Source: Bacteroides intestinalis
GTDB lineage: Bacteria; Bacteroidota; Bacteroidia; Bacteroidales; Bacteroidaceae
Reading direction: 5' to 3'
NCBI RefSeq assembly: GCF_902364365.1
Contig: NZ_CABJDN010000003.1
Location: 124,001 to 188,000, forward strand
DNA: 64,000 bases
Shown one piece after another: positions 1 through 64,000 of this stretch. The position numbers and the translations under genes are program-made. Within the stretch, counting starts at the first letter, position 1. Each line of letters begins with the position of its first letter. The notes under the pieces were generated by a model. That model was given only the letters and a program-made list of their open reading frames with translations, was not told the DNA's origin and ran no database searches.

Positions 1-639
1 AATAATATCCATATACAGTTTCTTCTCCTCTTCATCGGAAGCAGTAGCTATTAATCCGGAAAAGCCAACAATCGCATTCAGTGGTGTACGGACTTCATGA
101 CTTATATTCGCAATAAAAGTAGATTTCAACCTCTCTGCAGATATCGAGTTCTTTCTCTCTATGTTCAGCAACCTCTGAACATTCTGCAGTTCCGTTACAT
201 CATAAACCGTCAATACCATATGCTCTTCTCCTTCAATAACAACATAAGCACCCGATACTGAAACATCACAGGGGATCACTTTGTCTTCTTCTTCATTCAG
301 AAGATTCATAGAAGCATTTACTTTTTTGAAACTCTCTTTCTTCTGAAAAGCTCTTCCAATAGCTGCGCGGATACCACAAAGTTTACACTGCTGGTGCATG
401 CCACACTCACCGGCTTCGGCAGCATTCCGGCAATGCAACAAGTCACCGACCCTTTTCATCACACCAGTCTCAGGAGCAGGAAGCTTATTCAAGGAGTAGT
501 AATTAGTGTCGCAGACAATAAAATCTTTATCAATCAGTAAAAAATAGGCATTAATATTTTGTAAAACCAAAGTTGCCCGGTCAAGTTTGCTTTGTAGCGT
601 ATCTTTTGAACCTGATTCTTCATACGGAGATGTTTCCAT
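1..639 (-). CDS. PAS-domain sensor histidine kinase (partial, C-terminus off the window)
   Basis: This is the N-terminal 213 codons of a sensor kinase. It is read from the ATG at 639 down to base 1, and its catalytic part lies outside the window. A PAS domain covers roughly residues 15-150. It is followed by a short linker helix and a HisKA phosphoacceptor motif (SHEVRTPLN) near residue 182. There is no signal peptide or membrane segment in the visible part, so it looks cytoplasmic. The PAS domain carries a cysteine cluster of pattern C-x8-C-x5-C-x2-C around residues 69-86, which could hold a metal, an Fe-S cluster or a redox switch; that is inference. A TAnnTTTG promoter lies upstream at 679-686. 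The kinase assignment is secure and its ligand is unknown. Confidence 0.9.
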
Positions 640-678
640 AATTGATTGATTTATATTTTGATTTGTGCCATTAGCGTA

Positions 679-708
679 CAAAAATATAAAATATCTGGAT
701 AAACCAGA
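679..708 (-). promoter_or_regulatory. Promoter and small palindrome upstream of the PAS kinase
   Basis: On the minus strand, TATTTTTG (679-686) matches the Bacteroidales -7 box TAnnTTTG and lies 40 bases from the kinase ATG. Just upstream, TCTGG-ATAAA-CCAGA (694-708) is a perfect 5-bp inverted repeat placed where an operator would block or aid polymerase. No clear -33 TTTG is present. Confidence 0.55.
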
Positions 709-817
709 CGATTCTTTGGCATTTTTATTTGTGCCCATCCCATACTTTGCCAAGTTACCAGTGAAGGCTAAGGCGCTTTTCCGTAAGGACTAAAGACTAA
801 GACAACGAAAATCTATT

Positions 818-890
818 CGTCCCCTTATAAGGAACATTGCGTCCCCTTATAGAGGAACGCAATGTTCCTTATAAGGGGACGAAATGTTCC
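818..890. repeat. Palindromic keyword repeat array 1
   Basis: A 25-bp arm at 818-842 (CGTCCCCTTATAAGGAACAT and onward) is repeated as its perfect reverse complement at 857-881. The word CGTCCCCTTATA occurs directly at 818-829 and 840-851, then inverted at 870-881, so two alternative hairpins can form. The array lies between divergent genes, so it is not simply the terminator of either neighbour. No gene is seen elsewhere in 640-1086. Confidence 0.85.
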
Positions 891-1074
891 CCATGGTGGA
901 ACGCATTAACATTCGCAGGCAAAGGTACTAAGTTCTTCTATAATCTATACTACTCTAAGAAGCTATATCCCTTACAGACCTATAAAAAGCAAAATCGGAA
1001 ATATGAAAGATACGACAAGCATAGATTATGAATGCAAAAATTGCACATTTTCTGGCTGAACCTCATTTTATGCG

Positions 1075-1082
1075 TATCTTTG
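1075..1082 (+). promoter_or_regulatory. TAnnTTTG promoter for ygiQ, possibly leaderless
   Basis: TATCTTTG sits only 4 bases before the ygiQ start codon at 1087. Initiation normally falls several bases after this box, so the transcript would begin at or within a base or two of the ATG. No convincing -33 element is seen. Confidence 0.55.
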
Positions 1083-1086
1083 CAGC

Positions 1087-2916
1087 ATGAAAGAATATCG
1101 ACTGACTGATTGGTTGCCCACAACCAAAAAAGAAGTAGAGTTGCGTGGATGGAACGAACTGGACGTTATTCTGTTCAGCGGAGATGCTTATGTGGACCAT
1201 CCTTCTTTCGGGGCTGCCGTCGTGGGACGCATCCTCGAAGCGGAAGGCTTGCGCATAGCGATTGTGCCTCAACCCAATTGGCGAGACGATTTACGTGACT
1301 TTAAAAAGTTGGGACGTCCCCGCCTATTCTTCGGTATCAGTGCCGGCTGCATGGACTCTATGGTCAATAAATATACAGCAAACAAGCGTCTTCGTAGTGA
1401 TGATGCCTATACACCGGATGCCCGCCCGGATATGCGACCGGAATATCCGTCCATCGTTTATACCCAAATCTTGAAGAAACTCTATCCCGACATTCCGGTT
1501 GTTTTGGGAGGCATTGAGGCAAGTATGCGCCGATTGACGCACTACGATTACTGGCAGGATAAAGTACGCAAAAGCATCCTCGTAGATAGTGGAGCCGACT
1601 TACTGATCTATGGAATGGGAGAAAAGCCACTTGTGGAACTGGCAAAAAGAATGCAGCAGCAGGCTGATACCGGCTTGCCCCTGCAACGTGACATCCCACA
1701 AATAGCTTATCTTTGCAAGACAGCGGAATTTGTGCCGGAAGAAGGAGATATCCGCCTTTACTCTCACGAAGAGTGCCTGAAAGATAAGAAAAAACAAGCT
1801 GCCAACTTCCGCCATATTGAAGAAGAGAGCAATAAATATGCGGCCTCACGCATCACACAGGAAGTGGATGACCTGACCATCGTTGTCAATCCGCCTTATC
1901 CTCCGCTGACGGAAGCAGAACTTGACCACTCCTTCGACTTGCCCTATACCCGGTTGCCTCATCCCAAATACAAAGGCAAACGTATTCCGGCTTATGACAT
2001 GATTAAGTTTTCCGTTAATATCCACCGCGGCTGTTTCGGTGGCTGTGCTTTCTGTACCATCTCGGCGCATCAGGGAAAATTCATTGTCAGCCGTAGTAAA
2101 GAAAGCATCTTGAAAGAGGTGAAAGCATTAATGGAGCTCCCTGACTTTAAGGGATACCTGAGCGACCTTGGAGGCCCTTCGGCCAACATGTACCACATGA
2201 GGGGAAATGATGAAGCTCTTTGTAAGAAGTGCAAGCGCCCGTCATGCATTCATCCCAAAGTATGCCCGAATCTGAACAGTAGTCATCGCCCATTGCTTGA
2301 TATTTACCATGCTGTGGATGCACTGCCCGGCATCAAAAAGTCATTTATCGGAAGTGGTGTACGCTATGACTTATTATTGCACCGGAGCAAAGATCCGGAA
2401 ACCAATAAAAGCACTGCTGAATATACCCGTGAGTTGATAGCCCGACACGTCAGTGGACGTCTGAAAGTAGCTCCGGAGCATACCAGCGAACGAGTGTTGA
2501 GCATCATGCGCAAACCTTCATTCAGTCAGTTCCAAGAATTCAAAAAGATATTCGACCGCATCAACCGCGAAGAAGGATTGCGGCAACAGCTTATCCCCTA
2601 CTTTATCTCCAGCCATCCCGGCTGCCGAGAAGAAGATATGGCAGAACTGGCCGTCATTACCAAACGTCTTGACTTCCAACTGGAACAGGTACAAGACTTT
2701 ACCCCTACCCCAATGACTGTGGCCACCGAAGCATGGTACACCGGTTTCCACCCCTATACCCTGGAACCTGTATTTAGTGCCAAGACTCCACGGGAAAAGT
2801 TAGCTCAACGTCAGTTCTTCTTCTGGTACAAACCGGAAGAACGGAAGAATATCATCAACGAATTGCGACGCATCGGACGGCAAGATTTGATTGACAAACT
2901 ATATGTAAAACGATAA
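1087..2916 (+). CDS. ygiQ: YgiQ family radical SAM protein (UPF0313)
   Basis: This 609-residue protein matches the YgiQ/UPF0313 radical SAM family along its length. The conserved N-terminal block (GDAYVDHPSFG) starts about 30 residues in, which supports the ATG at 1087. The radical SAM cluster motif CFGGCAFC gives C316, C320 and C323, which bind the 4Fe-4S cluster that cleaves S-adenosylmethionine. A second Cys-rich patch near residue 380 (CKKCKRPSC) may bind another metal. The protein is cytosolic and its substrate is unknown for the whole family. A small outer-membrane protein gene follows 13 bases later and is probably co-transcribed. Promoter spacing suggests a leaderless message. Confidence 0.93.
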   Translation: MKEYRLTDWLPTTKKEVELRGWNELDVILFSGDAYVDHPSFGAAVVGRILEAEGLRIAIVPQPNWRDDLRDFKKLGRPRLFFGISAGCMDSMVNKYTANKRLRSDDAYTPDARPDMRPEYPSIVYTQILKKLYPDIPVVLGGIEASMRRLTHYDYWQDKVRKSILVDSGADLLIYGMGEKPLVELAKRMQQQADTGLPLQRDIPQIAYLCKTAEFVPEEGDIRLYSHEECLKDKKKQAANFRHIEEESNKYAASRITQEVDDLTIVVNPPYPPLTEAELDHSFDLPYTRLPHPKYKGKRIPAYDMIKFSVNIHRGCFGGCAFCTISAHQGKFIVSRSKESILKEVKALMELPDFKGYLSDLGGPSANMYHMRGNDEALCKKCKRPSCIHPKVCPNLNSSHRPLLDIYHAVDALPGIKKSFIGSGVRYDLLLHRSKDPETNKSTAEYTRELIARHVSGRLKVAPEHTSERVLSIMRKPSFSQFQEFKKIFDRINREEGLRQQLIPYFISSHPGCREEDMAELAVITKRLDFQLEQVQDFTPTPMTVATEAWYTGFHPYTLEPVFSAKTPREKLAQRQFFFWYKPEERKNIINELRRIGRQDLIDKLYVKR

Positions 2917-2929
2917 ATACGAATCAGGC

Positions 2930-3571
2930 ATGAAAAAATTAATCATTTTCCTTATTGTCTCCCTGAGTTGCACAAACTCACTCTTACAAGCACAAGATCG
3001 TTTACCGCAAGACTTTAGTGTATCATTGGGAGGAGGACTGACCTTGCCGTATGTAGATGGAAATCGTAATGACTTCTTTAACAAGAACGGAAACCGTGCG
3101 GGATATAACCTGACGACTGAAGGACGCTATTACTTCATGCCGAATTTCGCTTTGGGACTTCAGTATGATTACCTGAGAATTGCTCATTCTCCGGATAAGA
3201 TGCATTTACATTACATACATCCCAATATCACCTACCGTTACTTATGGAGCAATGGCAATCAAGGTGCTTTCCTATCATTCGGTATCGGTTATATGAACTA
3301 CGAGGAGCGTACATACCAGAGAAATACCAAGAAAGGATTTCTTTTCAATAGAGGATATTGCGGCCTGTCAATCGGCATGGGTTACGAATTCTATATTTCG
3401 AAAAAAATATCCGGAGTATTTCGTGCCGACATTCTGACGGCCGACTGGTTTGCCAATCCTGATGCCCGACTTTACAATCCGGATGATTATGATGACGGAA
3501 TAGATCACAGCTGGTTTAAGAACAATATTACGTTCTTCAATATAGGTTTTGCCATACAGTTCGGACGATAA
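2930..3571 (+). CDS. Outer-membrane beta-barrel protein (small porin-like)
   Basis: This 213-residue protein has a clear signal peptide (MKKLIIFLIVSLSC, cleavage near residue 22 after QAQ) followed by alternating aromatic and polar strands typical of 8-stranded barrels. Examples are GLQYDYLRI, AFLSFGIGYMNY and the C-terminal FNIGFAIQFGR, which ends as a barrel closing strand. I see no enzymatic motif. It follows ygiQ by 13 bases and shares its direction, so the two are probably one transcript ending at the hairpin near 3601-3662. It could be an OmpW/OmpA-barrel-like protein; the exact family is not resolved. Confidence 0.8.
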   Translation: MKKLIIFLIVSLSCTNSLLQAQDRLPQDFSVSLGGGLTLPYVDGNRNDFFNKNGNRAGYNLTTEGRYYFMPNFALGLQYDYLRIAHSPDKMHLHYIHPNITYRYLWSNGNQGAFLSFGIGYMNYEERTYQRNTKKGFLFNRGYCGLSIGMGYEFYISKKISGVFRADILTADWFANPDARLYNPDDYDDGIDHSWFKNNITFFNIGFAIQFGR

Positions 3572-3600
3572 CAGAATTTCCCGCCAACCCATAAGAAAAA

Positions 3601-3662
3601 TATCCCCTTCCACATCCATAAAGTTCTATTAATAGAGAAACGTATGGGTATGGAAGGGGGAT
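3601..3662. terminator. Bidirectional terminator between convergent genes
   Basis: The arms TATCCCCTTCCACATCCATA (3601-3620) and TATGGGTATGGAAGGGGGAT (3643-3662) form a long, slightly imperfect hairpin. It lies between the outer-membrane protein gene (+) and the GH105 gene (-), so it can end both transcripts. Confidence 0.75.
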
Positions 3663-3666
3663 TCTA

Positions 3667-4764
3667 TTACTTAATCAGTTTGTATAATTCGCTACCAGCC
3701 AACAAGAAAGCACCTACACCATATACATCAGTAGCATCACGTCCTGCAGCCTTGGGAGCAGCCCCTACAGGTTGTATATATCCCAACTTACCGTCTGTAT
3801 GTACGGCTTTGACCAGTGACTTCCAACCTTTTTCAAGCACAGGCTTATAAGTACGTTTTGCCAGGTATTCATTTCTGAGTCCCCACGCAATTCCATAGCA
3901 CATAAAAGCAGAACAACTATTCTCAGGCATATCGTAAGAATCCGGATCCAGCAAGCTTGTACGCCAGTCACCGCCCTCGCATTGGGTTTTACGTAGGGCC
4001 TCAGCCATTTTCACAAACAGTTGAATATAGTAGTTACGCGAGCCACAATCTATTGGGAGATTATCTATAATCAAAGGAAGTCCGGCAAATACCCAACCGT
4101 TACCACGTCCCCAAAATTGTTTGGCTCCGTTCTTCTCACGCAGAGGAATTCGCTTATTGTCCCTATAAAAAAGTGAACATTCTTCATCATACAATGAATC
4201 TACACATTCTTTATATTCACTATTCATATAATTCAAATAAACATCATCTCCCGTCATTGTATACAGAGCCGCATATACCGGCGGTGCCATGAACAATGCA
4301 TCCGCCCAAGACCAGCGTTCCAAAGTTCCCACTGCATCCGTTTTCAACAAAGGGGCTTTCGAAGGATGAGTTGCCACATAATATGCCCGCTCCATCACCG
4401 GCTGCAACATCCGTTTATCTCCCAGTTTGCGGTACATTTCAATAAATGCCTGTCCCACACAGATATCGTCTGCATGATAAACACGATCCCACATATTCCA
4501 ATTGTATTTCTCACCAATTTCACGTACAAAGTCATAACATGTCTCATTGCCGGAGACCTTCCCCCATTCCGTCATCCCCCGGTATAATGCACCGTTTGTC
4601 CAATCCAAGGGATGATGTTTCACCTCTTTTTGATGATTGATCTGCCATTTGGCTACTGCATCGCAGACTTTCATAATATCAGTTTTCTTCATGTCAGCTG
4701 AAAACTGCTGAGCATATAAGCTACAACCTACTGAAAACAAAAACAGAACTAAAATTTTCTTCAT
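3667..4764 (-). CDS. GH105 unsaturated uronyl hydrolase
   Basis: The protein is a family GH105 (YteR/RhiN-like) enzyme of about 365 residues. GH105 enzymes remove the 4,5-unsaturated uronic acid that lyases leave at the non-reducing end of oligosaccharides. The alpha-toroid motifs are visible: the putative catalytic Asp155 in WADALFM and WGRGNGW at 218-224. I chose the ATG at 4764 because it begins a signal peptide (MKKILVLFLFSVGC, cleavage near residue 19). A longer reading would start inside the preceding susD. It is the last gene of the minus-strand PUL, 16 bases after susD. Its presence implies that a polysaccharide lyase acts upstream in this locus. Exact linkage specificity cannot be read. 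Confidence 0.9.
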   Translation of the reverse strand: MKKILVLFLFSVGCSLYAQQFSADMKKTDIMKVCDAVAKWQINHQKEVKHHPLDWTNGALYRGMTEWGKVSGNETCYDFVREIGEKYNWNMWDRVYHADDICVGQAFIEMYRKLGDKRMLQPVMERAYYVATHPSKAPLLKTDAVGTLERWSWADALFMAPPVYAALYTMTGDDVYLNYMNSEYKECVDSLYDEECSLFYRDNKRIPLREKNGAKQFWGRGNGWVFAGLPLIIDNLPIDCGSRNYYIQLFVKMAEALRKTQCEGGDWRTSLLDPDSYDMPENSCSAFMCYGIAWGLRNEYLAKRTYKPVLEKGWKSLVKAVHTDGKLGYIQPVGAAPKAAGRDATDVYGVGAFLLAGSELYKLIK

Positions 4765-4780
4765 GGTTTTAAATAATTTA

Positions 4781-6553
4781 TTATTCAACTTCGAGGGCCG
4801 GTACATTCTGATCGGCTCCCGGATATCCTAAATTCTGATTAATACGACCTCTGGAGTTAGAAGCAATCGCATTCTCCGGTACAGGCCATAATATATGATA
4901 AGGCTTAATGGTATAAATATTGATGCCATTATGATTGATCTTTTCACGGAAGAAGTTATTATATCTCATCATTCGGTCATAGTAATAATTCTTCTCTGAA
5001 ATATCGCTAAGTGAATACCCATTCAATCCCTTTTCTGCCATGATAAAAGCCACACGAGTCAATTCCGTCTTTCGAGGTTCTTCAAAAAACAATTCCCTAG
5101 CACGCTCATCCAGTATATATTCAATGGTTACTTGCTGAGAGTTTGTTAACTCTGCTGCATTAGCACGCATCCGGATTTTATTAATATCATTCATGGCTGC
5201 ATCCAGATTTCCTTTCCAATAATAAGCTTCAGCTCTCAGTAAATAAGTCTCAGCCAAACGGAATACATACCAATCTGTATATCCTCCCTGAGGAGTATCA
5301 GGTTTATTATCTTCAGGTACAAAAGTCTTGTAATGCATCATCGGACTCCAAGCATAGATAGTATCTACACAATACTTTTTTTGTAAAGGTTGACCATAAT
5401 ATTTAGATGCCGGATTATTATAGACCATATCCTCCATATTCAACCAATTAGGAGCTGTATGACGATAATCGTCTTTGGAATCCCAAACTTCATAATTAAA
5501 ATAATTAGTCGTTCTGACTCTACCGATACCACGTCCCACTTGTCCTATTTGGGGCTGTCCCGCCGCTTTGTCCATTGTGCCGCGCTTACCATCCGGATCA
5601 TTGTTGGTATTTGCATTCCACCAGCAAGGTACAAGATCTCTCATCCGATAAGACCCGGTAGAAGTCCCTCCTTCTGTCAATTGTTTATCCTCAACCAGAA
5701 AGATGCCTTCCAGATTTTCAGAAGAATTGATATTCTCCCGATTAAAAAGATCACTTATTATATTATATTGAGCATCTGATATATTGACCCCGAATCTTTT
5801 TTCCATTAGTTTATGTTGACTATGATCTATGACAGCAGTAGTAGCAGTGACAGCTCCGTCAAAATCACAACATGCCAAACATATTTTAGCCAGCAGATGA
5901 TTTCCTGCTGCCTTGGAGACAGCACCATGAGGAGCACTCTCCGGCAGATAGCGGGTGGCAAACATCATATCTTCTCGTAAACGTTTCAAAATGCTACTAC
6001 GTGTATGTGAATAGAAATCTAATTTAGGAGTTGTGACTTCTTTATCAATAAAAGGTACATCTCCAAACTGATTCACCAGTTTATAATACCAATAAGACCT
6101 ATGAAAATACCCTTCAGCCAGAATTGTATTTTTATCATTTTCGGTAATCTCATCCGCAGCCTGTACACGAGATATTATTGTATTTGCTTTCTGAATAGCA
6201 CTATAGCCTTTACTCCAGAAAGTACCAATCTGAGAATCTCCATAAGCACCCGGCTTTAGCTGAATCTCAAAGTTTTTTAAAGTTTGAGCAACGATATTGC
6301 CAGCTACAGCAACATCAGAAGTCATCAATTCTGTGCAGGCATAAGAATTATTACCTATAAACTCCGGACGTATCATTGCGCGACAAGAAACCAAAGCACC
6401 TTCTAATCCTTCTTTCGTCACATAGGTATTTTCAGGAGAATAGAATGACAAAGGTTCCGGTTTTAGCCAATCATTACAAGAAACCAAACATGCAGTACAC
6501 AAAAATGCAGAGAATGCATAATGTACCTTCCTTAATATTATTTGTGTTTTCAT
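4781..6553 (-). CDS. SusD/RagB family glycan-binding lipoprotein
   Basis: This SusD-like protein has 590 residues from the ATG at 6553. It has a lipoprotein signal ending in LVSC, which anchors it to the outer surface. The N-terminal region (YSPENTY) and the helix-rich TPR-like body with the YLLRAEAYYWKG segment are standard for RagB/SusD. The C-terminus ends in the usual PIP-type loop region (ILWPVPENAIASN). SusD proteins form the lid on the partner SusC transporter and bind the oligosaccharide. The gene starts 10 bases after the susC stop, so the two are translated together. An upstream in-frame ATG (6586) overlaps susC and does not precede a better signal, so it was rejected. Confidence 0.95.
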   Translation of the reverse strand: MKTQIILRKVHYAFSAFLCTACLVSCNDWLKPEPLSFYSPENTYVTKEGLEGALVSCRAMIRPEFIGNNSYACTELMTSDVAVAGNIVAQTLKNFEIQLKPGAYGDSQIGTFWSKGYSAIQKANTIISRVQAADEITENDKNTILAEGYFHRSYWYYKLVNQFGDVPFIDKEVTTPKLDFYSHTRSSILKRLREDMMFATRYLPESAPHGAVSKAAGNHLLAKICLACCDFDGAVTATTAVIDHSQHKLMEKRFGVNISDAQYNIISDLFNRENINSSENLEGIFLVEDKQLTEGGTSTGSYRMRDLVPCWWNANTNNDPDGKRGTMDKAAGQPQIGQVGRGIGRVRTTNYFNYEVWDSKDDYRHTAPNWLNMEDMVYNNPASKYYGQPLQKKYCVDTIYAWSPMMHYKTFVPEDNKPDTPQGGYTDWYVFRLAETYLLRAEAYYWKGNLDAAMNDINKIRMRANAAELTNSQQVTIEYILDERARELFFEEPRKTELTRVAFIMAEKGLNGYSLSDISEKNYYYDRMMRYNNFFREKINHNGINIYTIKPYHILWPVPENAIASNSRGRINQNLGYPGADQNVPALEVE

Positions 6554-6563
6554 ATCTATACTT

Positions 6564-9500
6564 TTATAATGAGAAATTAATACCAAAAGTAAACGTACGC
6601 GGTGCCGGAGATAAGGATTCCGGATCCCAATAATTCCATCCTGTTATCAATAAAGGATTAGAAATGTTTATATAAACACGAGCATTGGAGACGCTCCATT
6701 TAGAAGATATTTTATTAGGTATTCTATAAGCTAACGAAACTTCTTGTAAACGTACATACGAACGGTTTTTATAAACATTGAATGACGGAGATTTCGTATT
6801 CGAACCTAAACGTGCAAATTCATTTGTAGGGTTCTCCGGAGTCCAATAATCATATTTATAAGCATTTACGCGGTCATAATAATAATCCGTGGGATGAGTA
6901 TAATGACTATTAGAAGACTTATGTCCAAGATCTGAGCGAATAAAGAATGAAAAGTCCACGCATTTAAAGAACTCCATCGTATTACCAATACCGAATGAAA
7001 AACGAGGACGCTTATGTCCTTGAAATACTTTATCATCTTCCGGTAGATATTCTCCGTCATTATTTACATCCCATATCTTAAAATCACCCGGTTCTTTACC
7101 ATACTTGGCAGCCTCTTCACGTTCATCCTCTTGCCATACTCCCAAAATTTTATAATCATAAATTTCATCTAAAGCATGTCCAATATACCATCCATTCTGA
7201 ATATCATCATCTTCTCTCTGTCCTATTACATTTCCATCTTTATCCAGCACATCTACCATTTCCCCATACAGATGGGCAATTTCATTCCGGTTAAGAGAAG
7301 CAATGAAAGAAGAAGACCATCTGAAATTCTTATGATCGATATTAACTGAATTTAAAGACAATTCAAAACCCTTATTACGAACTTCTCCCAAATTAGTTGT
7401 TACTCCGGAAAAACCAATAATGTCCGGCAAAGAGCGAGTTAACAGCAAATCTTTTGTAGACATATAATAAGCCTCCACTGTTCCATTCAAACGATTACCC
7501 AGAATTGCAAAGTCAAAGCCTATATTATATGCTTCAGTCTTCTCCCATTTCAGGTTTTCATTGGGAAGACGAGTGGCATAAATCCCAATAACTGTACTTC
7601 CGTTATGCAGATATTTCTCCGAATCCAAATTTGCCAAAGCAGCATAACGTCCGATGCTCCGGTTTCCATTGATACCCCAAGATAAACGAAATTTCAAATT
7701 ATCAATCCACGAAATCGCTCTCATGAAATTTTCCTCATTCATTCTCCAACCAAATGCAAATGCAGGGAAATTAGCATATGGATTATTAGAACCAAAAGCC
7801 GAATAACCATCACGCCGGAAAGAAGCAGTAAACAAATAGCGATCCATTAAATTATAGTTCAGTCTTGCCATCATAGCATTTCCCGTATCCACTGTATCAT
7901 CACTCCCTACAACCGGATTCGTACCATTTGCAACAGCATGCCAACCAAGTACTTCAGAAGGAGTAAGATTGGAATTCTCTGCTTTATCAGACCAAGTTTC
8001 ATTTTTTTCAAGATTAAACAAAAGGGTCAAATCAAGCTTATGAATTTTATTGAATGTACGGTTCCATCTCAAAATATTATCAAACATCCAGGAATGAGCA
8101 CTATTATTACGCCTGACGGCATGCCCCTTATACTTTTCACCAGCCATACTGGTAGATGGATCAAAATAATGATTCTTTTGCCAATTGTTATAGTCCGAAT
8201 AGCTCATTTCATAAACGAATCCCCATGGCAATGTAATCTTTGCATTCAATGTAGCATTGAATGTCTGAGTCACATTGAAACGATCACGTTGTTCATAGCT
8301 TGCAAAAGGATTCGTGCTCATATTATCATCATTAGGATAGAACTTCAAAGAACCGTCTTCTTCATATTTACCCCCCCAGGGACTAGCCTGGATAGCTTCT
8401 TCCCAATCAACTTCATCTACACTTTCATTACGAGTGGCATAATGTGCTTGAAAGCCGACCTGAAGCCAATCTGTAACATTTACTTTCAAATTTAAACGCG
8501 AACGGATAGTCTTATATTGGTCTCCTACTACAATACCTTGATTATTAATGCTTCCTAATGACCAATAGTAAGAAACTTTATCATTCTTTCCAGAGATACT
8601 TACATTGTAATCCTGACGCAAAGCGTTTTGAAAAGAGGCATCATACCAATCCGTTTCCCTACCTGCCAGATAATTATCTATTTCTGTAGTAGAAAAGGCT
8701 AAACGATTCAGCCAAATCTCTGCCGGATTTGAATCTGCCGAAGCCCCTGTATACGATAACCAGGTATTCAGATCAACTCCTTGCGGCAAATTGTCCGGAT
8801 TATGGAAGTATCCCAAAGGACGAGATGGATTACTCCGGATTTTTTCATCCCTTCTCATAACCATATATTCCTGCCCATTAAAAGGACGCTGATTACGAGT
8901 CAAATTCTGCATACCTATCTTCATATCAAAATTGATGACAGGCTTTCCTTCATTACCCTGTTTCGTTGATATGACGACCACTCCCGAAGCCGCACGTGAT
9001 CCGTAAACAGCTGCAGAACTACCATCTTTCAAAATATCAATCGTTTCAATATCACTGGGATTGATATCCACCAAATCGCCATTAAAGATAACTCCGTCCA
9101 ATACAATCAGAGGAGAATTACTGGCATTAATGGATTTCTCACCACGAATCAGCATAGAACCACCCCCTTTGGCAGAAGTTCCGAACCCTGCAGAAAATCC
9201 TGCTACCGTACCACGCAGCATTTCAGCTACACTAGTTACCGACTGCGTCGTATTTTCTGTAGAGATGCGGGTTATTGCTCCTGTGAGATCTTTTTTTCTC
9301 ATCGTTCCATAACCAACAACAACAACCTCTTCCAATTGAGCGACATCTTCTTCCAATTCCACATTAATCACATTCTTTCCATTAACCGTAACCTCTTTAG
9401 ACTGATAACCAATAAATGAAAAAACGAGAGTCTCTTTGGAATTTTCCAATGTTAACCGATAATTACCATCAATATCAGTGATAGTACCAGCTATTTTCCC

Positions 9501-9650
9501 TTTCACTTGCACAGTTGCTCCTATGACGCTTTCGCCATTGGATGTTACTTTTCCGGTAACTACAAAATTTTGCGCATAGGCACCTGTTGACCAACTGATT
9601 AAGCTAAAAAACAGGCACAATTTCATAAACAATTTGTGTTTCACATGCAT
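6564..9650 (-). CDS. SusC/RagA TonB-dependent outer-membrane transporter
   Basis: This 1028-residue transporter has a signal peptide (cleavage near residue 27, AYAQ), a carboxypeptidase-regulatory-like domain (about 30-105, ITDIDGNYRL), the SusC signature EEVVVVGYGT, a plug domain (about 115-235), and a 22-strand barrel to the end (TFGINFSL). It has no STN domain, so it does not itself signal to an anti-sigma factor. It imports oligosaccharides with the SusD encoded 10 bases downstream. The lyase-like gene lies 26 bases upstream and the six genes from 14136 to 3667 look like one operon. The sugar is not predictable from the sequence, but the GH105 partner points to a uronic-acid-containing glycan. 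Confidence 0.96.
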   Translation of the reverse strand: MHVKHKLFMKLCLFFSLISWSTGAYAQNFVVTGKVTSNGESVIGATVQVKGKIAGTITDIDGNYRLTLENSKETLVFSFIGYQSKEVTVNGKNVINVELEEDVAQLEEVVVVGYGTMRKKDLTGAITRISTENTTQSVTSVAEMLRGTVAGFSAGFGTSAKGGGSMLIRGEKSINASNSPLIVLDGVIFNGDLVDINPSDIETIDILKDGSSAAVYGSRAASGVVVISTKQGNEGKPVINFDMKIGMQNLTRNQRPFNGQEYMVMRRDEKIRSNPSRPLGYFHNPDNLPQGVDLNTWLSYTGASADSNPAEIWLNRLAFSTTEIDNYLAGRETDWYDASFQNALRQDYNVSISGKNDKVSYYWSLGSINNQGIVVGDQYKTIRSRLNLKVNVTDWLQVGFQAHYATRNESVDEVDWEEAIQASPWGGKYEEDGSLKFYPNDDNMSTNPFASYEQRDRFNVTQTFNATLNAKITLPWGFVYEMSYSDYNNWQKNHYFDPSTSMAGEKYKGHAVRRNNSAHSWMFDNILRWNRTFNKIHKLDLTLLFNLEKNETWSDKAENSNLTPSEVLGWHAVANGTNPVVGSDDTVDTGNAMMARLNYNLMDRYLFTASFRRDGYSAFGSNNPYANFPAFAFGWRMNEENFMRAISWIDNLKFRLSWGINGNRSIGRYAALANLDSEKYLHNGSTVIGIYATRLPNENLKWEKTEAYNIGFDFAILGNRLNGTVEAYYMSTKDLLLTRSLPDIIGFSGVTTNLGEVRNKGFELSLNSVNIDHKNFRWSSSFIASLNRNEIAHLYGEMVDVLDKDGNVIGQREDDDIQNGWYIGHALDEIYDYKILGVWQEDEREEAAKYGKEPGDFKIWDVNNDGEYLPEDDKVFQGHKRPRFSFGIGNTMEFFKCVDFSFFIRSDLGHKSSNSHYTHPTDYYYDRVNAYKYDYWTPENPTNEFARLGSNTKSPSFNVYKNRSYVRLQEVSLAYRIPNKISSKWSVSNARVYINISNPLLITGWNYWDPESLSPAPRTFTFGINFSL

Positions 9651-9676
9651 AGTTATTAATATTTAAATGGTTAATA

Positions 9677-11662
9677 CTAAAACCCTGTGGTTATTTTATA
9701 CTGTATCACATTCTTGTCAGATTCAAAATAAGCGATATCCGCATATCCATTTCTATAGGGAATTCGTTTCTGCTTCCTCTGTATGGTAGCATTTCGAGGT
9801 GATATGGCCTGAAAACAAATTTGACCATCACGAGACTGCAATATCACTTTCCCATTTTGAAAATCAATTTTAGTTTCTTCCATACCATCATTTATTAACA
9901 TGGGGTAACATGCCCGCACCTTCTTTACATTCCCTTTCAGAATATCACGCACAGTAATTCCGGTATGGTCAATATAAACACGTTGTGAAATCTGAGTAAC
10001 CCCATCAAATCTACCAGTATAGATAACTTCAAATGCAACTCCGCCTACAGATTGTCTAATATTCCTCACATCTATTTCAGGAAGCTTACTACCTCCATAT
10101 GCAGAAAAACAAGATGTATTTGGAAATAATATGTTAGTATATTCCGCTAAGCGGTGTATTCCCCCCGTAGCATCATGCCATTCAGGTCCAACTGCATACA
10201 GTTCTCCACCTAAATCCTGCTTCTTCTTGTTATCCCATTTATGGGGAATTCCATCCGAAGGACCTAACTGTGGGTTTGAATTCTTCAGATGAATTCTGAT
10301 GAGTCCTGTTGCATTATAACGAGGATCTCCACTGAGTTCATACTCTACATAGTTTCCGCCAGAATTAGCAAAAACCTTATGGAACACGTCTTTCATAACC
10401 AAAACATATCCACCGATATCAGCTGGAGACGGAGATTCTTTAATAGAATTATCAGCATATAAATAGGCAACACACATTAGCCAGCATGCCAACAGATTAT
10501 ACTGTGATTGCGCTGAATAACTTTCATACCCATGCATCACTTCGATAGGAAAACGGTTTTTCACAATAAATCCGCTTCCATCTTCTCTTATCCATCTTCC
10601 GATGCTCCTAAGTGCTAAATGCGCAGCTCGTTTAAAGGCGCCTGCTTCCTGCTTTTTTCCTAAAGCTGCATATTGTGAAGCGTAAATCTCATAAGTCACG
10701 GCTGCCGCTGCTTCATTCCAGATATGTTGAGCACTTCTGCCGCCTGTCGGCACCTCTCCATAAGGCGATTGCATGAAAAGAGAAGTCCATGCTCCCAAAC
10801 ATAATTTGCGGGAATAAAAATCAAAAAACGTTCCGTTATATCCTTCCGCCAAAATAGAAGCCATAAACTGCCTCGTAAACTCATCATACACCATTGGCGG
10901 ATTAGTCTTATTATCTACATACAAGCCAAAATCAGACATATATTGCTGCTGGTGTTCCAGATGAATATGAAAGAAATCTTTGTGATCGTTGATCCCTTTC
11001 TTTAACCGTAAATATTCACCAGCCAAAGCCACAACATTGTGATTATAACAGATTTTCTTACGCTTCAAGTTATCCCGATATAGCACATACGGATCAATTT
11101 CAGCCATTTTTTCGTGCCAGACAATCATTTGCGCTTCAGAAACCAATCCTTTATAAAGATCCATCGCCAGCATGATAGGCTGAATAAAGAATTCACCATG
11201 GTGATGGGCACACCTGTTCTCATGCATCTCACTCACTGAACAATCCAAAGCCTTTATTCCACTCTTTACCAAAGCATCATCTTTCAAGTATCCCGTTTGA
11301 ACCAGTAACCCTATAGACAGAGCATAGCAAGGAGTCGAGTATTGCCATTCGATTTTATAGACCGGATCAATAATTGCTCCCGTCACTTTATCCTGACAAG
11401 ACGCAAATGCACGAACCTGGCATTCTATCAATCTCAAATATTCATTATTATCTAATCCTGATGATTGAAAATCAACTACCTGCTTCTGGTTCTTTAAAAA
11501 AGTTTCTACCAATTGCCCTAATTGAGGATTATCTTCCCGAATATTTTGTTCAGCCAATAATATATTATTTATATCTCTTAATGAACCAGCATCTACCTTC
11601 GATGCGAATATCAAAAGGCATAAACTGCCCCAAATGATTTTATGTAAAAGCTCCGTTTTCAT
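9677..11662 (-). CDS. Secreted alpha-toroid plus beta-sandwich protein, probable polysaccharide lyase
   Basis: This 661-residue protein has a signal peptide (cleavage near residue 25). The first 400 residues are helix-rich with aromatic and His motifs (CAHHHGEFF near 153, CYNHNVVALAGEY near 205, YESYSAQSQYN near 378), as in an alpha/alpha toroid. The last 230 residues are strand-rich (VSQRVYIDHTG-like region near 560) like the C-terminal sandwich of heparinase-type lyases. I do not recognise the family. Context supports a lyase: a GH105 that consumes lyase products is in the same operon, and no other lyase is visible. Its ATG overlaps the upstream DUF2264 stop as ATGA, so translation is coupled. 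A glycoside hydrolase of similar fold is the main alternative. Confidence 0.65.
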   Translation of the reverse strand: MKTELLHKIIWGSLCLLIFASKVDAGSLRDINNILLAEQNIREDNPQLGQLVETFLKNQKQVVDFQSSGLDNNEYLRLIECQVRAFASCQDKVTGAIIDPVYKIEWQYSTPCYALSIGLLVQTGYLKDDALVKSGIKALDCSVSEMHENRCAHHHGEFFIQPIMLAMDLYKGLVSEAQMIVWHEKMAEIDPYVLYRDNLKRKKICYNHNVVALAGEYLRLKKGINDHKDFFHIHLEHQQQYMSDFGLYVDNKTNPPMVYDEFTRQFMASILAEGYNGTFFDFYSRKLCLGAWTSLFMQSPYGEVPTGGRSAQHIWNEAAAAVTYEIYASQYAALGKKQEAGAFKRAAHLALRSIGRWIREDGSGFIVKNRFPIEVMHGYESYSAQSQYNLLACWLMCVAYLYADNSIKESPSPADIGGYVLVMKDVFHKVFANSGGNYVEYELSGDPRYNATGLIRIHLKNSNPQLGPSDGIPHKWDNKKKQDLGGELYAVGPEWHDATGGIHRLAEYTNILFPNTSCFSAYGGSKLPEIDVRNIRQSVGGVAFEVIYTGRFDGVTQISQRVYIDHTGITVRDILKGNVKKVRACYPMLINDGMEETKIDFQNGKVILQSRDGQICFQAISPRNATIQRKQKRIPYRNGYADIAYFESDKNVIQYKITTGF

Positions 11663-12885
11663 GGTTTTATAGCTTTATCAAGTTTCACATCTGGATTTCC
11701 ACACCATATCTTCTTTCCAGTCCATTCGGCATACGAAGTATTCCAAAATTCATCAATAGTAGAAAGCCCCAATGCCGCAAAAGCTGCTGTACACAGATAG
11801 AGACTTCCCGTAGATATATATCTTTCAGCAATCTGTGGTTGATGACCTGCAAATCCTAATGTCAGCCATCCATCTGCATCAAAATTCCCCTTAACCGACA
11901 TATGTTTCTTTATAACAGCTGTCAGAGCACATCTAACCTGTGCCTTTGTAACCGATACCGGCAACAAATCTTTCAATGCAGCTTGGGATAGTACATGAAA
12001 CGTCCCGAACCTATAAGCTATTGACCGGCCTATCACCGGATAAGCTCCATCCGGAGAAATCATTCTTTCTTGTTGTTCTGCATATCTGGAAAAGCGCTTT
12101 TTCTCCAACTGATAAAATTCTTCTTCACCTTTTGCATACTTTTGCATTACTTCCAACACATCCAATAACATAGGATGAATCACATAGCTATTATAATAAT
12201 CCATATGTAAATCTACCCCATCTCCATACCATCCATCACCTTTATACCATTCCTTGAAACGCATAATAGCATAATTAACAGGTTCCATATTACATTCTCC
12301 TGTTAATTCCAGTAAAGTAGCTTCTACCATGGCTGAAAATAATAACCAATTACTCTCTATCGGTTTTATCTTGCGTATCTGCTGCAATGCGTCCAATACA
12401 TTCTGTCGAGTCTTGTCAGAAAGATTTCCCCAAATTTGTTTAGGGGCACGTAATATCCCCTGGCAGAAGAAAGCAGCGTCCACCAACGGTTGTCGTGTCA
12501 CCACAAAGTTTAAATAATCAGGAGACTCGGGATTGAAACCATTATCTATGGAGAGAAGCATCAGACGTATATACTTATTTCTCAATCTTCCTTCTTCTGT
12601 TTCATCAGGACCAAGTTCCAGCCAGGGAGCCATACCAACTAACAAACGCCCCAAAGCTTCTAAATGAGTAGTACGTGTATTGGGAGGATTCAATGCACCG
12701 GATATAGTTTCTACCGGCATATTCTTCTTCAGTTCTCCCTTACTCATATTTTCCAATACCGGGTCCGCTATTTTTGTCAATACAGTAACCCAATAAGCAC
12801 GATCCTCCAAACCTGATGGATTTTGTGAATAACCACATAAGCTTATTAACAGGAACAATGCACAGGTAAGAATATTCTTTTTCAT
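11659..12885 (-). CDS. DUF2264 protein, second copy
   Basis: This 408-residue protein has a signal peptide (cleavage near residue 20, GYSQ) and the DUF2264 signature along its length. Motifs are YWVTVLTKIADPVL at the start, GMAPWLELGPDE near 85-97, a YKGDGWYGDG segment near 215 and DYYNSYVIHPMLL near 230. These are helical-barrel proteins found in glycan loci, and their chemistry is not established to my knowledge. It is a paralogue of the neighbouring gene at 12904-14136 and follows it by 18 bases. Its stop codon overlaps the next start. Acidic and aromatic conserved residues would suit a sugar-binding cleft. A role in trimming uronic-acid-rich side chains is inferred only from the GH105 partner. 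Confidence 0.85.
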   Translation of the reverse strand: MKKNILTCALFLLISLCGYSQNPSGLEDRAYWVTVLTKIADPVLENMSKGELKKNMPVETISGALNPPNTRTTHLEALGRLLVGMAPWLELGPDETEEGRLRNKYIRLMLLSIDNGFNPESPDYLNFVVTRQPLVDAAFFCQGILRAPKQIWGNLSDKTRQNVLDALQQIRKIKPIESNWLLFSAMVEATLLELTGECNMEPVNYAIMRFKEWYKGDGWYGDGVDLHMDYYNSYVIHPMLLDVLEVMQKYAKGEEEFYQLEKKRFSRYAEQQERMISPDGAYPVIGRSIAYRFGTFHVLSQAALKDLLPVSVTKAQVRCALTAVIKKHMSVKGNFDADGWLTLGFAGHQPQIAERYISTGSLYLCTAAFAALGLSTIDEFWNTSYAEWTGKKIWCGNPDVKLDKAIKP

Positions 12886-12903
12886 GATTCTATAGTATAT
12901 TGA

Positions 12904-14136
12904 TTATGGTTTCATAAATTTATCAATGGGAAACTCTTCCCCGGAAAAGGCTTTAATGCTGGTCCACGGGGAAAGAGGAGCTATCCAGAAAACATCATCT
13001 GCCGGCAAACCTAAAGGAAGAAAACCTAAAGAACAGAGATAGACACAAGGAGTTGATAAATAAGAATCACCTAATTCCGGCTGTTCACCACACACTCCAA
13101 TCGTTAACCAACCATTTTTATCAAAGGTACCCGGCTGTTCAAATAAACGCTTCAGCATGGCAGTCATTGCCCCCCGTACTTGGCCTGCTTTTAAACTTGA
13201 TGGAAGTTGATGAAATAATGCACTGGCTCCCAGAACTTGAAAAGCTGCCGAACGATAACTTACTGAACGTCCCAATACCGGATAACTCCCATCCGGTGCA
13301 ATCATGCGTTCCTGAATTTCCGCATATCTGACGAAACGTTTCCACTCTTTGTCTAAAAGTGTCTGATAAGATGAATCATATTTCACTACAACCTTTAAAA
13401 CCTGTAATAACATAGGATGAATGACATAACTATTGTAATAATCCAAATGAAAATTCTCCCCATCTCCATAAACTCCGTCTCCTTTATACCATTGTTCATG
13501 TGATGAAATAGCCTTCTCTATTACTTCAAAATTCCATTCATTACCGAAACTTTTCAATCCACATTCCACCATCGCAGAAAACAATAGCCAATTATTATTT
13601 CCCGGCTTCATTGTACGTGTCGATTTCCATTGTTCTATTAAACGTTGTTGAGTCTTATCATCAAGATTTCCCCATAACTGAGTGGGTGCCTGTAACAATC
13701 CTTGTATCAAAAAGGCACTATTCACCAAAATCTGCCGTGTAGCTGTACTATTAAAGTAATCATCAGCATGAGGGTCTACAGAATTCTTCAACCCCTTACA
13801 GACCATTTTAATATATTTATCACGCAATTTTCCTTCTGCTGTTTTATCCGGTCCCAATTCCAACCATGGTGCTATTCCTGCTATTGTTCGTCCCACCGAC
13901 TCCATATGTGTAACAAACTCCCTACTACTAGCTTTCGCAGATGAAGAACGTCCAACAGGAATATTCTTTTTTAACTGGTCTTTACTCAAATTACTCAAAA
14001 CCGGATCTGCTATCTTTAATAGCGTATGTACCCAATATTCTCTATCACTTTGGGGAGCACCTTGCCCTTGTACAGCAGAAATTGCCATAAAAGAAAAAAA
14101 AAGAGCTGATGCAAATTTAATCAGTTGATGTGTCAT
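12904..14136 (-). CDS. DUF2264 protein, first copy and first gene of the PUL operon
   Basis: This 410-residue DUF2264 protein has a signal peptide ending near VQG (residue 24). It shares with the next gene the blocks YWVHTLLKIADPVL, GIAPWLELGPDK, YKGDGVYGDG and DYYNSYVIHPMLL, so the pair arose by duplication and then diverged. It is the promoter-proximal gene of the minus-strand PUL operon, with a TAnnTTTG box 31 bases upstream of its start and the HTCS regulator divergent. Being first and duplicated suggests the two enzymes act on related but different linkages. Function is not known from sequence. Confidence 0.85.
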   Translation of the reverse strand: MTHQLIKFASALFFSFMAISAVQGQGAPQSDREYWVHTLLKIADPVLSNLSKDQLKKNIPVGRSSSAKASSREFVTHMESVGRTIAGIAPWLELGPDKTAEGKLRDKYIKMVCKGLKNSVDPHADDYFNSTATRQILVNSAFLIQGLLQAPTQLWGNLDDKTQQRLIEQWKSTRTMKPGNNNWLLFSAMVECGLKSFGNEWNFEVIEKAISSHEQWYKGDGVYGDGENFHLDYYNSYVIHPMLLQVLKVVVKYDSSYQTLLDKEWKRFVRYAEIQERMIAPDGSYPVLGRSVSYRSAAFQVLGASALFHQLPSSLKAGQVRGAMTAMLKRLFEQPGTFDKNGWLTIGVCGEQPELGDSYLSTPCVYLCSLGFLPLGLPADDVFWIAPLSPWTSIKAFSGEEFPIDKFMKP

Positions 14137-14167
14137 AGCTTTATTTTTAGATTATAACTCGTGGTTG

Positions 14168-14175
14168 CAAAACTA
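14168..14175 (-). promoter_or_regulatory. Promoter of the PUL operon
   Basis: TAGTTTTG on the minus strand matches TAnnTTTG, with a TTTG 17 bases upstream. It lies in the 207-base divergent space between the DUF2264 operon and the HTCS gene, where the HTCS product would be expected to bind. Confidence 0.5.
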
Positions 14176-14310
14176 TGGAAAAAAACAAATTTCAAATAAG
14201 ATAGAAATTCTAATATATATCCATTTCATCCACAAAATCCCTCCTCCACTAAAAAGGACAATATTGCTATTATTTGAACGATTGTATTATCGAATCTAAA
14301 AGCGAAGCAT

Positions 14311-14318
14311 TATTTTTG
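14311..14318 (+). promoter_or_regulatory. Promoter of the HTCS gene
   Basis: TATTTTTG matches TAnnTTTG and lies 25 bases before the HTCS ATG. No convincing -33 TTG at the usual 19-21 base spacing is seen. Confidence 0.5.
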
Positions 14319-14343
14319 TACCGCAATCAGTAATAAATATACT

Positions 14344-17300
14344 ATGAGAAACGTCATACTGTTAACACTTTACATACTAATAGGAAATATATCCGGTACA
14401 TCTCTTTATGCAAATAACAGCATAAAATTACATGCATCGCATATATCCATTAATAAAGGAATGCATCAGTCGACAATTCATGCCATGTATCAGGATGAGT
14501 TCGGAATGATATGGTTTGGTACCAAAAGAGGATTAGTAAGATATGATGGAACTCAAATGAAATTCATACAAAAACTTTATAATAACATTCCTGATGCAGA
14601 AGAGTTGGTACGTTCCATTACGGGAGATCAAAATGGCAATATTTATATAGAGACACGTTCAGGCATTATAGAGTATAACATAAAAAAAGATCATTTCCGT
14701 AAAATAACCCCTTATTCACAATGCATGTACTATTCGGACTCTTGCTTATGGATAGGGTATAAAAATACAATCTACCAATGGAAGAACAATATATTAAAAC
14801 TGCATTTGCAGTTACCAAAGGAATCTTGCATTATAGATTGCATCACTGAAACATCCAAAGGAAATCTGTACATAGGCACCAGAGACAACGGTATATTCCT
14901 CATCAGAAGGAATAAAGACACAAAACAGATGTTGGCTAATATCAACCAGATACGCCAATTATACATTGATTCAGAACAAAAGATATGGGTCGCTACCCGA
15001 AGGAACGGATTATTCCTCATAGATAGTGATGAAAATATCAAAAATTTTATTTATTCAGAAAACAGCAATAATTGCATATCAAGTGACATTGTACGATCCA
15101 TATGCGAAGACAATGCAGGTAACTTATGGATTGCCACTTTCAATGGATTAAATAAATATGATAAAAAAGAAAGAAAGTTCCTCCAATATGAGTTTATTAA
15201 CGAAAATGCCTATACTCTAAATGACGCATCTATCTATTGCTTAATGAAAGATCAGCAAGGAACTATTTGGAGTGGCTCGTTTTATGGTGAAATAAATTGC
15301 TTTCACCCGGAGCACAGTACTTTTTCCTATCATTTTGTCACTAAAGATATAATGCCATCCTCCCCATCTAAACATGCAATCTTCGGAAAAACAGTAGAAG
15401 ATAATGAAGGGAATTTATGGATGGCAACAGAACGAGACGGATTATATTTTTTCAATACACATACCAAAGCTTTGAAAAAGCTGCCGTTCACAGACAACGT
15501 GCAAACCTTATATCTGGATAAACAAAAAAACATCCTATGGATCGGAACATTACTTGGCGGACTAAAAAAATATGATCTGCAAAGTCAATCTACTCAGGTA
15601 TTTCTCAGAAACGTATTACACAATAATAGCATCAGAGAAATTATCCCTTATAATGATTCCCTAATAATAGCTACGCATAACGGTATCAGTATATTTGATA
15701 CTCATACAAATAAAAGTACTATCCTCTCTTCTGAACAGATAGACTTACAGAGAATGTCTGTGACAACCATCCTATTAGACTCCCAAAAACAACTATGGAT
15801 TGCTGTTCAGAATCAATTACTTTGCTATAACCTACTCAATAAATCATGGCAGCATATTTGTATTCGTAAATCAGAGAACTGTATAGTCAACAAGATTATT
15901 GAGAATCGGAATGGAGATATCTTAATAGGAACCTCCAGACATGGAATATTTCGGAAAAGAAAAGGAGAAGCAGAATTAGAACCTTTTGCCACAGATGCCA
16001 TCTTGATGAAAGACATTATAGATATGTGTGAAGATAAGTATGGTGGTATTCTTATTGTTACCAATGAAGGACTCATTTATATAGATAATGAAGAAGAAAT
16101 TACCAATATTGATAAAAACCGATTCTTATCTACTTTCCAGGTAAATAGCAACTGCTTATTTCTGGACCGAAACAATAATGTCTATTTAGGAGGAATCAAT
16201 ATGTTCTGTTCATTCCCTTTAAAGCAAATTTTCAACAAACCAGAACATTATCAAGTAGGTATATCTGAATTCTCCGTCAATGATACTCCTTTGGAGGTAG
16301 ACTCAGCCGGAAAAACACTTAAGCAATCCATTCTTTACACTAACAGGATTGAATTGCCTTACGATCAGCATGCCATAGGAATCAGAGCATATACCAATAA
16401 CTATGCCGCCTCTTTTACCTGTGGCATTAAATATAAACTGGAACCTTTTGACAAAGAATGGAAACGCACCAATAGTTTAAATGAAATAAGTTATACCAAT
16501 TTATCACCAGATAAATACATATTACATATTCAAGGAGATGTAGCCTTGGCCAACGGAGAATTTCCGGAGCGCAAACTCGATATCATAATAAATCCTCCTT
16601 TTTATCAGACCCCTCTTGCTTACATATTATATATTCTATTAACCATTCTATTACTATACGAAGCATACCAAGTAATCATCTTACGTTCATCTCTAAAAAT
16701 AGCAAAGGAACAGAAGCGGAATATGGAACAACTCAATCAAAGCAAACTACGTTTCTTCACTAACATATCTCATGAATTCAAAACACCCTTAACACTTATA
16801 TCCAATCAAGTCGAACTATTATTACAGAGTAAAAATATTCCTCCAAAGCTAAATTCTAAGTTACTAAATATTTGGAGAAACATCACCAGATTAAATCAAC
16901 TCATCATAGAGCTGATGGAATTCAGAAAACAAGAACAGGGTTTCACTCCTTTAAAAGTAAACTGTTATAATTTAATAGACATAGTAAATAATGTGGTAGA
17001 CTCTTTCAAAGAGTATGCACAAACAAGAAAAATAAACCTAACTTTACTTGCCGGACAAGATGATATTTCTTTTTATTTTGATAAGCAGTTAATTGAAAAA
17101 GCACTGTTTAATTTGTTATCCAATGCTTTCAAATTTACTCCAGAAAATGGCAGTATTTTCGTACGAGTAAAATATGAAAGCATGAAAGTTTCATTGGAAA
17201 TCTCAGATACAGGTGTAGGCATTAATACCAGAGAGCTAGAAAATATATTCATCCGGTTTTACCAAACAGATAATACTTGTTTCACTAATAATATCGGAAC

Positions 17301-18318
17301 TGGAATCGGCTTGGCCTACACAAAAAATATAGTAGAAGCCCATAAAGGAGTAATCACAGTTAAAAGTATTAAAGGAAAAGGTAGTTGTTTCACTATACAA
17401 CTGCCTACTGATATACAATATCCTCCCAGCAATATTCAGGAAAATTTGCCTATCATAGAAGATTACAACCTCAATGCAGTTGGTTTCATCTCCACAGATA
17501 CACTGGAAGGAGCAGAAGAAGAAAGAAAGGAAAATAGTGAAAAGTATTATAAGCTATTAATTATAGAAGATAACCAGGAGCTCAGGCAACTACTCACAGA
17601 AGTATTTTCTGACCTCTACAATGTCGAAACAGCAGAAAATGGTAAAAAAGGATATGAAAAAGCTCTCTCTGTTATACCCGACATCATTATCAGTGATGTT
17701 GTTATGCCGGAGATGTCCGGAACAGAGTTATGTCAGAAACTAAAAAACAATATAAAGACTTCTCACATTCCCATCATTTTATTAACATCACAAACAGCTT
17801 CTGAATACATTATTGAAGGTCTGAAAATTGGAGCAGACGACTATATCTGCAAGCCTTTCAGCATTAAACAACTGATTGTCAGATGTAATAACTTAATCAA
17901 TCTACGCAGAACATTACAACAAAAATATGCTAAAGAAAGTAATTCCAGCAGTGAATTAATTGCCACATCTACATTAGATCAGGTTTTATTAGATAAATCT
18001 ATCGAGTTAATAGAAAATAACCTAGAGAATCCCGTGTTCAGTGTTGATTTCCTGGCACAAGAGCTCTGTATAGGACGTACCAAATACTTCACGAAGATAA
18101 AAGCAATCACAGGTATGACACCTAACGAATTTATAATAAACATCAAACTTAAATTAGCTTACCGGAGTATTGAACAACAACCGGATATCTCTATTACAGA
18201 ACTCGCTATGCAATTGGGATTCAGTTCTACCAGCTATTTCATCAAACGATTTAAAGAATTTTCCGGAATGACACCTAATCAGTACAAGCAAAAGATAAAT
18301 GAGAATGGCACAGCATAG
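14344..18318 (+). CDS. Hybrid two-component system regulator (HTCS) of the PUL
   Basis: This 1324-residue one-protein regulator has a signal peptide (1-23) and a periplasmic double beta-propeller with repeated IWFGT/LWIAT...GL motifs (about 35-650). A Y_Y_Y domain (about 665-745) and a membrane helix (about 755-778) follow. The cytoplasmic part has HisKA with His810 in SHEFKTPLT, an HATPase, a receiver with Asp1118 in SDVVMP, and a C-terminal AraC-type helix-turn-helix (about 1215-1324). Such proteins bind a breakdown oligosaccharide in the periplasm and switch on the adjacent operon, here the divergent DUF2264-SusCD-GH105 genes. All catalytic residues look intact. The stop is 4 bases from the convergent mfd stop, and I see no terminator between them. 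Confidence 0.96.
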   Translation: MRNVILLTLYILIGNISGTSLYANNSIKLHASHISINKGMHQSTIHAMYQDEFGMIWFGTKRGLVRYDGTQMKFIQKLYNNIPDAEELVRSITGDQNGNIYIETRSGIIEYNIKKDHFRKITPYSQCMYYSDSCLWIGYKNTIYQWKNNILKLHLQLPKESCIIDCITETSKGNLYIGTRDNGIFLIRRNKDTKQMLANINQIRQLYIDSEQKIWVATRRNGLFLIDSDENIKNFIYSENSNNCISSDIVRSICEDNAGNLWIATFNGLNKYDKKERKFLQYEFINENAYTLNDASIYCLMKDQQGTIWSGSFYGEINCFHPEHSTFSYHFVTKDIMPSSPSKHAIFGKTVEDNEGNLWMATERDGLYFFNTHTKALKKLPFTDNVQTLYLDKQKNILWIGTLLGGLKKYDLQSQSTQVFLRNVLHNNSIREIIPYNDSLIIATHNGISIFDTHTNKSTILSSEQIDLQRMSVTTILLDSQKQLWIAVQNQLLCYNLLNKSWQHICIRKSENCIVNKIIENRNGDILIGTSRHGIFRKRKGEAELEPFATDAILMKDIIDMCEDKYGGILIVTNEGLIYIDNEEEITNIDKNRFLSTFQVNSNCLFLDRNNNVYLGGINMFCSFPLKQIFNKPEHYQVGISEFSVNDTPLEVDSAGKTLKQSILYTNRIELPYDQHAIGIRAYTNNYAASFTCGIKYKLEPFDKEWKRTNSLNEISYTNLSPDKYILHIQGDVALANGEFPERKLDIIINPPFYQTPLAYILYILLTILLLYEAYQVIILRSSLKIAKEQKRNMEQLNQSKLRFFTNISHEFKTPLTLISNQVELLLQSKNIPPKLNSKLLNIWRNITRLNQLIIELMEFRKQEQGFTPLKVNCYNLIDIVNNVVDSFKEYAQTRKINLTLLAGQDDISFYFDKQLIEKALFNLLSNAFKFTPENGSIFVRVKYESMKVSLEISDTGVGINTRELENIFIRFYQTDNTCFTNNIGTGIGLAYTKNIVEAHKGVITVKSIKGKGSCFTIQLPTDIQYPPSNIQENLPIIEDYNLNAVGFISTDTLEGAEEERKENSEKYYKLLIIEDNQELRQLLTEVFSDLYNVETAENGKKGYEKALSVIPDIIISDVVMPEMSGTELCQKLKNNIKTSHIPIILLTSQTASEYIIEGLKIGADDYICKPFSIKQLIVRCNNLINLRRTLQQKYAKESNSSSELIATSTLDQVLLDKSIELIENNLENPVFSVDFLAQELCIGRTKYFTKIKAITGMTPNEFIINIKLKLAYRSIEQQPDISITELAMQLGFSSTSYFIKRFKEFSGMTPNQYKQKINENGTA

Positions 18319-18322
18319 CAAA

Positions 18323-21300
18323 TTATCCTTCCTCCACCTGCATCGCCACAATCTCCTGTAAAACGCTAACAGCCGTTTCTACATTCTTCACATCTTTTAC
18401 CAGCATACTGCGACGGGTATTCTGCTCACGCAGATCGCAACGGCGGGTATATTTCATCATATAAGCAATGACTTTACCAAACGCTTGGCTCTGATAGTAC
18501 GGACTATCCGGATTAGAAACAAAGAACAATGACATACGTCCTCCCTTGAGAAAAACCTTCTCTGCACCAAGCCGTGCAGCAAGGCGGCGTAAAGGTACAA
18601 TCCGTAGTAGTTCTTCCGTTTCTGACGGGATAGGACCAAACCGGTCTATAAGACGGGTACGGAAATCCTCCACATCTTTATCCAACGTCAGACTATCTAA
18701 TTCGCGGTAAAGCAACATACGTTCGCTACTACCTGTAACATAAGTGGCAGGAAGCAACAATTCCAGGTCACTCTCTACCTGACATTCATCTACAAATTGC
18801 TCTCCACTGATAACGCCACCCTCCGCTTTCAGTTCTTCGGCATAAAGATCTGCAAATTCGTCCGTCTTCAGTTCATGCACAGCTTCCGACAGTATCTTCT
18901 GATAGGTTTCATAACCCAGATCGGCAATAAAGCCACTCTGTTCCGCACCGAGCATATTGCCTGCACCACGAATATCAAGATCCTGCATGGCTATGTGAAT
19001 TCCACTGCCCAAGTCACTGAAATTCTCAATAGCTTGCAGACGACGCCTTGCTTCAGGAGTCAGGGAAGAAAGCGGAGGAGCCAACAAATAGCAGAATGCT
19101 TTCTTATTGCTTCGTCCTACACGACCACGCATCTGATGCAAATCACTCAGTCCGAAATTCTGTGCCTGATTGATGATAATGGTATTGGCATTCGGAATAT
19201 CAATGCCGCTCTCTATAATTGTAGTGGCTATCAGCACATCATAATCATAATTGACAAAGCCGAAAATAATCTTTTCCAATTCGGTCGGCTCCATTTGTCC
19301 ATGCCCGATGGCTATACGGCAATCCGGAATATGCCGTTCAATCATCGCTTTTAATTCAGGCAAATTAGAAATACGGTTGTTTACAAGAAAGACCTGTCCG
19401 TTCCGGCTCATTTCAAAGTTAATAGCATCCACTATAACTTCCTCATTAAAGGTATGCACTTCAGTCTGAATAGGATAACGGTTTGGAGGAGGCGTTTGAA
19501 TAACGCTCAGGTCACGCGCCCCCATTAATGAGAACTGCAATGTACGCGGAATAGGCGTGGCCGTCATGGTCAAGGTGTCTACATTGACCTTCAACTGGCG
19601 CAACTTCTCCTTAACGGATACACCGAACTTCTGTTCTTCATCAATAATCAGCAACCCCAAGTCCTTGAATTGTATGTCCTTACCCAAAATCCGATGTGTA
19701 CCGATAAGTATATTCACATCACCTGCCGCCAATCCTTTTACGACCGCTTTTGCCTGAGCTGCCGTACGGGCACGACTCAGGTACTCCACCCTACAAGGCA
19801 AATCTTTCAAACGCTCTTTAAACGTCTGGAAATGTTGGTAAGCCAACACGGTGGTAGGTACCAGAACCGCTACCTGTTTATTGTCCGCCACAGCTTTAAA
19901 AGCAGCACGAACTGCCACTTCTGTTTTACCAAACCCCACGTCTCCACAAACCAGACGGTCCATAGGACGGTTACTTTCCATATCCGCTTTTACATCCGCC
20001 GTTGCTTTACTTTGGTCTGGTGTATCTTCGTAAATAAAAGATGCTTCCAGTTCCCGTTGCAAGAAACTATCCACACTGAACTGAAAACCTTTTTCCTCAC
20101 GACGTTGAGAATACAATTTTATGAGGTCACGTGCAATATCCTTAATTTTGGTCTTAGTACGCTCTTTAAGTTTCTCCCAGGCTCCCGTACCCAATTTATT
20201 CAAACGGGGAGCCTCACCATCTTTTCCTTTATACTTTGAAACTTTATGTAATGAATGGATAGAAACAAAAACGACATCTTCATTCTGATAAACCAGTTTC
20301 ATCACTTCCTGCGTTGTATCACCGTTAGGAATACGCACCAATCCGGAAAAGCGCCCCACACCATGATCGGTATGTACCACGTAATCTCCCGGTGTAAACT
20401 GATTCAACTCTTTCAGACTCAGAGCAACCTTGCCACTACGTGCTTTATCACTTTTGAGATTATATTTATGAAAACGGTCGAATAACTGATGATCCGTAAA
20501 AATGCAAAGCCGCAAGGCATTATCGGCAAAACCTTCATGCAACGTGCGCTCTACAGCTGTAAAAGCAATCTCTTCTCCCCTGTCTTCAAAAATGGCACGA
20601 ATACGGTCAGTCTGCTTCATGCTGTCACTACAAATGTAAAGCGTATACCCTTTCTCCATATACTCTTTGAAGCTTTCGGCCACCATATCAAAGTTTTTAT
20701 GGAATATAGGCTGGGCAGACGTATCGAATGTCACCGTAGCATCCGGAGTTCCAGTTGGTTTGTTACCGAACTCCATACGGCAAAAGTCCAATGCACGAAG
20801 CGTAAACTCACTTCCATCAATCAGCTTTCCATCCAAAGTAATACAACCACTTTCTTCCGCTTCGCGGGCTGCAATCGCTTGTGGGGTAAGTGTTTCATCG
20901 TGTACAGTCTGGATACGTTCACGCAGCCAAAGCAGATCACGCATTGCCAATACAGTATTCGCCGAGAGAAAATCCAGGAAGGAAACCATACCGCTTGCAT
21001 CCCCCTGTTCCAAACTACGGCTCAAATCCGGCACGATAACAATACTGTCTTTCTTTTCTTTAGAAAGTTGCGTTTCTACTTCAAACGTACGGATACTTTC
21101 TACTTCATCACCAAAAAAGTCTATACGATATGGAAATTCGGAAGAGAAAGAAAATACATCGATGATACTACCACGTACAGCATACTGTCCCGGCTCATAG
21201 ACATAGTCCACATACTCAAAACCATAGCTACGCAAGACTTCCGTAATAAAATTCGTATCCACATTTTCCCCTGTATGCAATTTCAGAGTTTTATCTCCCA

Positions 21301-21718
21301 GTTCCTTCCGGGAAACCACCTTTTCTGCCAAAGCATCGGGATAAGTCACAACACAAAGTCCTTTCTCCCCTTTTTGTAAGCGGCTCAACACTTCTGTACG
21401 CAGAATTTCATTGGCCGCATCTTTCTGTCCGTATTTTATTGCCCTACGAAATGAAGAAGGAAAGAACAAAACTTTCTCAGTCCCCAATACTTGTGTTAAA
21501 TCATGGTAAAAATATCCCGCCTCTTCCAGATCGCCCAGAATAAAAACAAAAGGAAACTCTCCGCGTTGCACCAGCACGGACGAAAATAATGAAGCGGCAG
21601 AGGCACACAGCCCCCCGCAAAAAAGGGTGCGGACAGACGGATTCTTCAGCAGGCCACTTATAGCTTCCACATTGGGGTGAGTGGCATATCGTTGTTGTAG
21701 CTCGGTAATTGTCATCAT
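18323..21718 (-). CDS. mfd: Transcription-repair coupling factor Mfd
   Basis: This full-length 1131-residue Mfd is a DNA translocase that removes stalled RNA polymerase and recruits UvrA. The UvrB-like N-terminal part (about 1-440) is followed by the RNA polymerase-interacting domain (YVVHTDHGVGRF near 460). RecG-like helicase motifs are present: Walker A GDVGFGKTE near 600, the DEEQ box in LIIDEEQKFG, TMTATPIPRT, and the TRG motif region with QMRGRVGRS. A C-terminal UvrA-binding domain ends the protein. It begins with tandem ATG codons at 21718 and 21715; either could be used. It faces the HTCS gene and diverges from the glycosyltransferase gene. Confidence 0.97.
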   Translation of the reverse strand: MMTITELQQRYATHPNVEAISGLLKNPSVRTLFCGGLCASAASLFSSVLVQRGEFPFVFILGDLEEAGYFYHDLTQVLGTEKVLFFPSSFRRAIKYGQKDAANEILRTEVLSRLQKGEKGLCVVTYPDALAEKVVSRKELGDKTLKLHTGENVDTNFITEVLRSYGFEYVDYVYEPGQYAVRGSIIDVFSFSSEFPYRIDFFGDEVESIRTFEVETQLSKEKKDSIVIVPDLSRSLEQGDASGMVSFLDFLSANTVLAMRDLLWLRERIQTVHDETLTPQAIAAREAEESGCITLDGKLIDGSEFTLRALDFCRMEFGNKPTGTPDATVTFDTSAQPIFHKNFDMVAESFKEYMEKGYTLYICSDSMKQTDRIRAIFEDRGEEIAFTAVERTLHEGFADNALRLCIFTDHQLFDRFHKYNLKSDKARSGKVALSLKELNQFTPGDYVVHTDHGVGRFSGLVRIPNGDTTQEVMKLVYQNEDVVFVSIHSLHKVSKYKGKDGEAPRLNKLGTGAWEKLKERTKTKIKDIARDLIKLYSQRREEKGFQFSVDSFLQRELEASFIYEDTPDQSKATADVKADMESNRPMDRLVCGDVGFGKTEVAVRAAFKAVADNKQVAVLVPTTVLAYQHFQTFKERLKDLPCRVEYLSRARTAAQAKAVVKGLAAGDVNILIGTHRILGKDIQFKDLGLLIIDEEQKFGVSVKEKLRQLKVNVDTLTMTATPIPRTLQFSLMGARDLSVIQTPPPNRYPIQTEVHTFNEEVIVDAINFEMSRNGQVFLVNNRISNLPELKAMIERHIPDCRIAIGHGQMEPTELEKIIFGFVNYDYDVLIATTIIESGIDIPNANTIIINQAQNFGLSDLHQMRGRVGRSNKKAFCYLLAPPLSSLTPEARRRLQAIENFSDLGSGIHIAMQDLDIRGAGNMLGAEQSGFIADLGYETYQKILSEAVHELKTDEFADLYAEELKAEGGVISGEQFVDECQVESDLELLLPATYVTGSSERMLLYRELDSLTLDKDVEDFRTRLIDRFGPIPSETEELLRIVPLRRLAARLGAEKVFLKGGRMSLFFVSNPDSPYYQSQAFGKVIAYMMKYTRRCDLREQNTRRSMLVKDVKNVETAVSVLQEIVAMQVEEG

Positions 21719-21776
21719 AACGGGCGCGAAATTACTAAATAATCCTTAGATTTATTCGTATGTGGCAGAAAACACT

Positions 21777-21784
21777 TAACTTTG
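21777..21784 (+). promoter_or_regulatory. Promoter of the glycosyltransferase-pyrC group
   Basis: TAACTTTG matches TAnnTTTG, with a TTCG 18 bases upstream as a weak -33. It lies 22 bases before the ATG at 21807. Confidence 0.5.
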
Positions 21785-21806
21785 TTCCAAATTAGAACCC
21801 CCTTTT

Positions 21807-22565
21807 ATGAATATGCAGACATCGGACAGCATCGTTATCATTCCCACATACAACGAACGGGAAAACATCGAGAACATTATCCGCGCCGTTTTCGCCTTGG
21901 AAAAAGTATTCCATATCCTTATCATTGAAGATGGCTCGCCTGACGGCACCGCCAGCATCGTCAAAACGTTGCAGCAAGAGTTTCCCGAACGCTTATTCAT
22001 GATAGAGCGGAAAGGAAAATTAGGATTAGGTACCGCCTACATTGCCGGGTTCAAATGGTCTCTGGAACATAATTACGAATACATCTTCGAAATGGATGCT
22101 GATTTCAGCCACAATCCGGCCGACCTTCCCCGTCTATATAAAGCTTGTGCCGAAGAAGGTGCCGATGTTGCTATCGGTTCGCGGTATATCAGCGGAGTCA
22201 ATGTGGTAAATTGGCCCATGGGACGCGTGTTGATGTCTTATTTTGCCTCCAAGTATGTGCGCCTTATTACGGGTATCCCTGTACAAGATACAACTGCCGG
22301 GTTCAAATGCTACCGCCGCAGGGTTCTGGAAACGATTGATCTCGACGGTATCCGTTTCAAAGGTTATGCTTTCCAGATTGAAATGAAATTCACTGCCTAT
22401 AAATGCGGCTTCAAGATAGTAGAAGTCCCGGTTATCTTTATCAACCGTGAACTGGGTACTTCAAAGATGAACAGTAGTATCTTTGGAGAAGCTGTCTTCG
22501 GGGTTATCAAATTGAAAGTACATAGCTGGTTCCACAAGTACCCGAAAGCTGTGAAAAACGGTTAG
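21807..22565 (+). CDS. Polyprenol-phosphate mannosyltransferase-like GT2 enzyme (DPM1-like)
   Basis: This 252-residue family 2 glycosyltransferase resembles dolichol-phosphate mannose synthases. It has the nucleotide-binding start VIIPTYNERENIE, the IIEDGSPDGT motif, the metal-binding EMDADFSHNP segment near 95, and the QDTTAGFKCYRR region near 160. It lacks C-terminal membrane helices, so it would act at the inner face of the membrane on undecaprenyl phosphate. The product would supply a lipid-linked sugar for protein or envelope glycosylation; the sugar is not certain. It is followed 27 bases later by pyrC in the same direction. Confidence 0.9.
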   Translation: MNMQTSDSIVIIPTYNERENIENIIRAVFALEKVFHILIIEDGSPDGTASIVKTLQQEFPERLFMIERKGKLGLGTAYIAGFKWSLEHNYEYIFEMDADFSHNPADLPRLYKACAEEGADVAIGSRYISGVNVVNWPMGRVLMSYFASKYVRLITGIPVQDTTAGFKCYRRRVLETIDLDGIRFKGYAFQIEMKFTAYKCGFKIVEVPVIFINRELGTSKMNSSIFGEAVFGVIKLKVHSWFHKYPKAVKNG

Positions 22566-22592
22566 TGATTAACGAAAAATGATTAATAGAAG

Positions 22593-23939
22593 ATGAAAAG
22601 AACTCTGATACATAACGCTACAATAGTTAACGAGGGACGTTCCGTGCAAGGTTCCGTAGTAATTGAAAACGGAAAGATTGCCGAGGTATTGACTTATGGC
22701 AAAGAACTGTCCGCCCCTTGTGATGAAACAATAGATGCCACCGGCTGCTGTCTGCTTCCGGGTATCATTGACGACCATGTACATTTCCGTGATCCGGGAC
22801 TGACCCATAAAGCGGATATCTTTACCGAAAGCCGTGCAGCTGCTGCCGGTGGTGTCACTTCCATCATGGACATGCCGAACACACAGCCATTGACTACCAC
22901 TCTCGATGCACTTGAACAGAAATTCGATCTTCTGAATGAGAAGTGTATTGTCAACCATTCCTGCTACTTCGGTGCCACCAATAATAATTACACTGAGTTC
23001 AGCAAGCTGGACAAGCATCGGGTATGCGGCATCAAACTCTTTATGGGTTCCAGCACCGGTAATATGTTGGTAGACAAAAGTAACAGTCTGCTGAACATTT
23101 TCAACGGAACAGATATGCTGATCGCAACTCATTGTGAGAGCCAGGAAATTATCAAAAAGAATACTGAATATTACAAAGAAATGTTCAGTAACGCACCGGA
23201 AATCCCAATCAGTAAACATCCTAACATACGTTCTGCAGCAGCGTGTTATTCCTCATCGCAACTTGCTATACGTATGGCAAGTTTGGCCGGTGCACGCTTG
23301 CATGTGCTGCATGTTTCTACTGCAAAAGAATTGCAACTGTTCAGCGATGCTCCATTGGAAGATAAACATATTACAGCCGAAGCCTGCATTGCACATCTGC
23401 TATACCGCCAACAGGATTATAAAGAACTGGGAACCCGCATCAAATGTAATCCTTCCATTAAGAAACAAGCTGACCGCGATGCCTTACGGAATGCAGTCAA
23501 CACCGGAGTTATCGATGTCATTGCTACCGACCATGCACCCCACCTGCTCAGTGAGAAAGAAGGTGGTGCCCTGAAAGCAATGTCGGGTATGCCAATGATT
23601 CAATTCTCCTTGGTCAGTATGCTTGAACTGGCGGAGAAAGGCATTTTTTCTATCGAAACCATTGTTGAGAAGATGTGTCATGCCCCTGCCCAGATATATG
23701 GTATCTGCAATCGCGGTTATATTCGCGAAGGCTATCAGGCCGACCTCGTACTTGTCAGTCATGGCGAACGTTGGGAAGTCAATACTGAGAATATACTCAG
23801 CAAATGCGGCTGGAGTCCGCTCGAAGGTAATTCTTTCCGTTGGAAAGTAGAAAAGACATTTGCGAACGGACATCTGATATATAGTGACGGTCAAGTAGAT
23901 GATACTTACCGCGGTGAAGAACTGAGATTCGATTATTAA
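22593..23939 (+). CDS. pyrC: Dihydroorotase
   Basis: This 448-residue class I dihydroorotase converts N-carbamoyl-aspartate to dihydroorotate in pyrimidine synthesis. The zinc motif DDHVHFRDPG is near residues 62-71. The lysine expected to be carboxylated lies in GIKLFMGSS near 150, and the TDHAPH motif with the catalytic Asp is near 312. The length and order fit the family. It sits between a DPM1-like glycosyltransferase and the MetH activation-domain gene, all on the plus strand with short gaps. Confidence 0.96.
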   Translation: MKRTLIHNATIVNEGRSVQGSVVIENGKIAEVLTYGKELSAPCDETIDATGCCLLPGIIDDHVHFRDPGLTHKADIFTESRAAAAGGVTSIMDMPNTQPLTTTLDALEQKFDLLNEKCIVNHSCYFGATNNNYTEFSKLDKHRVCGIKLFMGSSTGNMLVDKSNSLLNIFNGTDMLIATHCESQEIIKKNTEYYKEMFSNAPEIPISKHPNIRSAAACYSSSQLAIRMASLAGARLHVLHVSTAKELQLFSDAPLEDKHITAEACIAHLLYRQQDYKELGTRIKCNPSIKKQADRDALRNAVNTGVIDVIATDHAPHLLSEKEGGALKAMSGMPMIQFSLVSMLELAEKGIFSIETIVEKMCHAPAQIYGICNRGYIREGYQADLVLVSHGERWEVNTENILSKCGWSPLEGNSFRWKVEKTFANGHLIYSDGQVDDTYRGEELRFDY

Positions 23940-23954
23940 TACTAAAATTTAGCG

Positions 23955-24857
23955 ATGAATAATTCAGTGGATAAGGTATTGACGTATACCATTCACGAGG
24001 TTGCTCCATATATCAACTGGATATATTTCTTTCACGCATGGGGTTTCCAACCCCGTTATGCAGCCATTGCCGATATTCACGGATGCGACTCCTGCCGTGC
24101 CTACTGGCTCACCACCTTTCCTGAAGAGGAACGTGCCAAAGCGGCTGAAGCCATGCAGCTATTTAAGGAAGCGAACCGGATGCTGAACCAACTGGATGAA
24201 AATTACCATGTCCACACCATTTTCCGTCTATGTGAAGCCAATGCCGATGGAGATAACCTGATACTGGATGGAAAGCTTTTTCCTTTACTCCGCCAGCAGA
24301 TCCCACATCCCGATGGTAGTCCCTTTCTTTGTCTTAGCGACTTTGTCCGTCCGCTATCTTCAGGTATTCCTGATACGGTAGGTATTTTCGCTGCATCGTG
24401 TGACGGAGAAGTGGAACTTCTATATGAAAACGATCCCTACAAACGCATGTTGGTGCAGACACTTGCCGACCGGCTTGCCGAAGCAGCAACAGAGAAGATG
24501 CATGAATACGTACGCAAGGTTGCCTGGGGATATGCTAAAGATGAGAACCTTTCTATTCCGGATTTGTTGAGAGAAAAGTTCCAGGGCATACGACCTGCCG
24601 TAGGCTACCCCTCCCTGCCCGACCAGTCTGTCAATTTCCTATTGAACGACTTGCTTCATATGGAGCAAATAGGTATTACTCTGACTGAAAATGGAGCTAT
24701 GCGTCCGCATGCCACAGTCTGTGGACTGATATTGGCACATCCGGCTGCACGCTATTTCGCTGTTGGCAAGATAGGTAATGACCAACTGGAAGATTATGCA
24801 CGACGCAAGAAGATGTCCGTAGAGGAAATCAGAAAATTTTTGGCTGCAAACCTGTGA
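23955..24857 (+). CDS. Free-standing MetH activation domain protein
   Basis: This 300-residue protein resembles only the C-terminal activation domain of cobalamin-dependent methionine synthase. The family motifs are present: GYP-SLPDQ near residue 220 (consensus RPA-GYP--PD) and HPAARYFAVGKI near 265, which in MetH contact S-adenosylmethionine and cobalamin during reductive reactivation. A separate polypeptide implies that the catalytic MetH of this organism lacks this domain and is reactivated in trans; that is inference. The gene begins 15 bases after pyrC. The cysteines near the N-terminus (DSCRAYW) are not part of the known motif. Confidence 0.82.
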   Translation: MNNSVDKVLTYTIHEVAPYINWIYFFHAWGFQPRYAAIADIHGCDSCRAYWLTTFPEEERAKAAEAMQLFKEANRMLNQLDENYHVHTIFRLCEANADGDNLILDGKLFPLLRQQIPHPDGSPFLCLSDFVRPLSSGIPDTVGIFAASCDGEVELLYENDPYKRMLVQTLADRLAEAATEKMHEYVRKVAWGYAKDENLSIPDLLREKFQGIRPAVGYPSLPDQSVNFLLNDLLHMEQIGITLTENGAMRPHATVCGLILAHPAARYFAVGKIGNDQLEDYARRKKMSVEEIRKFLAANL

Positions 24858-24917
24858 TTATCCGACTCCCTTTGCGACTAACAGTACAAAAGCAATTCAA
24901 GAAGCAAGAAAAAGACG

Positions 24918-25403
24918 ATGGAGAATGTAGAACAAGAGTTCCTGTCCGTAATACGGGAGTATGAACGTGTCATATACAAAGTGTGCTATTTGTATACTAC
25001 GCCGAATGCTACCCTGAACGATCTATACCAGGACGTTGTGCTCAATCTGTGGAGGGCCTATCCCAAGTTCCGACGGGAGTGTAAAGTCTCCACATGGATT
25101 TACCGCATCGCTTTAAATACTTGCATCAGCTTTATCCGTAAAGAAAAGAACATCCCCGAAATCGTGACCTTGAGTCAAGATTCCGACCGGATGGAAGAAT
25201 TGGACGAGACACAAAACATGTTAAAGCAACTCTATCGGATGATCAACCGACTGGGACAACTGGAAAAATCCATAATTCTGCTTTACCTGGAAGAAAAAAG
25301 CTACGAGGAAATTGCTGAAATTACCGGTCTGACAATAACAAACGTCGCTACCAAAATCAGCCGGATTAAGGACAAACTTAGAAAAATGAACAAGGAGGAA
25401 TAA
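24918..25403 (+). CDS. ECF-type sigma-70 factor
   Basis: This 161-residue protein has sigma region 2 (LYQDVVLNLWRAYPKFR, with STWIYRIALN) and region 4 (EEKSYEEIAEITGLTITNVATK, a helix-turn-helix). It has no other domains, as in extracytoplasmic-function sigma factors. The next gene follows with a one-base gap and encodes a membrane protein with a short cytosolic N-terminus, which is the usual layout for a sigma and its membrane-bound antagonist. The promoter and targets are not visible. No FecR-type anti-sigma or SusC with an STN domain is nearby, so it is not an obvious PUL sigma. Confidence 0.92.
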   Translation: MENVEQEFLSVIREYERVIYKVCYLYTTPNATLNDLYQDVVLNLWRAYPKFRRECKVSTWIYRIALNTCISFIRKEKNIPEIVTLSQDSDRMEELDETQNMLKQLYRMINRLGQLEKSIILLYLEEKSYEEIAEITGLTITNVATKISRIKDKLRKMNKEE

Positions 25404-25404
25404 T

Positions 25405-26031
25405 ATGGAACTGGATGAACTGAAGAAATCTTGGAACGCGCTGGACGAGCAATTGAAGAAAGAGCCGATTGCCGACGAAAAGCAGATTGCAGGCATGATT
25501 GCCGAATACAAGGCAAACGCACGCAAAAGCATAGGGCGTCTTACGGGTTGGCAGCGCTTCTCCATAGGCATCGGAGTAGTAGGGCTTGCTCTCCTTCTGG
25601 TTATTTGGTTATTGCCATCCATTTTTCAAATCACCGAAGAATGGCAACCTAAGATTAATACACTCGTAATCTTTGTTGGAATCAGTATTCTGATAGGTAT
25701 CTGGTGGGATCATAAAAACTATCGCTGGATAAGGAACACAAGGATTGACGAAATGCCCGTAGCTATTGTCAGTAAGCGTATGGCCAGTTTCCGTCGATGG
25801 ACAAGGTATGAGATTATCGCCATTACCGTATGGGTAATTATATTCAATGTTCTTAATTATTGGGTGATGGGATATTATAAGGCATCCTTTGGCGTCCAGG
25901 CTACCTTGATCGCATTCTTTGTGCTCTGCGACGTTGCCATCATTTACCTGTTATACAAGAAAGTAGCTTATAAACATCTTAACGATATCAAGAAGAATAT
26001 AGAAGAATTAGAAGATATATGCACAGAATAA
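25405..26031 (+). CDS. Multi-pass membrane protein, possible anti-sigma partner
   Basis: This 208-residue protein has a charged N-terminal 50 residues (ELDELKKSWNALDEQLKK) and then four predicted membrane helices at about 52-73, 84-101, 133-152 and 160-182. The N-terminal helix could bind the sigma factor encoded directly upstream. The start is one base after the sigma stop, so translation is coupled. It ends inside the start of the phosphoesterase gene with a 13-base overlap. I do not recognise a zinc-binding anti-sigma motif, so the role is inferred from position and topology. Confidence 0.7.
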   Translation: MELDELKKSWNALDEQLKKEPIADEKQIAGMIAEYKANARKSIGRLTGWQRFSIGIGVVGLALLLVIWLLPSIFQITEEWQPKINTLVIFVGISILIGIWWDHKNYRWIRNTRIDEMPVAIVSKRMASFRRWTRYEIIAITVWVIIFNVLNYWVMGYYKASFGVQATLIAFFVLCDVAIIYLLYKKVAYKHLNDIKKNIEELEDICTE

Positions 26032-27182
26032 CCTTACTCCTTATCCTTTTTCTACTGATTCCTGATGCGTACATCTATTTTATGTACATTATCCGGAAAA
26101 CCAAAAACATCTGGTTACGTATTGCCCACTGGATACCCACCCTCTTATTAATTGCAGGTTACTTTCTGTTGATGCAAGGCATAGGTGAAAATGCAATGGC
26201 ACACCATGCCCAGGCCATTGGAAGGCTGGCTATTGCTATTTTCCTGTTTGCCATACCCAAAACGATATTTATGATATGCTCGCTGGTGGGATTACCTTTC
26301 CATTATCTACTGCGCTGGCCCCGTTCGCCATTTACAGCTGTAGGATTGGTGCTGGGAGTAGTCAGTTTCTTCAATATCCTTTATGGCACACTGGTAGGCA
26401 TCAGTAAGTTTGAAGTAAAAGAAATAGAGTTCCATCACCCGAACCTGCCCAAAGCATTCGATGGATACCGCATCGTACAGTTATCGGATATACATATCGG
26501 CAGCTGGATAGAGAATGAAAAGCCTGTCCATGAACTGGTAAAATTGGTCAATGAACAAGAACCAGATTTAATTGTGTTCACCGGTGACTTGGTGAATCAA
26601 CGAAGCTGTGAGCTGGAAGGTTTTCAAAATATTCTGTCGCAACTGCATGCCAAAGATGGAGTATATTCTATTCTGGGTAACCATGACTACGGAAGTTACT
26701 ACCGTTGGAAAGACCTGAAAGAACAGGTGAATAACCTCGACAACCTGGTGCATATGGAAAAGGCAATGGGATGGAAACTACTGAATAATGAACATACTAC
26801 ATTATACCATCAGGGAGATAGTATAGCCCTTATTGGTGTGGAAAATGATGGAGAACCACCCTTTTCCCAATTTGCCGACTTAAAGAAGGCTGCTGAAGGA
26901 ACAGACGGTATGTTTCGTGTTTTGTTGAGCCACAATCCTACCCATTGGCGGCGGGAAGTATTGCCGAACACAGACATTGAGCTAATGCTTGCCGGACATA
27001 CTCATGCAATGCAGGCCATTATGTTCGGCCATTCACTCGCGTCACTGATTTATCCCGAATGGGGAGGAATGTATACAGAAGGTGACCGGGGACTATACGT
27101 CAATATAGGTATCGGTTATGTCGGATTGCCATTCCGCTTTGGAGCATGGCCCGAAATTACGGTGCTGACGTTGCGTAACTAA
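26019..27182 (+). CDS. Membrane-anchored metallophosphoesterase
   Basis: This 387-residue protein has about four N-terminal membrane helices (residues 1-130) and a calcineurin-like phosphoesterase domain from about 150. All metal motifs are present: SDIHIG, TGDLVNQ, GNHDYG, a later His in LLSHNPTH, and GHTHAMQ near 325. This is the YkuE/YpbG-like layout. Likely substrates are phosphorylated lipids or nucleotides, but none can be named. It is the third gene of the sigma-factor operon and overlaps the upstream gene by 13 bases. It converges on the 27198 gene with a 15-base gap. Confidence 0.9.
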   Translation: MHRITLLLILFLLIPDAYIYFMYIIRKTKNIWLRIAHWIPTLLLIAGYFLLMQGIGENAMAHHAQAIGRLAIAIFLFAIPKTIFMICSLVGLPFHYLLRWPRSPFTAVGLVLGVVSFFNILYGTLVGISKFEVKEIEFHHPNLPKAFDGYRIVQLSDIHIGSWIENEKPVHELVKLVNEQEPDLIVFTGDLVNQRSCELEGFQNILSQLHAKDGVYSILGNHDYGSYYRWKDLKEQVNNLDNLVHMEKAMGWKLLNNEHTTLYHQGDSIALIGVENDGEPPFSQFADLKKAAEGTDGMFRVLLSHNPTHWRREVLPNTDIELMLAGHTHAMQAIMFGHSLASLIYPEWGGMYTEGDRGLYVNIGIGYVGLPFRFGAWPEITVLTLRN

Positions 27183-27197
27183 TACATAATAAGATTT

Positions 27198-29129
27198 TCA
27201 TTCATACCCAACAAAACGTTGCTTACCTTCTTCAATATAGAAGACTTGTTCTTCTTTGCCCCGAGTAAGATTACGCAACCACAATAAAGCTCCATCCGGT
27301 ATATTCGTATAAATCAATTCATAGGTAGTAGCTGTCTGTTTGCCAAGTGATTTCCAGCCCATCACACCATCTTGATAAAAAAGTTCATAGCTATTACCGG
27401 GCGTAATAAAATTATCGTCATTACGGGGAACAAACAATATTTTCCTGATCCAAGTAGGATTTTGTAAATCAAACGTTACTGTGCCATTTGCTTCCTCAGA
27501 AAAGAAAAATGTAAGCCAGTCACCATCATTCGCTTTATCCATAGCATGTGCAGGATTGCCATCAACAGGAGGACAACTTAATATAGCCTTCGAAGAAATT
27601 GCCACATCATCATGAAGATTCTCATAAAAAGCCAACTCTGCAACCTCCGCACGCCAACCATCACGGGGAACAAAACGTACATAACGGTAAGGGCGTGAAG
27701 GATGAGATGGATAAAAGTTCACATTCACCCGCGGTGTATCCGTAATACAATACAAAATTTCCTTATTGCGGAAATTGACATCATTGCTTCCTTCTATTTT
27801 AGAACCGGTCATCCACGACATATACTCAAGAATATGATTCTGCAATGGATACTTTCGTTTAATAGACAGAGAAACATTCTTGTCCATATCCGGGACAAAA
27901 GTCCGTACCGTATCATCCTTTATCATAAACGGATAACCGCATGGTTGGAAAAGTCCTTTCTCATTGCACAAAGGCTGATAGATGACCTCCGGCTCAATAT
28001 TCCTCACAATAGCCTGATCACCATCCCGTAAAGCTACGTCCACCGGAACATAACCGAACGGTGTAAAAATTCCTAAAGCCACAAATCTACCTTTAACCTT
28101 CCCGTCTATCCCGACTGGATACTCATTGCTCCCGAAATATTCCTCTGTCACATCTTTCAATAAAGGGTTCCGAACCACCGGAGGAGTATTATTATCCTTA
28201 TATACTCCCTGATATTTTTCCTCTTGAACTCCATACTGCATACGATAAACCTTTCCCTTTTTACGCCCATCAGTCATCCCGACTGCCAGATCCCGGGAAT
28301 CCATGTACCAAAAGGAAAGGGGTTTTCCATCCGTGTTTTTAAGTATATTCCAGACATGTGAATTTTGATTGGAAGGAGAATACAGATATTCATCTATCCC
28401 CACAGGAAAACCCAACGACCGGAATATATATACTGTATGATCCGTCGTCTCCTTACAAGTGCCCAACCTGTATTTCAACAGATATTTAGCACCCAAATGC
28501 GGTAAATCAAAATCTGAATTAGGAGAAAAAGGGGTTTCATACTTCAAGTATTTATTCAAAGCATCGGCAGCTTCGAGGATATTCTCCCCCTGATAAAGAG
28601 AATCCAGTATAGGATGGTAATGATCATAATAAGCCTTCCGCCAACTTTCCAAAGGTTCATCACCCACACGATATGGTAATATCCATTCACAAAAATCATC
28701 AAACGAATAGTATTTGGCCCAAGGCACCCTATTCCAAGTTTCGAAGGCCACGTCTATATTCTCTATTAAAAGAGCTGCTGTCATTCGCTGCACATCCTGC
28801 AACATAGGCAATGATTTATAATTAAAAGACTTCCACTTTCTTTTTCTTTCACTATCCGGAATATAACCATCTCCCAATGGAGCAGTACCCAGTACCGCCT
28901 TCACACTGTCCAGCCGCGCATCCTCATAACCATAATGGTAAGGCATATTCTCAATCAAAAAGCATGCTGCTTTATACTTAAGACTATCATCTTTATAGTA
29001 TTGGAGTACCTTTTCCAACTCTGTTCTATTTTCACCGGCCAAGGTCAAAGCCCGTTCCAAGCGATCTTGGGTATCCATACATGAAAAGAGAAATAAAGCC
29101 ACAACTATCAGAAAAAAGTTCCTATGCAT
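27198..29129 (-). CDS. Transglutaminase-like lipoprotein with C-terminal binding module
   Basis: The protein is 643 residues from the ATG at 29129, which begins a lipoprotein signal ending in LFSC. A transglutaminase-like cysteine-protease fold is centred on Cys225 (GTCKETTDH), His258 (NSHVWN) and an Asp in WYMDSRD. The C-terminal 150 residues resemble a discoidin-type sugar-binding module (WLTFFFSEEANGTVTFDL). It would sit on the outer membrane or cell surface and could cleave peptide or amide bonds or bind glycans. The preceding LuxR-like gene ends about 54 bases upstream. A TTG at 29186 overlapping that stop gives a longer reading that lacks a signal peptide start. The substrate is unknown. 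Confidence 0.78.
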   Translation of the reverse strand: MHRNFFLIVVALFLFSCMDTQDRLERALTLAGENRTELEKVLQYYKDDSLKYKAACFLIENMPYHYGYEDARLDSVKAVLGTAPLGDGYIPDSERKRKWKSFNYKSLPMLQDVQRMTAALLIENIDVAFETWNRVPWAKYYSFDDFCEWILPYRVGDEPLESWRKAYYDHYHPILDSLYQGENILEAADALNKYLKYETPFSPNSDFDLPHLGAKYLLKYRLGTCKETTDHTVYIFRSLGFPVGIDEYLYSPSNQNSHVWNILKNTDGKPLSFWYMDSRDLAVGMTDGRKKGKVYRMQYGVQEEKYQGVYKDNNTPPVVRNPLLKDVTEEYFGSNEYPVGIDGKVKGRFVALGIFTPFGYVPVDVALRDGDQAIVRNIEPEVIYQPLCNEKGLFQPCGYPFMIKDDTVRTFVPDMDKNVSLSIKRKYPLQNHILEYMSWMTGSKIEGSNDVNFRNKEILYCITDTPRVNVNFYPSHPSRPYRYVRFVPRDGWRAEVAELAFYENLHDDVAISSKAILSCPPVDGNPAHAMDKANDGDWLTFFFSEEANGTVTFDLQNPTWIRKILFVPRNDDNFITPGNSYELFYQDGVMGWKSLGKQTATTYELIYTNIPDGALLWLRNLTRGKEEQVFYIEEGKQRFVGYE

Positions 29130-29182
29130 AATTCTGTCATTATTTAGATAATAATATAGAGGTTTCAATCGATATAAAAGTC

Positions 29183-29620
29183 TCAATGCCGCCGTATATA
29201 TTCATCAAAACTATCTGTACCCGATAAAGACAACTTTATCTTGATACGCTGCTTTGCTTTCAGTACAGACTTCGGAGTAATATTAAAAAGAAGAGAAATA
29301 GCCTTATTGGTTAACCGGGCACGCACCAGATAGCACAACTTCAATTCTTGCTGGCTCAGATGGTTTGTCTCCAGATCAGCCGGAAGCCAATCATCACCAT
29401 AAAGCAAATCAATCACTGCAAATAAATTCTGCCATTCGTATTCATTCCTTATAATTCCATAGGCAGGAGTCAGATGTAGCTTGAGTAGTTGACTCAAAGC
29501 CAACATACGCGAAGAAGAACCGGACAAAGCGGAAAAGTCTTCAAAACGTTTTAATTCTTTAGTCAGTTGTTTATTTCTGAACAACAGGCAAGAGCACCAG
29601 TTATCGTTATATGTATCCAT
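29183..29620 (-). CDS. LuxR-type helix-turn-helix protein
   Basis: This 145-residue protein has a C-terminal GerE/LuxR-like helix-turn-helix: the stretch around residues 88-128 (LSQQELKLCYLVRARL, then TNKAISLLFNITPKSVLKAK). The N-terminal part has no receiver or recognised sensor domain, so its signal is unknown. It follows the O-antigen-ligase-like gene by 17 bases on the same strand and precedes the transglutaminase-like lipoprotein. It may regulate the downstream lipoprotein gene or the NVEALA cluster that ends here; this is inference. Confidence 0.7.
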   Translation of the reverse strand: MDTYNDNWCSCLLFRNKQLTKELKRFEDFSALSGSSSRMLALSQLLKLHLTPAYGIIRNEYEWQNLFAVIDLLYGDDWLPADLETNHLSQQELKLCYLVRARLTNKAISLLFNITPKSVLKAKQRIKIKLSLSGTDSFDEYIRRH

Positions 29621-29637
29621 AGCTTATCTCATTTTTA

Positions 29638-31293
29638 TTATTTCACTTTTATCTTTTCTAATATCTCCCTGACTTCACTACGCATTTCATCTATGGCAGT
29701 TGAGTGCACCTTAGGTTCTTTAGTCAGTACGCTGTCTGCCACTTCTTTCAGCTTGTCGGGTTTATAAAAATCCGGTTCTGCATAAAGTTTAGCTAATAGA
29801 TAATAGGGGTAAATCCTACTTGGCAAGCGATGAACAGCCCGATAAAAAGATAGTTCTGCTTGTTCATAACAATGCAACTCCTGACTGTTTTTACCCATGA
29901 CGTTCAGTATCATGGGATCAACGCTATGTTGACAAGCCTCTTTTAAATATTTATTGGACTCACTGTACAGAAACGACTTATGCAAACTGTGACCATACTC
30001 AAACAGAAATACCCCTCGGTCTTTCAATATTGGATAGAGTTTCCCATAAGCCTCATTGGCAGCTTTATATGCACCCGAATGATAAAACATCCGCGCATAC
30101 GTCCACTTTTGGCAGGCATTCTCCGTCTGTTGCCACTTTTCCATACAACCACTTGCCCACACAATAAGACAGATACATAAAACAAGAGGTTTACCTATAA
30201 TATCTCCTACTCCACAAGCAAGAAGCAGACCTAGACCAGCCACCACAAATGCCGGGAAATGCATTGGATAAGAAGAGAAAGAGAAAACAAGTAAAGACAA
30301 GATAGCGCCGCAAATGCCATAGCGCCCACGCTTTACTCCCATCCATAAACATATTCCAATGATTACCAAAACCACGACACAAACTATAATCCCTTCCATC
30401 AGTGCCAGTGACAGATATTCATTAAACGCATACTCCGGACTACCCGCTACTCGTTCTTCCCATTTAGCGTAATTCCCTTGTGCAAAATAATTTTCCTGTG
30501 CCTCTCCATAAGCAGAGACAAATCCCTTATCACTGCCCCAAGGATGGTTCATTATCGCCTGACAGGTTATTTTCCACATAAACAAACGTCCCAATGCAGA
30601 ATCAGGTTTCAGAATAAAGGCTCCGCCCCCTCCTAATGCCACTATAAAAAGTACTCCCATGCTCCATAAAACATAACGTTTCCTATACCTTTTCCACAAA
30701 ATACGCCATTTCCGCCTATCACGATGCATATACGACACCCAGCCGCATCCCATAACCGCTGCAATCCAAGCAGAGCGGCTCATTGTAGCAGGTAGTACAC
30801 AAAGTATAAGGATACCAATTATGGCAGCAATCCCTCTCTTCAAATTGCGAATCACTGTTTTTTCTTTATAAGTGCATAAGTACAAATGCAGGCAGAGCGG
30901 CAACACCATTGCCAGATACCCCGCATACGGTCCCGGATTGAAAAAAGAGCCCGTAAGTGCATAGCGGGAATGACCGGAAGCAGCAAAACCATACAGCTGA
31001 CGCAATCCCCAAATAGCCTCAACAGCACCGCAGAATAAAATCCCCCATGAAACATAAACGGAAAAACCAGAAAACCATAATACATGTTTTCGGCTATCCT
31101 TTACCATCAACTGTAACAAGACTGCAATAAGAATACAGCTGCCCGAAAGCAATAGTGCTTTTCCCAACCATACCCACTGCCCCACATTCTCTTCAGCCGG
31201 AAGTTCGGGCGTGGTTATACATACTACACTCAATAACAAAACAAGTGCTATAAAAAAAAATGTTTTATTTACAATATCCACTACTAACAACAT
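29638..31293 (-). CDS. O-antigen-ligase-like membrane protein with C-terminal TPRs
   Basis: This 551-residue protein has about ten membrane helices in the first 375 residues, including a Wzy_C/O-antigen-ligase-type periplasmic loop (SRYALTGSFFNPGPYAGYLAM near 110). The soluble C-terminal 150 residues contain TPR-like repeats (AYKAANEAYGKLYPIL, SFYRAVHRLP, YPYYLLAKLY). It may ligate or polymerise a lipid-linked glycan or scaffold a complex. It lies in the same direct run as the peptide and propeller genes, with a 6-base gap to the thioredoxin-like gene upstream. No other glycan-assembly genes are nearby, so a role specific to the cluster is plausible. Confidence 0.75.
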   Translation of the reverse strand: MLLVVDIVNKTFFFIALVLLLSVVCITTPELPAEENVGQWVWLGKALLLSGSCILIAVLLQLMVKDSRKHVLWFSGFSVYVSWGILFCGAVEAIWGLRQLYGFAASGHSRYALTGSFFNPGPYAGYLAMVLPLCLHLYLCTYKEKTVIRNLKRGIAAIIGILILCVLPATMSRSAWIAAVMGCGWVSYMHRDRRKWRILWKRYRKRYVLWSMGVLFIVALGGGGAFILKPDSALGRLFMWKITCQAIMNHPWGSDKGFVSAYGEAQENYFAQGNYAKWEERVAGSPEYAFNEYLSLALMEGIIVCVVVLVIIGICLWMGVKRGRYGICGAILSLLVFSFSSYPMHFPAFVVAGLGLLLACGVGDIIGKPLVLCICLIVWASGCMEKWQQTENACQKWTYARMFYHSGAYKAANEAYGKLYPILKDRGVFLFEYGHSLHKSFLYSESNKYLKEACQHSVDPMILNVMGKNSQELHCYEQAELSFYRAVHRLPSRIYPYYLLAKLYAEPDFYKPDKLKEVADSVLTKEPKVHSTAIDEMRSEVREILEKIKVK

Positions 31294-31299
31294 AAAATA

Positions 31300-31926
31300 C
31301 TAATCCATATAATATTTCATCAAAATAGAATGCAAATATTCATCAGTCAATTGTGGATCCTCTTTTTGTGGAATAAACATATTATTTATTCTTTTACTTA
31401 AAGTAGAATAGACAAATAGATATGGCATTCCAATATCAACCAATACAGAATCTAAAGCTTCATCAATATTATAGATGCCAAATGGAATCCTATTTATTTT
31501 CTTAAATCTTCTCATATAGCCAAAATTCTGTGAAGTAGTAAGCAACACTATATTTTGTAATCCTATAGAATCTTTATAAACATTCAACCGCTTCACTATA
31601 CTATCAACACAAACTTCACAATGCATTTCTGAGTAACGTAATATCAAGGTATTATCCGAAATAACTTCAGATATTTTTTTCTTATTTTCCCCAATGTCCA
31701 CCACGTTAAAATCTGCACTCATTTTGGTACCACTCAAAATGACCTCGTTAAATCTATATTCCTTCAATGCTTCTATCCGTCCAATCTGAGTATTATATTT
31801 TTGCTTTAATTCATTAAGAAATAGTCGAAACTCACACATTTTTTGTGATTGCATATAACTATAAAAGGTACTAAAAACTAAAAATATAGTGAATAAGCCA
31901 AACAATATATATTCAATCTTTTTCAT
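31300..31926 (-). CDS. Membrane-anchored thioredoxin-fold protein (CEVC)
   Basis: This 208-residue protein has one N-terminal membrane helix (about 5-24) and a periplasmic thioredoxin-like domain whose redox motif CEVC lies near residue 104 (HCEVCVDSIVKRL). A later cis-proline-type segment (GMPYLFVY) supports the fold. It could oxidise, reduce or relay disulfides in partner proteins. It sits 3 bases after a propeller lipoprotein gene and 6 bases before the O-antigen-ligase-like gene. It is the third thiol protein of the cluster. No family name can be given. Confidence 0.7.
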   Translation of the reverse strand: MKKIEYILFGLFTIFLVFSTFYSYMQSQKMCEFRLFLNELKQKYNTQIGRIEALKEYRFNEVILSGTKMSADFNVVDIGENKKKISEVISDNTLILRYSEMHCEVCVDSIVKRLNVYKDSIGLQNIVLLTTSQNFGYMRRFKKINRIPFGIYNIDEALDSVLVDIGMPYLFVYSTLSKRINNMFIPQKEDPQLTDEYLHSILMKYYMD

Positions 31927-31929
31927 ATT

Positions 31930-33087
31930 CTACTTATTTTTAAAATGACATTTAAATAATACAGGATTAGCATCTTCATTTAAAGAGGCAACTATCGCAT
32001 CCATTTTATTTTTAAAATGTTCATTCGTACTTTTTGCCCGCGTTAACTTCCAATTAGATGATAATACAGCTGCATACTGAATAAAATAAAGTTGATTATC
32101 AGTAGTAGTATAAAAGTCACTAAAAATTAATTCACTAAGTGAACCTATTTTCAACCATTGCCCAACACGGATATTGGAATTTTGTTTATTGTATACAAAA
32201 TATTTAAAGCCATTATCAATATAATAGCCCAGCATATAATTTTGAGAATTTTGCATAAACTCCCATCCTTTCAGATATTTATTTTCATGAACATACCTAT
32301 AGATATTTTCCTTACTAACATTCACTTCACTTGGAAGATTCCTTGAAGTATAATGTATTACATAAGAAGGAAACACTGTTTCTTTATTCAACGTATAGAC
32401 AGTATCATTCAATGGATAAATAAGCATAGCTGTGCTATCACTTTTACTTGCATATCTCTTTAAACCATAACTAGATTTATCAATTCCGTCTTCTCCAAAA
32501 GGTACTTCCAAAGAAAGCACTTCAGAGGTATTTAAATTGAATCGAAAAAGATTATAATCTCCGTATTTCGAGTGTGAATAATTAGAAATAAAATAAGCTA
32601 TCTCATCAAATGATACTACTTCCAAATGAAGCATATCATATGAGATTTCTCTAAATGCATTACTATATAAATCATAAACAATGTATTTATTGCGAGAACG
32701 ATCTTGAACAACAACAGAATCTCCTTTTAATGTAAAATCACCCAAAAAAGAGTATTCACCAGGTCCTTGTCCTTGTTTTCCAATACTTTTCAAATACTTT
32801 CCTTCGGAAGTAAATACAAAAATCTTTGCATTCGCTTTATCAGAGACCAATATCTTATCTTTATAAAACTCAATTCGAACAATTTGGGATATCAAACATT
32901 CTTCTTTCATTTCCAAAGGAATCACTTCTACCGAATCATCCAGGATCTCTGATAAGTCCAGAAAAGTTTCAAATTTATCAGGGTCAATTAAAATTTCTCT
33001 TATCTCATTAGTATGAGCGACTTTTTGGGTCCCTGTGTAGCACCCACAAAAAGTATAAACAATTAAAAGCAAAAGCAAATATTTCAT
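31930..33087 (-). CDS. 6-bladed beta-propeller lipoprotein
   Basis: The protein is 385 residues from the ATG at 33087, which begins a lipoprotein signal (MKYLLLLLIVYTFCGC). The body has propeller-like blades with the NHL-type motif ILVSDKANAKIFVF-x-SEGKYLKSIGKQGQGPGEY at about 80-115. This is the 6-bladed propeller family common beside NVEALA peptides in Bacteroides. An upstream ATG at 33135 adds 16 residues and no signal. The protein would be surface or periplasmic and might bind a peptide. It follows NVEALA peptide 1 by 53 bases, so the two may work as a pair. Confidence 0.82.
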   Translation of the reverse strand: MKYLLLLLIVYTFCGCYTGTQKVAHTNEIREILIDPDKFETFLDLSEILDDSVEVIPLEMKEECLISQIVRIEFYKDKILVSDKANAKIFVFTSEGKYLKSIGKQGQGPGEYSFLGDFTLKGDSVVVQDRSRNKYIVYDLYSNAFREISYDMLHLEVVSFDEIAYFISNYSHSKYGDYNLFRFNLNTSEVLSLEVPFGEDGIDKSSYGLKRYASKSDSTAMLIYPLNDTVYTLNKETVFPSYVIHYTSRNLPSEVNVSKENIYRYVHENKYLKGWEFMQNSQNYMLGYYIDNGFKYFVYNKQNSNIRVGQWLKIGSLSELIFSDFYTTTDNQLYFIQYAAVLSSNWKLTRAKSTNEHFKNKMDAIVASLNEDANPVLFKCHFKNK

Positions 33088-33140
33088 AGTAATATTCAAA
33101 TTTAAGAAGTGGGGCTGTTCTTTATTCAGCCCCATTCCTA

Positions 33141-33449
33141 TTAATAATATCTAGTGCAATCGTACGGAGTACAATCTCCTATTGAACCAGCACAATAACC
33201 ACTTTCTCCTGGATATGGAACCTCCTGAATTACAGGATTGCCATCCGAATCATATCCCATTATCGTTTTTTCTATTATTGTACATCCATATTGATAAAGA
33301 GGACCCAGATTACTGCCATGAGATTCATCAAAAGCCAATGCTTCTATTTTTAGAGAAGACAAACCTATAATTTCATTCCTATTGTACAAATTAAAAAACA
33401 CATTAACAGCTGCAACAACAGCAATAATACCAACAAGTACTTTTTTCAT
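33141..33449 (-). CDS. NVEALA-family secreted peptide 1
   Basis: The precursor is 102 residues from the ATG at 33449, with an alternative ATG at 33485. A hydrophobic stretch (residues 4-21) is followed by about 15 polar residues and then IEALA (35-39), the NVEALA-type motif. The A-L-A at 37-39 fits a signal-peptidase site. The mature part has four cysteines (GC near the middle, then YC, DC, DC at the end), so it may be disulfide-bonded. It lies between a signal peptidase gene and a propeller gene on the same strand. It is homologous in layout, not in mature sequence, to the peptides at 38476 and 39951. Confidence 0.8.
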   Translation of the reverse strand: MKKVLVGIIAVVAAVNVFFNLYNRNEIIGLSSLKIEALAFDESHGSNLGPLYQYGCTIIEKTIMGYDSDGNPVIQEVPYPGESGYCAGSIGDCTPYDCTRYY

Positions 33450-33519
33450 AATTTTCTCTTTAATATTAACAAATTTATTATTCATCCTCTATTTTCGGAA
33501 AGGACTTCCGCAGAATGAA

Positions 33520-33555
33520 CAAATATATTACTTGCTCATCCGAAATATATTACTT
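33520..33555 (-). promoter_or_regulatory. Direct repeats overlapping the NVEALA-1 promoter
   Basis: The 13-mer AAATATATTACTT (plus-strand sense) occurs at 33521-33533 and 33543-33555, exactly 22 bases apart, which is two helical turns. The minus-strand promoter box TATATTTG (33520-33527) overlaps the nearer copy. Tandem repeats at whole-turn spacing suit a dimeric winged-helix regulator such as the one encoded at 40343. Confidence 0.4.
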
Positions 33556-33584
33556 TTTCATTCGATAACACCTCCTTTACTTTA

Positions 33585-34493
33585 TCATTCTATCTTTTTA
33601 AATATCCTGTTCCACCTTATTTTATCCGTATTTCTATCTACAGACTTCCATATCCTGACAGCCTTCCCTACAATAAAAGATTCGGGCAACAAGCCCCAAT
33701 AGCGGGAATCCTGAGAGTTCATCACCTTATCACCTGCCACAAAATAATAATTCTCCTTGAAACGGTATGTGTGTATTACACTATCGTTCAACAAAGCCGT
33801 ATCTCCACGTAACAAAAGTTTCTTTTTTTGTTCCCATTCTATTACATTCCGATACAAGGCAACATGCTTGGAAGTCATCTCTATCACATCACCTTTTGCC
33901 GGAAGATATAAAGGACCAAAATTCATTATATCCCAATCCACAATATCACTATAAGGATAACCCCTCATCACAATTCCACAGTCCACTTCCCGGCCACGCT
34001 CAATAATCCGCATCAAATCATCCTGTGACTTCACATTGCCCAATTCTGAGGTATAGCCATGTACTTTATAATGCCCCCTACTTATTTCAAATGTATCACC
34101 GGGCAAAGCAACACAACGCTTCACATAATATTTCATTACCCTAAATGCGACACTGTCCCAACGTTGTTCCAAGTAGGGGAAATTGAAAACCAACACATCA
34201 TTTCTTTTCACCTTGCCTAATCCGGGTAAACGGTATATGTCTACTTCCTTGTCTCCCAAAGCATCCCATACATTGAACAGACGCCCTCCCATCACGCATT
34301 TATTCACCAGAATATTGTCTCCGGCAAGTAGGGCAGGCTCCATCGAATCAGAAGGAATCTTGAATGTAACAATACAGGTCACTTGAAGCAATATCCAAAT
34401 CAATGCCAATCCCCCAAATAGCAGTATCAGGTTCAGTGCCTGATCCAGATACCAACCTAAGTTCTTTTTCTTATGGGGTTTATTCTTCGTCAT
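33585..34493 (-). CDS. Signal peptidase I (S26), cluster-specific
   Basis: The protein is 302 residues from the ATG at 34493; a GTG two codons upstream is also open. A membrane helix spans about 14-43. The catalytic Ser50 lies in the box IPSDSMEP and the catalytic Lys125 in VKRCVALPGD, and box E (GDKVMNSQDSRYWG) is near 260, so it looks active. Longer than a minimal LepB, it has an insertion of about 60 residues between boxes D and E. It sits 135 bases upstream of NVEALA peptide 1 on the same strand. A dedicated peptidase for the unusual NVEALA leaders is a natural reading but is inferred. Confidence 0.9.
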   Translation of the reverse strand: MTKNKPHKKKNLGWYLDQALNLILLFGGLALIWILLQVTCIVTFKIPSDSMEPALLAGDNILVNKCVMGGRLFNVWDALGDKEVDIYRLPGLGKVKRNDVLVFNFPYLEQRWDSVAFRVMKYYVKRCVALPGDTFEISRGHYKVHGYTSELGNVKSQDDLMRIIERGREVDCGIVMRGYPYSDIVDWDIMNFGPLYLPAKGDVIEMTSKHVALYRNVIEWEQKKKLLLRGDTALLNDSVIHTYRFKENYYFVAGDKVMNSQDSRYWGLLPESFIVGKAVRIWKSVDRNTDKIRWNRIFKKIE

Positions 34494-34529
34494 TTTCACT
34501 CTGTTCGTTTACCGGTTCTTGCAAAAAGA

Positions 34530-35408
34530 TTATTCAGCTTCTCCCTTTACCCTCAGTTGCAACGGTGAAGATGTTGCATTACAATATACGGTAATGGATT
34601 TATCAAACCGTTCGGGATGCTCTGCTTTATAAGTGACATTCAATGATACAGAAGCGCCCGGACGCGTAGGTTCCTTTGAATAAGCCACTTCAGTACAGCC
34701 ACATGAAGTCGTTACATCATATATCATCAAAAGTTCCTTTCCTGTATTCGTCAGTATAAATTTTGCATGCTGTTCCTTATGCCAATCAAAATGATCCAAA
34801 AACATGGTGGTTTTATCAACACTCACTTCTGTTTGAATGATGTTCTTCTTATTGTTAGGCTGCACTTTATCACCTTGAATGATCTTCAGATAAAGTTCTT
34901 TCACTTTAGAGCTATGAATGGGATTGCCGATGGCAAGTACCCTATTATCCCTATCCAATAGAAATGTTTGAAACATCATATTTGCAGGGAAATGGTTTAA
35001 CTTATTGAAGGAATCTTTTTCATCAATGCAAATAGGATAATTAAAAGTATTACGATAAACAATAAAATTCAGTTCTGACTTATTCTTCGGATAAAAGTAA
35101 AACAGAAAAGGAATTTTCTTGGGACTAATTGTATCCAATTCCAGAATAAACTCTTTCCAACGTGACAATTGCAGTTTACAACTCATACAGCCCGTAGAAT
35201 CCACATAAGTTACAATTTTGTAGTCTACATCATTTTTGGCATGCTCTACGGTATCCCTTTCCAATATAGTAAAGACAGAACCAGTCGGAAAAAGAATTTC
35301 TTTACCTTCCCACTCCTTCACCAATGAAATGATTTCGTTCTTATTACTATTTTGACAAGAACTAAATAGAATAAGAATAACCATGTATGCACTAAAAGAA
35401 ATTTTCAT
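34530..35408 (-). CDS. Lipoprotein: thioredoxin-like domain fused to DUF1573
   Basis: The protein is 292 residues from the ATG at 35408, which begins a lipoprotein signal ending in LFSSC. An N-terminal thioredoxin-like domain has a CMSC redox motif at residues 74-77 (STGCMSC). The C-terminal DUF1573 domain (about 200-290) has the DVTTSCGCTEV motif and immunoglobulin-like strands. It would be a membrane-anchored thiol protein facing the periplasm or surface. It lies between a propeller gene (82 bases upstream) and the signal peptidase gene. It could pair with the cysteine-rich NVEALA peptides as redox partner or binder. Confidence 0.82.
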   Translation of the reverse strand: MKISFSAYMVILILFSSCQNSNKNEIISLVKEWEGKEILFPTGSVFTILERDTVEHAKNDVDYKIVTYVDSTGCMSCKLQLSRWKEFILELDTISPKKIPFLFYFYPKNKSELNFIVYRNTFNYPICIDEKDSFNKLNHFPANMMFQTFLLDRDNRVLAIGNPIHSSKVKELYLKIIQGDKVQPNNKKNIIQTEVSVDKTTMFLDHFDWHKEQHAKFILTNTGKELLMIYDVTTSCGCTEVAYSKEPTRPGASVSLNVTYKAEHPERFDKSITVYCNATSSPLQLRVKGEAE

Positions 35409-35490
35409 AATCTTAAAACGATTCGCAATTTCAGCGTTTATTATTAGCAATGAATTTCAATATTAAGCAAATGCGACAGACACTTTTCAC

Positions 35491-36528
35491 CTATAAATAT
35501 TTCAGCACTTCATCCATATTAATGGATTCAATATTGCAATCCAAATCCAATAAATACATCTTTTCATCTGTAAAAGCAATGCTCCTAATTTTATATGGAG
35601 TTGTAAACTTGACTAAAGGATTACCCGATTTATCAAATACTAATATCGTGGTAGGAACTAAGGCAGAAGATCCATTCAAATCTAATTCCGCTTTTGGTTT
35701 CCCTGAATAAGTTGCAAATAGATAATCTTTATAGGATTTTAGAGCAAGGAAACCATCCAAATGTTTGTTTTTATTAAAAGATATTCTATCTCCTGAAGTC
35801 AGAAGAACGGGAGGAACGAACATCTTTTCAAACTTCACTATAGGTTTTCTGTTAGATATTTCATAAGCCGCCATATAAGTGAAATTATTACTTGCATAAT
35901 AAACCGTATTGCCATCTACCAGCAAATCACCTGTAAATGTTATAATATTAGAGCCTGTATATTCGACAGGTATTTTTCCAAAAGTAGTAATTGTATCCAA
36001 ATTTTCATCTAACAGTACAAACAAATGATCTTTACCTATTAATCGGCCTCCCACAGATAAACCGTTATCTAAACGATGCACAGCATAACAAAATTCAGAA
36101 CCATTTTGGGGACGAACATCTTCTATACATTTATATTTCAGGCTATCACCTGAAAGGGAAAACAAATAAGTCATCTTCCTCACAGTTGATGCTTCGTAGA
36201 TGAAAAGAGTATCTTTGCTGCGCCCCATATAGCCAGCATTTATACACTCTCCAAATCCATTTCCTTTCGTCAGGAACTGCGCAATTTCTGATGCATCCGA
36301 CTCCCTTAAAACAACTGCACCGGAAGACGGGTCTCCATTAAACAGGAAAAACATAGAATCGACCATAACAAACGGAAAAGCTCCTCTTGCTATGATTTCC
36401 GAATGATTAACTCTTTCGGTTTTCAACTCAACCGATGCCATTGATAGGACATCAATGTTCTTGCTATGTCGATTAGAACAAGAACAAACGAATAAAAACA
36501 GTAGGATCAAATTGACACTTTTTCTCAT
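35491..36528 (-). CDS. TolB-like 6-bladed beta-propeller lipoprotein
   Basis: This 345-residue lipoprotein has a signal ending in VCSC (residue 17) and propeller-like repeats with GNGFGECINAGYMGRSKDTL, VDGNTVYYASNNF, and IRSIAFTDEKMYLL segments. It resembles the TolB-like 6-bladed propellers of Bacteroides that sit next to NVEALA genes. It would be exported and could bind a peptide or glycan. It lies 78 bases downstream of the small thiol lipoprotein gene and 82 bases upstream of the thioredoxin-DUF1573 gene. Catalytic residues are not evident. Confidence 0.75.
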   Translation of the reverse strand: MRKSVNLILLFLFVCSCSNRHSKNIDVLSMASVELKTERVNHSEIIARGAFPFVMVDSMFFLFNGDPSSGAVVLRESDASEIAQFLTKGNGFGECINAGYMGRSKDTLFIYEASTVRKMTYLFSLSGDSLKYKCIEDVRPQNGSEFCYAVHRLDNGLSVGGRLIGKDHLFVLLDENLDTITTFGKIPVEYTGSNIITFTGDLLVDGNTVYYASNNFTYMAAYEISNRKPIVKFEKMFVPPVLLTSGDRISFNKNKHLDGFLALKSYKDYLFATYSGKPKAELDLNGSSALVPTTILVFDKSGNPLVKFTTPYKIRSIAFTDEKMYLLDLDCNIESINMDEVLKYL

Positions 36529-36606
36529 GGCAGTAGTTTAACTATAAATGGGAGAGATGAATACATTATATCATACAAATATTGCATTTATCTCCTTTCC
36601 ATGTAA

Positions 36607-37053
36607 TTAATAAGTTAAAATTGTCTCATAACTAACACCAGGGTCCAAAAAACACCATGTATATTTATTCTCATTTCTTATATCAATAATAACCGGATAT
36701 ACGTTTATTTCCTCCTTTTGAGAAGCATATATGCATTCTGAATCTATCAGAACGTTTTTTTGATTTATCATATTACCCAATCTTAATCGCAGACTTTTCT
36801 CTGAAGATATTTTAGTAAAGACAAATAATATATCTTGCGCTTTATTCTCACGAAAAAAATGTTCTGCTTCCGAAATACAGCCTCCACATCCTACATTTGG
36901 AATAACAACTACATGAGAATATTCTGTAAGATTTACATCATTCTTTTTCAAAGTTGTAACAACGGTTTCCGCATATTCTTTCTCTTCTGTAGAGCAATTG
37001 CATAGTATTATACTCATTATAAATAATAAACACACAAAACTTCTATTTTTCAT
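36607..37053 (-). CDS. Small lipoprotein with thioredoxin-like CGGC motif
   Basis: The protein is 148 residues from the ATG at 37053. A lipoprotein signal ends in LCNC. The remainder resembles a compact thioredoxin-like fold with the redox motif CGGC near residue 56 (PNVGCGGCISE). Its start overlaps the stop of the DUF4221 gene by 11 bases, so translation is coupled. A longer reading from 37095 adds residues encoded inside that gene and no signal. It is one of three thiol-active proteins in the cluster. The family is not recognised. Confidence 0.7.
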   Translation of the reverse strand: MKNRSFVCLLFIMSIILCNCSTEEKEYAETVVTTLKKNDVNLTEYSHVVVIPNVGCGGCISEAEHFFRENKAQDILFVFTKISSEKSLRLRLGNMINQKNVLIDSECIYASQKEEINVYPVIIDIRNENKYTWCFLDPGVSYETILTY

Positions 37054-38203
37054 AATCTCCCAAAACAAAGGTTTTAAACCGTAATTCATCATCATTATCA
37101 GCCTCTATTTGAATATGAAATCCATCTGGACTTACAAAGCATTGATTTATCCAATAACGCTCCCTCTTTATAGCGCTTTTTCCTATTAATTCAAAATGCT
37201 CATTTAAGACTACAATTTCAATAGGTTTCCTGATAAGTCCAACTTTAATATCTATATCCGGATCAGGAAGAAGAGCTAACCTATAATAAACTTTTCGGTA
37301 TTTATCATACACTATAGCCTGATAACTCAAAGTTCTGGTATAATGTCGATTAACAATTTCTCGTGCTATTGTATTCATCGCAATATCCTTTGCTATTGGA
37401 GTAATTTCGAAGTCTCCACCTACCCCTGCATAATATTCATGATACTCCATTTCATCCTTCCCATGTACCCGGATGTTATGGTCGGCAGCAAATCCCAATA
37501 CGATCTCATTCTTTGGAGACAACGTATAAAAAGGATTTCGATAAGTAAAATCGCCTCCCCAGTTTCCTTTATGATACATGGAAGGATAACTATCAGAAAA
37601 TCTCAAAGTATTTTTGGATAAATTATAATACGCCATAACAGGACGGTTTACAGAATTTTCACCAGCCTGTTCATTCATGAAAAAGCCTGCGATCAGTAGT
37701 TCATCTCCTATTTTTCTTAATGGTGAATTCGTTCGCGGAAATAATTGTGGAGCGAAAAATAAGGAGTCCTTCGACAAATTAGGGACTGTATGTAAATCCT
37801 TCTTCATCACAACCTCACCCTTTGCATTCGCTAAAAATAAAGAATAAGTAGTAAAATTATACAGATATATAGAATCCTGATTTAAATAATAAAAAGAAAA
37901 AATAGTTCCAATCCCATTATTCCCTTCTTTAGCAAACTCTGTTCGTCCTAGATATTTTCTTGTCTTATAATCATAAAAGACTATTGCATTGTCATATTCA
38001 TTTGTAAAAGCTAATATGTCAGAATCATTACGTTGGAATAATTGTAAATATTCCATATTCTGCACCGTAGAATCATCCAATGCGAAAACAATGTCATCGG
38101 CTTCTTCAATATTAATATCGGGAACTAAGAACTGCTTCTTATTCCCAGAAGAGCAGGAATACAACAATCCCAACCCTAAACATAATGCTACACACTTTAT
38201 CAT
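37043..38203 (-). CDS. DUF4221 propeller-type lipoprotein
   Basis: This 386-residue lipoprotein has a signal ending in LYSC (residue 16). The body has the DUF4221 pattern (DNAIVFYDYKTRKYLG near 75, then repeated strand pairs) and is probably a propeller. Proteins of this family occur with 6-bladed propellers and NVEALA peptides. It opens a run of closely packed genes down to 29183, with an 11-base overlap to the next. A gap of 272 bases containing inverted-repeat DNA (TAGAGTCCTCT at 38241 with AGAGGATTCTA at 38320) and a hairpin lies upstream. The ligand is unknown. Confidence 0.78.
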   Translation of the reverse strand: MIKCVALCLGLGLLYSCSSGNKKQFLVPDINIEEADDIVFALDDSTVQNMEYLQLFQRNDSDILAFTNEYDNAIVFYDYKTRKYLGRTEFAKEGNNGIGTIFSFYYLNQDSIYLYNFTTYSLFLANAKGEVVMKKDLHTVPNLSKDSLFFAPQLFPRTNSPLRKIGDELLIAGFFMNEQAGENSVNRPVMAYYNLSKNTLRFSDSYPSMYHKGNWGGDFTYRNPFYTLSPKNEIVLGFAADHNIRVHGKDEMEYHEYYAGVGGDFEITPIAKDIAMNTIAREIVNRHYTRTLSYQAIVYDKYRKVYYRLALLPDPDIDIKVGLIRKPIEIVVLNEHFELIGKSAIKRERYWINQCFVSPDGFHIQIEADNDDELRFKTFVLGDYEK

Positions 38204-38420
38204 ATTCTAATTCAATTAACCGTTAATGTAAATCAGCCATTAGAGTCCTCTATTACCAAACCTTTATAAGTCAGTTGCAATATATATCACATATTCTTAT
38301 TTTGGCAATATATGCTAAAAGAGGATTCTAATTTTCTAATGACTGACTCTGAGCAAAAATTCTAAAGACAAATTAATGGTTTAGAATCTTCAGTAACTTA
38401 CATGTTTCTGCATCCAAACA

Positions 38421-38465
38421 AGAACTTTAAAGAAAATATATGTCAACCACTTTCTTTAAAGTTCT
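38421..38465 (-). terminator. Hairpin after NVEALA peptide 2
   Basis: AGAACTTTAAAGAAA (38421-38435) and TTTCTTTAAAGTTCT (38451-38465) are perfect 15-bp inverted arms with a 15-base loop, placed just past the stop of the NVEALA-2 gene. It probably separates the short NVEALA-2 message from the DUF4221 operon. Confidence 0.65.
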
Positions 38466-38475
38466 CATCGGACGA

Positions 38476-38730
38476 TTAAATCGTCGCATTACACTCAGGC
38501 GTACCCTTCCCCGATGCACAATACTCTTGTTTGTTGTTAACGTCTGAAACACAATGTCCATAATTCAACGAACTACTAGAACTTGTTTCACAAGCTGCAC
38601 TTGCTTCTACTTCAACAAGAGGTGATGGAAGAACAGGATGTTGAACATCATTCTTTGAAACACCTAAACTTGCGCTAACAGCTACAACAACTACCACCAC
38701 AAGAAACTTAAAAAATCTTCTCATAATCAT
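38476..38730 (-). CDS. NVEALA-like secreted peptide 2
   Basis: This 84-residue precursor has tandem possible starts at 38730 and 38724. After a poly-Val hydrophobic stretch (about 9-22) come 20 polar residues and the motif VEVEASA (39-45), a variant of NVEALA with an A-S-A cleavage site. The mature part is about 39 residues, Ser-rich, with four cysteines (AAC, GHC, EYC, PEC). It stands alone, with a hairpin downstream and a 175-base gap upstream. Function is unknown; an extracellular disulfide-bonded peptide is the simplest reading. Confidence 0.72.
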   Translation of the reverse strand: MIMRRFFKFLVVVVVVAVSASLGVSKNDVQHPVLPSPLVEVEASAACETSSSSSLNYGHCVSDVNNKQEYCASGKGTPECNATI

Positions 38731-38905
38731 AAAATATTAAAATTAAACATTCTCTACTCAGACCAATTCCGATATAGAGTTTATCTTACAGTAAATAATA
38801 GCTTCATTTTACGCAAAATATTCATTTTCCTACAAAATAGATTACAGACATAATACACCGATAAAATTATATTTAGCACAGAATCAAAAACATACCAATT
38901 CACAA

Positions 38906-39976
38906 TTAAAACATACAGTTAATACTGTATTCCAATATCGGCTCATCCATATTCACATCCAAAGCTGTAATAACACCTCTCTGTTCATCAACAAAAATGC
39001 CATGAACATAATGGTCCAACACATATTTCCGAAGCGGTTCACCTTTCAGGCTAAACACATAAATAGATTGTCCTCCATCCGGTAATTTGTTTCCCTGTTT
39101 GGCACTCTCCATAATATCCTTGAAACTTTTCCCTTGGAAAACAGCATAAATAGCATTGTCCGTCACTTGTACATCGCCAAAGCCCATAATACCTGTCGGT
39201 ATGCCATAACCCTCTGCGACCTGAAACTCCGGCTCGCCATGCGGACCGATACAGGCAACATGCGTACTGTCTTTCAAGTTATAGATTTCCAGAACCTCAC
39301 CCAACTGGGTAGCAGCAACCAACACACCCTTACGAGGGTTGTAGTCAATAAAACTACGCCAAGCCTGCGCCAATGCAGGACGAGAATTTGCCAAAGCTTC
39401 TTCGTTGGCAGAAGGGATTACCCCGAACTTCCGTAACAACCTTCCCTCTGAACTGACCTGACAGAAACGGTTATCACCTGTATAGTCAGGAATGATAAAA
39501 GTGGAGTCCTCATATATTACAAAATCTAAAGCTCGGAGGATTGCTTTATCTAACTTCACTACTTCCTGACAAAACAACGTGTCACTGGATAAAGTAAAAC
39601 CCAACTCTGTCAGTTCCGACTTATTTGCATCCAATATCCACAAGCCTTTTTCACTCCATCGGAAGTTTTCTGCTGAAAGCATCTCTTCGGGGGCATCTCC
39701 CTTCTTACCAAAGGAAGACAGATACCGAAATTCCGGATAACTGAATGCATGAAAATAATGATCCGTTCCATGCAAATCCAGCACCACAGCTTTATTGTCC
39801 CAAGCATGTACCCGAAAGGGGTAGCGAAATAAGGCTGTATCCAGTTGTATCGTCTTTGCTTTTAGTTCCCGGACTTCAGGGAAATCAACATATCCATTAT
39901 TCATAGAGACAGTTGATTGGGAAGTACAGGAAAGAAGAAAAAAGAGGATACTAATAAAGTAAGCTATACGGAGCAT
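38906..39976 (-). CDS. TolB-like 6-bladed propeller lipoprotein, partner of NVEALA-3
   Basis: This 356-residue lipoprotein has a signal ending in LLSC (residue 17). Blades include YLSSFGKKGDAPEE, RLLRKFGVIPSANEE and VTDNAIYAVFQGKS, and the family is the TolB-like 6-bladed propellers. Its start codon lies inside the NVEALA-3 gene, with a 26-base overlap, so peptide and propeller are translationally coupled. That coupling is good evidence that the two act together. It is exported and probably binds the peptide or its product. No enzymatic residues are evident. Confidence 0.82.
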   Translation of the reverse strand: MLRIAYFISILFFLLSCTSQSTVSMNNGYVDFPEVRELKAKTIQLDTALFRYPFRVHAWDNKAVVLDLHGTDHYFHAFSYPEFRYLSSFGKKGDAPEEMLSAENFRWSEKGLWILDANKSELTELGFTLSSDTLFCQEVVKLDKAILRALDFVIYEDSTFIIPDYTGDNRFCQVSSEGRLLRKFGVIPSANEEALANSRPALAQAWRSFIDYNPRKGVLVAATQLGEVLEIYNLKDSTHVACIGPHGEPEFQVAEGYGIPTGIMGFGDVQVTDNAIYAVFQGKSFKDIMESAKQGNKLPDGGQSIYVFSLKGEPLRKYVLDHYVHGIFVDEQRGVITALDVNMDEPILEYSINCMF

Positions 39977-40190
39977 AATAAGAATCTACTTTGATATTAT
40001 TAAACGGACAATCGACAGTTCCAATACCGAAACAATAAACTCCATCATACTCTCCCCTCGCCAAAGCTTCTACATTTTCTAATAATAAAGGAGACACCTC
40101 CGATGATGGCTGACTTTTTACAATATATCCACTTACAATAGCAACTACTATTAATACAATTACCAGATTTTTTTTAATTCTGTTTTTCAT
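39951..40190 (-). CDS. NVEALA-family secreted peptide 3
   Basis: This 79-residue precursor has a hydrophobic segment (9-24) and a polar spacer. It carries the canonical motif ENVEALA at 38-44, with A-L-A ending at 44. The predicted mature peptide is 35 residues with two cysteines and an aromatic tail (SYYAPYSLLY). It overlaps the following propeller gene by 26 bases and has its own TAnnTTTG promoter at 40223-40230. It is the clearest member of the NVEALA family here and anchors the identity of peptides 1 and 2. Confidence 0.9.
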   Translation of the reverse strand: MKNRIKKNLVIVLIVVAIVSGYIVKSQPSSEVSPLLLENVEALARGEYDGVYCFGIGTVDCPFNNIKVDSYYAPYSLLY

Positions 40191-40222
40191 AAATCATACT
40201 TTTTATTGATTTTTCAATGTGG

Positions 40223-40230
40223 CAAATATA
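40223..40230 (-). promoter_or_regulatory. Promoter of NVEALA-3 and its propeller
   Basis: TATATTTG on the minus strand matches TAnnTTTG and lies 32 bases upstream of the NVEALA-3 ATG, after the hairpin that follows the regulator gene. It makes the peptide-propeller pair an independent unit. Confidence 0.5.
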
Positions 40231-40277
40231 AAGATTACACAAATATTTCATATATGTTTCATTGATTTTATAACGCC

Positions 40278-40309
40278 TTAAGGGGGTAAGAAAATTCTTA
40301 CCCCCTTAA
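40278..40309. terminator. Strong hairpin after the membrane regulator gene
   Basis: TTAAGGGGGTAAGAA (40278-40292) and TTCTTACCCCCTTAA (40295-40309) are perfect 15-bp arms, flanked by AACGCC on both sides. It lies 34 bases past the regulator stop and should end that transcript. Confidence 0.8.
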
Positions 40310-40342
40310 AACGCCTTTTTTAATTAAAAATTAAGGATTTAT

Positions 40343-41464
40343 TTATTTTGTCAATAACAAAACAAAGCCAACTTCATCTTTTTCATTTCGCATACGGACA
40401 ATATTCACGCGCGAATTATCACTTTCAAGTAATCTCCGAAGCTTGGATATAGCAGTTTTTCTTTTACCTTCCAAACCAATATCATCCAAATTCCAATCAC
40501 AAATTTCAGCGATTCTACCATCCGACAAAAAATGGTCTTTAGCATGGATAAAAGCAGATAACAACTTATACGGCTGCTTAGAACATTGTTTCATCTGCCC
40601 TTTATAAGTTATGGTCATTTCCTTTTCATTAAAAAGAATTTCACGTAGTTGGTATTTAGCATTACCAAGGCTACAGACTACTTCATCTTCTGATACTATT
40701 TTATCAGTAGATAAAAAATCATCATACTGAAGAAGAACAGCGGATGGCAGAACATCCACTTTATTATTTGGAATTCTATCCCTATTATATATAAGTAGAA
40801 ATGCCAAGATGCATATTCCTAATATTAACCCTCCAATGTATAAAACAATATCCATACGCCTCCAGTCTGCACACCACCACACAGATGGTGCAGACAAATA
40901 GGCCTTCACTTCAAGAAAATACATATTATCCAAATAATAATCTCCGAGTTTATTTTCAGGCAGACAAAAGGCTTGATTTCCAGCAAGAGTTTGTTTCAGA
41001 TTCTCTTCATTATTGGACATTTGAGGTATGAATTCAAAAGCTGAATAATAATGAGGTAAACTCGCATTCAATTTCTTTTGCCATTGTTCATTCAATCCAT
41101 CAATAGACGAAACACCAGACATAAGTAAATAACGAGCCATAGAAGCCAAAAAATCCGAGGAAAGTAATCTCTTCGTTTCTTTTACAGAATCAATTTCTAC
41201 AATTAGTGGTCCTGTTGCTGTTACAATGCGACGTTTGGAAATCTTCTCTTCATTATTACCGCCTGCCGAATAAAATGGTATTCTCTGTTGCTCAAGCTCC
41301 TGACTCACCCAGGCTGTTGCTGCATCCTTTAATAACATTTCAGCAGTCATTTTATCTTTCCCCTGATTTTCCACCCCGCTTAGGTACAGTGAGTACACAA
41401 GCAAGCCTACAGTAGTCAACAACAATCCGCACAATATGTATAATGTTTGTTTATAGTATTTCAT
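40343..41464 (-). CDS. Membrane-tethered winged-helix regulator
   Basis: The protein is 373 residues from the ATG at 41464. One membrane helix lies at about 8-28, a periplasmic domain of about 180 residues follows, a second helix spans about 208-230, and a cytoplasmic OmpR/PhoB-type winged helix ends the protein (QPYKLLSAFIHAKDHFLS and RKTAISKLRRLLE motifs near 285-345). This arrangement allows direct signalling from periplasm to promoter without a kinase. The start is supported by a full promoter at 41488-41519, which a longer reading would overlap. It lies upstream of the NVEALA genes and is probably their regulator. No receiver domain is present. Confidence 0.85.
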   Translation of the reverse strand: MKYYKQTLYILCGLLLTTVGLLVYSLYLSGVENQGKDKMTAEMLLKDAATAWVSQELEQQRIPFYSAGGNNEEKISKRRIVTATGPLIVEIDSVKETKRLLSSDFLASMARYLLMSGVSSIDGLNEQWQKKLNASLPHYYSAFEFIPQMSNNEENLKQTLAGNQAFCLPENKLGDYYLDNMYFLEVKAYLSAPSVWWCADWRRMDIVLYIGGLILGICILAFLLIYNRDRIPNNKVDVLPSAVLLQYDDFLSTDKIVSEDEVVCSLGNAKYQLREILFNEKEMTITYKGQMKQCSKQPYKLLSAFIHAKDHFLSDGRIAEICDWNLDDIGLEGKRKTAISKLRRLLESDNSRVNIVRMRNEKDEVGFVLLLTK

Positions 41465-41487
41465 GGCATTTATAAATGTGTATGCCA

Positions 41488-41519
41488 CAAAAGTACATAA
41501 AAAGAAACCCATCATCAAG
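41488..41519 (-). promoter_or_regulatory. Complete Bacteroidales promoter for the membrane regulator
   Basis: On the minus strand, TTG, a 20-base spacer and TACTTTTG (41488-41495) match the consensus -33/-7 pair. The box lies 23 bases before the ATG at 41464 and argues against starting translation at 41518. Confidence 0.7.
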
Positions 41520-41763
41520 CAATTATATCATAAAATCGCTTCACATTTAAAAACATCTTCTGATATAGGCAGGTATAATCTATATGTACTCAAAGAATCT
41601 CCTTTCAGACTACAACAATAAAGTTTTTTCAGTCAGCAAATCTAAAGAATCCAGTCCAATATCCCCTGAAAGACATACATCATTTAATTTAATAAATAGG
41701 AGTTCAAAACAGCTATTACCCACTGATTATCAACATATTAAAAGTCAACAAAGAAGAAACCAA

Positions 41764-42157
41764 GAGGTCAATTCAGGGGTCAGGGTCACCTATACCCCCG
41801 CATTTTACTCAAATGGAAAGAGTGATTGCATCCCATGTCAAGAAATATTCCGTATAGAAGTACCTACTAAATAAACGCTCAACAGGCAGACAGATAAAAC
41901 AGAAAACTAATCTATAAAATAAGCCTTATTCTTCCCAAAAACTTTTACATATACCAAGGCCACACAATATCGTTTTTTTACCCATAAAGAATCATCAAAA
42001 CTATGTAGATTGCCAATATATCAAAATAGATTCCAAAGCGATATTCAGCACACAAGCAAATATCCATCTCGCTGTACAACAACAACATACCAATATCAAA
42101 AGAATATTTTCATCTACGAGTGGGGTTATAGGTGACCCTGACCCTAACTTGACCCCC
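41764..42157. repeat. Inverted repeats bounding about 320 bp
   Basis: The 18-mer GGGTCAGGGTCACCTATA lies at 41777-41794 and, inverted, at 42127-42144. Similarity extends over about 37 bases, including further GGTCA words. The pair could be the ends of a decayed small mobile element or paired protein-binding sites. No gene lies between them. Confidence 0.6.
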
Positions 42158-42304
42158 AGCAAGACGTCTCAAAGTCTTTATAAAGCTTTTCACTGTTCCA
42201 TTCTTTTAATATAGCAAACAAACAACCGGCAATAAAAGAAACGACCATTATACAGTAAGGTATAAAACCTCTAAGCCTCAATTACCTTAAAGGAGAGGTG
42301 ACAA

Positions 42305-42357
42305 CAAGCAATGTTATGATACAAAACAAAGAATGTTTCGTATCACAACATTACTTG
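42305..42357. repeat. 18-bp inverted repeat
   Basis: CAAGCAATGTTATGATAC (42305-42322) and GTATCACAACATTACTTG (42340-42357) match at 16 of 18 positions around a 17-base loop. No U tract follows, so an operator or RNA structure is as likely as a terminator. Confidence 0.6.
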
Positions 42358-42633
42358 TTTTACATTATGACATCGTTTGTAGTATTAAAAATGACATTAC
42401 CAGAAAGATATCACTTCATTAACAAACTAACCACATATTAATCATTAAAGTATTTTTCAATATCAAGATAAGCAAATTGCTATTCACTATCCAAATTCAT
42501 AATGATTCGTTTATTCTCTCCACCATAACACAAGTCATTTATTTTGCGCCCTAACACTAATTTCATACCTTTCAAGTTTCCATTTTTCATAATATCCCAC
42601 ACATTTAGTTAGACATTTCCTGTAAGGAGATAT

Positions 42634-42660
42634 AAGGGAAGAATAACTGTTCCCTTTTTC
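42634..42660 (+). terminator. Orphan intrinsic terminator
   Basis: AAGGGAA (42634-42640), a 9-base loop and TTCCCTT (42650-42656) run into a T tract, a standard terminator on the plus strand. No plus-strand gene precedes it, which suggests an unannotated small RNA in 42360-42633. Confidence 0.6.
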
Positions 42661-42726
42661 GTTTTTCACAAATCAGAAATTCACAACCAAACGTTGCCTG
42701 AACATCCGCATCACCCCATCAGGAGC

Positions 42727-42824
42727 CCCTTTTAGAGGGTATTAAAAAGGGTTACACCCTTTACTCCGGATGGCTACACCCTTTGGGGCAGATAGCTACA
42801 CCATCCGGGGCAAAGGGTGTAGCC
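42727..42824. repeat. Palindromic keyword repeat array 2
   Basis: The word TACACCCTTT recurs at about 42753-42762 and 42776-42784, and inverted as AAAGGGTGTA. GGCTACACCCTTTG (42772-42785) pairs with CAAAGGGTGTAGCC (42811-42824), while CCGGATGG (42766-42773) pairs with CCATCCGG (42801-42808). The two stems cannot both form without a pseudoknot. It lies upstream of the plsC-like gene. Confidence 0.8.
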
Positions 42825-42895
42825 CTGTCAGAAAGAGTATTATCGGGGCAAACTAAAAGTGCCATTGCCGGGTAGTATATCTAAATCAAAATGCA

Positions 42896-42903
42896 TATCT
42901 TTG
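42896..42903 (+). promoter_or_regulatory. Promoter of the plsC-like gene
   Basis: TATCTTTG matches TAnnTTTG and lies 22 bases before the ATG at 42926, downstream of keyword array 2. Confidence 0.55.
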
Positions 42904-42925
42904 CAGCAATAAAAATCCAACACCT

Positions 42926-43678
42926 ATGAAGATACTCTATTATATTTACCAAATATGTTTTGCATTGCCAATTCTGCTGGTATTGACTATTCTTACGGCT
43001 TTGGTCACGATTGTCGGCTCACTGATAGGCGGTGCACACATCTGGGGATATTATCCCGGAAAAATATGGTCACAACTAATTTGCATTTTCCTGCTGATCC
43101 CTGTAAAGGTGCGCGGCCGGGAAAAGATACATAAACATACGTCGTACGTATTCGTACCCAATCATCAGGGTGCATTCGATATCTTCCTGATCTACGGATT
43201 CCTGGGACGCAACTTCAAGTGGATGATGAAGAAGAGCCTGCGGAAATTACCTTTCGTAGGAAAAGCCTGCGAAAGCGCAGGACACATCTTTGTAGACCGT
43301 TCTGGACCTAAGAAAGTACTGGAAACCATTCGTCAGGCAAAGGCTTCACTGAAAGATGGCGTATCATTGGTGGTATTTCCGGAAGGTGCACGTACTTTTA
43401 CAGGACACATGGGATACTTCAAGAAAGGTGCATTTCAATTGGCAGACGAGTTACAGCTAGAAGTGGTGCCCGTCACTATCGACGGATCATTCCAAATCCT
43501 CCCCCGCACGGGCAAGTGGATACACCCATACCGTATGATACTCACTATCCATGATCCTATCCCTCCCAAAGGGCAAGGTATAGAAAACATCAAGGCGACG
43601 ATGGCCGAAGCCTACGCCGCCGTAGAAAGTGCTTTACCGGAAGAATACAAGGGAATGGTAAAAAACGAGGATCAATGA
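42926..43678 (+). CDS. plsC: 1-acyl-sn-glycerol-3-phosphate acyltransferase
   Basis: This 250-residue acyltransferase has an N-terminal membrane segment (about 8-40), the HX4D catalytic motif NHQGAFD near residue 77, and FPEGARTF near 150 (EGTR-type motif). It adds the second fatty acid to lysophosphatidic acid in membrane lipid synthesis, at the inner face of the membrane. Several acyltransferases share this pattern, so a related lipid acceptor is possible. The last 7 bases overlap the convergent DUF4369 gene. Confidence 0.92.
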   Translation: MKILYYIYQICFALPILLVLTILTALVTIVGSLIGGAHIWGYYPGKIWSQLICIFLLIPVKVRGREKIHKHTSYVFVPNHQGAFDIFLIYGFLGRNFKWMMKKSLRKLPFVGKACESAGHIFVDRSGPKKVLETIRQAKASLKDGVSLVVFPEGARTFTGHMGYFKKGAFQLADELQLEVVPVTIDGSFQILPRTGKWIHPYRMILTIHDPIPPKGQGIENIKATMAEAYAAVESALPEEYKGMVKNEDQ

Positions 43679-44397
43679 TTGCTCTCCTCCATGCGTCGAT
43701 GTTCCTCTATTAATTTCATATTCTCTTTGGCTTTATCGAGGAATTCCCTCACCAAAGGAGTACTCTTGAAAGACTGGGGAGCCGTACGGATGATATCCTC
43801 TATCTGTGGGGTCATGATAGGATAAGGCAGCGTGCTGCACATCATCATGAATACACTGGGACCAAGGACATTCTCATAATTGGCAGAAATAAATTCCTTT
43901 ATATAGTCATTCATTTCTTTTATCAAGGCCTCTCCCTCCTGAGTCAGTTGCTCGTGGATGTCATCCAATGCGGCGCCATCCAGAACCATACGTGCCTCTT
44001 TCTTTTCCAGTTCTTCAATCTTCAGCTCAAGCGCATTGCGCTTTTCGATGAATTCATACAAAGCATTGTTTAGCGGCGTACCTTTAGCGGTGAGTTGAGA
44101 GTTGGATATGGAGACTTCAACTTTACCGTTTTCGAGTACAAGAGGCATGATAGCCTCATCATTCATGTAGAGCGTCACCATCATTACAGAGTCTGACGGG
44201 CCACTCGTTGAGAACAAACCGTGTACCACTTCGGCAGAGTCAATTGTTATCCATTGCCCGTCGCGGAGCGTTTTCAGGTATAACATCTTACCGTCGAGAC
44301 TGGTCACCGATGACACACCCTCCACTTTATACTTGCGACTGCACGAAGCAAAAAGCACGAGCAAAAGCATTAAGGGCAAAATACGGTTCACATTCAT
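43672..44397 (-). CDS. DUF4369 lipoprotein
   Basis: The protein is 241 residues from the ATG at 44397, whose signal ends in LFASC. It has a beta-rich DUF4369-type N-terminal half (GKMLYLKTLRDGQWITIDSA region) and a helical charged second half (IEELEKKEARM). In related proteins this domain precedes a thioredoxin domain, which is absent here. A longer reading from 44478 adds residues upstream of the signal peptide and was rejected. A promoter is at 44436-44443. The role is unknown; it is anchored in an envelope membrane. Confidence 0.8.
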   Translation of the reverse strand: MNVNRILPLMLLLVLFASCSRKYKVEGVSSVTSLDGKMLYLKTLRDGQWITIDSAEVVHGLFSTSGPSDSVMMVTLYMNDEAIMPLVLENGKVEVSISNSQLTAKGTPLNNALYEFIEKRNALELKIEELEKKEARMVLDGAALDDIHEQLTQEGEALIKEMNDYIKEFISANYENVLGPSVFMMMCSTLPYPIMTPQIEDIIRTAPQSFKSTPLVREFLDKAKENMKLIEEHRRMEESNH

Positions 44398-44435
44398 TCT
44401 AATCATGCAGGAAACGATTTTTATGAAACACGATA

Positions 44436-44443
44436 CAAAGGTA
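44436..44443 (-). promoter_or_regulatory. Promoter of the DUF4369 gene
   Basis: TACCTTTG on the minus strand matches TAnnTTTG, 39 bases before the ATG at 44397. It falls within the longer reading and so supports the shorter start. Confidence 0.55.
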
Positions 44444-44558
44444 CAACCTATTCGCGCTGTAAAGAAACTTTTTATCAATATTTAAATTTTGCTCTCTTTT
44501 TTCCATTAATAATCCTTATAAGGAGGGAGAAAAGAAAGGATATTTCATTTAGTTTACT

Positions 44559-44566
44559 TATTTTTG
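44559..44566 (+). promoter_or_regulatory. Promoter of the sulfatase-maturase gene
   Basis: TATTTTTG matches TAnnTTTG and lies 52 bases upstream of the ATG at 44619. Confidence 0.55.
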
Positions 44567-44618
44567 CAGTGATAAGTAACAAAATGTAAACCCTATTACT
44601 GAAACAAGATAGTCTCCT

Positions 44619-45845
44619 ATGTCAACTTATGCTCCTTTTGCCAAGCCACTCTACGTCATGCTGAAACCGGTAGGCGCCGTATGCAACCTTGCATGCGACT
44701 ACTGTTACTACCTGGAAAAGAGCAAACTATACCAGAACAACCCAAAGCATGTAATGAGCGAAGAGTTGCTGGAAAAGTTTATTGAAGAGTATATTAATTC
44801 GCAAACCATGCCGCAGGTAATGTTTACCTGGCATGGCGGGGAAACCCTGATGCGCCCGTTGTCTTTCTACAAAAAGGCGATGGAGCTGCAAAAAAAATAT
44901 GCACGCGGACGCACCATAGACAACAGCATACAGACCAACGGAACCATGCTGACGGATGAATGGTGCGAATTCTTCCGTGAAAACAACTGGCTGGTGGGAG
45001 TCTCTATCGACGGGCCGCAGGAGTTTCATGACGAATATCGAAAAAACAAGCAGGGAAAACCCTCTTTCGTAAAGGTGATGCAAGGCATCAATTTATTGAA
45101 GAAGCACGGTGTAGAATGGAACGGAATGGCAGTAGTGAATGACTACAATGCCGATTATCCGCTGGAATTTTACAACTTCTTCAAGGAAATAGGCTGCCAC
45201 TACATACAGTTTGCCCCCATCGTAGAGCGCGTATTCGGACATCAGGACGGACGACATCTGGCCTCACTGGCCGATCGTGAAGAGGTGGCCGAACTGGCGG
45301 ACTTTTCCGTCAGCCCGGAGCAATGGGGCAATTTCCTCTGTACCCTCTTCGACGAATGGGTGAAAAAGGATGTAGGCACATATTACATTCAGTTGTTTGA
45401 CTCTACCCTGGCCAACTGGATAGGCGAACAGCCGGGGGTATGCACCATGGCAAAGACCTGCGGACATGCCGGAGTAATGGAATTCAACGGAGATGTATAT
45501 TCCTGCGACCATTTTGTATTCCCCGAATACAAGCTGGGAAACATTTACCAGAAGACACTGGTGGAAATGATGTACAGTGAAAAGCAACAGGCTTTCGGGC
45601 AGATGAAACAGCAATCGTTGCCTACTCAGTGCCGTGAATGTGAGTGGCTGTTTGCCTGCAATGGCGAATGCCCCAAGAACCGTTTTGCACGGACGGCAAC
45701 CGGCGAACCGGGATTAAACTATCTCTGCAAGGGGTATCATCGCTTCTTCAGTCATGTGGCTCCGTATATGGACTTCATGAAGAACGAGTTGATGAATCAA
45801 CGCCCGCCCGCCAATGTAATGGATTTCATAAAATCGAACTCATAA
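44619..45845 (+). CDS. Anaerobic sulfatase-maturating enzyme
   Basis: This 408-residue radical SAM/SPASM enzyme has [10 protein letters not shown] near residue 23, the SAM-binding cluster. Its C-terminal cysteine clusters ([17 protein letters not shown] near 287, [14 protein letters not shown] near 345) bind two auxiliary Fe-S centres. It converts the active-site Ser or Cys of sulfatases to formylglycine in the cytosol, which gut Bacteroides need for sulfated glycan use. No sulfatase gene is in the window, so it acts in trans. It resembles the Bacteroides enzyme known as anSME or ChuR. A DPP7-like peptidase gene follows 13 bases later. Confidence 0.95.
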
Positions 45846-45858
45846 TAATCAAGTAAGA

Positions 45859-48018
45859 ATGAAAATTAGAACCTATTTAGTGGCGCTTTCTGCGCTGGCG
45901 TTCGGCTCTGCAATGCGTGCCGACGAAGGAATGTGGTTGCTGCAGTTGATGAAACAGCAGAATTCCATTGAGTTAATGAAAAAACAAGGACTGAAACTGG
46001 AAGCGGATGATTTGTACAATCCAGGTGGAGTTTCACTGAAAGATGCGGTAGGCATCTTCGGTGGAGGCTGTACGGGTGAAATCATTTCACCGGAAGGCTT
46101 GATTCTGACAAACCACCATTGTGGTTATGCTTCTATCCAACAACACAGTAGTGTGGAACACGACTATCTGACAGATGGTTTCTGGGCCAAAAACCGTAGC
46201 GAGGAATTGCCTACTCCGGGATTGAAGTTCCAGTTCGTGGACCGTATTGAAGATATCACGGATATCGTAAACCAGAAAATCGCTGCCGGCGAAGTGACGG
46301 AAGTGAATGCAATGACTCGCCCGTTCCTCAACAAACTGGCTAAGGAATTATTCGAAAAAAGCGATCTGAAGGACAAGAAGGGCATCGAAGTACAAGCATT
46401 GCCATTCTATGCCGGTAACAAATACTACCTGTTCTACAAGAAAGTATACACAGACGTACGCATGGTAGCTGCTCCCCCCTCCTCTATCGGTAAATTCGGT
46501 GGAGAGACAGACAACTGGATGTGGCCACGCCACACGGGAGACTTCTCCATGTTCCGCATTTATGCTGACGCTAATGGTGATCCCGCAGAATATTCAGCAT
46601 CAAACGTGCCCCTGAAAACTCCGAAATACCTGCCCATCTCCATCAAAGGACTGGAAGAAGGTGACTATGCCATGATTATGGGATTCCCCGGAAGTACAAG
46701 CCGCTACCTCACCGTATCGGAAGTAAAAGAACGTATGGAGGCACAGAACCAGCCACGCATCACCATTCGTGGCGCACGTCTTGCCGTACTGAAAGAAGTG
46801 ATGGCCGCCAGCGACAAAACTCGTATTCAGTATGCCAACAAGTATGCCGGTAGCAGCAACTACTGGAAGAACTCTATCGGTATGAATAAGGCTATCATTG
46901 ATAATGATGTGCTGGGTACGAAAGCAGAACAGGAGAAGAAATTCGCTGAGTTCGCCAAAGGCAAGCCGGAATACGAAGGTGTAGTAGAAAAAATCGATGC
47001 GATTGTGAGCCAGACAATGCCGGTGACCGGTCAGTATTACTACCTGACAGAAGCATTCAGCGGTGCCATTGAATTCGGTAGCCCGTACATGGTTATGGAC
47101 AATCTGAAAAAAGGCCTGGAAGAGAAGAATGACTCTCTTATCAACAAATCCATAGAGCAGTTGAAAGAAGTTTTTGCTGATATCCACAACAAAGACTATG
47201 ACCATGAAGTAGACCGTAAAGTGGCTAAAGCTATCTTCCCGGTATATGCCGAAATCATTCCGGCAGAACAGCGTCCGGCTTTCTATCAGACTATCGAAAA
47301 GGAATTCAAAGGTGATTACAATGCTTACATCGATGCTATGTATGACAACTCCATCCTGGCCAATCAGGCTAACTTCGATAAGTTCTTAAAGAAGCCTACG
47401 GTAAAAGCTATCGAGAAGGATATTGCAACCCAATATTCACGTGCCAAGATTGAAAAGTTGATGGCACTGGCAAAAGATTTGAACAGCACTTCCAAAGAAC
47501 TGGCCTTGCTGCACAAAGCATATATCCGTGGTCTGGGCGAAATGAAAGAGCCTGTTCCATCTTATCCGGATGCCAACTTCACCATCCGTCTGACCTACGG
47601 TAATGTAAAATCTTACAATCCGCGTGATGCCGTACACTATAAATACTATACCACTACAGACGGTATTCTGGAAAAAGAAAACCCCGAAGACCGTGAATTC
47701 GTAGTTCCTGCCAAATTGAAGGAACTGATTCAGAAGAAAGACTTCGGACGCTATGCGTTGCCAAACGGTGATATGCCGGTTTGCTTCCTGAGCACGAACG
47801 ATATTACCGGTGGTAACTCCGGTAGCCCGGTACTGAATGCAAACGGTGAATTGATCGGATGTGCTTTCGACGGTAACTGGGAGTCTCTGAGTGGGGACAT
47901 CAATTTCGATAACAACTTGCAACGTTGTATCAATCTGGATATCCGTTATGTACTGTTCATCCTCGAAAAACTGGGAGGATGCGAGCATCTGATAAAGGAA
48001 ATGAACATTGTAGAGTAA
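45859..48018 (+). CDS. S46 dipeptidyl peptidase, DPP7-like
   Basis: This 719-residue S46 serine peptidase has a signal peptide (cleavage near residue 21, MRADEG) and acts in the periplasm, removing N-terminal dipeptides. The motif [10 protein letters not shown] near 83 holds the catalytic His, [12 protein letters not shown] near 217 holds Asp, and GGNSGSPV gives Ser654. The specificity position 18 residues after Ser654 is Gly672, which in the family (Gly673) goes with hydrophobic P1 residues as in DPP7. It follows the maturase by 13 bases and precedes a paralogue. The downstream DPP11-like enzyme complements it. Confidence 0.93.
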
Positions 48019-48063
48019 TCAACCACCCTGTGGAAAGATGCCTCTGCAACTGAACATAGATGA

Positions 48064-48115
48064 GTATACGACTGAATAGGGTTCAGTCGTATACTTAACC
48101 CTATTCAGTCGTATA
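48064..48115. repeat. Palindromic keyword repeat array 3
   Basis: The word TATACGACTGAATAGGGTT (48065-48083) has a perfect 19-bp inverse at 48097-48115. A second inverse, TTCAGTCGTATAC (48082-48094), pairs with GTATACGACTGAA (48064-48076). The two hairpins compete. It fills the 139-base gap between two peptidase genes and so may control their relative expression. Confidence 0.85.
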
Positions 48116-48157
48116 GTGATTCTACCCCTTTCTGAACTATCTCTAACGCTCCTTTAT

Positions 48158-50320
48158 ATGAAAAAGAATATACTATCATTATTCCTGACATTCACAGTGC
48201 TATCAGCACACGCCGACGAAGGTATGTGGATGCTGACCGACCTGCAAAAGCAGAACGAAGTGGCTATGACAGAACTGGGATTACTGATTCCGGCTAACCA
48301 GATTTATAACCCCGACGGCATCGCACTGAAAGACGCAGTGATCCACTTCGGCGGAGGGTGTACAGGTGAAGTCATCTCTGCCGAAGGATTGGTATTGACC
48401 AACCACCACTGTGGCTATGGTTCTATCCAACAGCACAGCACGGTGGAACACGACTATCTGACGGATGGTTTCTGGGCCATGAGCCGTGAAGAAGAACTTC
48501 CCTGCAAGGGACTTACCATCACTTATATTGATGAGATACTGGATGTGACTGATTACGTCAACGAACAGTTGAAGATAGATCCGGACCCGAATGGTACCAA
48601 TTATCTCTCTCCCAAGTACCTGAAAGAAGTGGCCGAACGTTTTTCTTCCGAACAAGGCATTGCCCTGACTCCGGGACGCAAACTGGAGCTGAAAGCTTTC
48701 TATGGCGGAAACCGTTACTATCTGTTCATCAAGACTACGTATAGTGATATCCGCATGGTAGGTGCACCTCCTTCTTCCATAGGTAAGTTTGGTGCAGATA
48801 CCGACAACTGGATGTGGCCGCGCCATACAGGTGACTTCTCCCTGTTCCGCATTTATGCCGACAAGGATGGAAAACCTGCGGAATACTCCAAAGATAATGT
48901 ACCCTTGAAGGTAAAGAAACACCTTACGATCAGCCTTGCCGGCTACAAGGAAGGTGACTTCACGTTCGTTATGGGATTCCCCGGACGCAACTGGCGTTAT
49001 ATGATCTCCGACGAAGTGGAAGAACGTATGGAAACTACGAATTTCATGCGCCATCATGTACGCGGTGTACGCCAGGAAGCATTAATGGAACAGATGCAGA
49101 AAGACCCCGCCGTACGTATCCATTACGCCAGCAAGTATGCTTCATCTGCCAACTATTGGAAGAATGCCATCGGTATGAACGAAGGGCTTGTCCGCCTGAA
49201 AGTGCTTGATACTAAACGTGCTCAACAGGAACAACTCCTCGCCCGCGGACGCGAACAGGGTGACGACTCTTATCAGAAAGCATTCGACCAGATACGCAGC
49301 ATCGTCGAGCATCTCCGCCCCGCCCTTTATCACCAGCAAGCCATTCAGGAAGCATTGGTAACGGGATTGGACTTCATGCGCATTCCCAACACTTCTGCCA
49401 TGCTGGCCGCCTTGAAAAGCAAGGACAAAGCGCAGATTAAAACTGCCGCAGATAGCTTGAAGATTGCCGCAGACAAGTATTTTGCCTCCGTGCCTTTCCC
49501 CGAAGTGGAACGCATTGTTGCCAAGAAAATGCTGCAGACTTACATGCAATATATCCCCGCAGAACAACGTATCAGTATCTTTGAAGTGATCGATAAGCGT
49601 TTCAAGGGGAATAGTGATGCTTTTGTGGACGCTTGCTTCGACCACTCTATTTTTGGAAATAAAGAGAACTTCAAGAAGTTTATCCGCAAGCCGGGCTCTT
49701 ATAAACTGGGCTTCGACTGGATGGTGTTGTTCAAGCATTCCATCACCGATGGCTTGTTGCAGACCGCCATCGCCATGGCAGAGGCCAACAAGAACTATAA
49801 TGCCGCGCATAAAGTGTGGGTAAAAGGAATGATGGATATGAAGCGCAGTGCAGGCACTCCGATCTATCCGGACGCCAACTCTACCCTGCGTCTCACTTAC
49901 GGACAAGTGTTACCGTATGAACCTGCGGACGGAGTGGAATATGGCTATTACACCACCCTCAAAGGTGCCATGGAAAAGGAAGATCCCAATAACTGGGAAT
50001 TTGTGATTCCTGCAAAACTGAAACAGTTGTATCAGGCAAAAGACTTCGGTCGCTATGCCATGCCGAACGGTGAAATGCCTATCTGTTTCATCGTGAACAC
50101 GGATAACACCGGTGGTAACTCCGGCAGTCCGGTATTCAATGCCAAAGGTGAACTTATCGGTACAGGTTTCGACCGTAATTATGAAGGTCTCACAGGAGAT
50201 ATCGCCTTCCGCCCTTCATCACAACGTGCCGCCTGTGTAGATATCCGCTATACTTTATTCATCATAGAGAAGTATGCCGGAGCTTCACACATCATCAAGG
50301 AATTGACGATTGCGGAATAA
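48158..50320 (+). CDS. S46 dipeptidyl peptidase, DPP11-like
   Basis: This 720-residue S46 peptidase has a signal peptide (MKKNILSLFLTF, cleavage near residue 20). I chose the ATG at 48158; a GTG at 48116 lies at the edge of the repeat array and has no signal. Catalytic Ser655 is in GGNSGSPV. Residue 673 is Arg, the hallmark of DPP11, which prefers Asp or Glu at P1. Together with the DPP7-like neighbour it would cover both hydrophobic and acidic dipeptides. The motifs [10 protein letters not shown] and [12 protein letters not shown] are conserved, so it looks active. An intrinsic terminator follows at 50358-50402. Confidence 0.94.
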   Translation: MKKNILSLFLTFTVLSAHADEGMWMLTDLQKQNEVAMTELGLLIPANQIYNPDGIALKDAVIHFGGGCTGEVISAEGLVLTNHHCGYGSIQQHSTVEHDYLTDGFWAMSREEELPCKGLTITYIDEILDVTDYVNEQLKIDPDPNGTNYLSPKYLKEVAERFSSEQGIALTPGRKLELKAFYGGNRYYLFIKTTYSDIRMVGAPPSSIGKFGADTDNWMWPRHTGDFSLFRIYADKDGKPAEYSKDNVPLKVKKHLTISLAGYKEGDFTFVMGFPGRNWRYMISDEVEERMETTNFMRHHVRGVRQEALMEQMQKDPAVRIHYASKYASSANYWKNAIGMNEGLVRLKVLDTKRAQQEQLLARGREQGDDSYQKAFDQIRSIVEHLRPALYHQQAIQEALVTGLDFMRIPNTSAMLAALKSKDKAQIKTAADSLKIAADKYFASVPFPEVERIVAKKMLQTYMQYIPAEQRISIFEVIDKRFKGNSDAFVDACFDHSIFGNKENFKKFIRKPGSYKLGFDWMVLFKHSITDGLLQTAIAMAEANKNYNAAHKVWVKGMMDMKRSAGTPIYPDANSTLRLTYGQVLPYEPADGVEYGYYTTLKGAMEKEDPNNWEFVIPAKLKQLYQAKDFGRYAMPNGEMPICFIVNTDNTGGNSGSPVFNAKGELIGTGFDRNYEGLTGDIAFRPSSQRAACVDIRYTLFIIEKYAGASHIIKELTIAE

Positions 50321-50357
50321 AAGAAAGTCCGTCTATGTATTCGGACCCTCAATAATT

Positions 50358-50402
50358 CACTCCTACAGATATCTGTACAATATCTGTAGGAGTGTTTCTT
50401 TT
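50358..50402 (+). terminator. Intrinsic terminator after the DPP11-like gene
   Basis: CACTCCTACAGATAT (50358-50372) and ATATCTGTAGGAGTG (50380-50394) are perfect 15-bp arms followed by TTTCTTTT, a textbook intrinsic terminator on the plus strand. Confidence 0.9.
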
Positions 50403-50544
50403 CAGGAAATCATTTCCACTGGAAAATGTTTCATTCTGACAACGAATCTAAAAAATAGCCAAAATATGCCCTAAACGGCCATAAAGGATAAAAGGGCGTG
50501 AACAATACATACCCGAAACTGTTTCTAACTACAGACAATAACAC

Positions 50545-50552
50545 TAATTTTG
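50545..50552 (+). promoter_or_regulatory. Promoter of the thioredoxin pair
   Basis: TAATTTTG matches TAnnTTTG with TTTC 19 bases upstream, and lies 43 bases before the thioredoxin ATG at 50596. Confidence 0.6.
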
Positions 50553-50595
50553 TAGTAATAAAAAAACTTGTAGTAATAACAGAAAGGAAAAGATT

Positions 50596-50892
50596 ATGGA
50601 GAAATTTGAAGAACTTATACAATCAGAAAAACCTGTTTTAGTAGACTTTTTTGCAACTTGGTGTGGCCCATGTAAGGCAATGCATCCTGTATTGGAAGAG
50701 CTGAAAGAACAAATCGGTGATGGTGCCCGCATCGTGAAAATCGATGTAGACCAACATGAGGAACTGGCTGCTAAGTATCGTATACAAGCGGTACCCACTT
50801 TTATCGTATTCAAGAAAGGTGAAGCCGTTTGGCGTCATTCCGGAGTTATTAAGGGCAGTGAGCTGAAAGGCGTCATTGAACAAAATTCATAA
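50596..50892 (+). CDS. trxA: Thioredoxin
   Basis: This 98-residue thioredoxin has the active site ATWCGPCK near residue 22 and the cis-Pro segment [11 protein letters not shown] near 68. It is slightly shorter than the usual 105-110 residues at both ends but has all fold elements. It reduces cytosolic disulfides. The lipoprotein thioredoxin gene follows 12 bases later in the same operon. Confidence 0.93.
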
Positions 50893-50904
50893 AGAACAAA
50901 CATT

Positions 50905-51381
50905 ATGAAGAAAGTACTAACATTTGCCATTCTGATTTTTGCCAGCGTACTGACATTCGCCTGCAAGGATGGAGCAAAAGCACAACCCAATGAACCGGAA
51001 CAAAAAGAAGCCAAGAGCGGAGAAGTAATCGTAATGAACAAGGATATGTTTATTAAAGATGTATTCGATTACGAGAAATCCCAGGACTGGAAATATAAGG
51101 GTGACAAACCCGCCATCATTGACTTGTATGCCGACTGGTGTGGTCCCTGCCGCATGACAGCGCCCATCATGAAAGATCTGGCAAAAGAATACGCCGGAAA
51201 GATCGTGATCTACAAAGTGAATGTGGACAAAGAACGTGAACTTGCCGCATTATTCAATGCAAGCAGCATTCCTCTCTTTGTATTCATTCCGATGGAAGGA
51301 GAACCTCAGCTTTTCCGTGGTGCAGCTGATAAAGCCACTTACCAAAAGGCAATTGAAGATTTCTTGTTAAAGAAGAAATAA
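50905..51381 (+). CDS. Thioredoxin-like lipoprotein
   Basis: This 158-residue protein has a lipoprotein signal (MKKVLTFAILIFASVLTFAC) and a thioredoxin domain with DWCGPCRM near 76 and a cis-Pro (SIPLFVFIP) near 119. It is an exported, membrane-anchored thiol reductase or oxidase that may keep periplasmic proteins reduced. Twelve bases separate it from trxA. The spacer after the lipid site is rich in Lys and Glu, a flexible tether. Confidence 0.9.
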   Translation: MKKVLTFAILIFASVLTFACKDGAKAQPNEPEQKEAKSGEVIVMNKDMFIKDVFDYEKSQDWKYKGDKPAIIDLYADWCGPCRMTAPIMKDLAKEYAGKIVIYKVNVDKERELAALFNASSIPLFVFIPMEGEPQLFRGAADKATYQKAIEDFLLKKK

Positions 51382-51404
51382 TATATAAGAAAAAGTCACT
51401 GGAG

Positions 51405-52298
51405 TTATGTATGAATGAGGAGTGGCATATCTTTCCACTCATTATTGTACATCTCCGTGACAGTGTGATAACCGGACGCTTGCAGGGCCATCAAAGCTTG
51501 CAGGCGTCCGTTGTTTATACGCTCCGGGTAGTGGGAATCACTATTAACCTGTACACGGATTCCCTTTTCAAGCAATACAGGGAAGTAGCGTTCATTGGGA
51601 TAGAAAGTACCCAATTCCAGATAAGATTTTGTATTAACCTCTACGATATATCCTTTGCGGGCAATAGCATCAAAATATTCCTGAATCAAAGCATCATACC
51701 AAGGTTCATCCAGTAAGCCGGGATGATAAGCAGATGCGTTATAGTGCATTTTGTCAGCGTGACCGACAATATCAAAACCGCCCAGTTCCACCATACGCAT
51801 CAAACGGTCATAATAAAGATGCACCACTCTCACCAGGTCACCATTGAAATGTTTATCCACAAGTCTGCGGAATTTATCAGCCGTCACATCCACATCCACT
51901 ATTTCTCCCTTATCATCATAAAGCAAGTGTACAGAACCGATACGGTAATCCAACGGTAATTCGCGGAAACGGGCAACAGACGGATTGCTCTCTTCATTCA
52001 GATAGTCAATCTCCAGACCGATATAGAGTTCTATTTGTCCGGCATACTTAGCCTTCAGACGATGGAATTCAGCCAGATAATCATCCATAGAGTCCCACTC
52101 CATAGTCCACGCTGTAGAAAACGGCAGAGGGGCATGGGAAGAAAATCCATAAGAAGTAAATCCTTCGCTCAGGGCAAAGCGGATAAAGTCTTCCATATTA
52201 GCACGTCCGTCGCAATATAAGCTATGACTATGATAGTTCGTTAAATTTCCAGTTCTGTTGCTCATAATTTTATCATTTATCATCTCACCAACTTGCAT
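51405..52298 (-). CDS. Histidinol-phosphatase, PHP type
   Basis: This protein has 297 residues, or 286 if the ATG at 52265 is used. It is a PHP-domain phosphatase with metal motifs HSHSLYCDG near 22, GLEIDYL, IGSVHLL, GHADKMHY and NSDSHYPERI near 255. It matches HisK-type enzymes that hydrolyse histidinol phosphate in histidine synthesis in the cytosol. It is 5 bases or so from the ABC-F gene upstream, so both starts are reachable by coupled translation. The downstream gene is the convergent thioredoxin-like lipoprotein gene. Confidence 0.9.
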   Translation of the reverse strand: MQVGEMINDKIMSNRTGNLTNYHSHSLYCDGRANMEDFIRFALSEGFTSYGFSSHAPLPFSTAWTMEWDSMDDYLAEFHRLKAKYAGQIELYIGLEIDYLNEESNPSVARFRELPLDYRIGSVHLLYDDKGEIVDVDVTADKFRRLVDKHFNGDLVRVVHLYYDRLMRMVELGGFDIVGHADKMHYNASAYHPGLLDEPWYDALIQEYFDAIARKGYIVEVNTKSYLELGTFYPNERYFPVLLEKGIRVQVNSDSHYPERINNGRLQALMALQASGYHTVTEMYNNEWKDMPLLIHT

Positions 52299-52302
52299 CC
52301 TA

Positions 52303-54180
52303 TCAATCTTCTATCTCACTAAGTTCCAGCCAGCGCATGGTCTTTTCATCAATCAAATCCGTAATTTCGGGCAAACGCTTTGATTTCTCAGTGAGTTCTT
52401 CTACGGATAAGGTACCACTGCACAGGGCAGCTTCAATGGTTTTCTTTTCTTCTTCCAATGTAGCGATTTCCTGTTCCAGCTGTTCAAATTCCCTTTTCTC
52501 CTTAAAGGACATCCGACGTTTTTCATTCAGACGCACTTTAGCGGTTTTATCTTCCTGCGGTTTAGAGGCTTCTTTTTCTTTCTCCTTTTCCAACCGAGCC
52601 CTTTCCTCTTTCCAATCACGATACTGGGTATAATTTCCGGGGAAATCACGGATATCTGCCTGACCGTTGAATACCAGCATGTGGTCTACTACTTTATCCA
52701 TAAAATAGCGGTCATGGCTGACCACAATCACACAACCCTTGAAATTCTGCAAATACTCTTCCAGCACATTTAGAGTGATAATATCCAAGTCGTTGGTAGG
52801 CTCATCCAATACAAGGAAGTTAGGATTGCGCATCAGTACCGTGCACAAGTACAGGCGGCGGCGTTCTCCACCACTCAACTTATAGACATAACTGTGTTGG
52901 GTTTCGGGAGTGAAAAGGAAATGCTGCAGGAATTGGGAAGCAGTCAGTTTCTTGCCATTACCCAGTTCTATGACTTCGGCAATATCCTGCACCACATCAA
53001 TGACTTTCATCTGTTCATCAAACTGCAAGCCATCCTGAGAGTAATAACCGAAGCGCACCGTCTCACCAATATCAATTGTTCCACTGTCTGCCTTTACTTC
53101 TCCCATCAGGATTTTAATAAAAGTAGATTTACCGGTACCATTATTTCCCACAATACCCATCTTTTCATAACGGGCAAAGATGTAAGAGAAGTCTTCCAAT
53201 ATCTTCAGGTCACCGAATGATTTGTACACATGGTCCGCTTCGAATATCTTACTGCCGATATAGGATGCTTTCACATCCAGCTTCACATTGTCGTTATTAA
53301 AACGCTGTTTAGCTACTTTCTCCAGTTCATAGAAAGCCTCTTCGCGATAACGCGCTTTATGCCCACGAGCTTGCGGCATACGACGCATCCATTCCAACTC
53401 TGTGCGATACAGATTGTTGGCGCGGGTGATCTCGACATTCGTTGCATCAATACGTTCCTGCCGTTTCTCCAAATAATAACTATAGTTTCCTTTATATTGA
53501 TAAATCTGACGATTGTCTATTTCAATGATTTCGGTGCAGACACGATCCAGAAAATAGCGGTCGTGCGTCACCATAAGCAGACTGAGGTTGGTGCGGCGCA
53601 AATAATCTTCCAGCCATTCAGTCATATCAAGATCGAGGTGGTTGGTAGGCTCATCCAGGATCAGAAAATCCGGTTCAGTGATAAGGGTGTTGGCAAGTGC
53701 CACACGCTTCAGTTGACCACCGGAAAGGTGCTTTACTTGCTGGTCGAAATTACGTATCTTCAACTGAGATAGAATTTGCTTGGCCTTCTGCTCATAATCC
53801 CATGCTTTTTCATGGTCCATGCGTATCAGGATTTCATCGAGTCCCGGATGCCCTTCCGTCTCCATGCAACGTTCGTATTCCTTAATCAATTCTACGGTAC
53901 TGTTGCCATGATGAAAACAGGCTTCCAATACAGTCAGGTTTTCCGGATATTGCGGGTCTTGTTCCAAATACCCTACCCGGAGGTCACGGCGGAAAGATAT
54001 ATTTCCACTGTCATATCCCTCTTTCCCGGCAATGATATTCAGTAAGGTAGTTTTACCGCTACCATTCTTGGCAATCAATCCGATACGTTGTCCTTCTGCT
54101 ACACCGAGAGCAACATTCTCAAGCAATACCAAATCACCAAACGATTTGGTCAAATTCTCTATCTGAAGATAACTAATCAC
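52303..54180 (-). CDS. ABC-F ATPase, Uup-like
   Basis: This 625-residue soluble protein has two ABC domains. Walker A motifs are AKNGSGKTT near 38 and GNNGTGKST near 340, with signature motifs LSGGQLKR and LSGGERRR and D-loops LDEPTNHLD and LDEPTNDLD. The linker has the PQARGHKARYR motif typical of Uup-like proteins, and a C-terminal charged coiled coil (about 540-620) follows. It has no membrane domains, so it acts on ribosomes or DNA rather than transport. A histidinol phosphatase gene follows immediately. Confidence 0.93.
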   Translation of the reverse strand: MISYLQIENLTKSFGDLVLLENVALGVAEGQRIGLIAKNGSGKTTLLNIIAGKEGYDSGNISFRRDLRVGYLEQDPQYPENLTVLEACFHHGNSTVELIKEYERCMETEGHPGLDEILIRMDHEKAWDYEQKAKQILSQLKIRNFDQQVKHLSGGQLKRVALANTLITEPDFLILDEPTNHLDLDMTEWLEDYLRRTNLSLLMVTHDRYFLDRVCTEIIEIDNRQIYQYKGNYSYYLEKRQERIDATNVEITRANNLYRTELEWMRRMPQARGHKARYREEAFYELEKVAKQRFNNDNVKLDVKASYIGSKIFEADHVYKSFGDLKILEDFSYIFARYEKMGIVGNNGTGKSTFIKILMGEVKADSGTIDIGETVRFGYYSQDGLQFDEQMKVIDVVQDIAEVIELGNGKKLTASQFLQHFLFTPETQHSYVYKLSGGERRRLYLCTVLMRNPNFLVLDEPTNDLDIITLNVLEEYLQNFKGCVIVVSHDRYFMDKVVDHMLVFNGQADIRDFPGNYTQYRDWKEERARLEKEKEKEASKPQEDKTAKVRLNEKRRMSFKEKREFEQLEQEIATLEEEKKTIEAALCSGTLSVEELTEKSKRLPEITDLIDEKTMRWLELSEIED

Positions 54181-54203
54181 AATTAAAAATTATAAATTAA
54201 AAA

Positions 54204-55010
54204 TTAAAGAAGGGTTTTGTAGGTCTCTGACAGATTGCAAGATTCCCCTGCCTTCACTTTGCTCCACACTAATTTCATGGGATCAATCCATTCTCCGGTA
54301 GTAAGATTCTGCAGCACAGGAGCTTCGCGATTACCATCTATCAGGGTCATCCACTCCAAGCCATCTACTTCATTGGCAAGAATCACACAGATGGCAATAC
54401 CGAAAGAGAGCCACGCTTCTTTCTTCTTCGGACCGATAGTTCCACTATCGATGACCTGCTGCATGCTGTCCAAATCTTCCTCCATTCCCTGGAAGTCTTT
54501 TTTCAGTTGCTCCTTCACAGTGTTTGTCACCCACTCAAAAGCTTCATTAATCTGATAAATTTCGGACAGGCGGACAGGAATAATTTCTTCCGGATATTTC
54601 ACTCCCTCTTTGCGTATTTCCAATGAAGCAACAACCGCCTCGGCTTCTGCCGCAGACGAACCCTTACTGACAGTAAAAGAACATTCGAAAGCCACATCGC
54701 CCATACCGGTAATCCAAAGATGAGAAGTATAATAAGCTCCGTCTTCCTCAAACATCTCTTTACTGTAAGCACATTCCATATTTCCTATCCTTACGGAAAC
54801 AGCCGAAGGATTGTCTTTCAGTTCCTGCCGGATTACTTCTCTGGCATACGTCGCATTGCCTTTGTATGCAGAGATACGGAAATTTCCGGTCCATTCATTA
54901 GGATTATAGAAGAGAAAAGAGCCTTCTCCATCTTCAAATTCATTCCAGTCTGCGGGATACATCATGGAAAACCATGCTCCCGGAGAGATAAATTTCTTGC
55001 TTTGTGCCAT
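54204..55010 (-). CDS. DUF3805/DUF3806 protein
   Basis: This 268-residue cytosolic protein has an N-terminal DUF3805-like half (FISPGAWFSMMYPADWNEF, with alternating strands to about residue 130) and a helical C-terminal DUF3806-like half (EAFEWVTNTVKEQLKK, WLSFGIAICVILANEVDG). No signal or membrane segment is present. Its own promoter at 55054-55085 is the best in the window. The message begins with a small stem-loop (CGAGG at 55031 with CCTCG at 55044). It lies 23 bases upstream of the ABC-F gene. Its function is not known. Confidence 0.82.
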   Translation of the reverse strand: MAQSKKFISPGAWFSMMYPADWNEFEDGEGSFLFYNPNEWTGNFRISAYKGNATYAREVIRQELKDNPSAVSVRIGNMECAYSKEMFEEDGAYYTSHLWITGMGDVAFECSFTVSKGSSAAEAEAVVASLEIRKEGVKYPEEIIPVRLSEIYQINEAFEWVTNTVKEQLKKDFQGMEEDLDSMQQVIDSGTIGPKKKEAWLSFGIAICVILANEVDGLEWMTLIDGNREAPVLQNLTTGEWIDPMKLVWSKVKAGESCNLSETYKTLL

Positions 55011-55053
55011 TGTTATTCAGAGGTTAAAAACGAGGCCACCTGACCTCGTCCGG

Positions 55054-55085
55054 CAAAAGTAACATTACATCCGTTGATATGCAAA
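55054..55085 (-). promoter_or_regulatory. Complete promoter of the DUF3805 gene
   Basis: On the minus strand, TTTG, a 20-base spacer and TACTTTTG (55054-55061) match the full Bacteroidales consensus. It lies 43 bases from the ATG at 55010. Confidence 0.8.
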
Positions 55086-55097
55086 CAAACAGAAACA

Positions 55098-55219
55098 AAA
55101 AAACAGCCGATTCTCACGAACCGACTGTCCCAATCATCATCTATGAATGAAGACCGTTATAGTCTTCAATATCTTATTAAATCTCTATTAAACTTCAATG
55201 AAAACCATATTTTCGTTTT
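55098..55219 (-). ncRNA. Candidate small RNA with two hairpins and U tail
   Basis: On the minus strand a TAnnTTTG box (TATCTTTG, 55226-55233) could start a transcript of about 120 bases. It contains the hairpin GAAGAC/GTCTTC (55149-55167) and ends at an 11-bp stem (55103-55128) followed by a T run. The last 71 bases recur at 55402-55472, with changes in the stem that keep pairing. No protein is encoded. It could instead be a repeated terminator. Confidence 0.45.
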
Positions 55220-55401
55220 CGAGCGCAAAGATAATGCAAATTGGATGCAGAATAAAGAGAACAAGTTCTTTTTTTATGCTGAGGTGCAGCTTATCTTCGC
55301 TTTGCGGCAAAGATAATCAATGAAATACATCAAGTCCCAATATTTTAAGATATTTAAAATAACATTCTATAAACAAAGGGATTTTATAGACCAATATAGT
55401 C

Positions 55402-55472
55402 AAAAACAGCCGATTCTCACGAACCAGCTGTTTCAATCATCATTTATGAATGAAGACCGTAAGAGTCTTCAT
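55402..55472 (-). terminator. Second copy of the two-hairpin element, ending the SusCD transcript
   Basis: It is a near-copy of 55099-55169, offset by 303 bases. The 26-base stem-loop at 55406-55431 with a following T run is an intrinsic terminator on the minus strand. It lies just past the pseudogene stop and so ends the SusC-SusD-pseudogene operon. Confidence 0.7.
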
Positions 55473-55480
55473 TATATCGA

Positions 55481-55816
55481 TTAGTATATCATTACACAAG
55501 TACTAGTTTTTCCTATTAAATTCCCGTACTCGTCATACACAGAACAAAAAACATTAGAAACTCCGGTATTTAATCCTGCATGGGGAGTCATGCTTATTTT
55601 ATTTCTTTGTATGTCAATATCAAAAACATTCTGGGCTTTTTAAAATTCAGGATCAGAATTCCATTCGTATGTATAAGATACATTTTCAGGATATACTGCC
55701 AACGAGGCTGTTTCACCAGGGTGAACCAGAGCATTTCCTTCAAAATACACCACCTCGTTAGTTTGAGATGTCAATGGTAGTATGGCCATTAATATCGATA
55801 TAAATACTGTCTTCAT
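55481..55816 (-). pseudogene. Small secreted beta-sandwich protein, interrupted by an in-frame stop
   Basis: From the ATG at 55816 a signal peptide (MKTVFISILMAILPL) and an immunoglobulin-like strand pattern (HPGETASLAVYPENVSYTYEW) run for 58 codons to TAA at 55640-55642. The same frame continues for 52 more codons (KAQNVFDIDI to CVMIY) to TAA at 55481. Coding quality is the same on both sides, so a single substitution (for example CAA to TAA) probably broke the gene. It follows SusD by 39 bases and would have been the third gene of that operon. A stop readthrough or a sequencing error is possible. Confidence 0.7.
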
Positions 55817-55855
55817 TATAGTTCTATTTTTAAATTCATCAAATACTACAGCATA

Positions 55856-57706
55856 TTATTGTTGTTTAGAATCCCACCATACTTGCAATGTACAAATAAC
55901 ATTACTATTATACCATCCATCACCAAGTTCAGCCGCACCAGGAACTTCAGCGCCAATTGCAGAAAGATTCTTAGTATTGTAGGTCAGTTCAAACGAAGCC
56001 TGTTTCCAACGACGAGGATATTCACCTTCAGGACAGTAAGTAAAGCCAGCGGGAGTATTCCGGTAATAATAGGATTTATCCCAATTCATGAATACATCAG
56101 TATCGTAGTCATAACGGCGCATATCGTTCCAGTTCTCATTAGAAAAAGGCATTGCAAGCATTTTCTGAGTCAAAATCTTACCAATAGTAAGGTCATTAGC
56201 AGTTCCCAGACCATTGTTCAGGAAATCATCAATTTCCACTTGCTCAATATGGGTAAATGATGGACAAGAAGTCAAATTCGCATCTTCAGAAGTCCATACA
56301 CCAATCTGATCATTAACAGCATCAATGCTTGCTTTTACGCCTTCCTTGTAAGCGGTGAATGCACCATCCCTGTTACCCTGGCGGAAAAGTACCTCGGCTT
56401 TAATGAAACAGGCCTCAGCATAAGAAGCCATAAACGTAGGACTTGTGGGACGAGCATAGAATACCCCACTGAGTGCGGAACGATCATAACTTTTATTGCG
56501 CCGGTAGAGAATATCAACACCACCCGCATATCCAGTTCCACCACAAGTAGTCCACACATAAATCGTATCGCCTTGACGAGACGGGCTGTCGCAATACCAA
56601 GTCTGAGTAGTAGCATTGAACGATAATGCATAAGGTCCCGACTGACTCAAAATATCGGTTTGCATATCAACGCCCATCGAACGACGCCACTTGCCGTCAT
56701 CTGACCATTTGATATCAGCAGGAGTGGTAACACCCTTTTCAGAACGAGCCCAAGGAATAAATTTGTCAGCACGCGGATCTTCTACACCCCTACCGTCAAA
56801 GTTTGTCAAATTATCATAGTAACACTTAGTGATGTAAATATTACTATTCATGCCAATACAAGAATAAAGAGCTGAATAGTCCACCGGTTCATTCCATCCT
56901 AATACATCATGAGAAGGTGTATTGGTATCTGTGTGCCTGATGAGAGTGTTATCGGCATTACTTTGCTGAGCCTTAGCCAGACAGCTAAGAATCTCTTGGG
57001 CATCGTACTTACCTTCTTTGTAGCTACCACTTTCCTTTTTAATCAAATGATTCAGCCAACGGGCTTTGAGAAGATAGCACATTTTAAGCCACTTAGTTGC
57101 ATCACCTCCATTCCAGCAGTCACCTTCAGCCAATGATACAGGAGTGATACCATTTACCACTTCTTGTTGCCTGGAAAATAAATCAATGGCCTCATCAATA
57201 TCAGTAATACAACCGAGAAATATCGTTTTGCCATTATCATAAACAGGAGAAGGATTATCACCAAATGCGTCAGTATAAGGTATCTCACCAAATAAATCTG
57301 TAAGCATCATAAAACCATAAGCCCGGAAAAACTTGGCAGCTCCGGCATAATGATAAGCACCTGCCTCCATCGCTTGATTGTACAAGTCATTACAATTCAC
57401 ACCTACTTGAGTAAAGAACCATTGCTGTGCGTTTACTGCACGTGTTGAAGAGCCTAATTGCCATTTTGCAGCTCCCCCTTCACGTTCGTTGTTACGATAA
57501 AAATGACCGCAATAGAAACTTGAATTAGAAGCAACAATATGGTAGATATGGCTCATATAATATTGCATCCAAGGCATGCGCTGATGAAATTCAGCATCAG
57601 TAGATATAGGAGTATTCGGATTGGTGTTGACATCAAGCCAATCGGTACATGCAGAAAGAGAAATACAAACTGCCACTCCGAGGATTATTTTCTTATATAG
57701 TTTCAT
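55856..57706 (-). CDS. SusD/RagB family lipoprotein of the invertible locus
   Basis: This 616-residue protein is of the SusD-like type with a lipoprotein signal ending in LSAC (residue 20), DWLDVNTNPNTP after it, and TPR-like helical repeats (AGAAKFFRAYGFMMLTDLFGEIPY). It partners the SusC encoded 34 bases upstream. No glycosidase or lyase gene is in the operon, so the nutrient could be a peptide, vitamin or glycan. Its expression depends on the SusC promoter, which appears to be in the inverted OFF state. Confidence 0.93.
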   Translation of the reverse strand: MKLYKKIILGVAVCISLSACTDWLDVNTNPNTPISTDAEFHQRMPWMQYYMSHIYHIVASNSSFYCGHFYRNNEREGGAAKWQLGSSTRAVNAQQWFFTQVGVNCNDLYNQAMEAGAYHYAGAAKFFRAYGFMMLTDLFGEIPYTDAFGDNPSPVYDNGKTIFLGCITDIDEAIDLFSRQQEVVNGITPVSLAEGDCWNGGDATKWLKMCYLLKARWLNHLIKKESGSYKEGKYDAQEILSCLAKAQQSNADNTLIRHTDTNTPSHDVLGWNEPVDYSALYSCIGMNSNIYITKCYYDNLTNFDGRGVEDPRADKFIPWARSEKGVTTPADIKWSDDGKWRRSMGVDMQTDILSQSGPYALSFNATTQTWYCDSPSRQGDTIYVWTTCGGTGYAGGVDILYRRNKSYDRSALSGVFYARPTSPTFMASYAEACFIKAEVLFRQGNRDGAFTAYKEGVKASIDAVNDQIGVWTSEDANLTSCPSFTHIEQVEIDDFLNNGLGTANDLTIGKILTQKMLAMPFSNENWNDMRRYDYDTDVFMNWDKSYYYRNTPAGFTYCPEGEYPRRWKQASFELTYNTKNLSAIGAEVPGAAELGDGWYNSNVICTLQVWWDSKQQ

Positions 57707-57740
57707 ATTAGATTTGATTTTTCTTGTAGTTAAACAATAT

Positions 57741-60700
57741 TTAGAAGGTCAGATTAACACCAAAGGAGAAACTTGCTGTTGAAGGAACACCACAATAGTC
57801 TATACCTACCGAAGATGAACCAACTGCACCTGAACCGGCCGCTGCAACTTCGGGGTCACCATCATAGTTGGTAAAGAGAAGAAGATTATTGGCGGTAGCT
57901 GTAATCGAAGCACGTTTAAGAACTTTTATCTTAGCAAGTAAAGCCTTTGGAAAATCGTATGAGAGTGAGATCGTACGCAGACGGAGCGCATTGACTTTCG
58001 TCATAAAATTTGCAGCTTCATAAGGATAAATATCCTGATAGTAATTGGCTATAATTGTTTTACCACTCGTTTCTTTACCATTGTAGATGTATGTTTTACC
58101 AGCCTCAAATGTATTAGTTACGAATTCGCCGGCTGTATTTACACCCGATACTTCAATCTTTTCACGATTAGCCGAAAGTTCGCTCACGCCCGCACCTGTC
58201 ATAGCATATTGTGTTCCATTGTACACATGTCCTCCTACACGGAAATCCCACAGCATATTAAGTGAGAGTCCTTTATATGATATTGTATTATTCCAACCAC
58301 CGGCAAACTTAGGTTCGCGATTACCAATTTCAAGATTTTTATTAGTATTTTTGTCAGGAAGACCATTCTTATCAAGCATAACGCGCCCCTGATCATCGCG
58401 CTTCCATTCGCTACCTGCAATTGCCATGAAGTTACCATCAGGAAACGATGCCGCTTTAGCATTGCCTACCTGCACATCGGTTACATAAAGAATTTCTACA
58501 CCTTCCATCAAATTCTTGACAGTGCCACGGTTACCACTCACATTAAGCGTAGATTCCCAACTCCAGTCTTTGGTAAGAATCGGAGTACCACCAATGCTGA
58601 GCTCCATACCTTTATTATATACATCACCCGCATTTACTGAGCGCAGAATATAGCCTGTTGCATTAGATAAACGAGGTGACATTATTTGGTCATAAGAGTT
58701 ATTAGTATAAAACGCATAGTCGAATTTCAAACGATTGTTGAAAAAGCGCAATTCAAGACCAATTTCTGTAGATTCAGTAATCTCAGGTTTCAATGCAGCA
58801 TTGCCCGCTTGCCAGTAATTACTAACACCTGTAAAACCTCCAAGGAATGATTGGCTCGGCCACAATGCAGTGTCCAATGAATATGGGCTTGTATCTTTAC
58901 CTACACGCGCCCAACTCGCACGAATTCTACCAAAAGATAACCAGTCTGATTTGGGAAGAAATTCCGTAAATACAACGCTACCACTTACAGATGGATAGAA
59001 ATAAGAGCGATTTTCAACAGGCAGCGTAGAAGACCAGTCGTTACGGCCAGATACAGTCAGAAACAAAGTACTTTTCCAGTCTGCACGAAATTCACCGAAC
59101 ACACCTACAAGGCGTTTTTGAGAACGTGCACTTGAGAAATTACGATTCTCACTTGTAGCATTATCAAACGCATAAAAATTAGGAACCTCAAAATTCCAAG
59201 CCATCCGGTAATTAGACCACGTACGAGTATCATCGGTAGAAGTACCCAACATCAAATTAAAATTAAAGTTTCCGAATTGCTTAGCAAAGTTTGTCATCAA
59301 ATTGGTAGAAAGATATTTGTAACGATAAGAATTTTCACTATACATGCCTTTTTGCCATTGTAGTTTATAAACACCACCAGCCCCAAGTGTATTTGAATTG
59401 TCAGTAGTATATGAGTCAATTCCCATGCGATAGCTAATCCACCACCAATCTGTAATATCAGCCTTGACATTGAAGTTACCAGTGAAACGCTCAGTATTAT
59501 CTTTCATCTTATTCTTATTTAGAATCCAATAAGGATTAGTACGCTCATCAACCACATCAAGGCGATCGCCGAACATACGATATCGAGTACCATCTTCATT
59601 CAGATAATGGGTCATATCATCAGTGGGTGACCAACGGTATACGCTTGTCATTGTGCCCGAACCATCCGAACCATAAAGTCCTGCCGAAGTCAGAGTCTTA
59701 TCGGTATTTGCCTGAGAATATGCCACATTTGCACCAAAAGTGAATATTTTCCACTTTTGCTCACCATTGAAACGGAATGTTGCTTTTTCATAACCCGTGG
59801 TTGGAATAATGCCATCTTGATTATAATAAGAACCCGAGAGATAAAAACTACTATTTTTAGAACCTCCAGCTACACTTACATTGGTATCCCAAGCACCGCC
59901 TTGTTGGAAGAAATCACCGATATTGTCATAAATGGGAGTACCATCCGTTATGGTCTCTCCCCAGGAGTTATAACTAAAGTCATTATAGGTCGTCCCGGTA
60001 TATTTACCATCCGTATATTGGTCTTCAGCAAAACCTCTTTTATATCTATTCTGTACTTTAGGAAGATACTTAGCCCATTGGGTAATATATTTAGTGGAGA
60101 AATTTACCTCAACGGCACCTTCTTTTCCTTTTTTAGTAGTAATGATAACAACGCCCGCAGCAGCACGAGAACCATAAAGTGCGGCGGCAGCAGGACCTTT
60201 AAGGACTGACATATTCTCAATATCCTCCGGATTGATATCCATTACACGATTTGATTGCGTAGAAGACGTCGATGTACTACCATCAAAAGCAGAGTTACCA
60301 ACCACTGTAGTAGAATTATCATAGATTACACCATCCACAACAAAAACCGGTTGATTATCACGTTCAAGCGAAGTACCGCCACGAAGGATGATTTGAGAAC
60401 CTGAACCAGCAGCACCACCACTTTGCGTAATATTAACACCAGCAATCTTACCTGCCAAAGAGTTAATAGGGTTTACACTCTTATTTTTCATAAGTTCTTC
60501 TGCATTCACATCATCAATGGCATAACCTAAAGATTTTCTCTCTCTTTTAATACCCATTGCCGTTACAACAACTTCATTCAATGTTTGTGAATCATCCTGC
60601 ATAGTCACTGCATAAGAAGAAGCATTTGTAACTTTAACCTCTACAGTTCTATAACCAACGAAAGATACTACTAATGTGTTACCCACTGAAACATCAACCG

Positions 60701-60872
60701 AAAAATCGCCATCAAGATTAGTCACAGCACCCGTACCGGTATCCTTTACCAATACGCTGGCACCAATGATCGGTTCACCTGTCGCATCTACGACCTTACC
60801 TGTGATTTTCTTTGCTTGTTGAGTACTTTGGGAACTTGGCGTAAGAAAATCATGCAGGAATATACTGGACAC
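57741..60872 (-). CDS. SusC/RagA transporter lacking its signal peptide (OFF orientation)
   Basis: This 1043-residue SusC-type TonB-dependent transporter has a carboxypeptidase-regulatory domain (about 23-97, DLDGDFSVDV), the signature LNEVVVTAMGI, a plug domain (about 105-225) and a barrel ending in FSFGVNLTF. The N-terminus is abnormal: the only start is a GTG at 60872 with stop codons just upstream. The first 11 residues are not a signal peptide, and no TAnnTTTG promoter is seen. From residue 12 (PSSQ) the frame matches a leader at 61465-61578 that lies inverted. After inversion of 60841-61556 the protein would be 1063 residues with a perfect signal peptide. The gene is intact but probably silent as sequenced. 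Confidence 0.92.
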   Translation of the reverse strand: MSSIFLHDFLTPSSQSTQQAKKITGKVVDATGEPIIGASVLVKDTGTGAVTNLDGDFSVDVSVGNTLVVSFVGYRTVEVKVTNASSYAVTMQDDSQTLNEVVVTAMGIKRERKSLGYAIDDVNAEELMKNKSVNPINSLAGKIAGVNITQSGGAAGSGSQIILRGGTSLERDNQPVFVVDGVIYDNSTTVVGNSAFDGSTSTSSTQSNRVMDINPEDIENMSVLKGPAAAALYGSRAAAGVVIITTKKGKEGAVEVNFSTKYITQWAKYLPKVQNRYKRGFAEDQYTDGKYTGTTYNDFSYNSWGETITDGTPIYDNIGDFFQQGGAWDTNVSVAGGSKNSSFYLSGSYYNQDGIIPTTGYEKATFRFNGEQKWKIFTFGANVAYSQANTDKTLTSAGLYGSDGSGTMTSVYRWSPTDDMTHYLNEDGTRYRMFGDRLDVVDERTNPYWILNKNKMKDNTERFTGNFNVKADITDWWWISYRMGIDSYTTDNSNTLGAGGVYKLQWQKGMYSENSYRYKYLSTNLMTNFAKQFGNFNFNLMLGTSTDDTRTWSNYRMAWNFEVPNFYAFDNATSENRNFSSARSQKRLVGVFGEFRADWKSTLFLTVSGRNDWSSTLPVENRSYFYPSVSGSVVFTEFLPKSDWLSFGRIRASWARVGKDTSPYSLDTALWPSQSFLGGFTGVSNYWQAGNAALKPEITESTEIGLELRFFNNRLKFDYAFYTNNSYDQIMSPRLSNATGYILRSVNAGDVYNKGMELSIGGTPILTKDWSWESTLNVSGNRGTVKNLMEGVEILYVTDVQVGNAKAASFPDGNFMAIAGSEWKRDDQGRVMLDKNGLPDKNTNKNLEIGNREPKFAGGWNNTISYKGLSLNMLWDFRVGGHVYNGTQYAMTGAGVSELSANREKIEVSGVNTAGEFVTNTFEAGKTYIYNGKETSGKTIIANYYQDIYPYEAANFMTKVNALRLRTISLSYDFPKALLAKIKVLKRASITATANNLLLFTNYDGDPEVAAAGSGAVGSSSVGIDYCGVPSTASFSFGVNLTF

Positions 60873-61575
60873 TTATTACTTATCACATTCTAAAAAGAAT
60901 TTATTTATTTATTTTACTATTTACTTAATAGTCTGACATTTACTTTACAACACACGACAAATAAATAAATTCACCTATGAATTATATATTACCCAAAACA
61001 GATAATCTTATTTAATAGATTAATATTTCTTCGCCCTTTTAATTAATAATCTAACATTAATATTTCCCTTAATTAAGGGAAAACGATAGTCATATTTTCA
61101 GATATTATTCTTTAATTTCTACCATTCTCTATTTCCATTTTCAGAAATAATATATATAAAACATAAAATTCTCCATACATACAGTTATACGAATAATATC
61201 AAATAGACAGACAAACGATATCATATTACTAAATATAGTTACATATATCCTTATTTAAACATTAATATAATGCTAATATCAATATATTAAAATCAAATAA
61301 AGCTTCAAACGAGTCAATATATTATATATTGATACGATAATCTATAGTTTACTAAAGCATAAAAATAGATATTTTAATATTCACTTACATATTTTTAATA
61401 CAACTCATTCGGTAAATATTAAATTTATTTATATATTTGCAAATAAATCCAAATTATAGAGCTTATGAAAAACAATTATTACTTATCATTAGTATTGCTT
61501 GCATTATTTGGGATATCTTCTCCATACTCAGCTAAAGCTTACAATGGAGGTTATGTGCCAAGTTCCCAAAGAACT
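60822..61575. other. Invertible DNA segment controlling SusC
   Basis: The core repeat GCCAAGTTCCCAAAG lies at 61557-61571 and, inverted, at 60826-60840. It extends to 18 of 19 bases when the adjoining ACT is included. The 716 bases between contain only a promoter (61432-61439) and a leader peptide frame (61465-61578), both pointing away from SusC. The repeats sit in the same codon phase in the leader and in SusC, so inversion joins them without a frameshift. No recombinase gene lies nearby; an enzyme encoded elsewhere must act. Confidence 0.85.
61432..61439 (+). promoter_or_regulatory. Promoter inside the invertible segment
   Basis: TATATTTG matches TAnnTTTG and lies 25 bases before the leader ATG at 61465. 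In the present orientation it transcribes the short leader and then runs antisense into the transglutaminase-like gene. In the other orientation it would drive SusC-SusD. Confidence 0.7.
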
Positions 61576-61578
61576 TAA
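61465..61578 (+). CDS. Detached signal peptide of the SusC gene
   Basis: This 37-residue frame reads as a signal peptide (MKNNYYLSLVLLALFGIS, cleavage after SAKA at 25) followed by YNGGYVPSSQ and a stop just beyond the inverted repeat. The last five residues before the stop region are identical to SusC residues 12-15 in frame. It is not a real independent gene but the missing 5' end of SusC in the opposite orientation. Confidence 0.85.
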   Translation: MKNNYYLSLVLLALFGISSPYSAKAYNGGYVPSSQRT

Positions 61579-61654
61579 CCTAATACTTTAAGAAACTCTT
61601 TGATGTATTTTTCGTCAACAGCTTTAAATTGCACATTCATTCAACAAGTTTTGC

Positions 61655-62857
61655 TTATTTTCCAATAGGCTGTATCTTCCTTCTCACATCCTTAGAAATC
61701 TCCAAAAACATGTAATTCAATTTCCCGGAATGTATTCCTTCTTCATTTTGCTTATACTTATTATTAGCGTATTGCTTAGACTTATCGAATGTTAGCCGTG
61801 ACATTTGATTCTGTGATTTACCTACCATCGTTGAATCCAGCTTCTCATCCGGAAAGAAATCATCCAGATCCACATCTCCAATCATAGTAGTTTCAAGGAA
61901 GTTCATATTCTTGCGACCGGCATCCGTATAATACCCCACAAACATGTGTCCCGGAGTACGAACCAATATAGGTTCTATATTAATGGCACGAAGCAAGGAA
62001 GCAAACAGCACGCTACCATCCACACAGTTAATCTGCGAAGACTCCAGTGCATCATCGAACGTACGGACCCGCTGGGAAAAGACTACATTACTGGACAAAC
62101 TGGTATTGGAAACGGAACTGTAACGGAAATTACGCTTTTGAAGCACATTCCATAAAGCATAGACTTGCTTGTCCACCACTTCAGCATTGCCACCCTGATA
62201 GCCCAAGAAACGATTGACAATGCGTGTATTCAGTGCTTCACGCAACAATTTGTCAATCATCGGATTCTCCTCATTAACGTATGCCGCAAAGAAAATTCCT
62301 GTATCATGAAACTTAGTCCCATTCGTAACATACCCCAACAAGCACTCATTAATGCTGCGGACAGAAAAAGTACGAACCCGCTGCCCCAAATCCTTATCAT
62401 TCATTTCTACCTTTACAGCCACACTAACCGGTTCCGCCTGGTTATTATTCTTCAGCGCTTCGTAATTCCAGATAATATCGGGATAAATCGTATATTCCGT
62501 CCGTGGTTTAGCCAACACAAACTCTGATACGGAACGGGAAAAGAACGGAGTTTCAGAAACTTCAATACGTACCCTGCTATACGCCTTCCCCGAACGAATC
62601 CGGATAGAAATACAGGATTTAGAATTACCTACATATAAGGAATCAGCCGGAACTATGACTTGCGCATCCGTCGTCGCTACAGAAAGAATGCTGGAAGGAA
62701 AGATGTTGCCTCCCAACTCATCCGTTATCTCAAAACCGGAACGGAACGGAGCTGTATTCAGCCAAAAGGAACCTGCCACAACAATCACCAACAGACCCGT
62801 CAAGATAGAAATACGCCATTTATGACGCTGAAAATCAATACTTGCCAATTCCTTCAT
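61655..62857 (-). CDS. Membrane-anchored transglutaminase-like protein
   Basis: This 400-residue protein has one N-terminal membrane helix (about 15-35) and a large outer domain. The C-terminal half has a transglutaminase/papain-like core: Cys in QINCVDGSVLFASLLR near 277, His in TPGHMFVGYY and an acidic residue in FLETT. The N-terminal outer part is beta-rich (about 50-170). It could cleave or crosslink peptides in the periplasm. In the present orientation of the upstream segment its 3' end is exposed to antisense transcription. A promoter box TAAATTTG lies at 62882-62889, 25 bases before the ATG. Confidence 0.8.
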   Translation of the reverse strand: MKELASIDFQRHKWRISILTGLLVIVVAGSFWLNTAPFRSGFEITDELGGNIFPSSILSVATTDAQVIVPADSLYVGNSKSCISIRIRSGKAYSRVRIEVSETPFFSRSVSEFVLAKPRTEYTIYPDIIWNYEALKNNNQAEPVSVAVKVEMNDKDLGQRVRTFSVRSINECLLGYVTNGTKFHDTGIFFAAYVNEENPMIDKLLREALNTRIVNRFLGYQGGNAEVVDKQVYALWNVLQKRNFRYSSVSNTSLSSNVVFSQRVRTFDDALESSQINCVDGSVLFASLLRAINIEPILVRTPGHMFVGYYTDAGRKNMNFLETTMIGDVDLDDFFPDEKLDSTMVGKSQNQMSRLTFDKSKQYANNKYKQNEEGIHSGKLNYMFLEISKDVRRKIQPIGK

Positions 62858-63301
62858 ATTATTATATGTTTATCTTAAATACAAATTTACTGAAAAATCC
62901 TCGGATTTCTCACACTTCATGCCAGATTTAAAAGTCCGCTCCACATTTTGCTCCACATTTTTTTCTTGAGAGTCATTTTTAAGAATATTCTCCCCTCATT
63001 TCCTCTTCGCTGTATAATTGGTTCTTTCTCATAGCAAATTCGGTTTATTATCGTAAAATATATATTTCAACCGAATTTACCATATCTTCATTCCCTGCTA
63101 TACAACTATCATTTTTTTGTTTCTTTGCATTGGATTGAATTTCTATTTTCATCCTGTAAAAGCAAAAATGTAACCAAATTGTAACACGTGTTTCACTTTC
63201 CCGTAACAAAAACACCGCACCTTTGTCGCTGAAAAGAAATAAAGTATAACTTTGTGGTAGGAGAATTTGTTTTGAATACCTCATATTAATTAGAAAAAGC
63301 A
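62858..63301. other. Divergent intergenic region
   Basis: No gene is seen in this tract. It holds the minus-strand box TAAATTTG (62882-62889), a perfect 10-bp inverted repeat AAATTCGGTT (63036-63045) with AACCGAATTT (63069-63078), and the response-regulator promoter. The repeat could be an operator for either neighbour. Confidence 0.6.
63222..63254 (+). promoter_or_regulatory. Complete promoter of the response-regulator gene
   Basis: TTTG (63222-63225), a 21-base spacer and TAACTTTG (63247-63254) match the consensus, 47 bases before the ATG at 63302. Confidence 0.75.
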
Positions 63302-63991
63302 ATGAACGATTATCGTATTTTAGTTGTAGACGATGAAGAGGACCTTTGCGAGATCCTGAAATTCAACCTTGAAAATGAAGGGTATGAAGTGGATATGGCC
63401 AACTCTGCCGAAGAGGCGTTGAAAATGGATATCGGTAGCTACAACCTGTTGCTGCTGGACGTGATGATGGGAGAAATATCCGGTTTCAAAATGGCCAGCT
63501 TACTGAAGAAAGATAAGCAGACCGCTCAGGTACCTATTATATTCATCACCGCCAAGGACACGGAAAATGATACGGTAACCGGTTTCAATCTGGGGGCCGA
63601 TGACTACATCTCCAAACCTTTCTCGCTGCGTGAAGTCATTGCACGCGTCAAAGCTGTATTGCGCCGCACCCAACAAGGAGAACCCGAACGGGCACCTGAA
63701 CAAATCAGCTACAAAACGTTAGTCATTGATATTGTGAAAAAGAAAGTAAGTATCGACGGGGAAGAAGCCCCTCTCACCAAAAAGGAATTTGAGATATTAC
63801 TTTTACTCCTCCAGAGCAAAGGACGCGTATTCTCCCGCGAAGATATACTGGCACGGATATGGAGCGACGAGGTCTATGTACTGGACCGCACCATTGATGT
63901 GAATATCACCCGTTTGCGTAAGAAAATAGGTATTTATGGTAAATGCATCGTAACTCGCTTAGGATATGGATACTGCTTCGAAGCTGAATAA
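63302..63991 (+). CDS. OmpR/PhoB-type response regulator
   Basis: This 229-residue regulator has a receiver domain (about 1-120) with DDEED at the start, the phosphoacceptor Asp in LLLLDVMMGE near 53 and Lys in ISKPFS near 104. A winged-helix DNA-binding domain follows (LTKKEFEILLLLLQSK near 155, LDRTIDVNITRLRKKIG near 195). The family binds tandem direct repeats. A partner histidine kinase is expected just past the window end. Its promoter is complete at 63222-63254. I do not assign rprY because the N-terminus differs from what I recall of RprY. Confidence 0.93.
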   Translation: MNDYRILVVDDEEDLCEILKFNLENEGYEVDMANSAEEALKMDIGSYNLLLLDVMMGEISGFKMASLLKKDKQTAQVPIIFITAKDTENDTVTGFNLGADDYISKPFSLREVIARVKAVLRRTQQGEPERAPEQISYKTLVIDIVKKKVSIDGEEAPLTKKEFEILLLLLQSKGRVFSREDILARIWSDEVYVLDRTIDVNITRLRKKIGIYGKCIVTRLGYGYCFEAE

Positions 63992-64000
63992 TACCACACA

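What the first reader, a model, noticed from the sequence alone, without database searches (positions are those of the whole stretch)
60822..61578. Invertible segment carrying a promoter and the signal peptide of a SusC transporter
SusC (57741-60872) has no signal peptide or promoter in this orientation. A complete signal peptide with its own TAnnTTTG promoter lies on the opposite strand 0.6 kb upstream. Leader and SusC both contain GCCAAGTTCCCAAAG in inverted orientation and in the same codon phase. Inverting the 716-bp interior would give a 1063-residue secreted SusC with the leader fused in frame at PSSQ. Phase-variable SusC genes are known in Bacteroides; here the switch moves both promoter and start of the protein, and the sequenced clone appears to be OFF.
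Basis: partly seen in the sequence, partly recalled or inferred. Interest (0 to 1): 0.93.

Follow-up and report, generated by a model that had tools for sequence, protein, structure and literature searches.

The report
Flip switch for a nutrient transporter
In this gut Bacteroides a 0.7-kb DNA segment between two inverted repeats carries the promoter motif and predicted secretion signal that a neighbouring outer-membrane nutrient transporter (SusC) lacks; flipping the segment would join them in frame and likely turn the transporter on, and related species carry the segment in both orientations, some of them between two transporters.

Summary
Arms at 60818-60840 and 61557-61579 (21 of 23 inverted, 716 bp between) flank a segment whose promoter box and 37-residue leader ORF point away from a SusC that is complete except for its signal peptide. 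In-silico inversion gives one 1063-aa ORF. Relatives add the main evidence: 12 loci (window plus 11 of 33 genomes examined) keep the arm pair, and in each pair the central five bases match although five centre variants exist between species. One-SusC loci are OFF in the window, G037 and G102 and ON in G014 and G026; five loci have, or keep a remnant of, a second SusC across the segment. B. timonensis AP1 contigs stop at both arms and the segment is missing. Leaderless SusC genes of window and G102 show dN/dS 0.067. All arms fit AGTYYYN4GDACT, recalled by me as the B. fragilis Tsr0667 site; in the window it matches only the arms. No tyrosine recombinase was found in the window, so one likely acts in trans. 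SusC switching by inversion is known; I file this as a new member. Flipping within one strain was not shown: no reads were available.

The parts
60818..60840 (.). proximal arm, inside the 5' part of the susC frame; holds the 15-mer AGTTCCCAAAGTACT (60822-60836, minus)
61557..61579 (.). distal arm, in the last codons of the leader ORF; holds the 15-mer AGTTCCCAAAGAACT (61561-61575, plus)
60841..61556 (.). 716-bp segment predicted to invert
   Evidence: orientation compared in relatives
61432..61439 (+). TATATTTG, fits the Bacteroides promoter consensus TAnnTTTG; predicted promoter of the leader
   Evidence: present 33-35 nt before the ATG in 13 of the 14 loci aligned, of 16 loci given to the script; consensus as printed in PMC4747536 (passage)
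61465..61578 (+). leader ORF, 37 codons and stop; predicted signal peptide MKNNYYLSLVLLALFGISSPYSAKA plus linker
57741..60872 (-). susC, leaderless in this orientation; TIGR04056 SusC/RagA, PF13715, PF07715, PF00593
55856..57706 (-). susD-like lipoprotein gene (PF12771), predicted to be co-expressed with susC
61655..62857 (-). 400-aa gene (TG400 in the scripts), flank marker on the far side of the distal arm; not part of the switch

Best explanation
The 716-bp segment between the two arms is likely an invertible cassette whose flipping, predicted to be done by a tyrosine recombinase encoded elsewhere in the genome, would give the leaderless SusC its promoter and signal peptide or take them away. 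In the sequenced orientation the promoter box and leader point away from susC and the leader ORF ends inside the distal arm (the sequence shows this), so SusC would be neither transcribed from that promoter nor exported (inferred: OFF). Inversion at the AGTTC-CCAAA-GWACT sites joins leader and SusC in frame into a 1063-aa protein (shown in silico). The junction lies between the predicted cleavage site of the signal peptide and the first recognised domain (PF13715 from residue 23 of the ORF), so switching should leave the folded transporter unchanged (inferred). In some relatives the same cassette lies between two divergent SusC-SusD pairs and would serve one or the other (frame shown in silico for G002; switching inferred). 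Loss of the second pair would leave the one-sided ON/OFF switch seen here (inferred; G045 looks like an intermediate).
For: Anatomy and in-frame product. Paired sites: 12 loci of 34 examined (window plus 33 genomes) keep two arms; in 12 of 12 pairs the central five bases are the same in both arms, while five centres exist between species: CCAAA in 8 pairs, CCAGA, TCAAA, TGAAG and CCGGA in one each (for 11 pairs, for G003). Orientation: OFF in window, G037, G102; ON in G014, G026; two-SusC forms in G002, G006, G059, G081 and, as a remnant, G045. The AP1 assembly ends at both arms and lacks the segment, while G102, whose SusC is 99.7% identical, has it. The exact 15-mer AGTTCCCARAGWACT occurs in 7 of 12 genomes exactly twice, at the arms. 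The recalled site motif AGTYYYN4GDACT matches in the window only at the two arms (3 matches at 2 positions, 0.49 expected). Selection: dN/dS 0.067 between the leaderless genes of window and G102.
Against: No reads and no second orientation for this species; P0001, one residue different, is leaderless too. The OFF gene of G037 is frameshifted (404 codons), so are one silent copy in G059 and both copies in G081, as if switching had stopped there. 23 of 30 leader-fused SusC rows have no partner arm, so the locus is fixed ON in most relatives examined. Contig breaks at the arms in AP1 and G045 have other possible causes. No recombinase was tied to the site. The site motif is recalled, not read. 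dS between window and G102 is near saturation (0.97). The exact repeat is short (6 of 1000 shuffles reach it).
Confidence: 0.86

Rival explanations
1. A past inversion that is now fixed: the cassette was turned away from SusC once in this lineage and no longer flips; SusC is on its way to becoming a pseudogene.
For: G037's OFF gene and some silent copies in G059 and G081 are broken; window, G037, G102 and P0001 are all OFF; most leader-fused relatives have no second arm.
Against: The window gene is open over its whole length and window and G102 genes, both leaderless, differ with dN/dS 0.067; matched centres in 12 of 12 pairs, including pairs whose distal arm lies outside any SusC frame.
Confidence: 0.09
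2. The arms recombine only rarely and by general homologous recombination, with no dedicated recombinase; the orientation differs between species but is stable within a strain.
For: No recombinase was tied to the site and no tyrosine recombinase was found in the window.
Against: The arms are short (13-23 exact nt in most pairs, 11 in G002), the ends AGTTC/GWACT of the site stay while the centre varies in step, and all 24 arms fit one dyad motif (G003's two arms read from its 15-mers), as recombinase sites do.
Confidence: 0.03
3. SusC is made from its own upstream start and the leader ORF is an unrelated small secreted peptide; the repeats are coincidental.
For: A GTG start exists at 60872; the leader is a closed ORF of 37 codons in this orientation.
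Against: No export signal in the 12 codons before the arm, no shared start among the six leaderless genes compared, and the leader block with its TAnnTTTG is fused in frame to SusC in 30 SusC rows of relatives.
Confidence: 0.01
4. Assembly artefact: the segment was joined the wrong way round in this record and the true locus is always ON.
For: Assemblers do stumble at inverted repeats; AP1 and G045 break there.
Against: G037 and G102, on single contigs of 6.4 and 6.9 Mb, have the same OFF layout, and P0001 from another sequence set is leaderless as well. The short arms are shorter than common read lengths.
Confidence: 0.01

Closest known systems
Tsr0667-controlled inversions at SusC/SusD loci of Bacteroides fragilis (Nakayama-Imaohji 2009; its abstract recalled, paper not held; described in PMC4747536, passages)
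   Same: SusC/SusD targets, inversion between short dyad repeats, recombinase that may act far away; both window arms and those of the other 11 loci fit the consensus AGTYYYN4GDACT that I recall from the abstract.
   Different: PMC4747536 speaks of shufflon-type multiple inversions at three clusters and nine other regions; here one small cassette with promoter and leader flips at one conserved locus. No Tsr0667 sequence was at hand, so orthology was not tested.
Intergenic shufflon EE of B. fragilis NCTC 9343 (PMC5729914, passages; PMC3090145, passages)
   Different: There, as described, large segments with whole gene pairs move behind an invertible promoter; here the gene pairs stay and the promoter with the signal peptide moves.
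Inverton group 131 of the hCom2 community (PMC11892184, passages)
   [quoted passage not shown] a member in B. cellulosilyticus DSM 14838 shifted orientation over mouse generations.
   Different: Called from reads and described as promoters; the passages seen do not speak of moved signal peptides. Whether that B. cellulosilyticus inverton is this locus could not be checked (supplements not open to me).
Bacteroides capsule promoters inverted by Mpi (PMC4747536 and PMC12632263, passages)
   Same: Promoter inversion as an ON/OFF switch of a surface structure.
   Different: Serine recombinase, other repeats (as printed in PMC8375218, passage), and only the promoter moves.
Intragenic DNA inversions (Chanin 2024, title seen in reference lists only, not held)
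   Same: Inversion changes the coding sequence of a gene.
   Different: Here the inverted DNA supplies the promoter and the start of the protein. Comparison is from recall.

Membership tests
Tsr0667-type SusC/SusD invertible region | two inverted sites fitting AGTYYYN4GDACT (consensus recalled from the 2009 abstract) | tested here: met
   only matches in the window are the two arms; both arms fit in all 12 loci. The consensus itself comes from recall; no held paper prints it
Tsr0667-type SusC/SusD invertible region | controls a SusC/SusD family gene pair | tested here: met
   TIGR04056 and PF12771
Tsr0667-type SusC/SusD invertible region | inversion is carried out by Tsr0667 or an orthologue | tested here: inconclusive
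   no tyrosine recombinase in the window by a profile built here; recombinases of four site-bearing genomes clustered but none tied to the site; no Tsr0667 sequence to compare
Phase-variable inverton | both orientations occur in one strain | not testable with these tools
   no reads; both orientations seen only between species, with indirect signs in AP1 and G045
Phase-variable inverton | segment carries an outward promoter (TAnnTTTG) | tested here: met
   motif only: 13 of 14 loci aligned, G001 lacks it; activity not measured
SusC/RagA TonB-linked outer membrane protein | full-length SusC/RagA body | tested here: met
   TIGR04056 689 bits, cut-off 368, profile 1-981 of 981; TIGR04057 signature
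SusC/RagA TonB-linked outer membrane protein | signal peptide in the same reading frame | tested here: not met
   absent in the present orientation, judged by eye; restored by in-silico inversion
Shufflon (multiple inversion system) | more than two sites giving several alternative products | tested here: not met
   two sites in the window; two-SusC relatives also have two sites, three copies in G045 being split by a scaffold gap

The most novel reading that the evidence does not exclude
A genus-wide two-way selector: one flipping cassette with a promoter and a signal peptide decides which of two complete SusC-SusD systems is exported, and where one system was lost, as in this window, the remnant became an ON/OFF switch. 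The export signal is a shared part that recombination hands from one transporter to another.
Probability: 0.4. Interest if true: 0.65.

Novelty: new member of a known kind. Interest (0 to 1): 0.45.

Why it matters
It shows, on a natural series of species, how a transporter switch is built and lost: sites that change in step, a crossover placed in a linker so that the folded protein is spared, and forms that look like two-way selector, ON/OFF switch and fixed ON. Annotation pipelines will call such genes leaderless or partial, and one assembly freezes one state. B. stercorirosoris DSM 26884, a culture-collection strain, carries the two-way form with both SusC frames open, so switching between two transporters can be tested directly.

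Tried and rejected
Naming the recombinase: PF00589 matches of five genomes (133 listed) were fetched in full for G037, G102 and G014, all but four for G154, and only the six given as loci for G155. Clustering found several groups with reciprocal best hits in all four site-bearing genomes, among them a XerD-type protein (over the NCBIfam cut-off) and two groups of about 400 aa; nothing ties any of them to the site, so none is named. A first filter by motif was too narrow (17 proteins) and was replaced by an iterated profile (107 proteins).

Same-strain orientation: two protein searches with ON-form queries list 120 of several thousand hits and show cluster representatives whose members cannot be opened, so ON forms of this species may be hidden in the cluster of P0001 (49 members). 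P0002 has the leader fused to a SusC 97.5% identical to G102's leaderless one, but its leader differs at 11 of 31 positions from G102's: near relatives in both states, not one flip.

RNA families: none over the gathering score in 57000-63300. The sigma-70 scan of the region gave 10 promoter-like sites against 8.4 expected, no support. A real start at 60872 was rejected. An artefact of one assembly was rejected. G128 and G135 were looked at and not counted: their contigs do not show an arm at the end. G158 and G005, with two leader-bearing SusC genes each, were not counted as switches: their inverted repeats of 47 and 37 nt are shared coding sequence, and G158's site has C at a position where the motif excludes it. 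A first script missed leaders and second sites in some loci because of search settings (G154; G006 and G026 variants); one search replaced it. G006's second arm was read one base off and corrected. Papers not held: Nakayama-Imaohji 2009, Cerdeno-Tarraga 2005, a 2023 survey of gene-altering inversions, Porter 2020, Chanin 2024; so I do not claim that a moving signal peptide is absent from print (text searches).

Full report
What is there. The window is Bacteroides DNA from a species for which no whole genome is held. At the long ORF 18323-21718 (reads like the repair gene mfd; my label) the closest of ten relatives reach 85% DNA identity. SusC (57741-60872, minus) and SusD (55856-57706, minus) have, upstream of SusC, an AT-rich segment of 716 bp between two arms, then a 400-aa gene (61655-62857, called TG400 here) that serves as flank marker. 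SusC covers the whole TIGR04056 profile from residue 21: only the signal peptide is missing. The missing part lies on the other strand at the far end of the segment: a TATATTTG box, then MKNNYYLSLVLLALFGISSPYSAKAYNGGYVPSSQRT and a stop inside the distal arm. Inverting the interior joins PSSQ to STQQ in one 1063-aa ORF.

More than chance. The repeat by itself is only fairly unlikely: 6 of 1000 dinucleotide shuffles of the local 2.5 kb hold an exact inverted 15-mer at this range of distances, and the window holds two other such pairs. A pattern taken from the arms is found twice in the window against 0.05 expected, but that is circular. A motif that does not come from this sequence does better: AGTYYYN4GDACT, which I recall from an abstract as the consensus of Tsr0667-controlled sites in B. 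fragilis, matches in 64 kb only at the two arms (3 matches at 2 positions; 0.49 expected). It is recalled, not read, and a text search found no held paper that prints it.

Relatives. SusC relatives came from named contigs (80 kept of 148 confirmed; 47 of the 80 were inspected upstream). The region was searched in 158 genomes of the genus: 102 match the query, which includes the flank gene TG400, and 43 match the segment of G102, many only weakly. I examined the window and 33 genomes at the locus, not all that matched. Paired arms are kept in the window and 11 of the 33 genomes: G037, G102, G003, G002, G045, G081, G059, G006, G154, G014, G026. In all 12 pairs both arms have the same central five bases, while the centre differs between species: CCAAA (8 pairs), CCAGA, TCAAA, TGAAG and CCGGA (one each). 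Strand exchange between the arms would keep them alike; coding constraint cannot, where the distal arm lies outside any SusC frame (7 of 12: window, G037, G102, G003, G154, G014, G026). Segment lengths between the 15-mers run from 446 to 2068 bp. The exact 15-mer AGTTCCCARAGWACT was counted in 12 genomes: in seven (G037, G102, G003, G002, G081, G154, G014) it occurs twice, only at the arms; G045 has three copies, all at the locus; G155 one, at its fused SusC; G158 one, elsewhere; G059 (whose arms carry a variant centre) and G013 none.

Both orientations. With one SusC, the leader points away in the window, G037 and G102, and is fused in frame, with both arms kept, in G014 and G026. G154 is also fused, but carries identical 227-bp promoter-leader copies at both ends of the segment around an ISL3-type transposase gene, so either orientation would be ON. 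In B. timonensis AP1 (G003) two contigs stop at the two arms and the segment is found nowhere in the assembly, while G102, whose SusC is 99.7% identical, has it OFF. In G045 a scaffold gap begins at the arm. Such breaks are what a mixed population would give, but they are indirect. P0001, one residue different from the window's SusC, is leaderless too.

Two-way form. In B. stercorirosoris DSM 26884 (G002) the cassette lies between two divergent SusC-SusD pairs: the leader is fused to one, and inversion would fuse it in frame to the other (1078 aa). G006, a metagenome-assembled Bacteroides, has the same layout with both SusC frames open (1042 and 1033 codons from the arm). In G059 the leader-bearing SusC is open and the silent one broken; in G081 both are broken. 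G045 keeps the second arm with only a remnant of the second SusC. The window form looks like the end of that series (inferred, no tree was made). G013 has neither SusC, SusD nor segment between the neighbouring genes. Most other relatives examined have the leader fused and no second arm: fixed ON.

Is the OFF gene alive? Window and G102 genes, both leaderless as sequenced, differ with dN 0.065, dS 0.97, dN/dS 0.067 (dS near saturation), so both have been under selection, which implies expression at times (inference). Against this, G037's OFF gene is frameshifted (404 codons) and so are some other copies. Among the SusC rows, 9 of 11 leaderless ones have a partner arm (without: G003, cut at its contig end, and a distant 44% copy in G035) against 7 of 30 leader-fused ones; G045's first row counts as leaderless only because a gap parts it from its leader, and G002's two rows are counted, since its arms share only 11 exact bases.

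How it works. Shown: anatomy, matched sites, in-frame products, both orientations among relatives. Inferred: inversion in living cells; a tyrosine recombinase acting in trans (no ORF of 80 aa or more in the window matched a profile built here from 107 recombinases; serine recombinases were not searched by profile); promoter activity (the box is conserved in 13 of 14 loci aligned); signal-peptide cleavage; loss of SusC export in OFF. In OFF the cassette would still encode a 37-residue peptide, whose use, if any, is unknown.

Against the known. SusC/SusD phase variation by inversion is established in B. fragilis (PMC4747536 and PMC12632263, passages), with repeats overlapping susC start codons (PMC5729914, passages). 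Inversions of whole TonB-transporter clusters were seen in B. intestinalis (PMC8375218, passages), invertible regions near susC/susD homologues change with gut inflammation (PMC10939037, passages), and invertons next to TonB receptor and SusD genes form the largest Bacteroidota group in a defined community (PMC11892184, passages). I therefore file this as a new member of a known kind. The small moving leader and the two-SusC selector may be a new variant; the papers that would decide this were not readable here.

Noticed in passing
L131 (G154) 4514-6489: The segment carries perfect 227-bp inverted copies of promoter and leader at both ends around an ISL3-type transposase gene, so flipping would no longer change anything: a switch apparently disarmed by duplication.
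   Followed up: partly
window 41777-41794 and 42127-42144: An 18-nt inverted repeat about 330 bp apart in a gene-free stretch; may be another invertible element or the ends of a mobile remnant.
   Followed up: no
window 55072 and 56658: An exact inverted 15-mer (CGTTGATATGCAAAC) 1.6 kb apart, one copy downstream of susD and one inside it; may be chance.
   Followed up: no
G081 contig C129, 18502 (minus) and 20196 (plus): A second inverted pair of the same site family (AGTTCCCGGAGAACT, 1.7 kb apart) away from this locus, so the recombinase may serve more than one region.
   Followed up: no
L123 (G013) 8457-10813: In this near relative the two neighbouring genes lie side by side with no SusC, SusD or segment between them: the whole cassette comes or goes as one unit.
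   Followed up: partly
L139 (G158) 8555-9320 and L291 (G005) 6370-7508: Two divergent SusC genes, each with its own leader: possibly a selector turned into two constant genes.
   Followed up: partly
window 61655-62857: TG400 has no Pfam match and a weak partial match to the NCBIfam model of the anti-phage protein ProA (87.6 bits, cut-off 1500), so it is not a member; its function is open.
   Followed up: no
window 61063-61082: A terminator-like palindrome in the segment (1 found, 0.2 expected) which in the OFF orientation would face read-through from TG400 towards susC.
   Followed up: no
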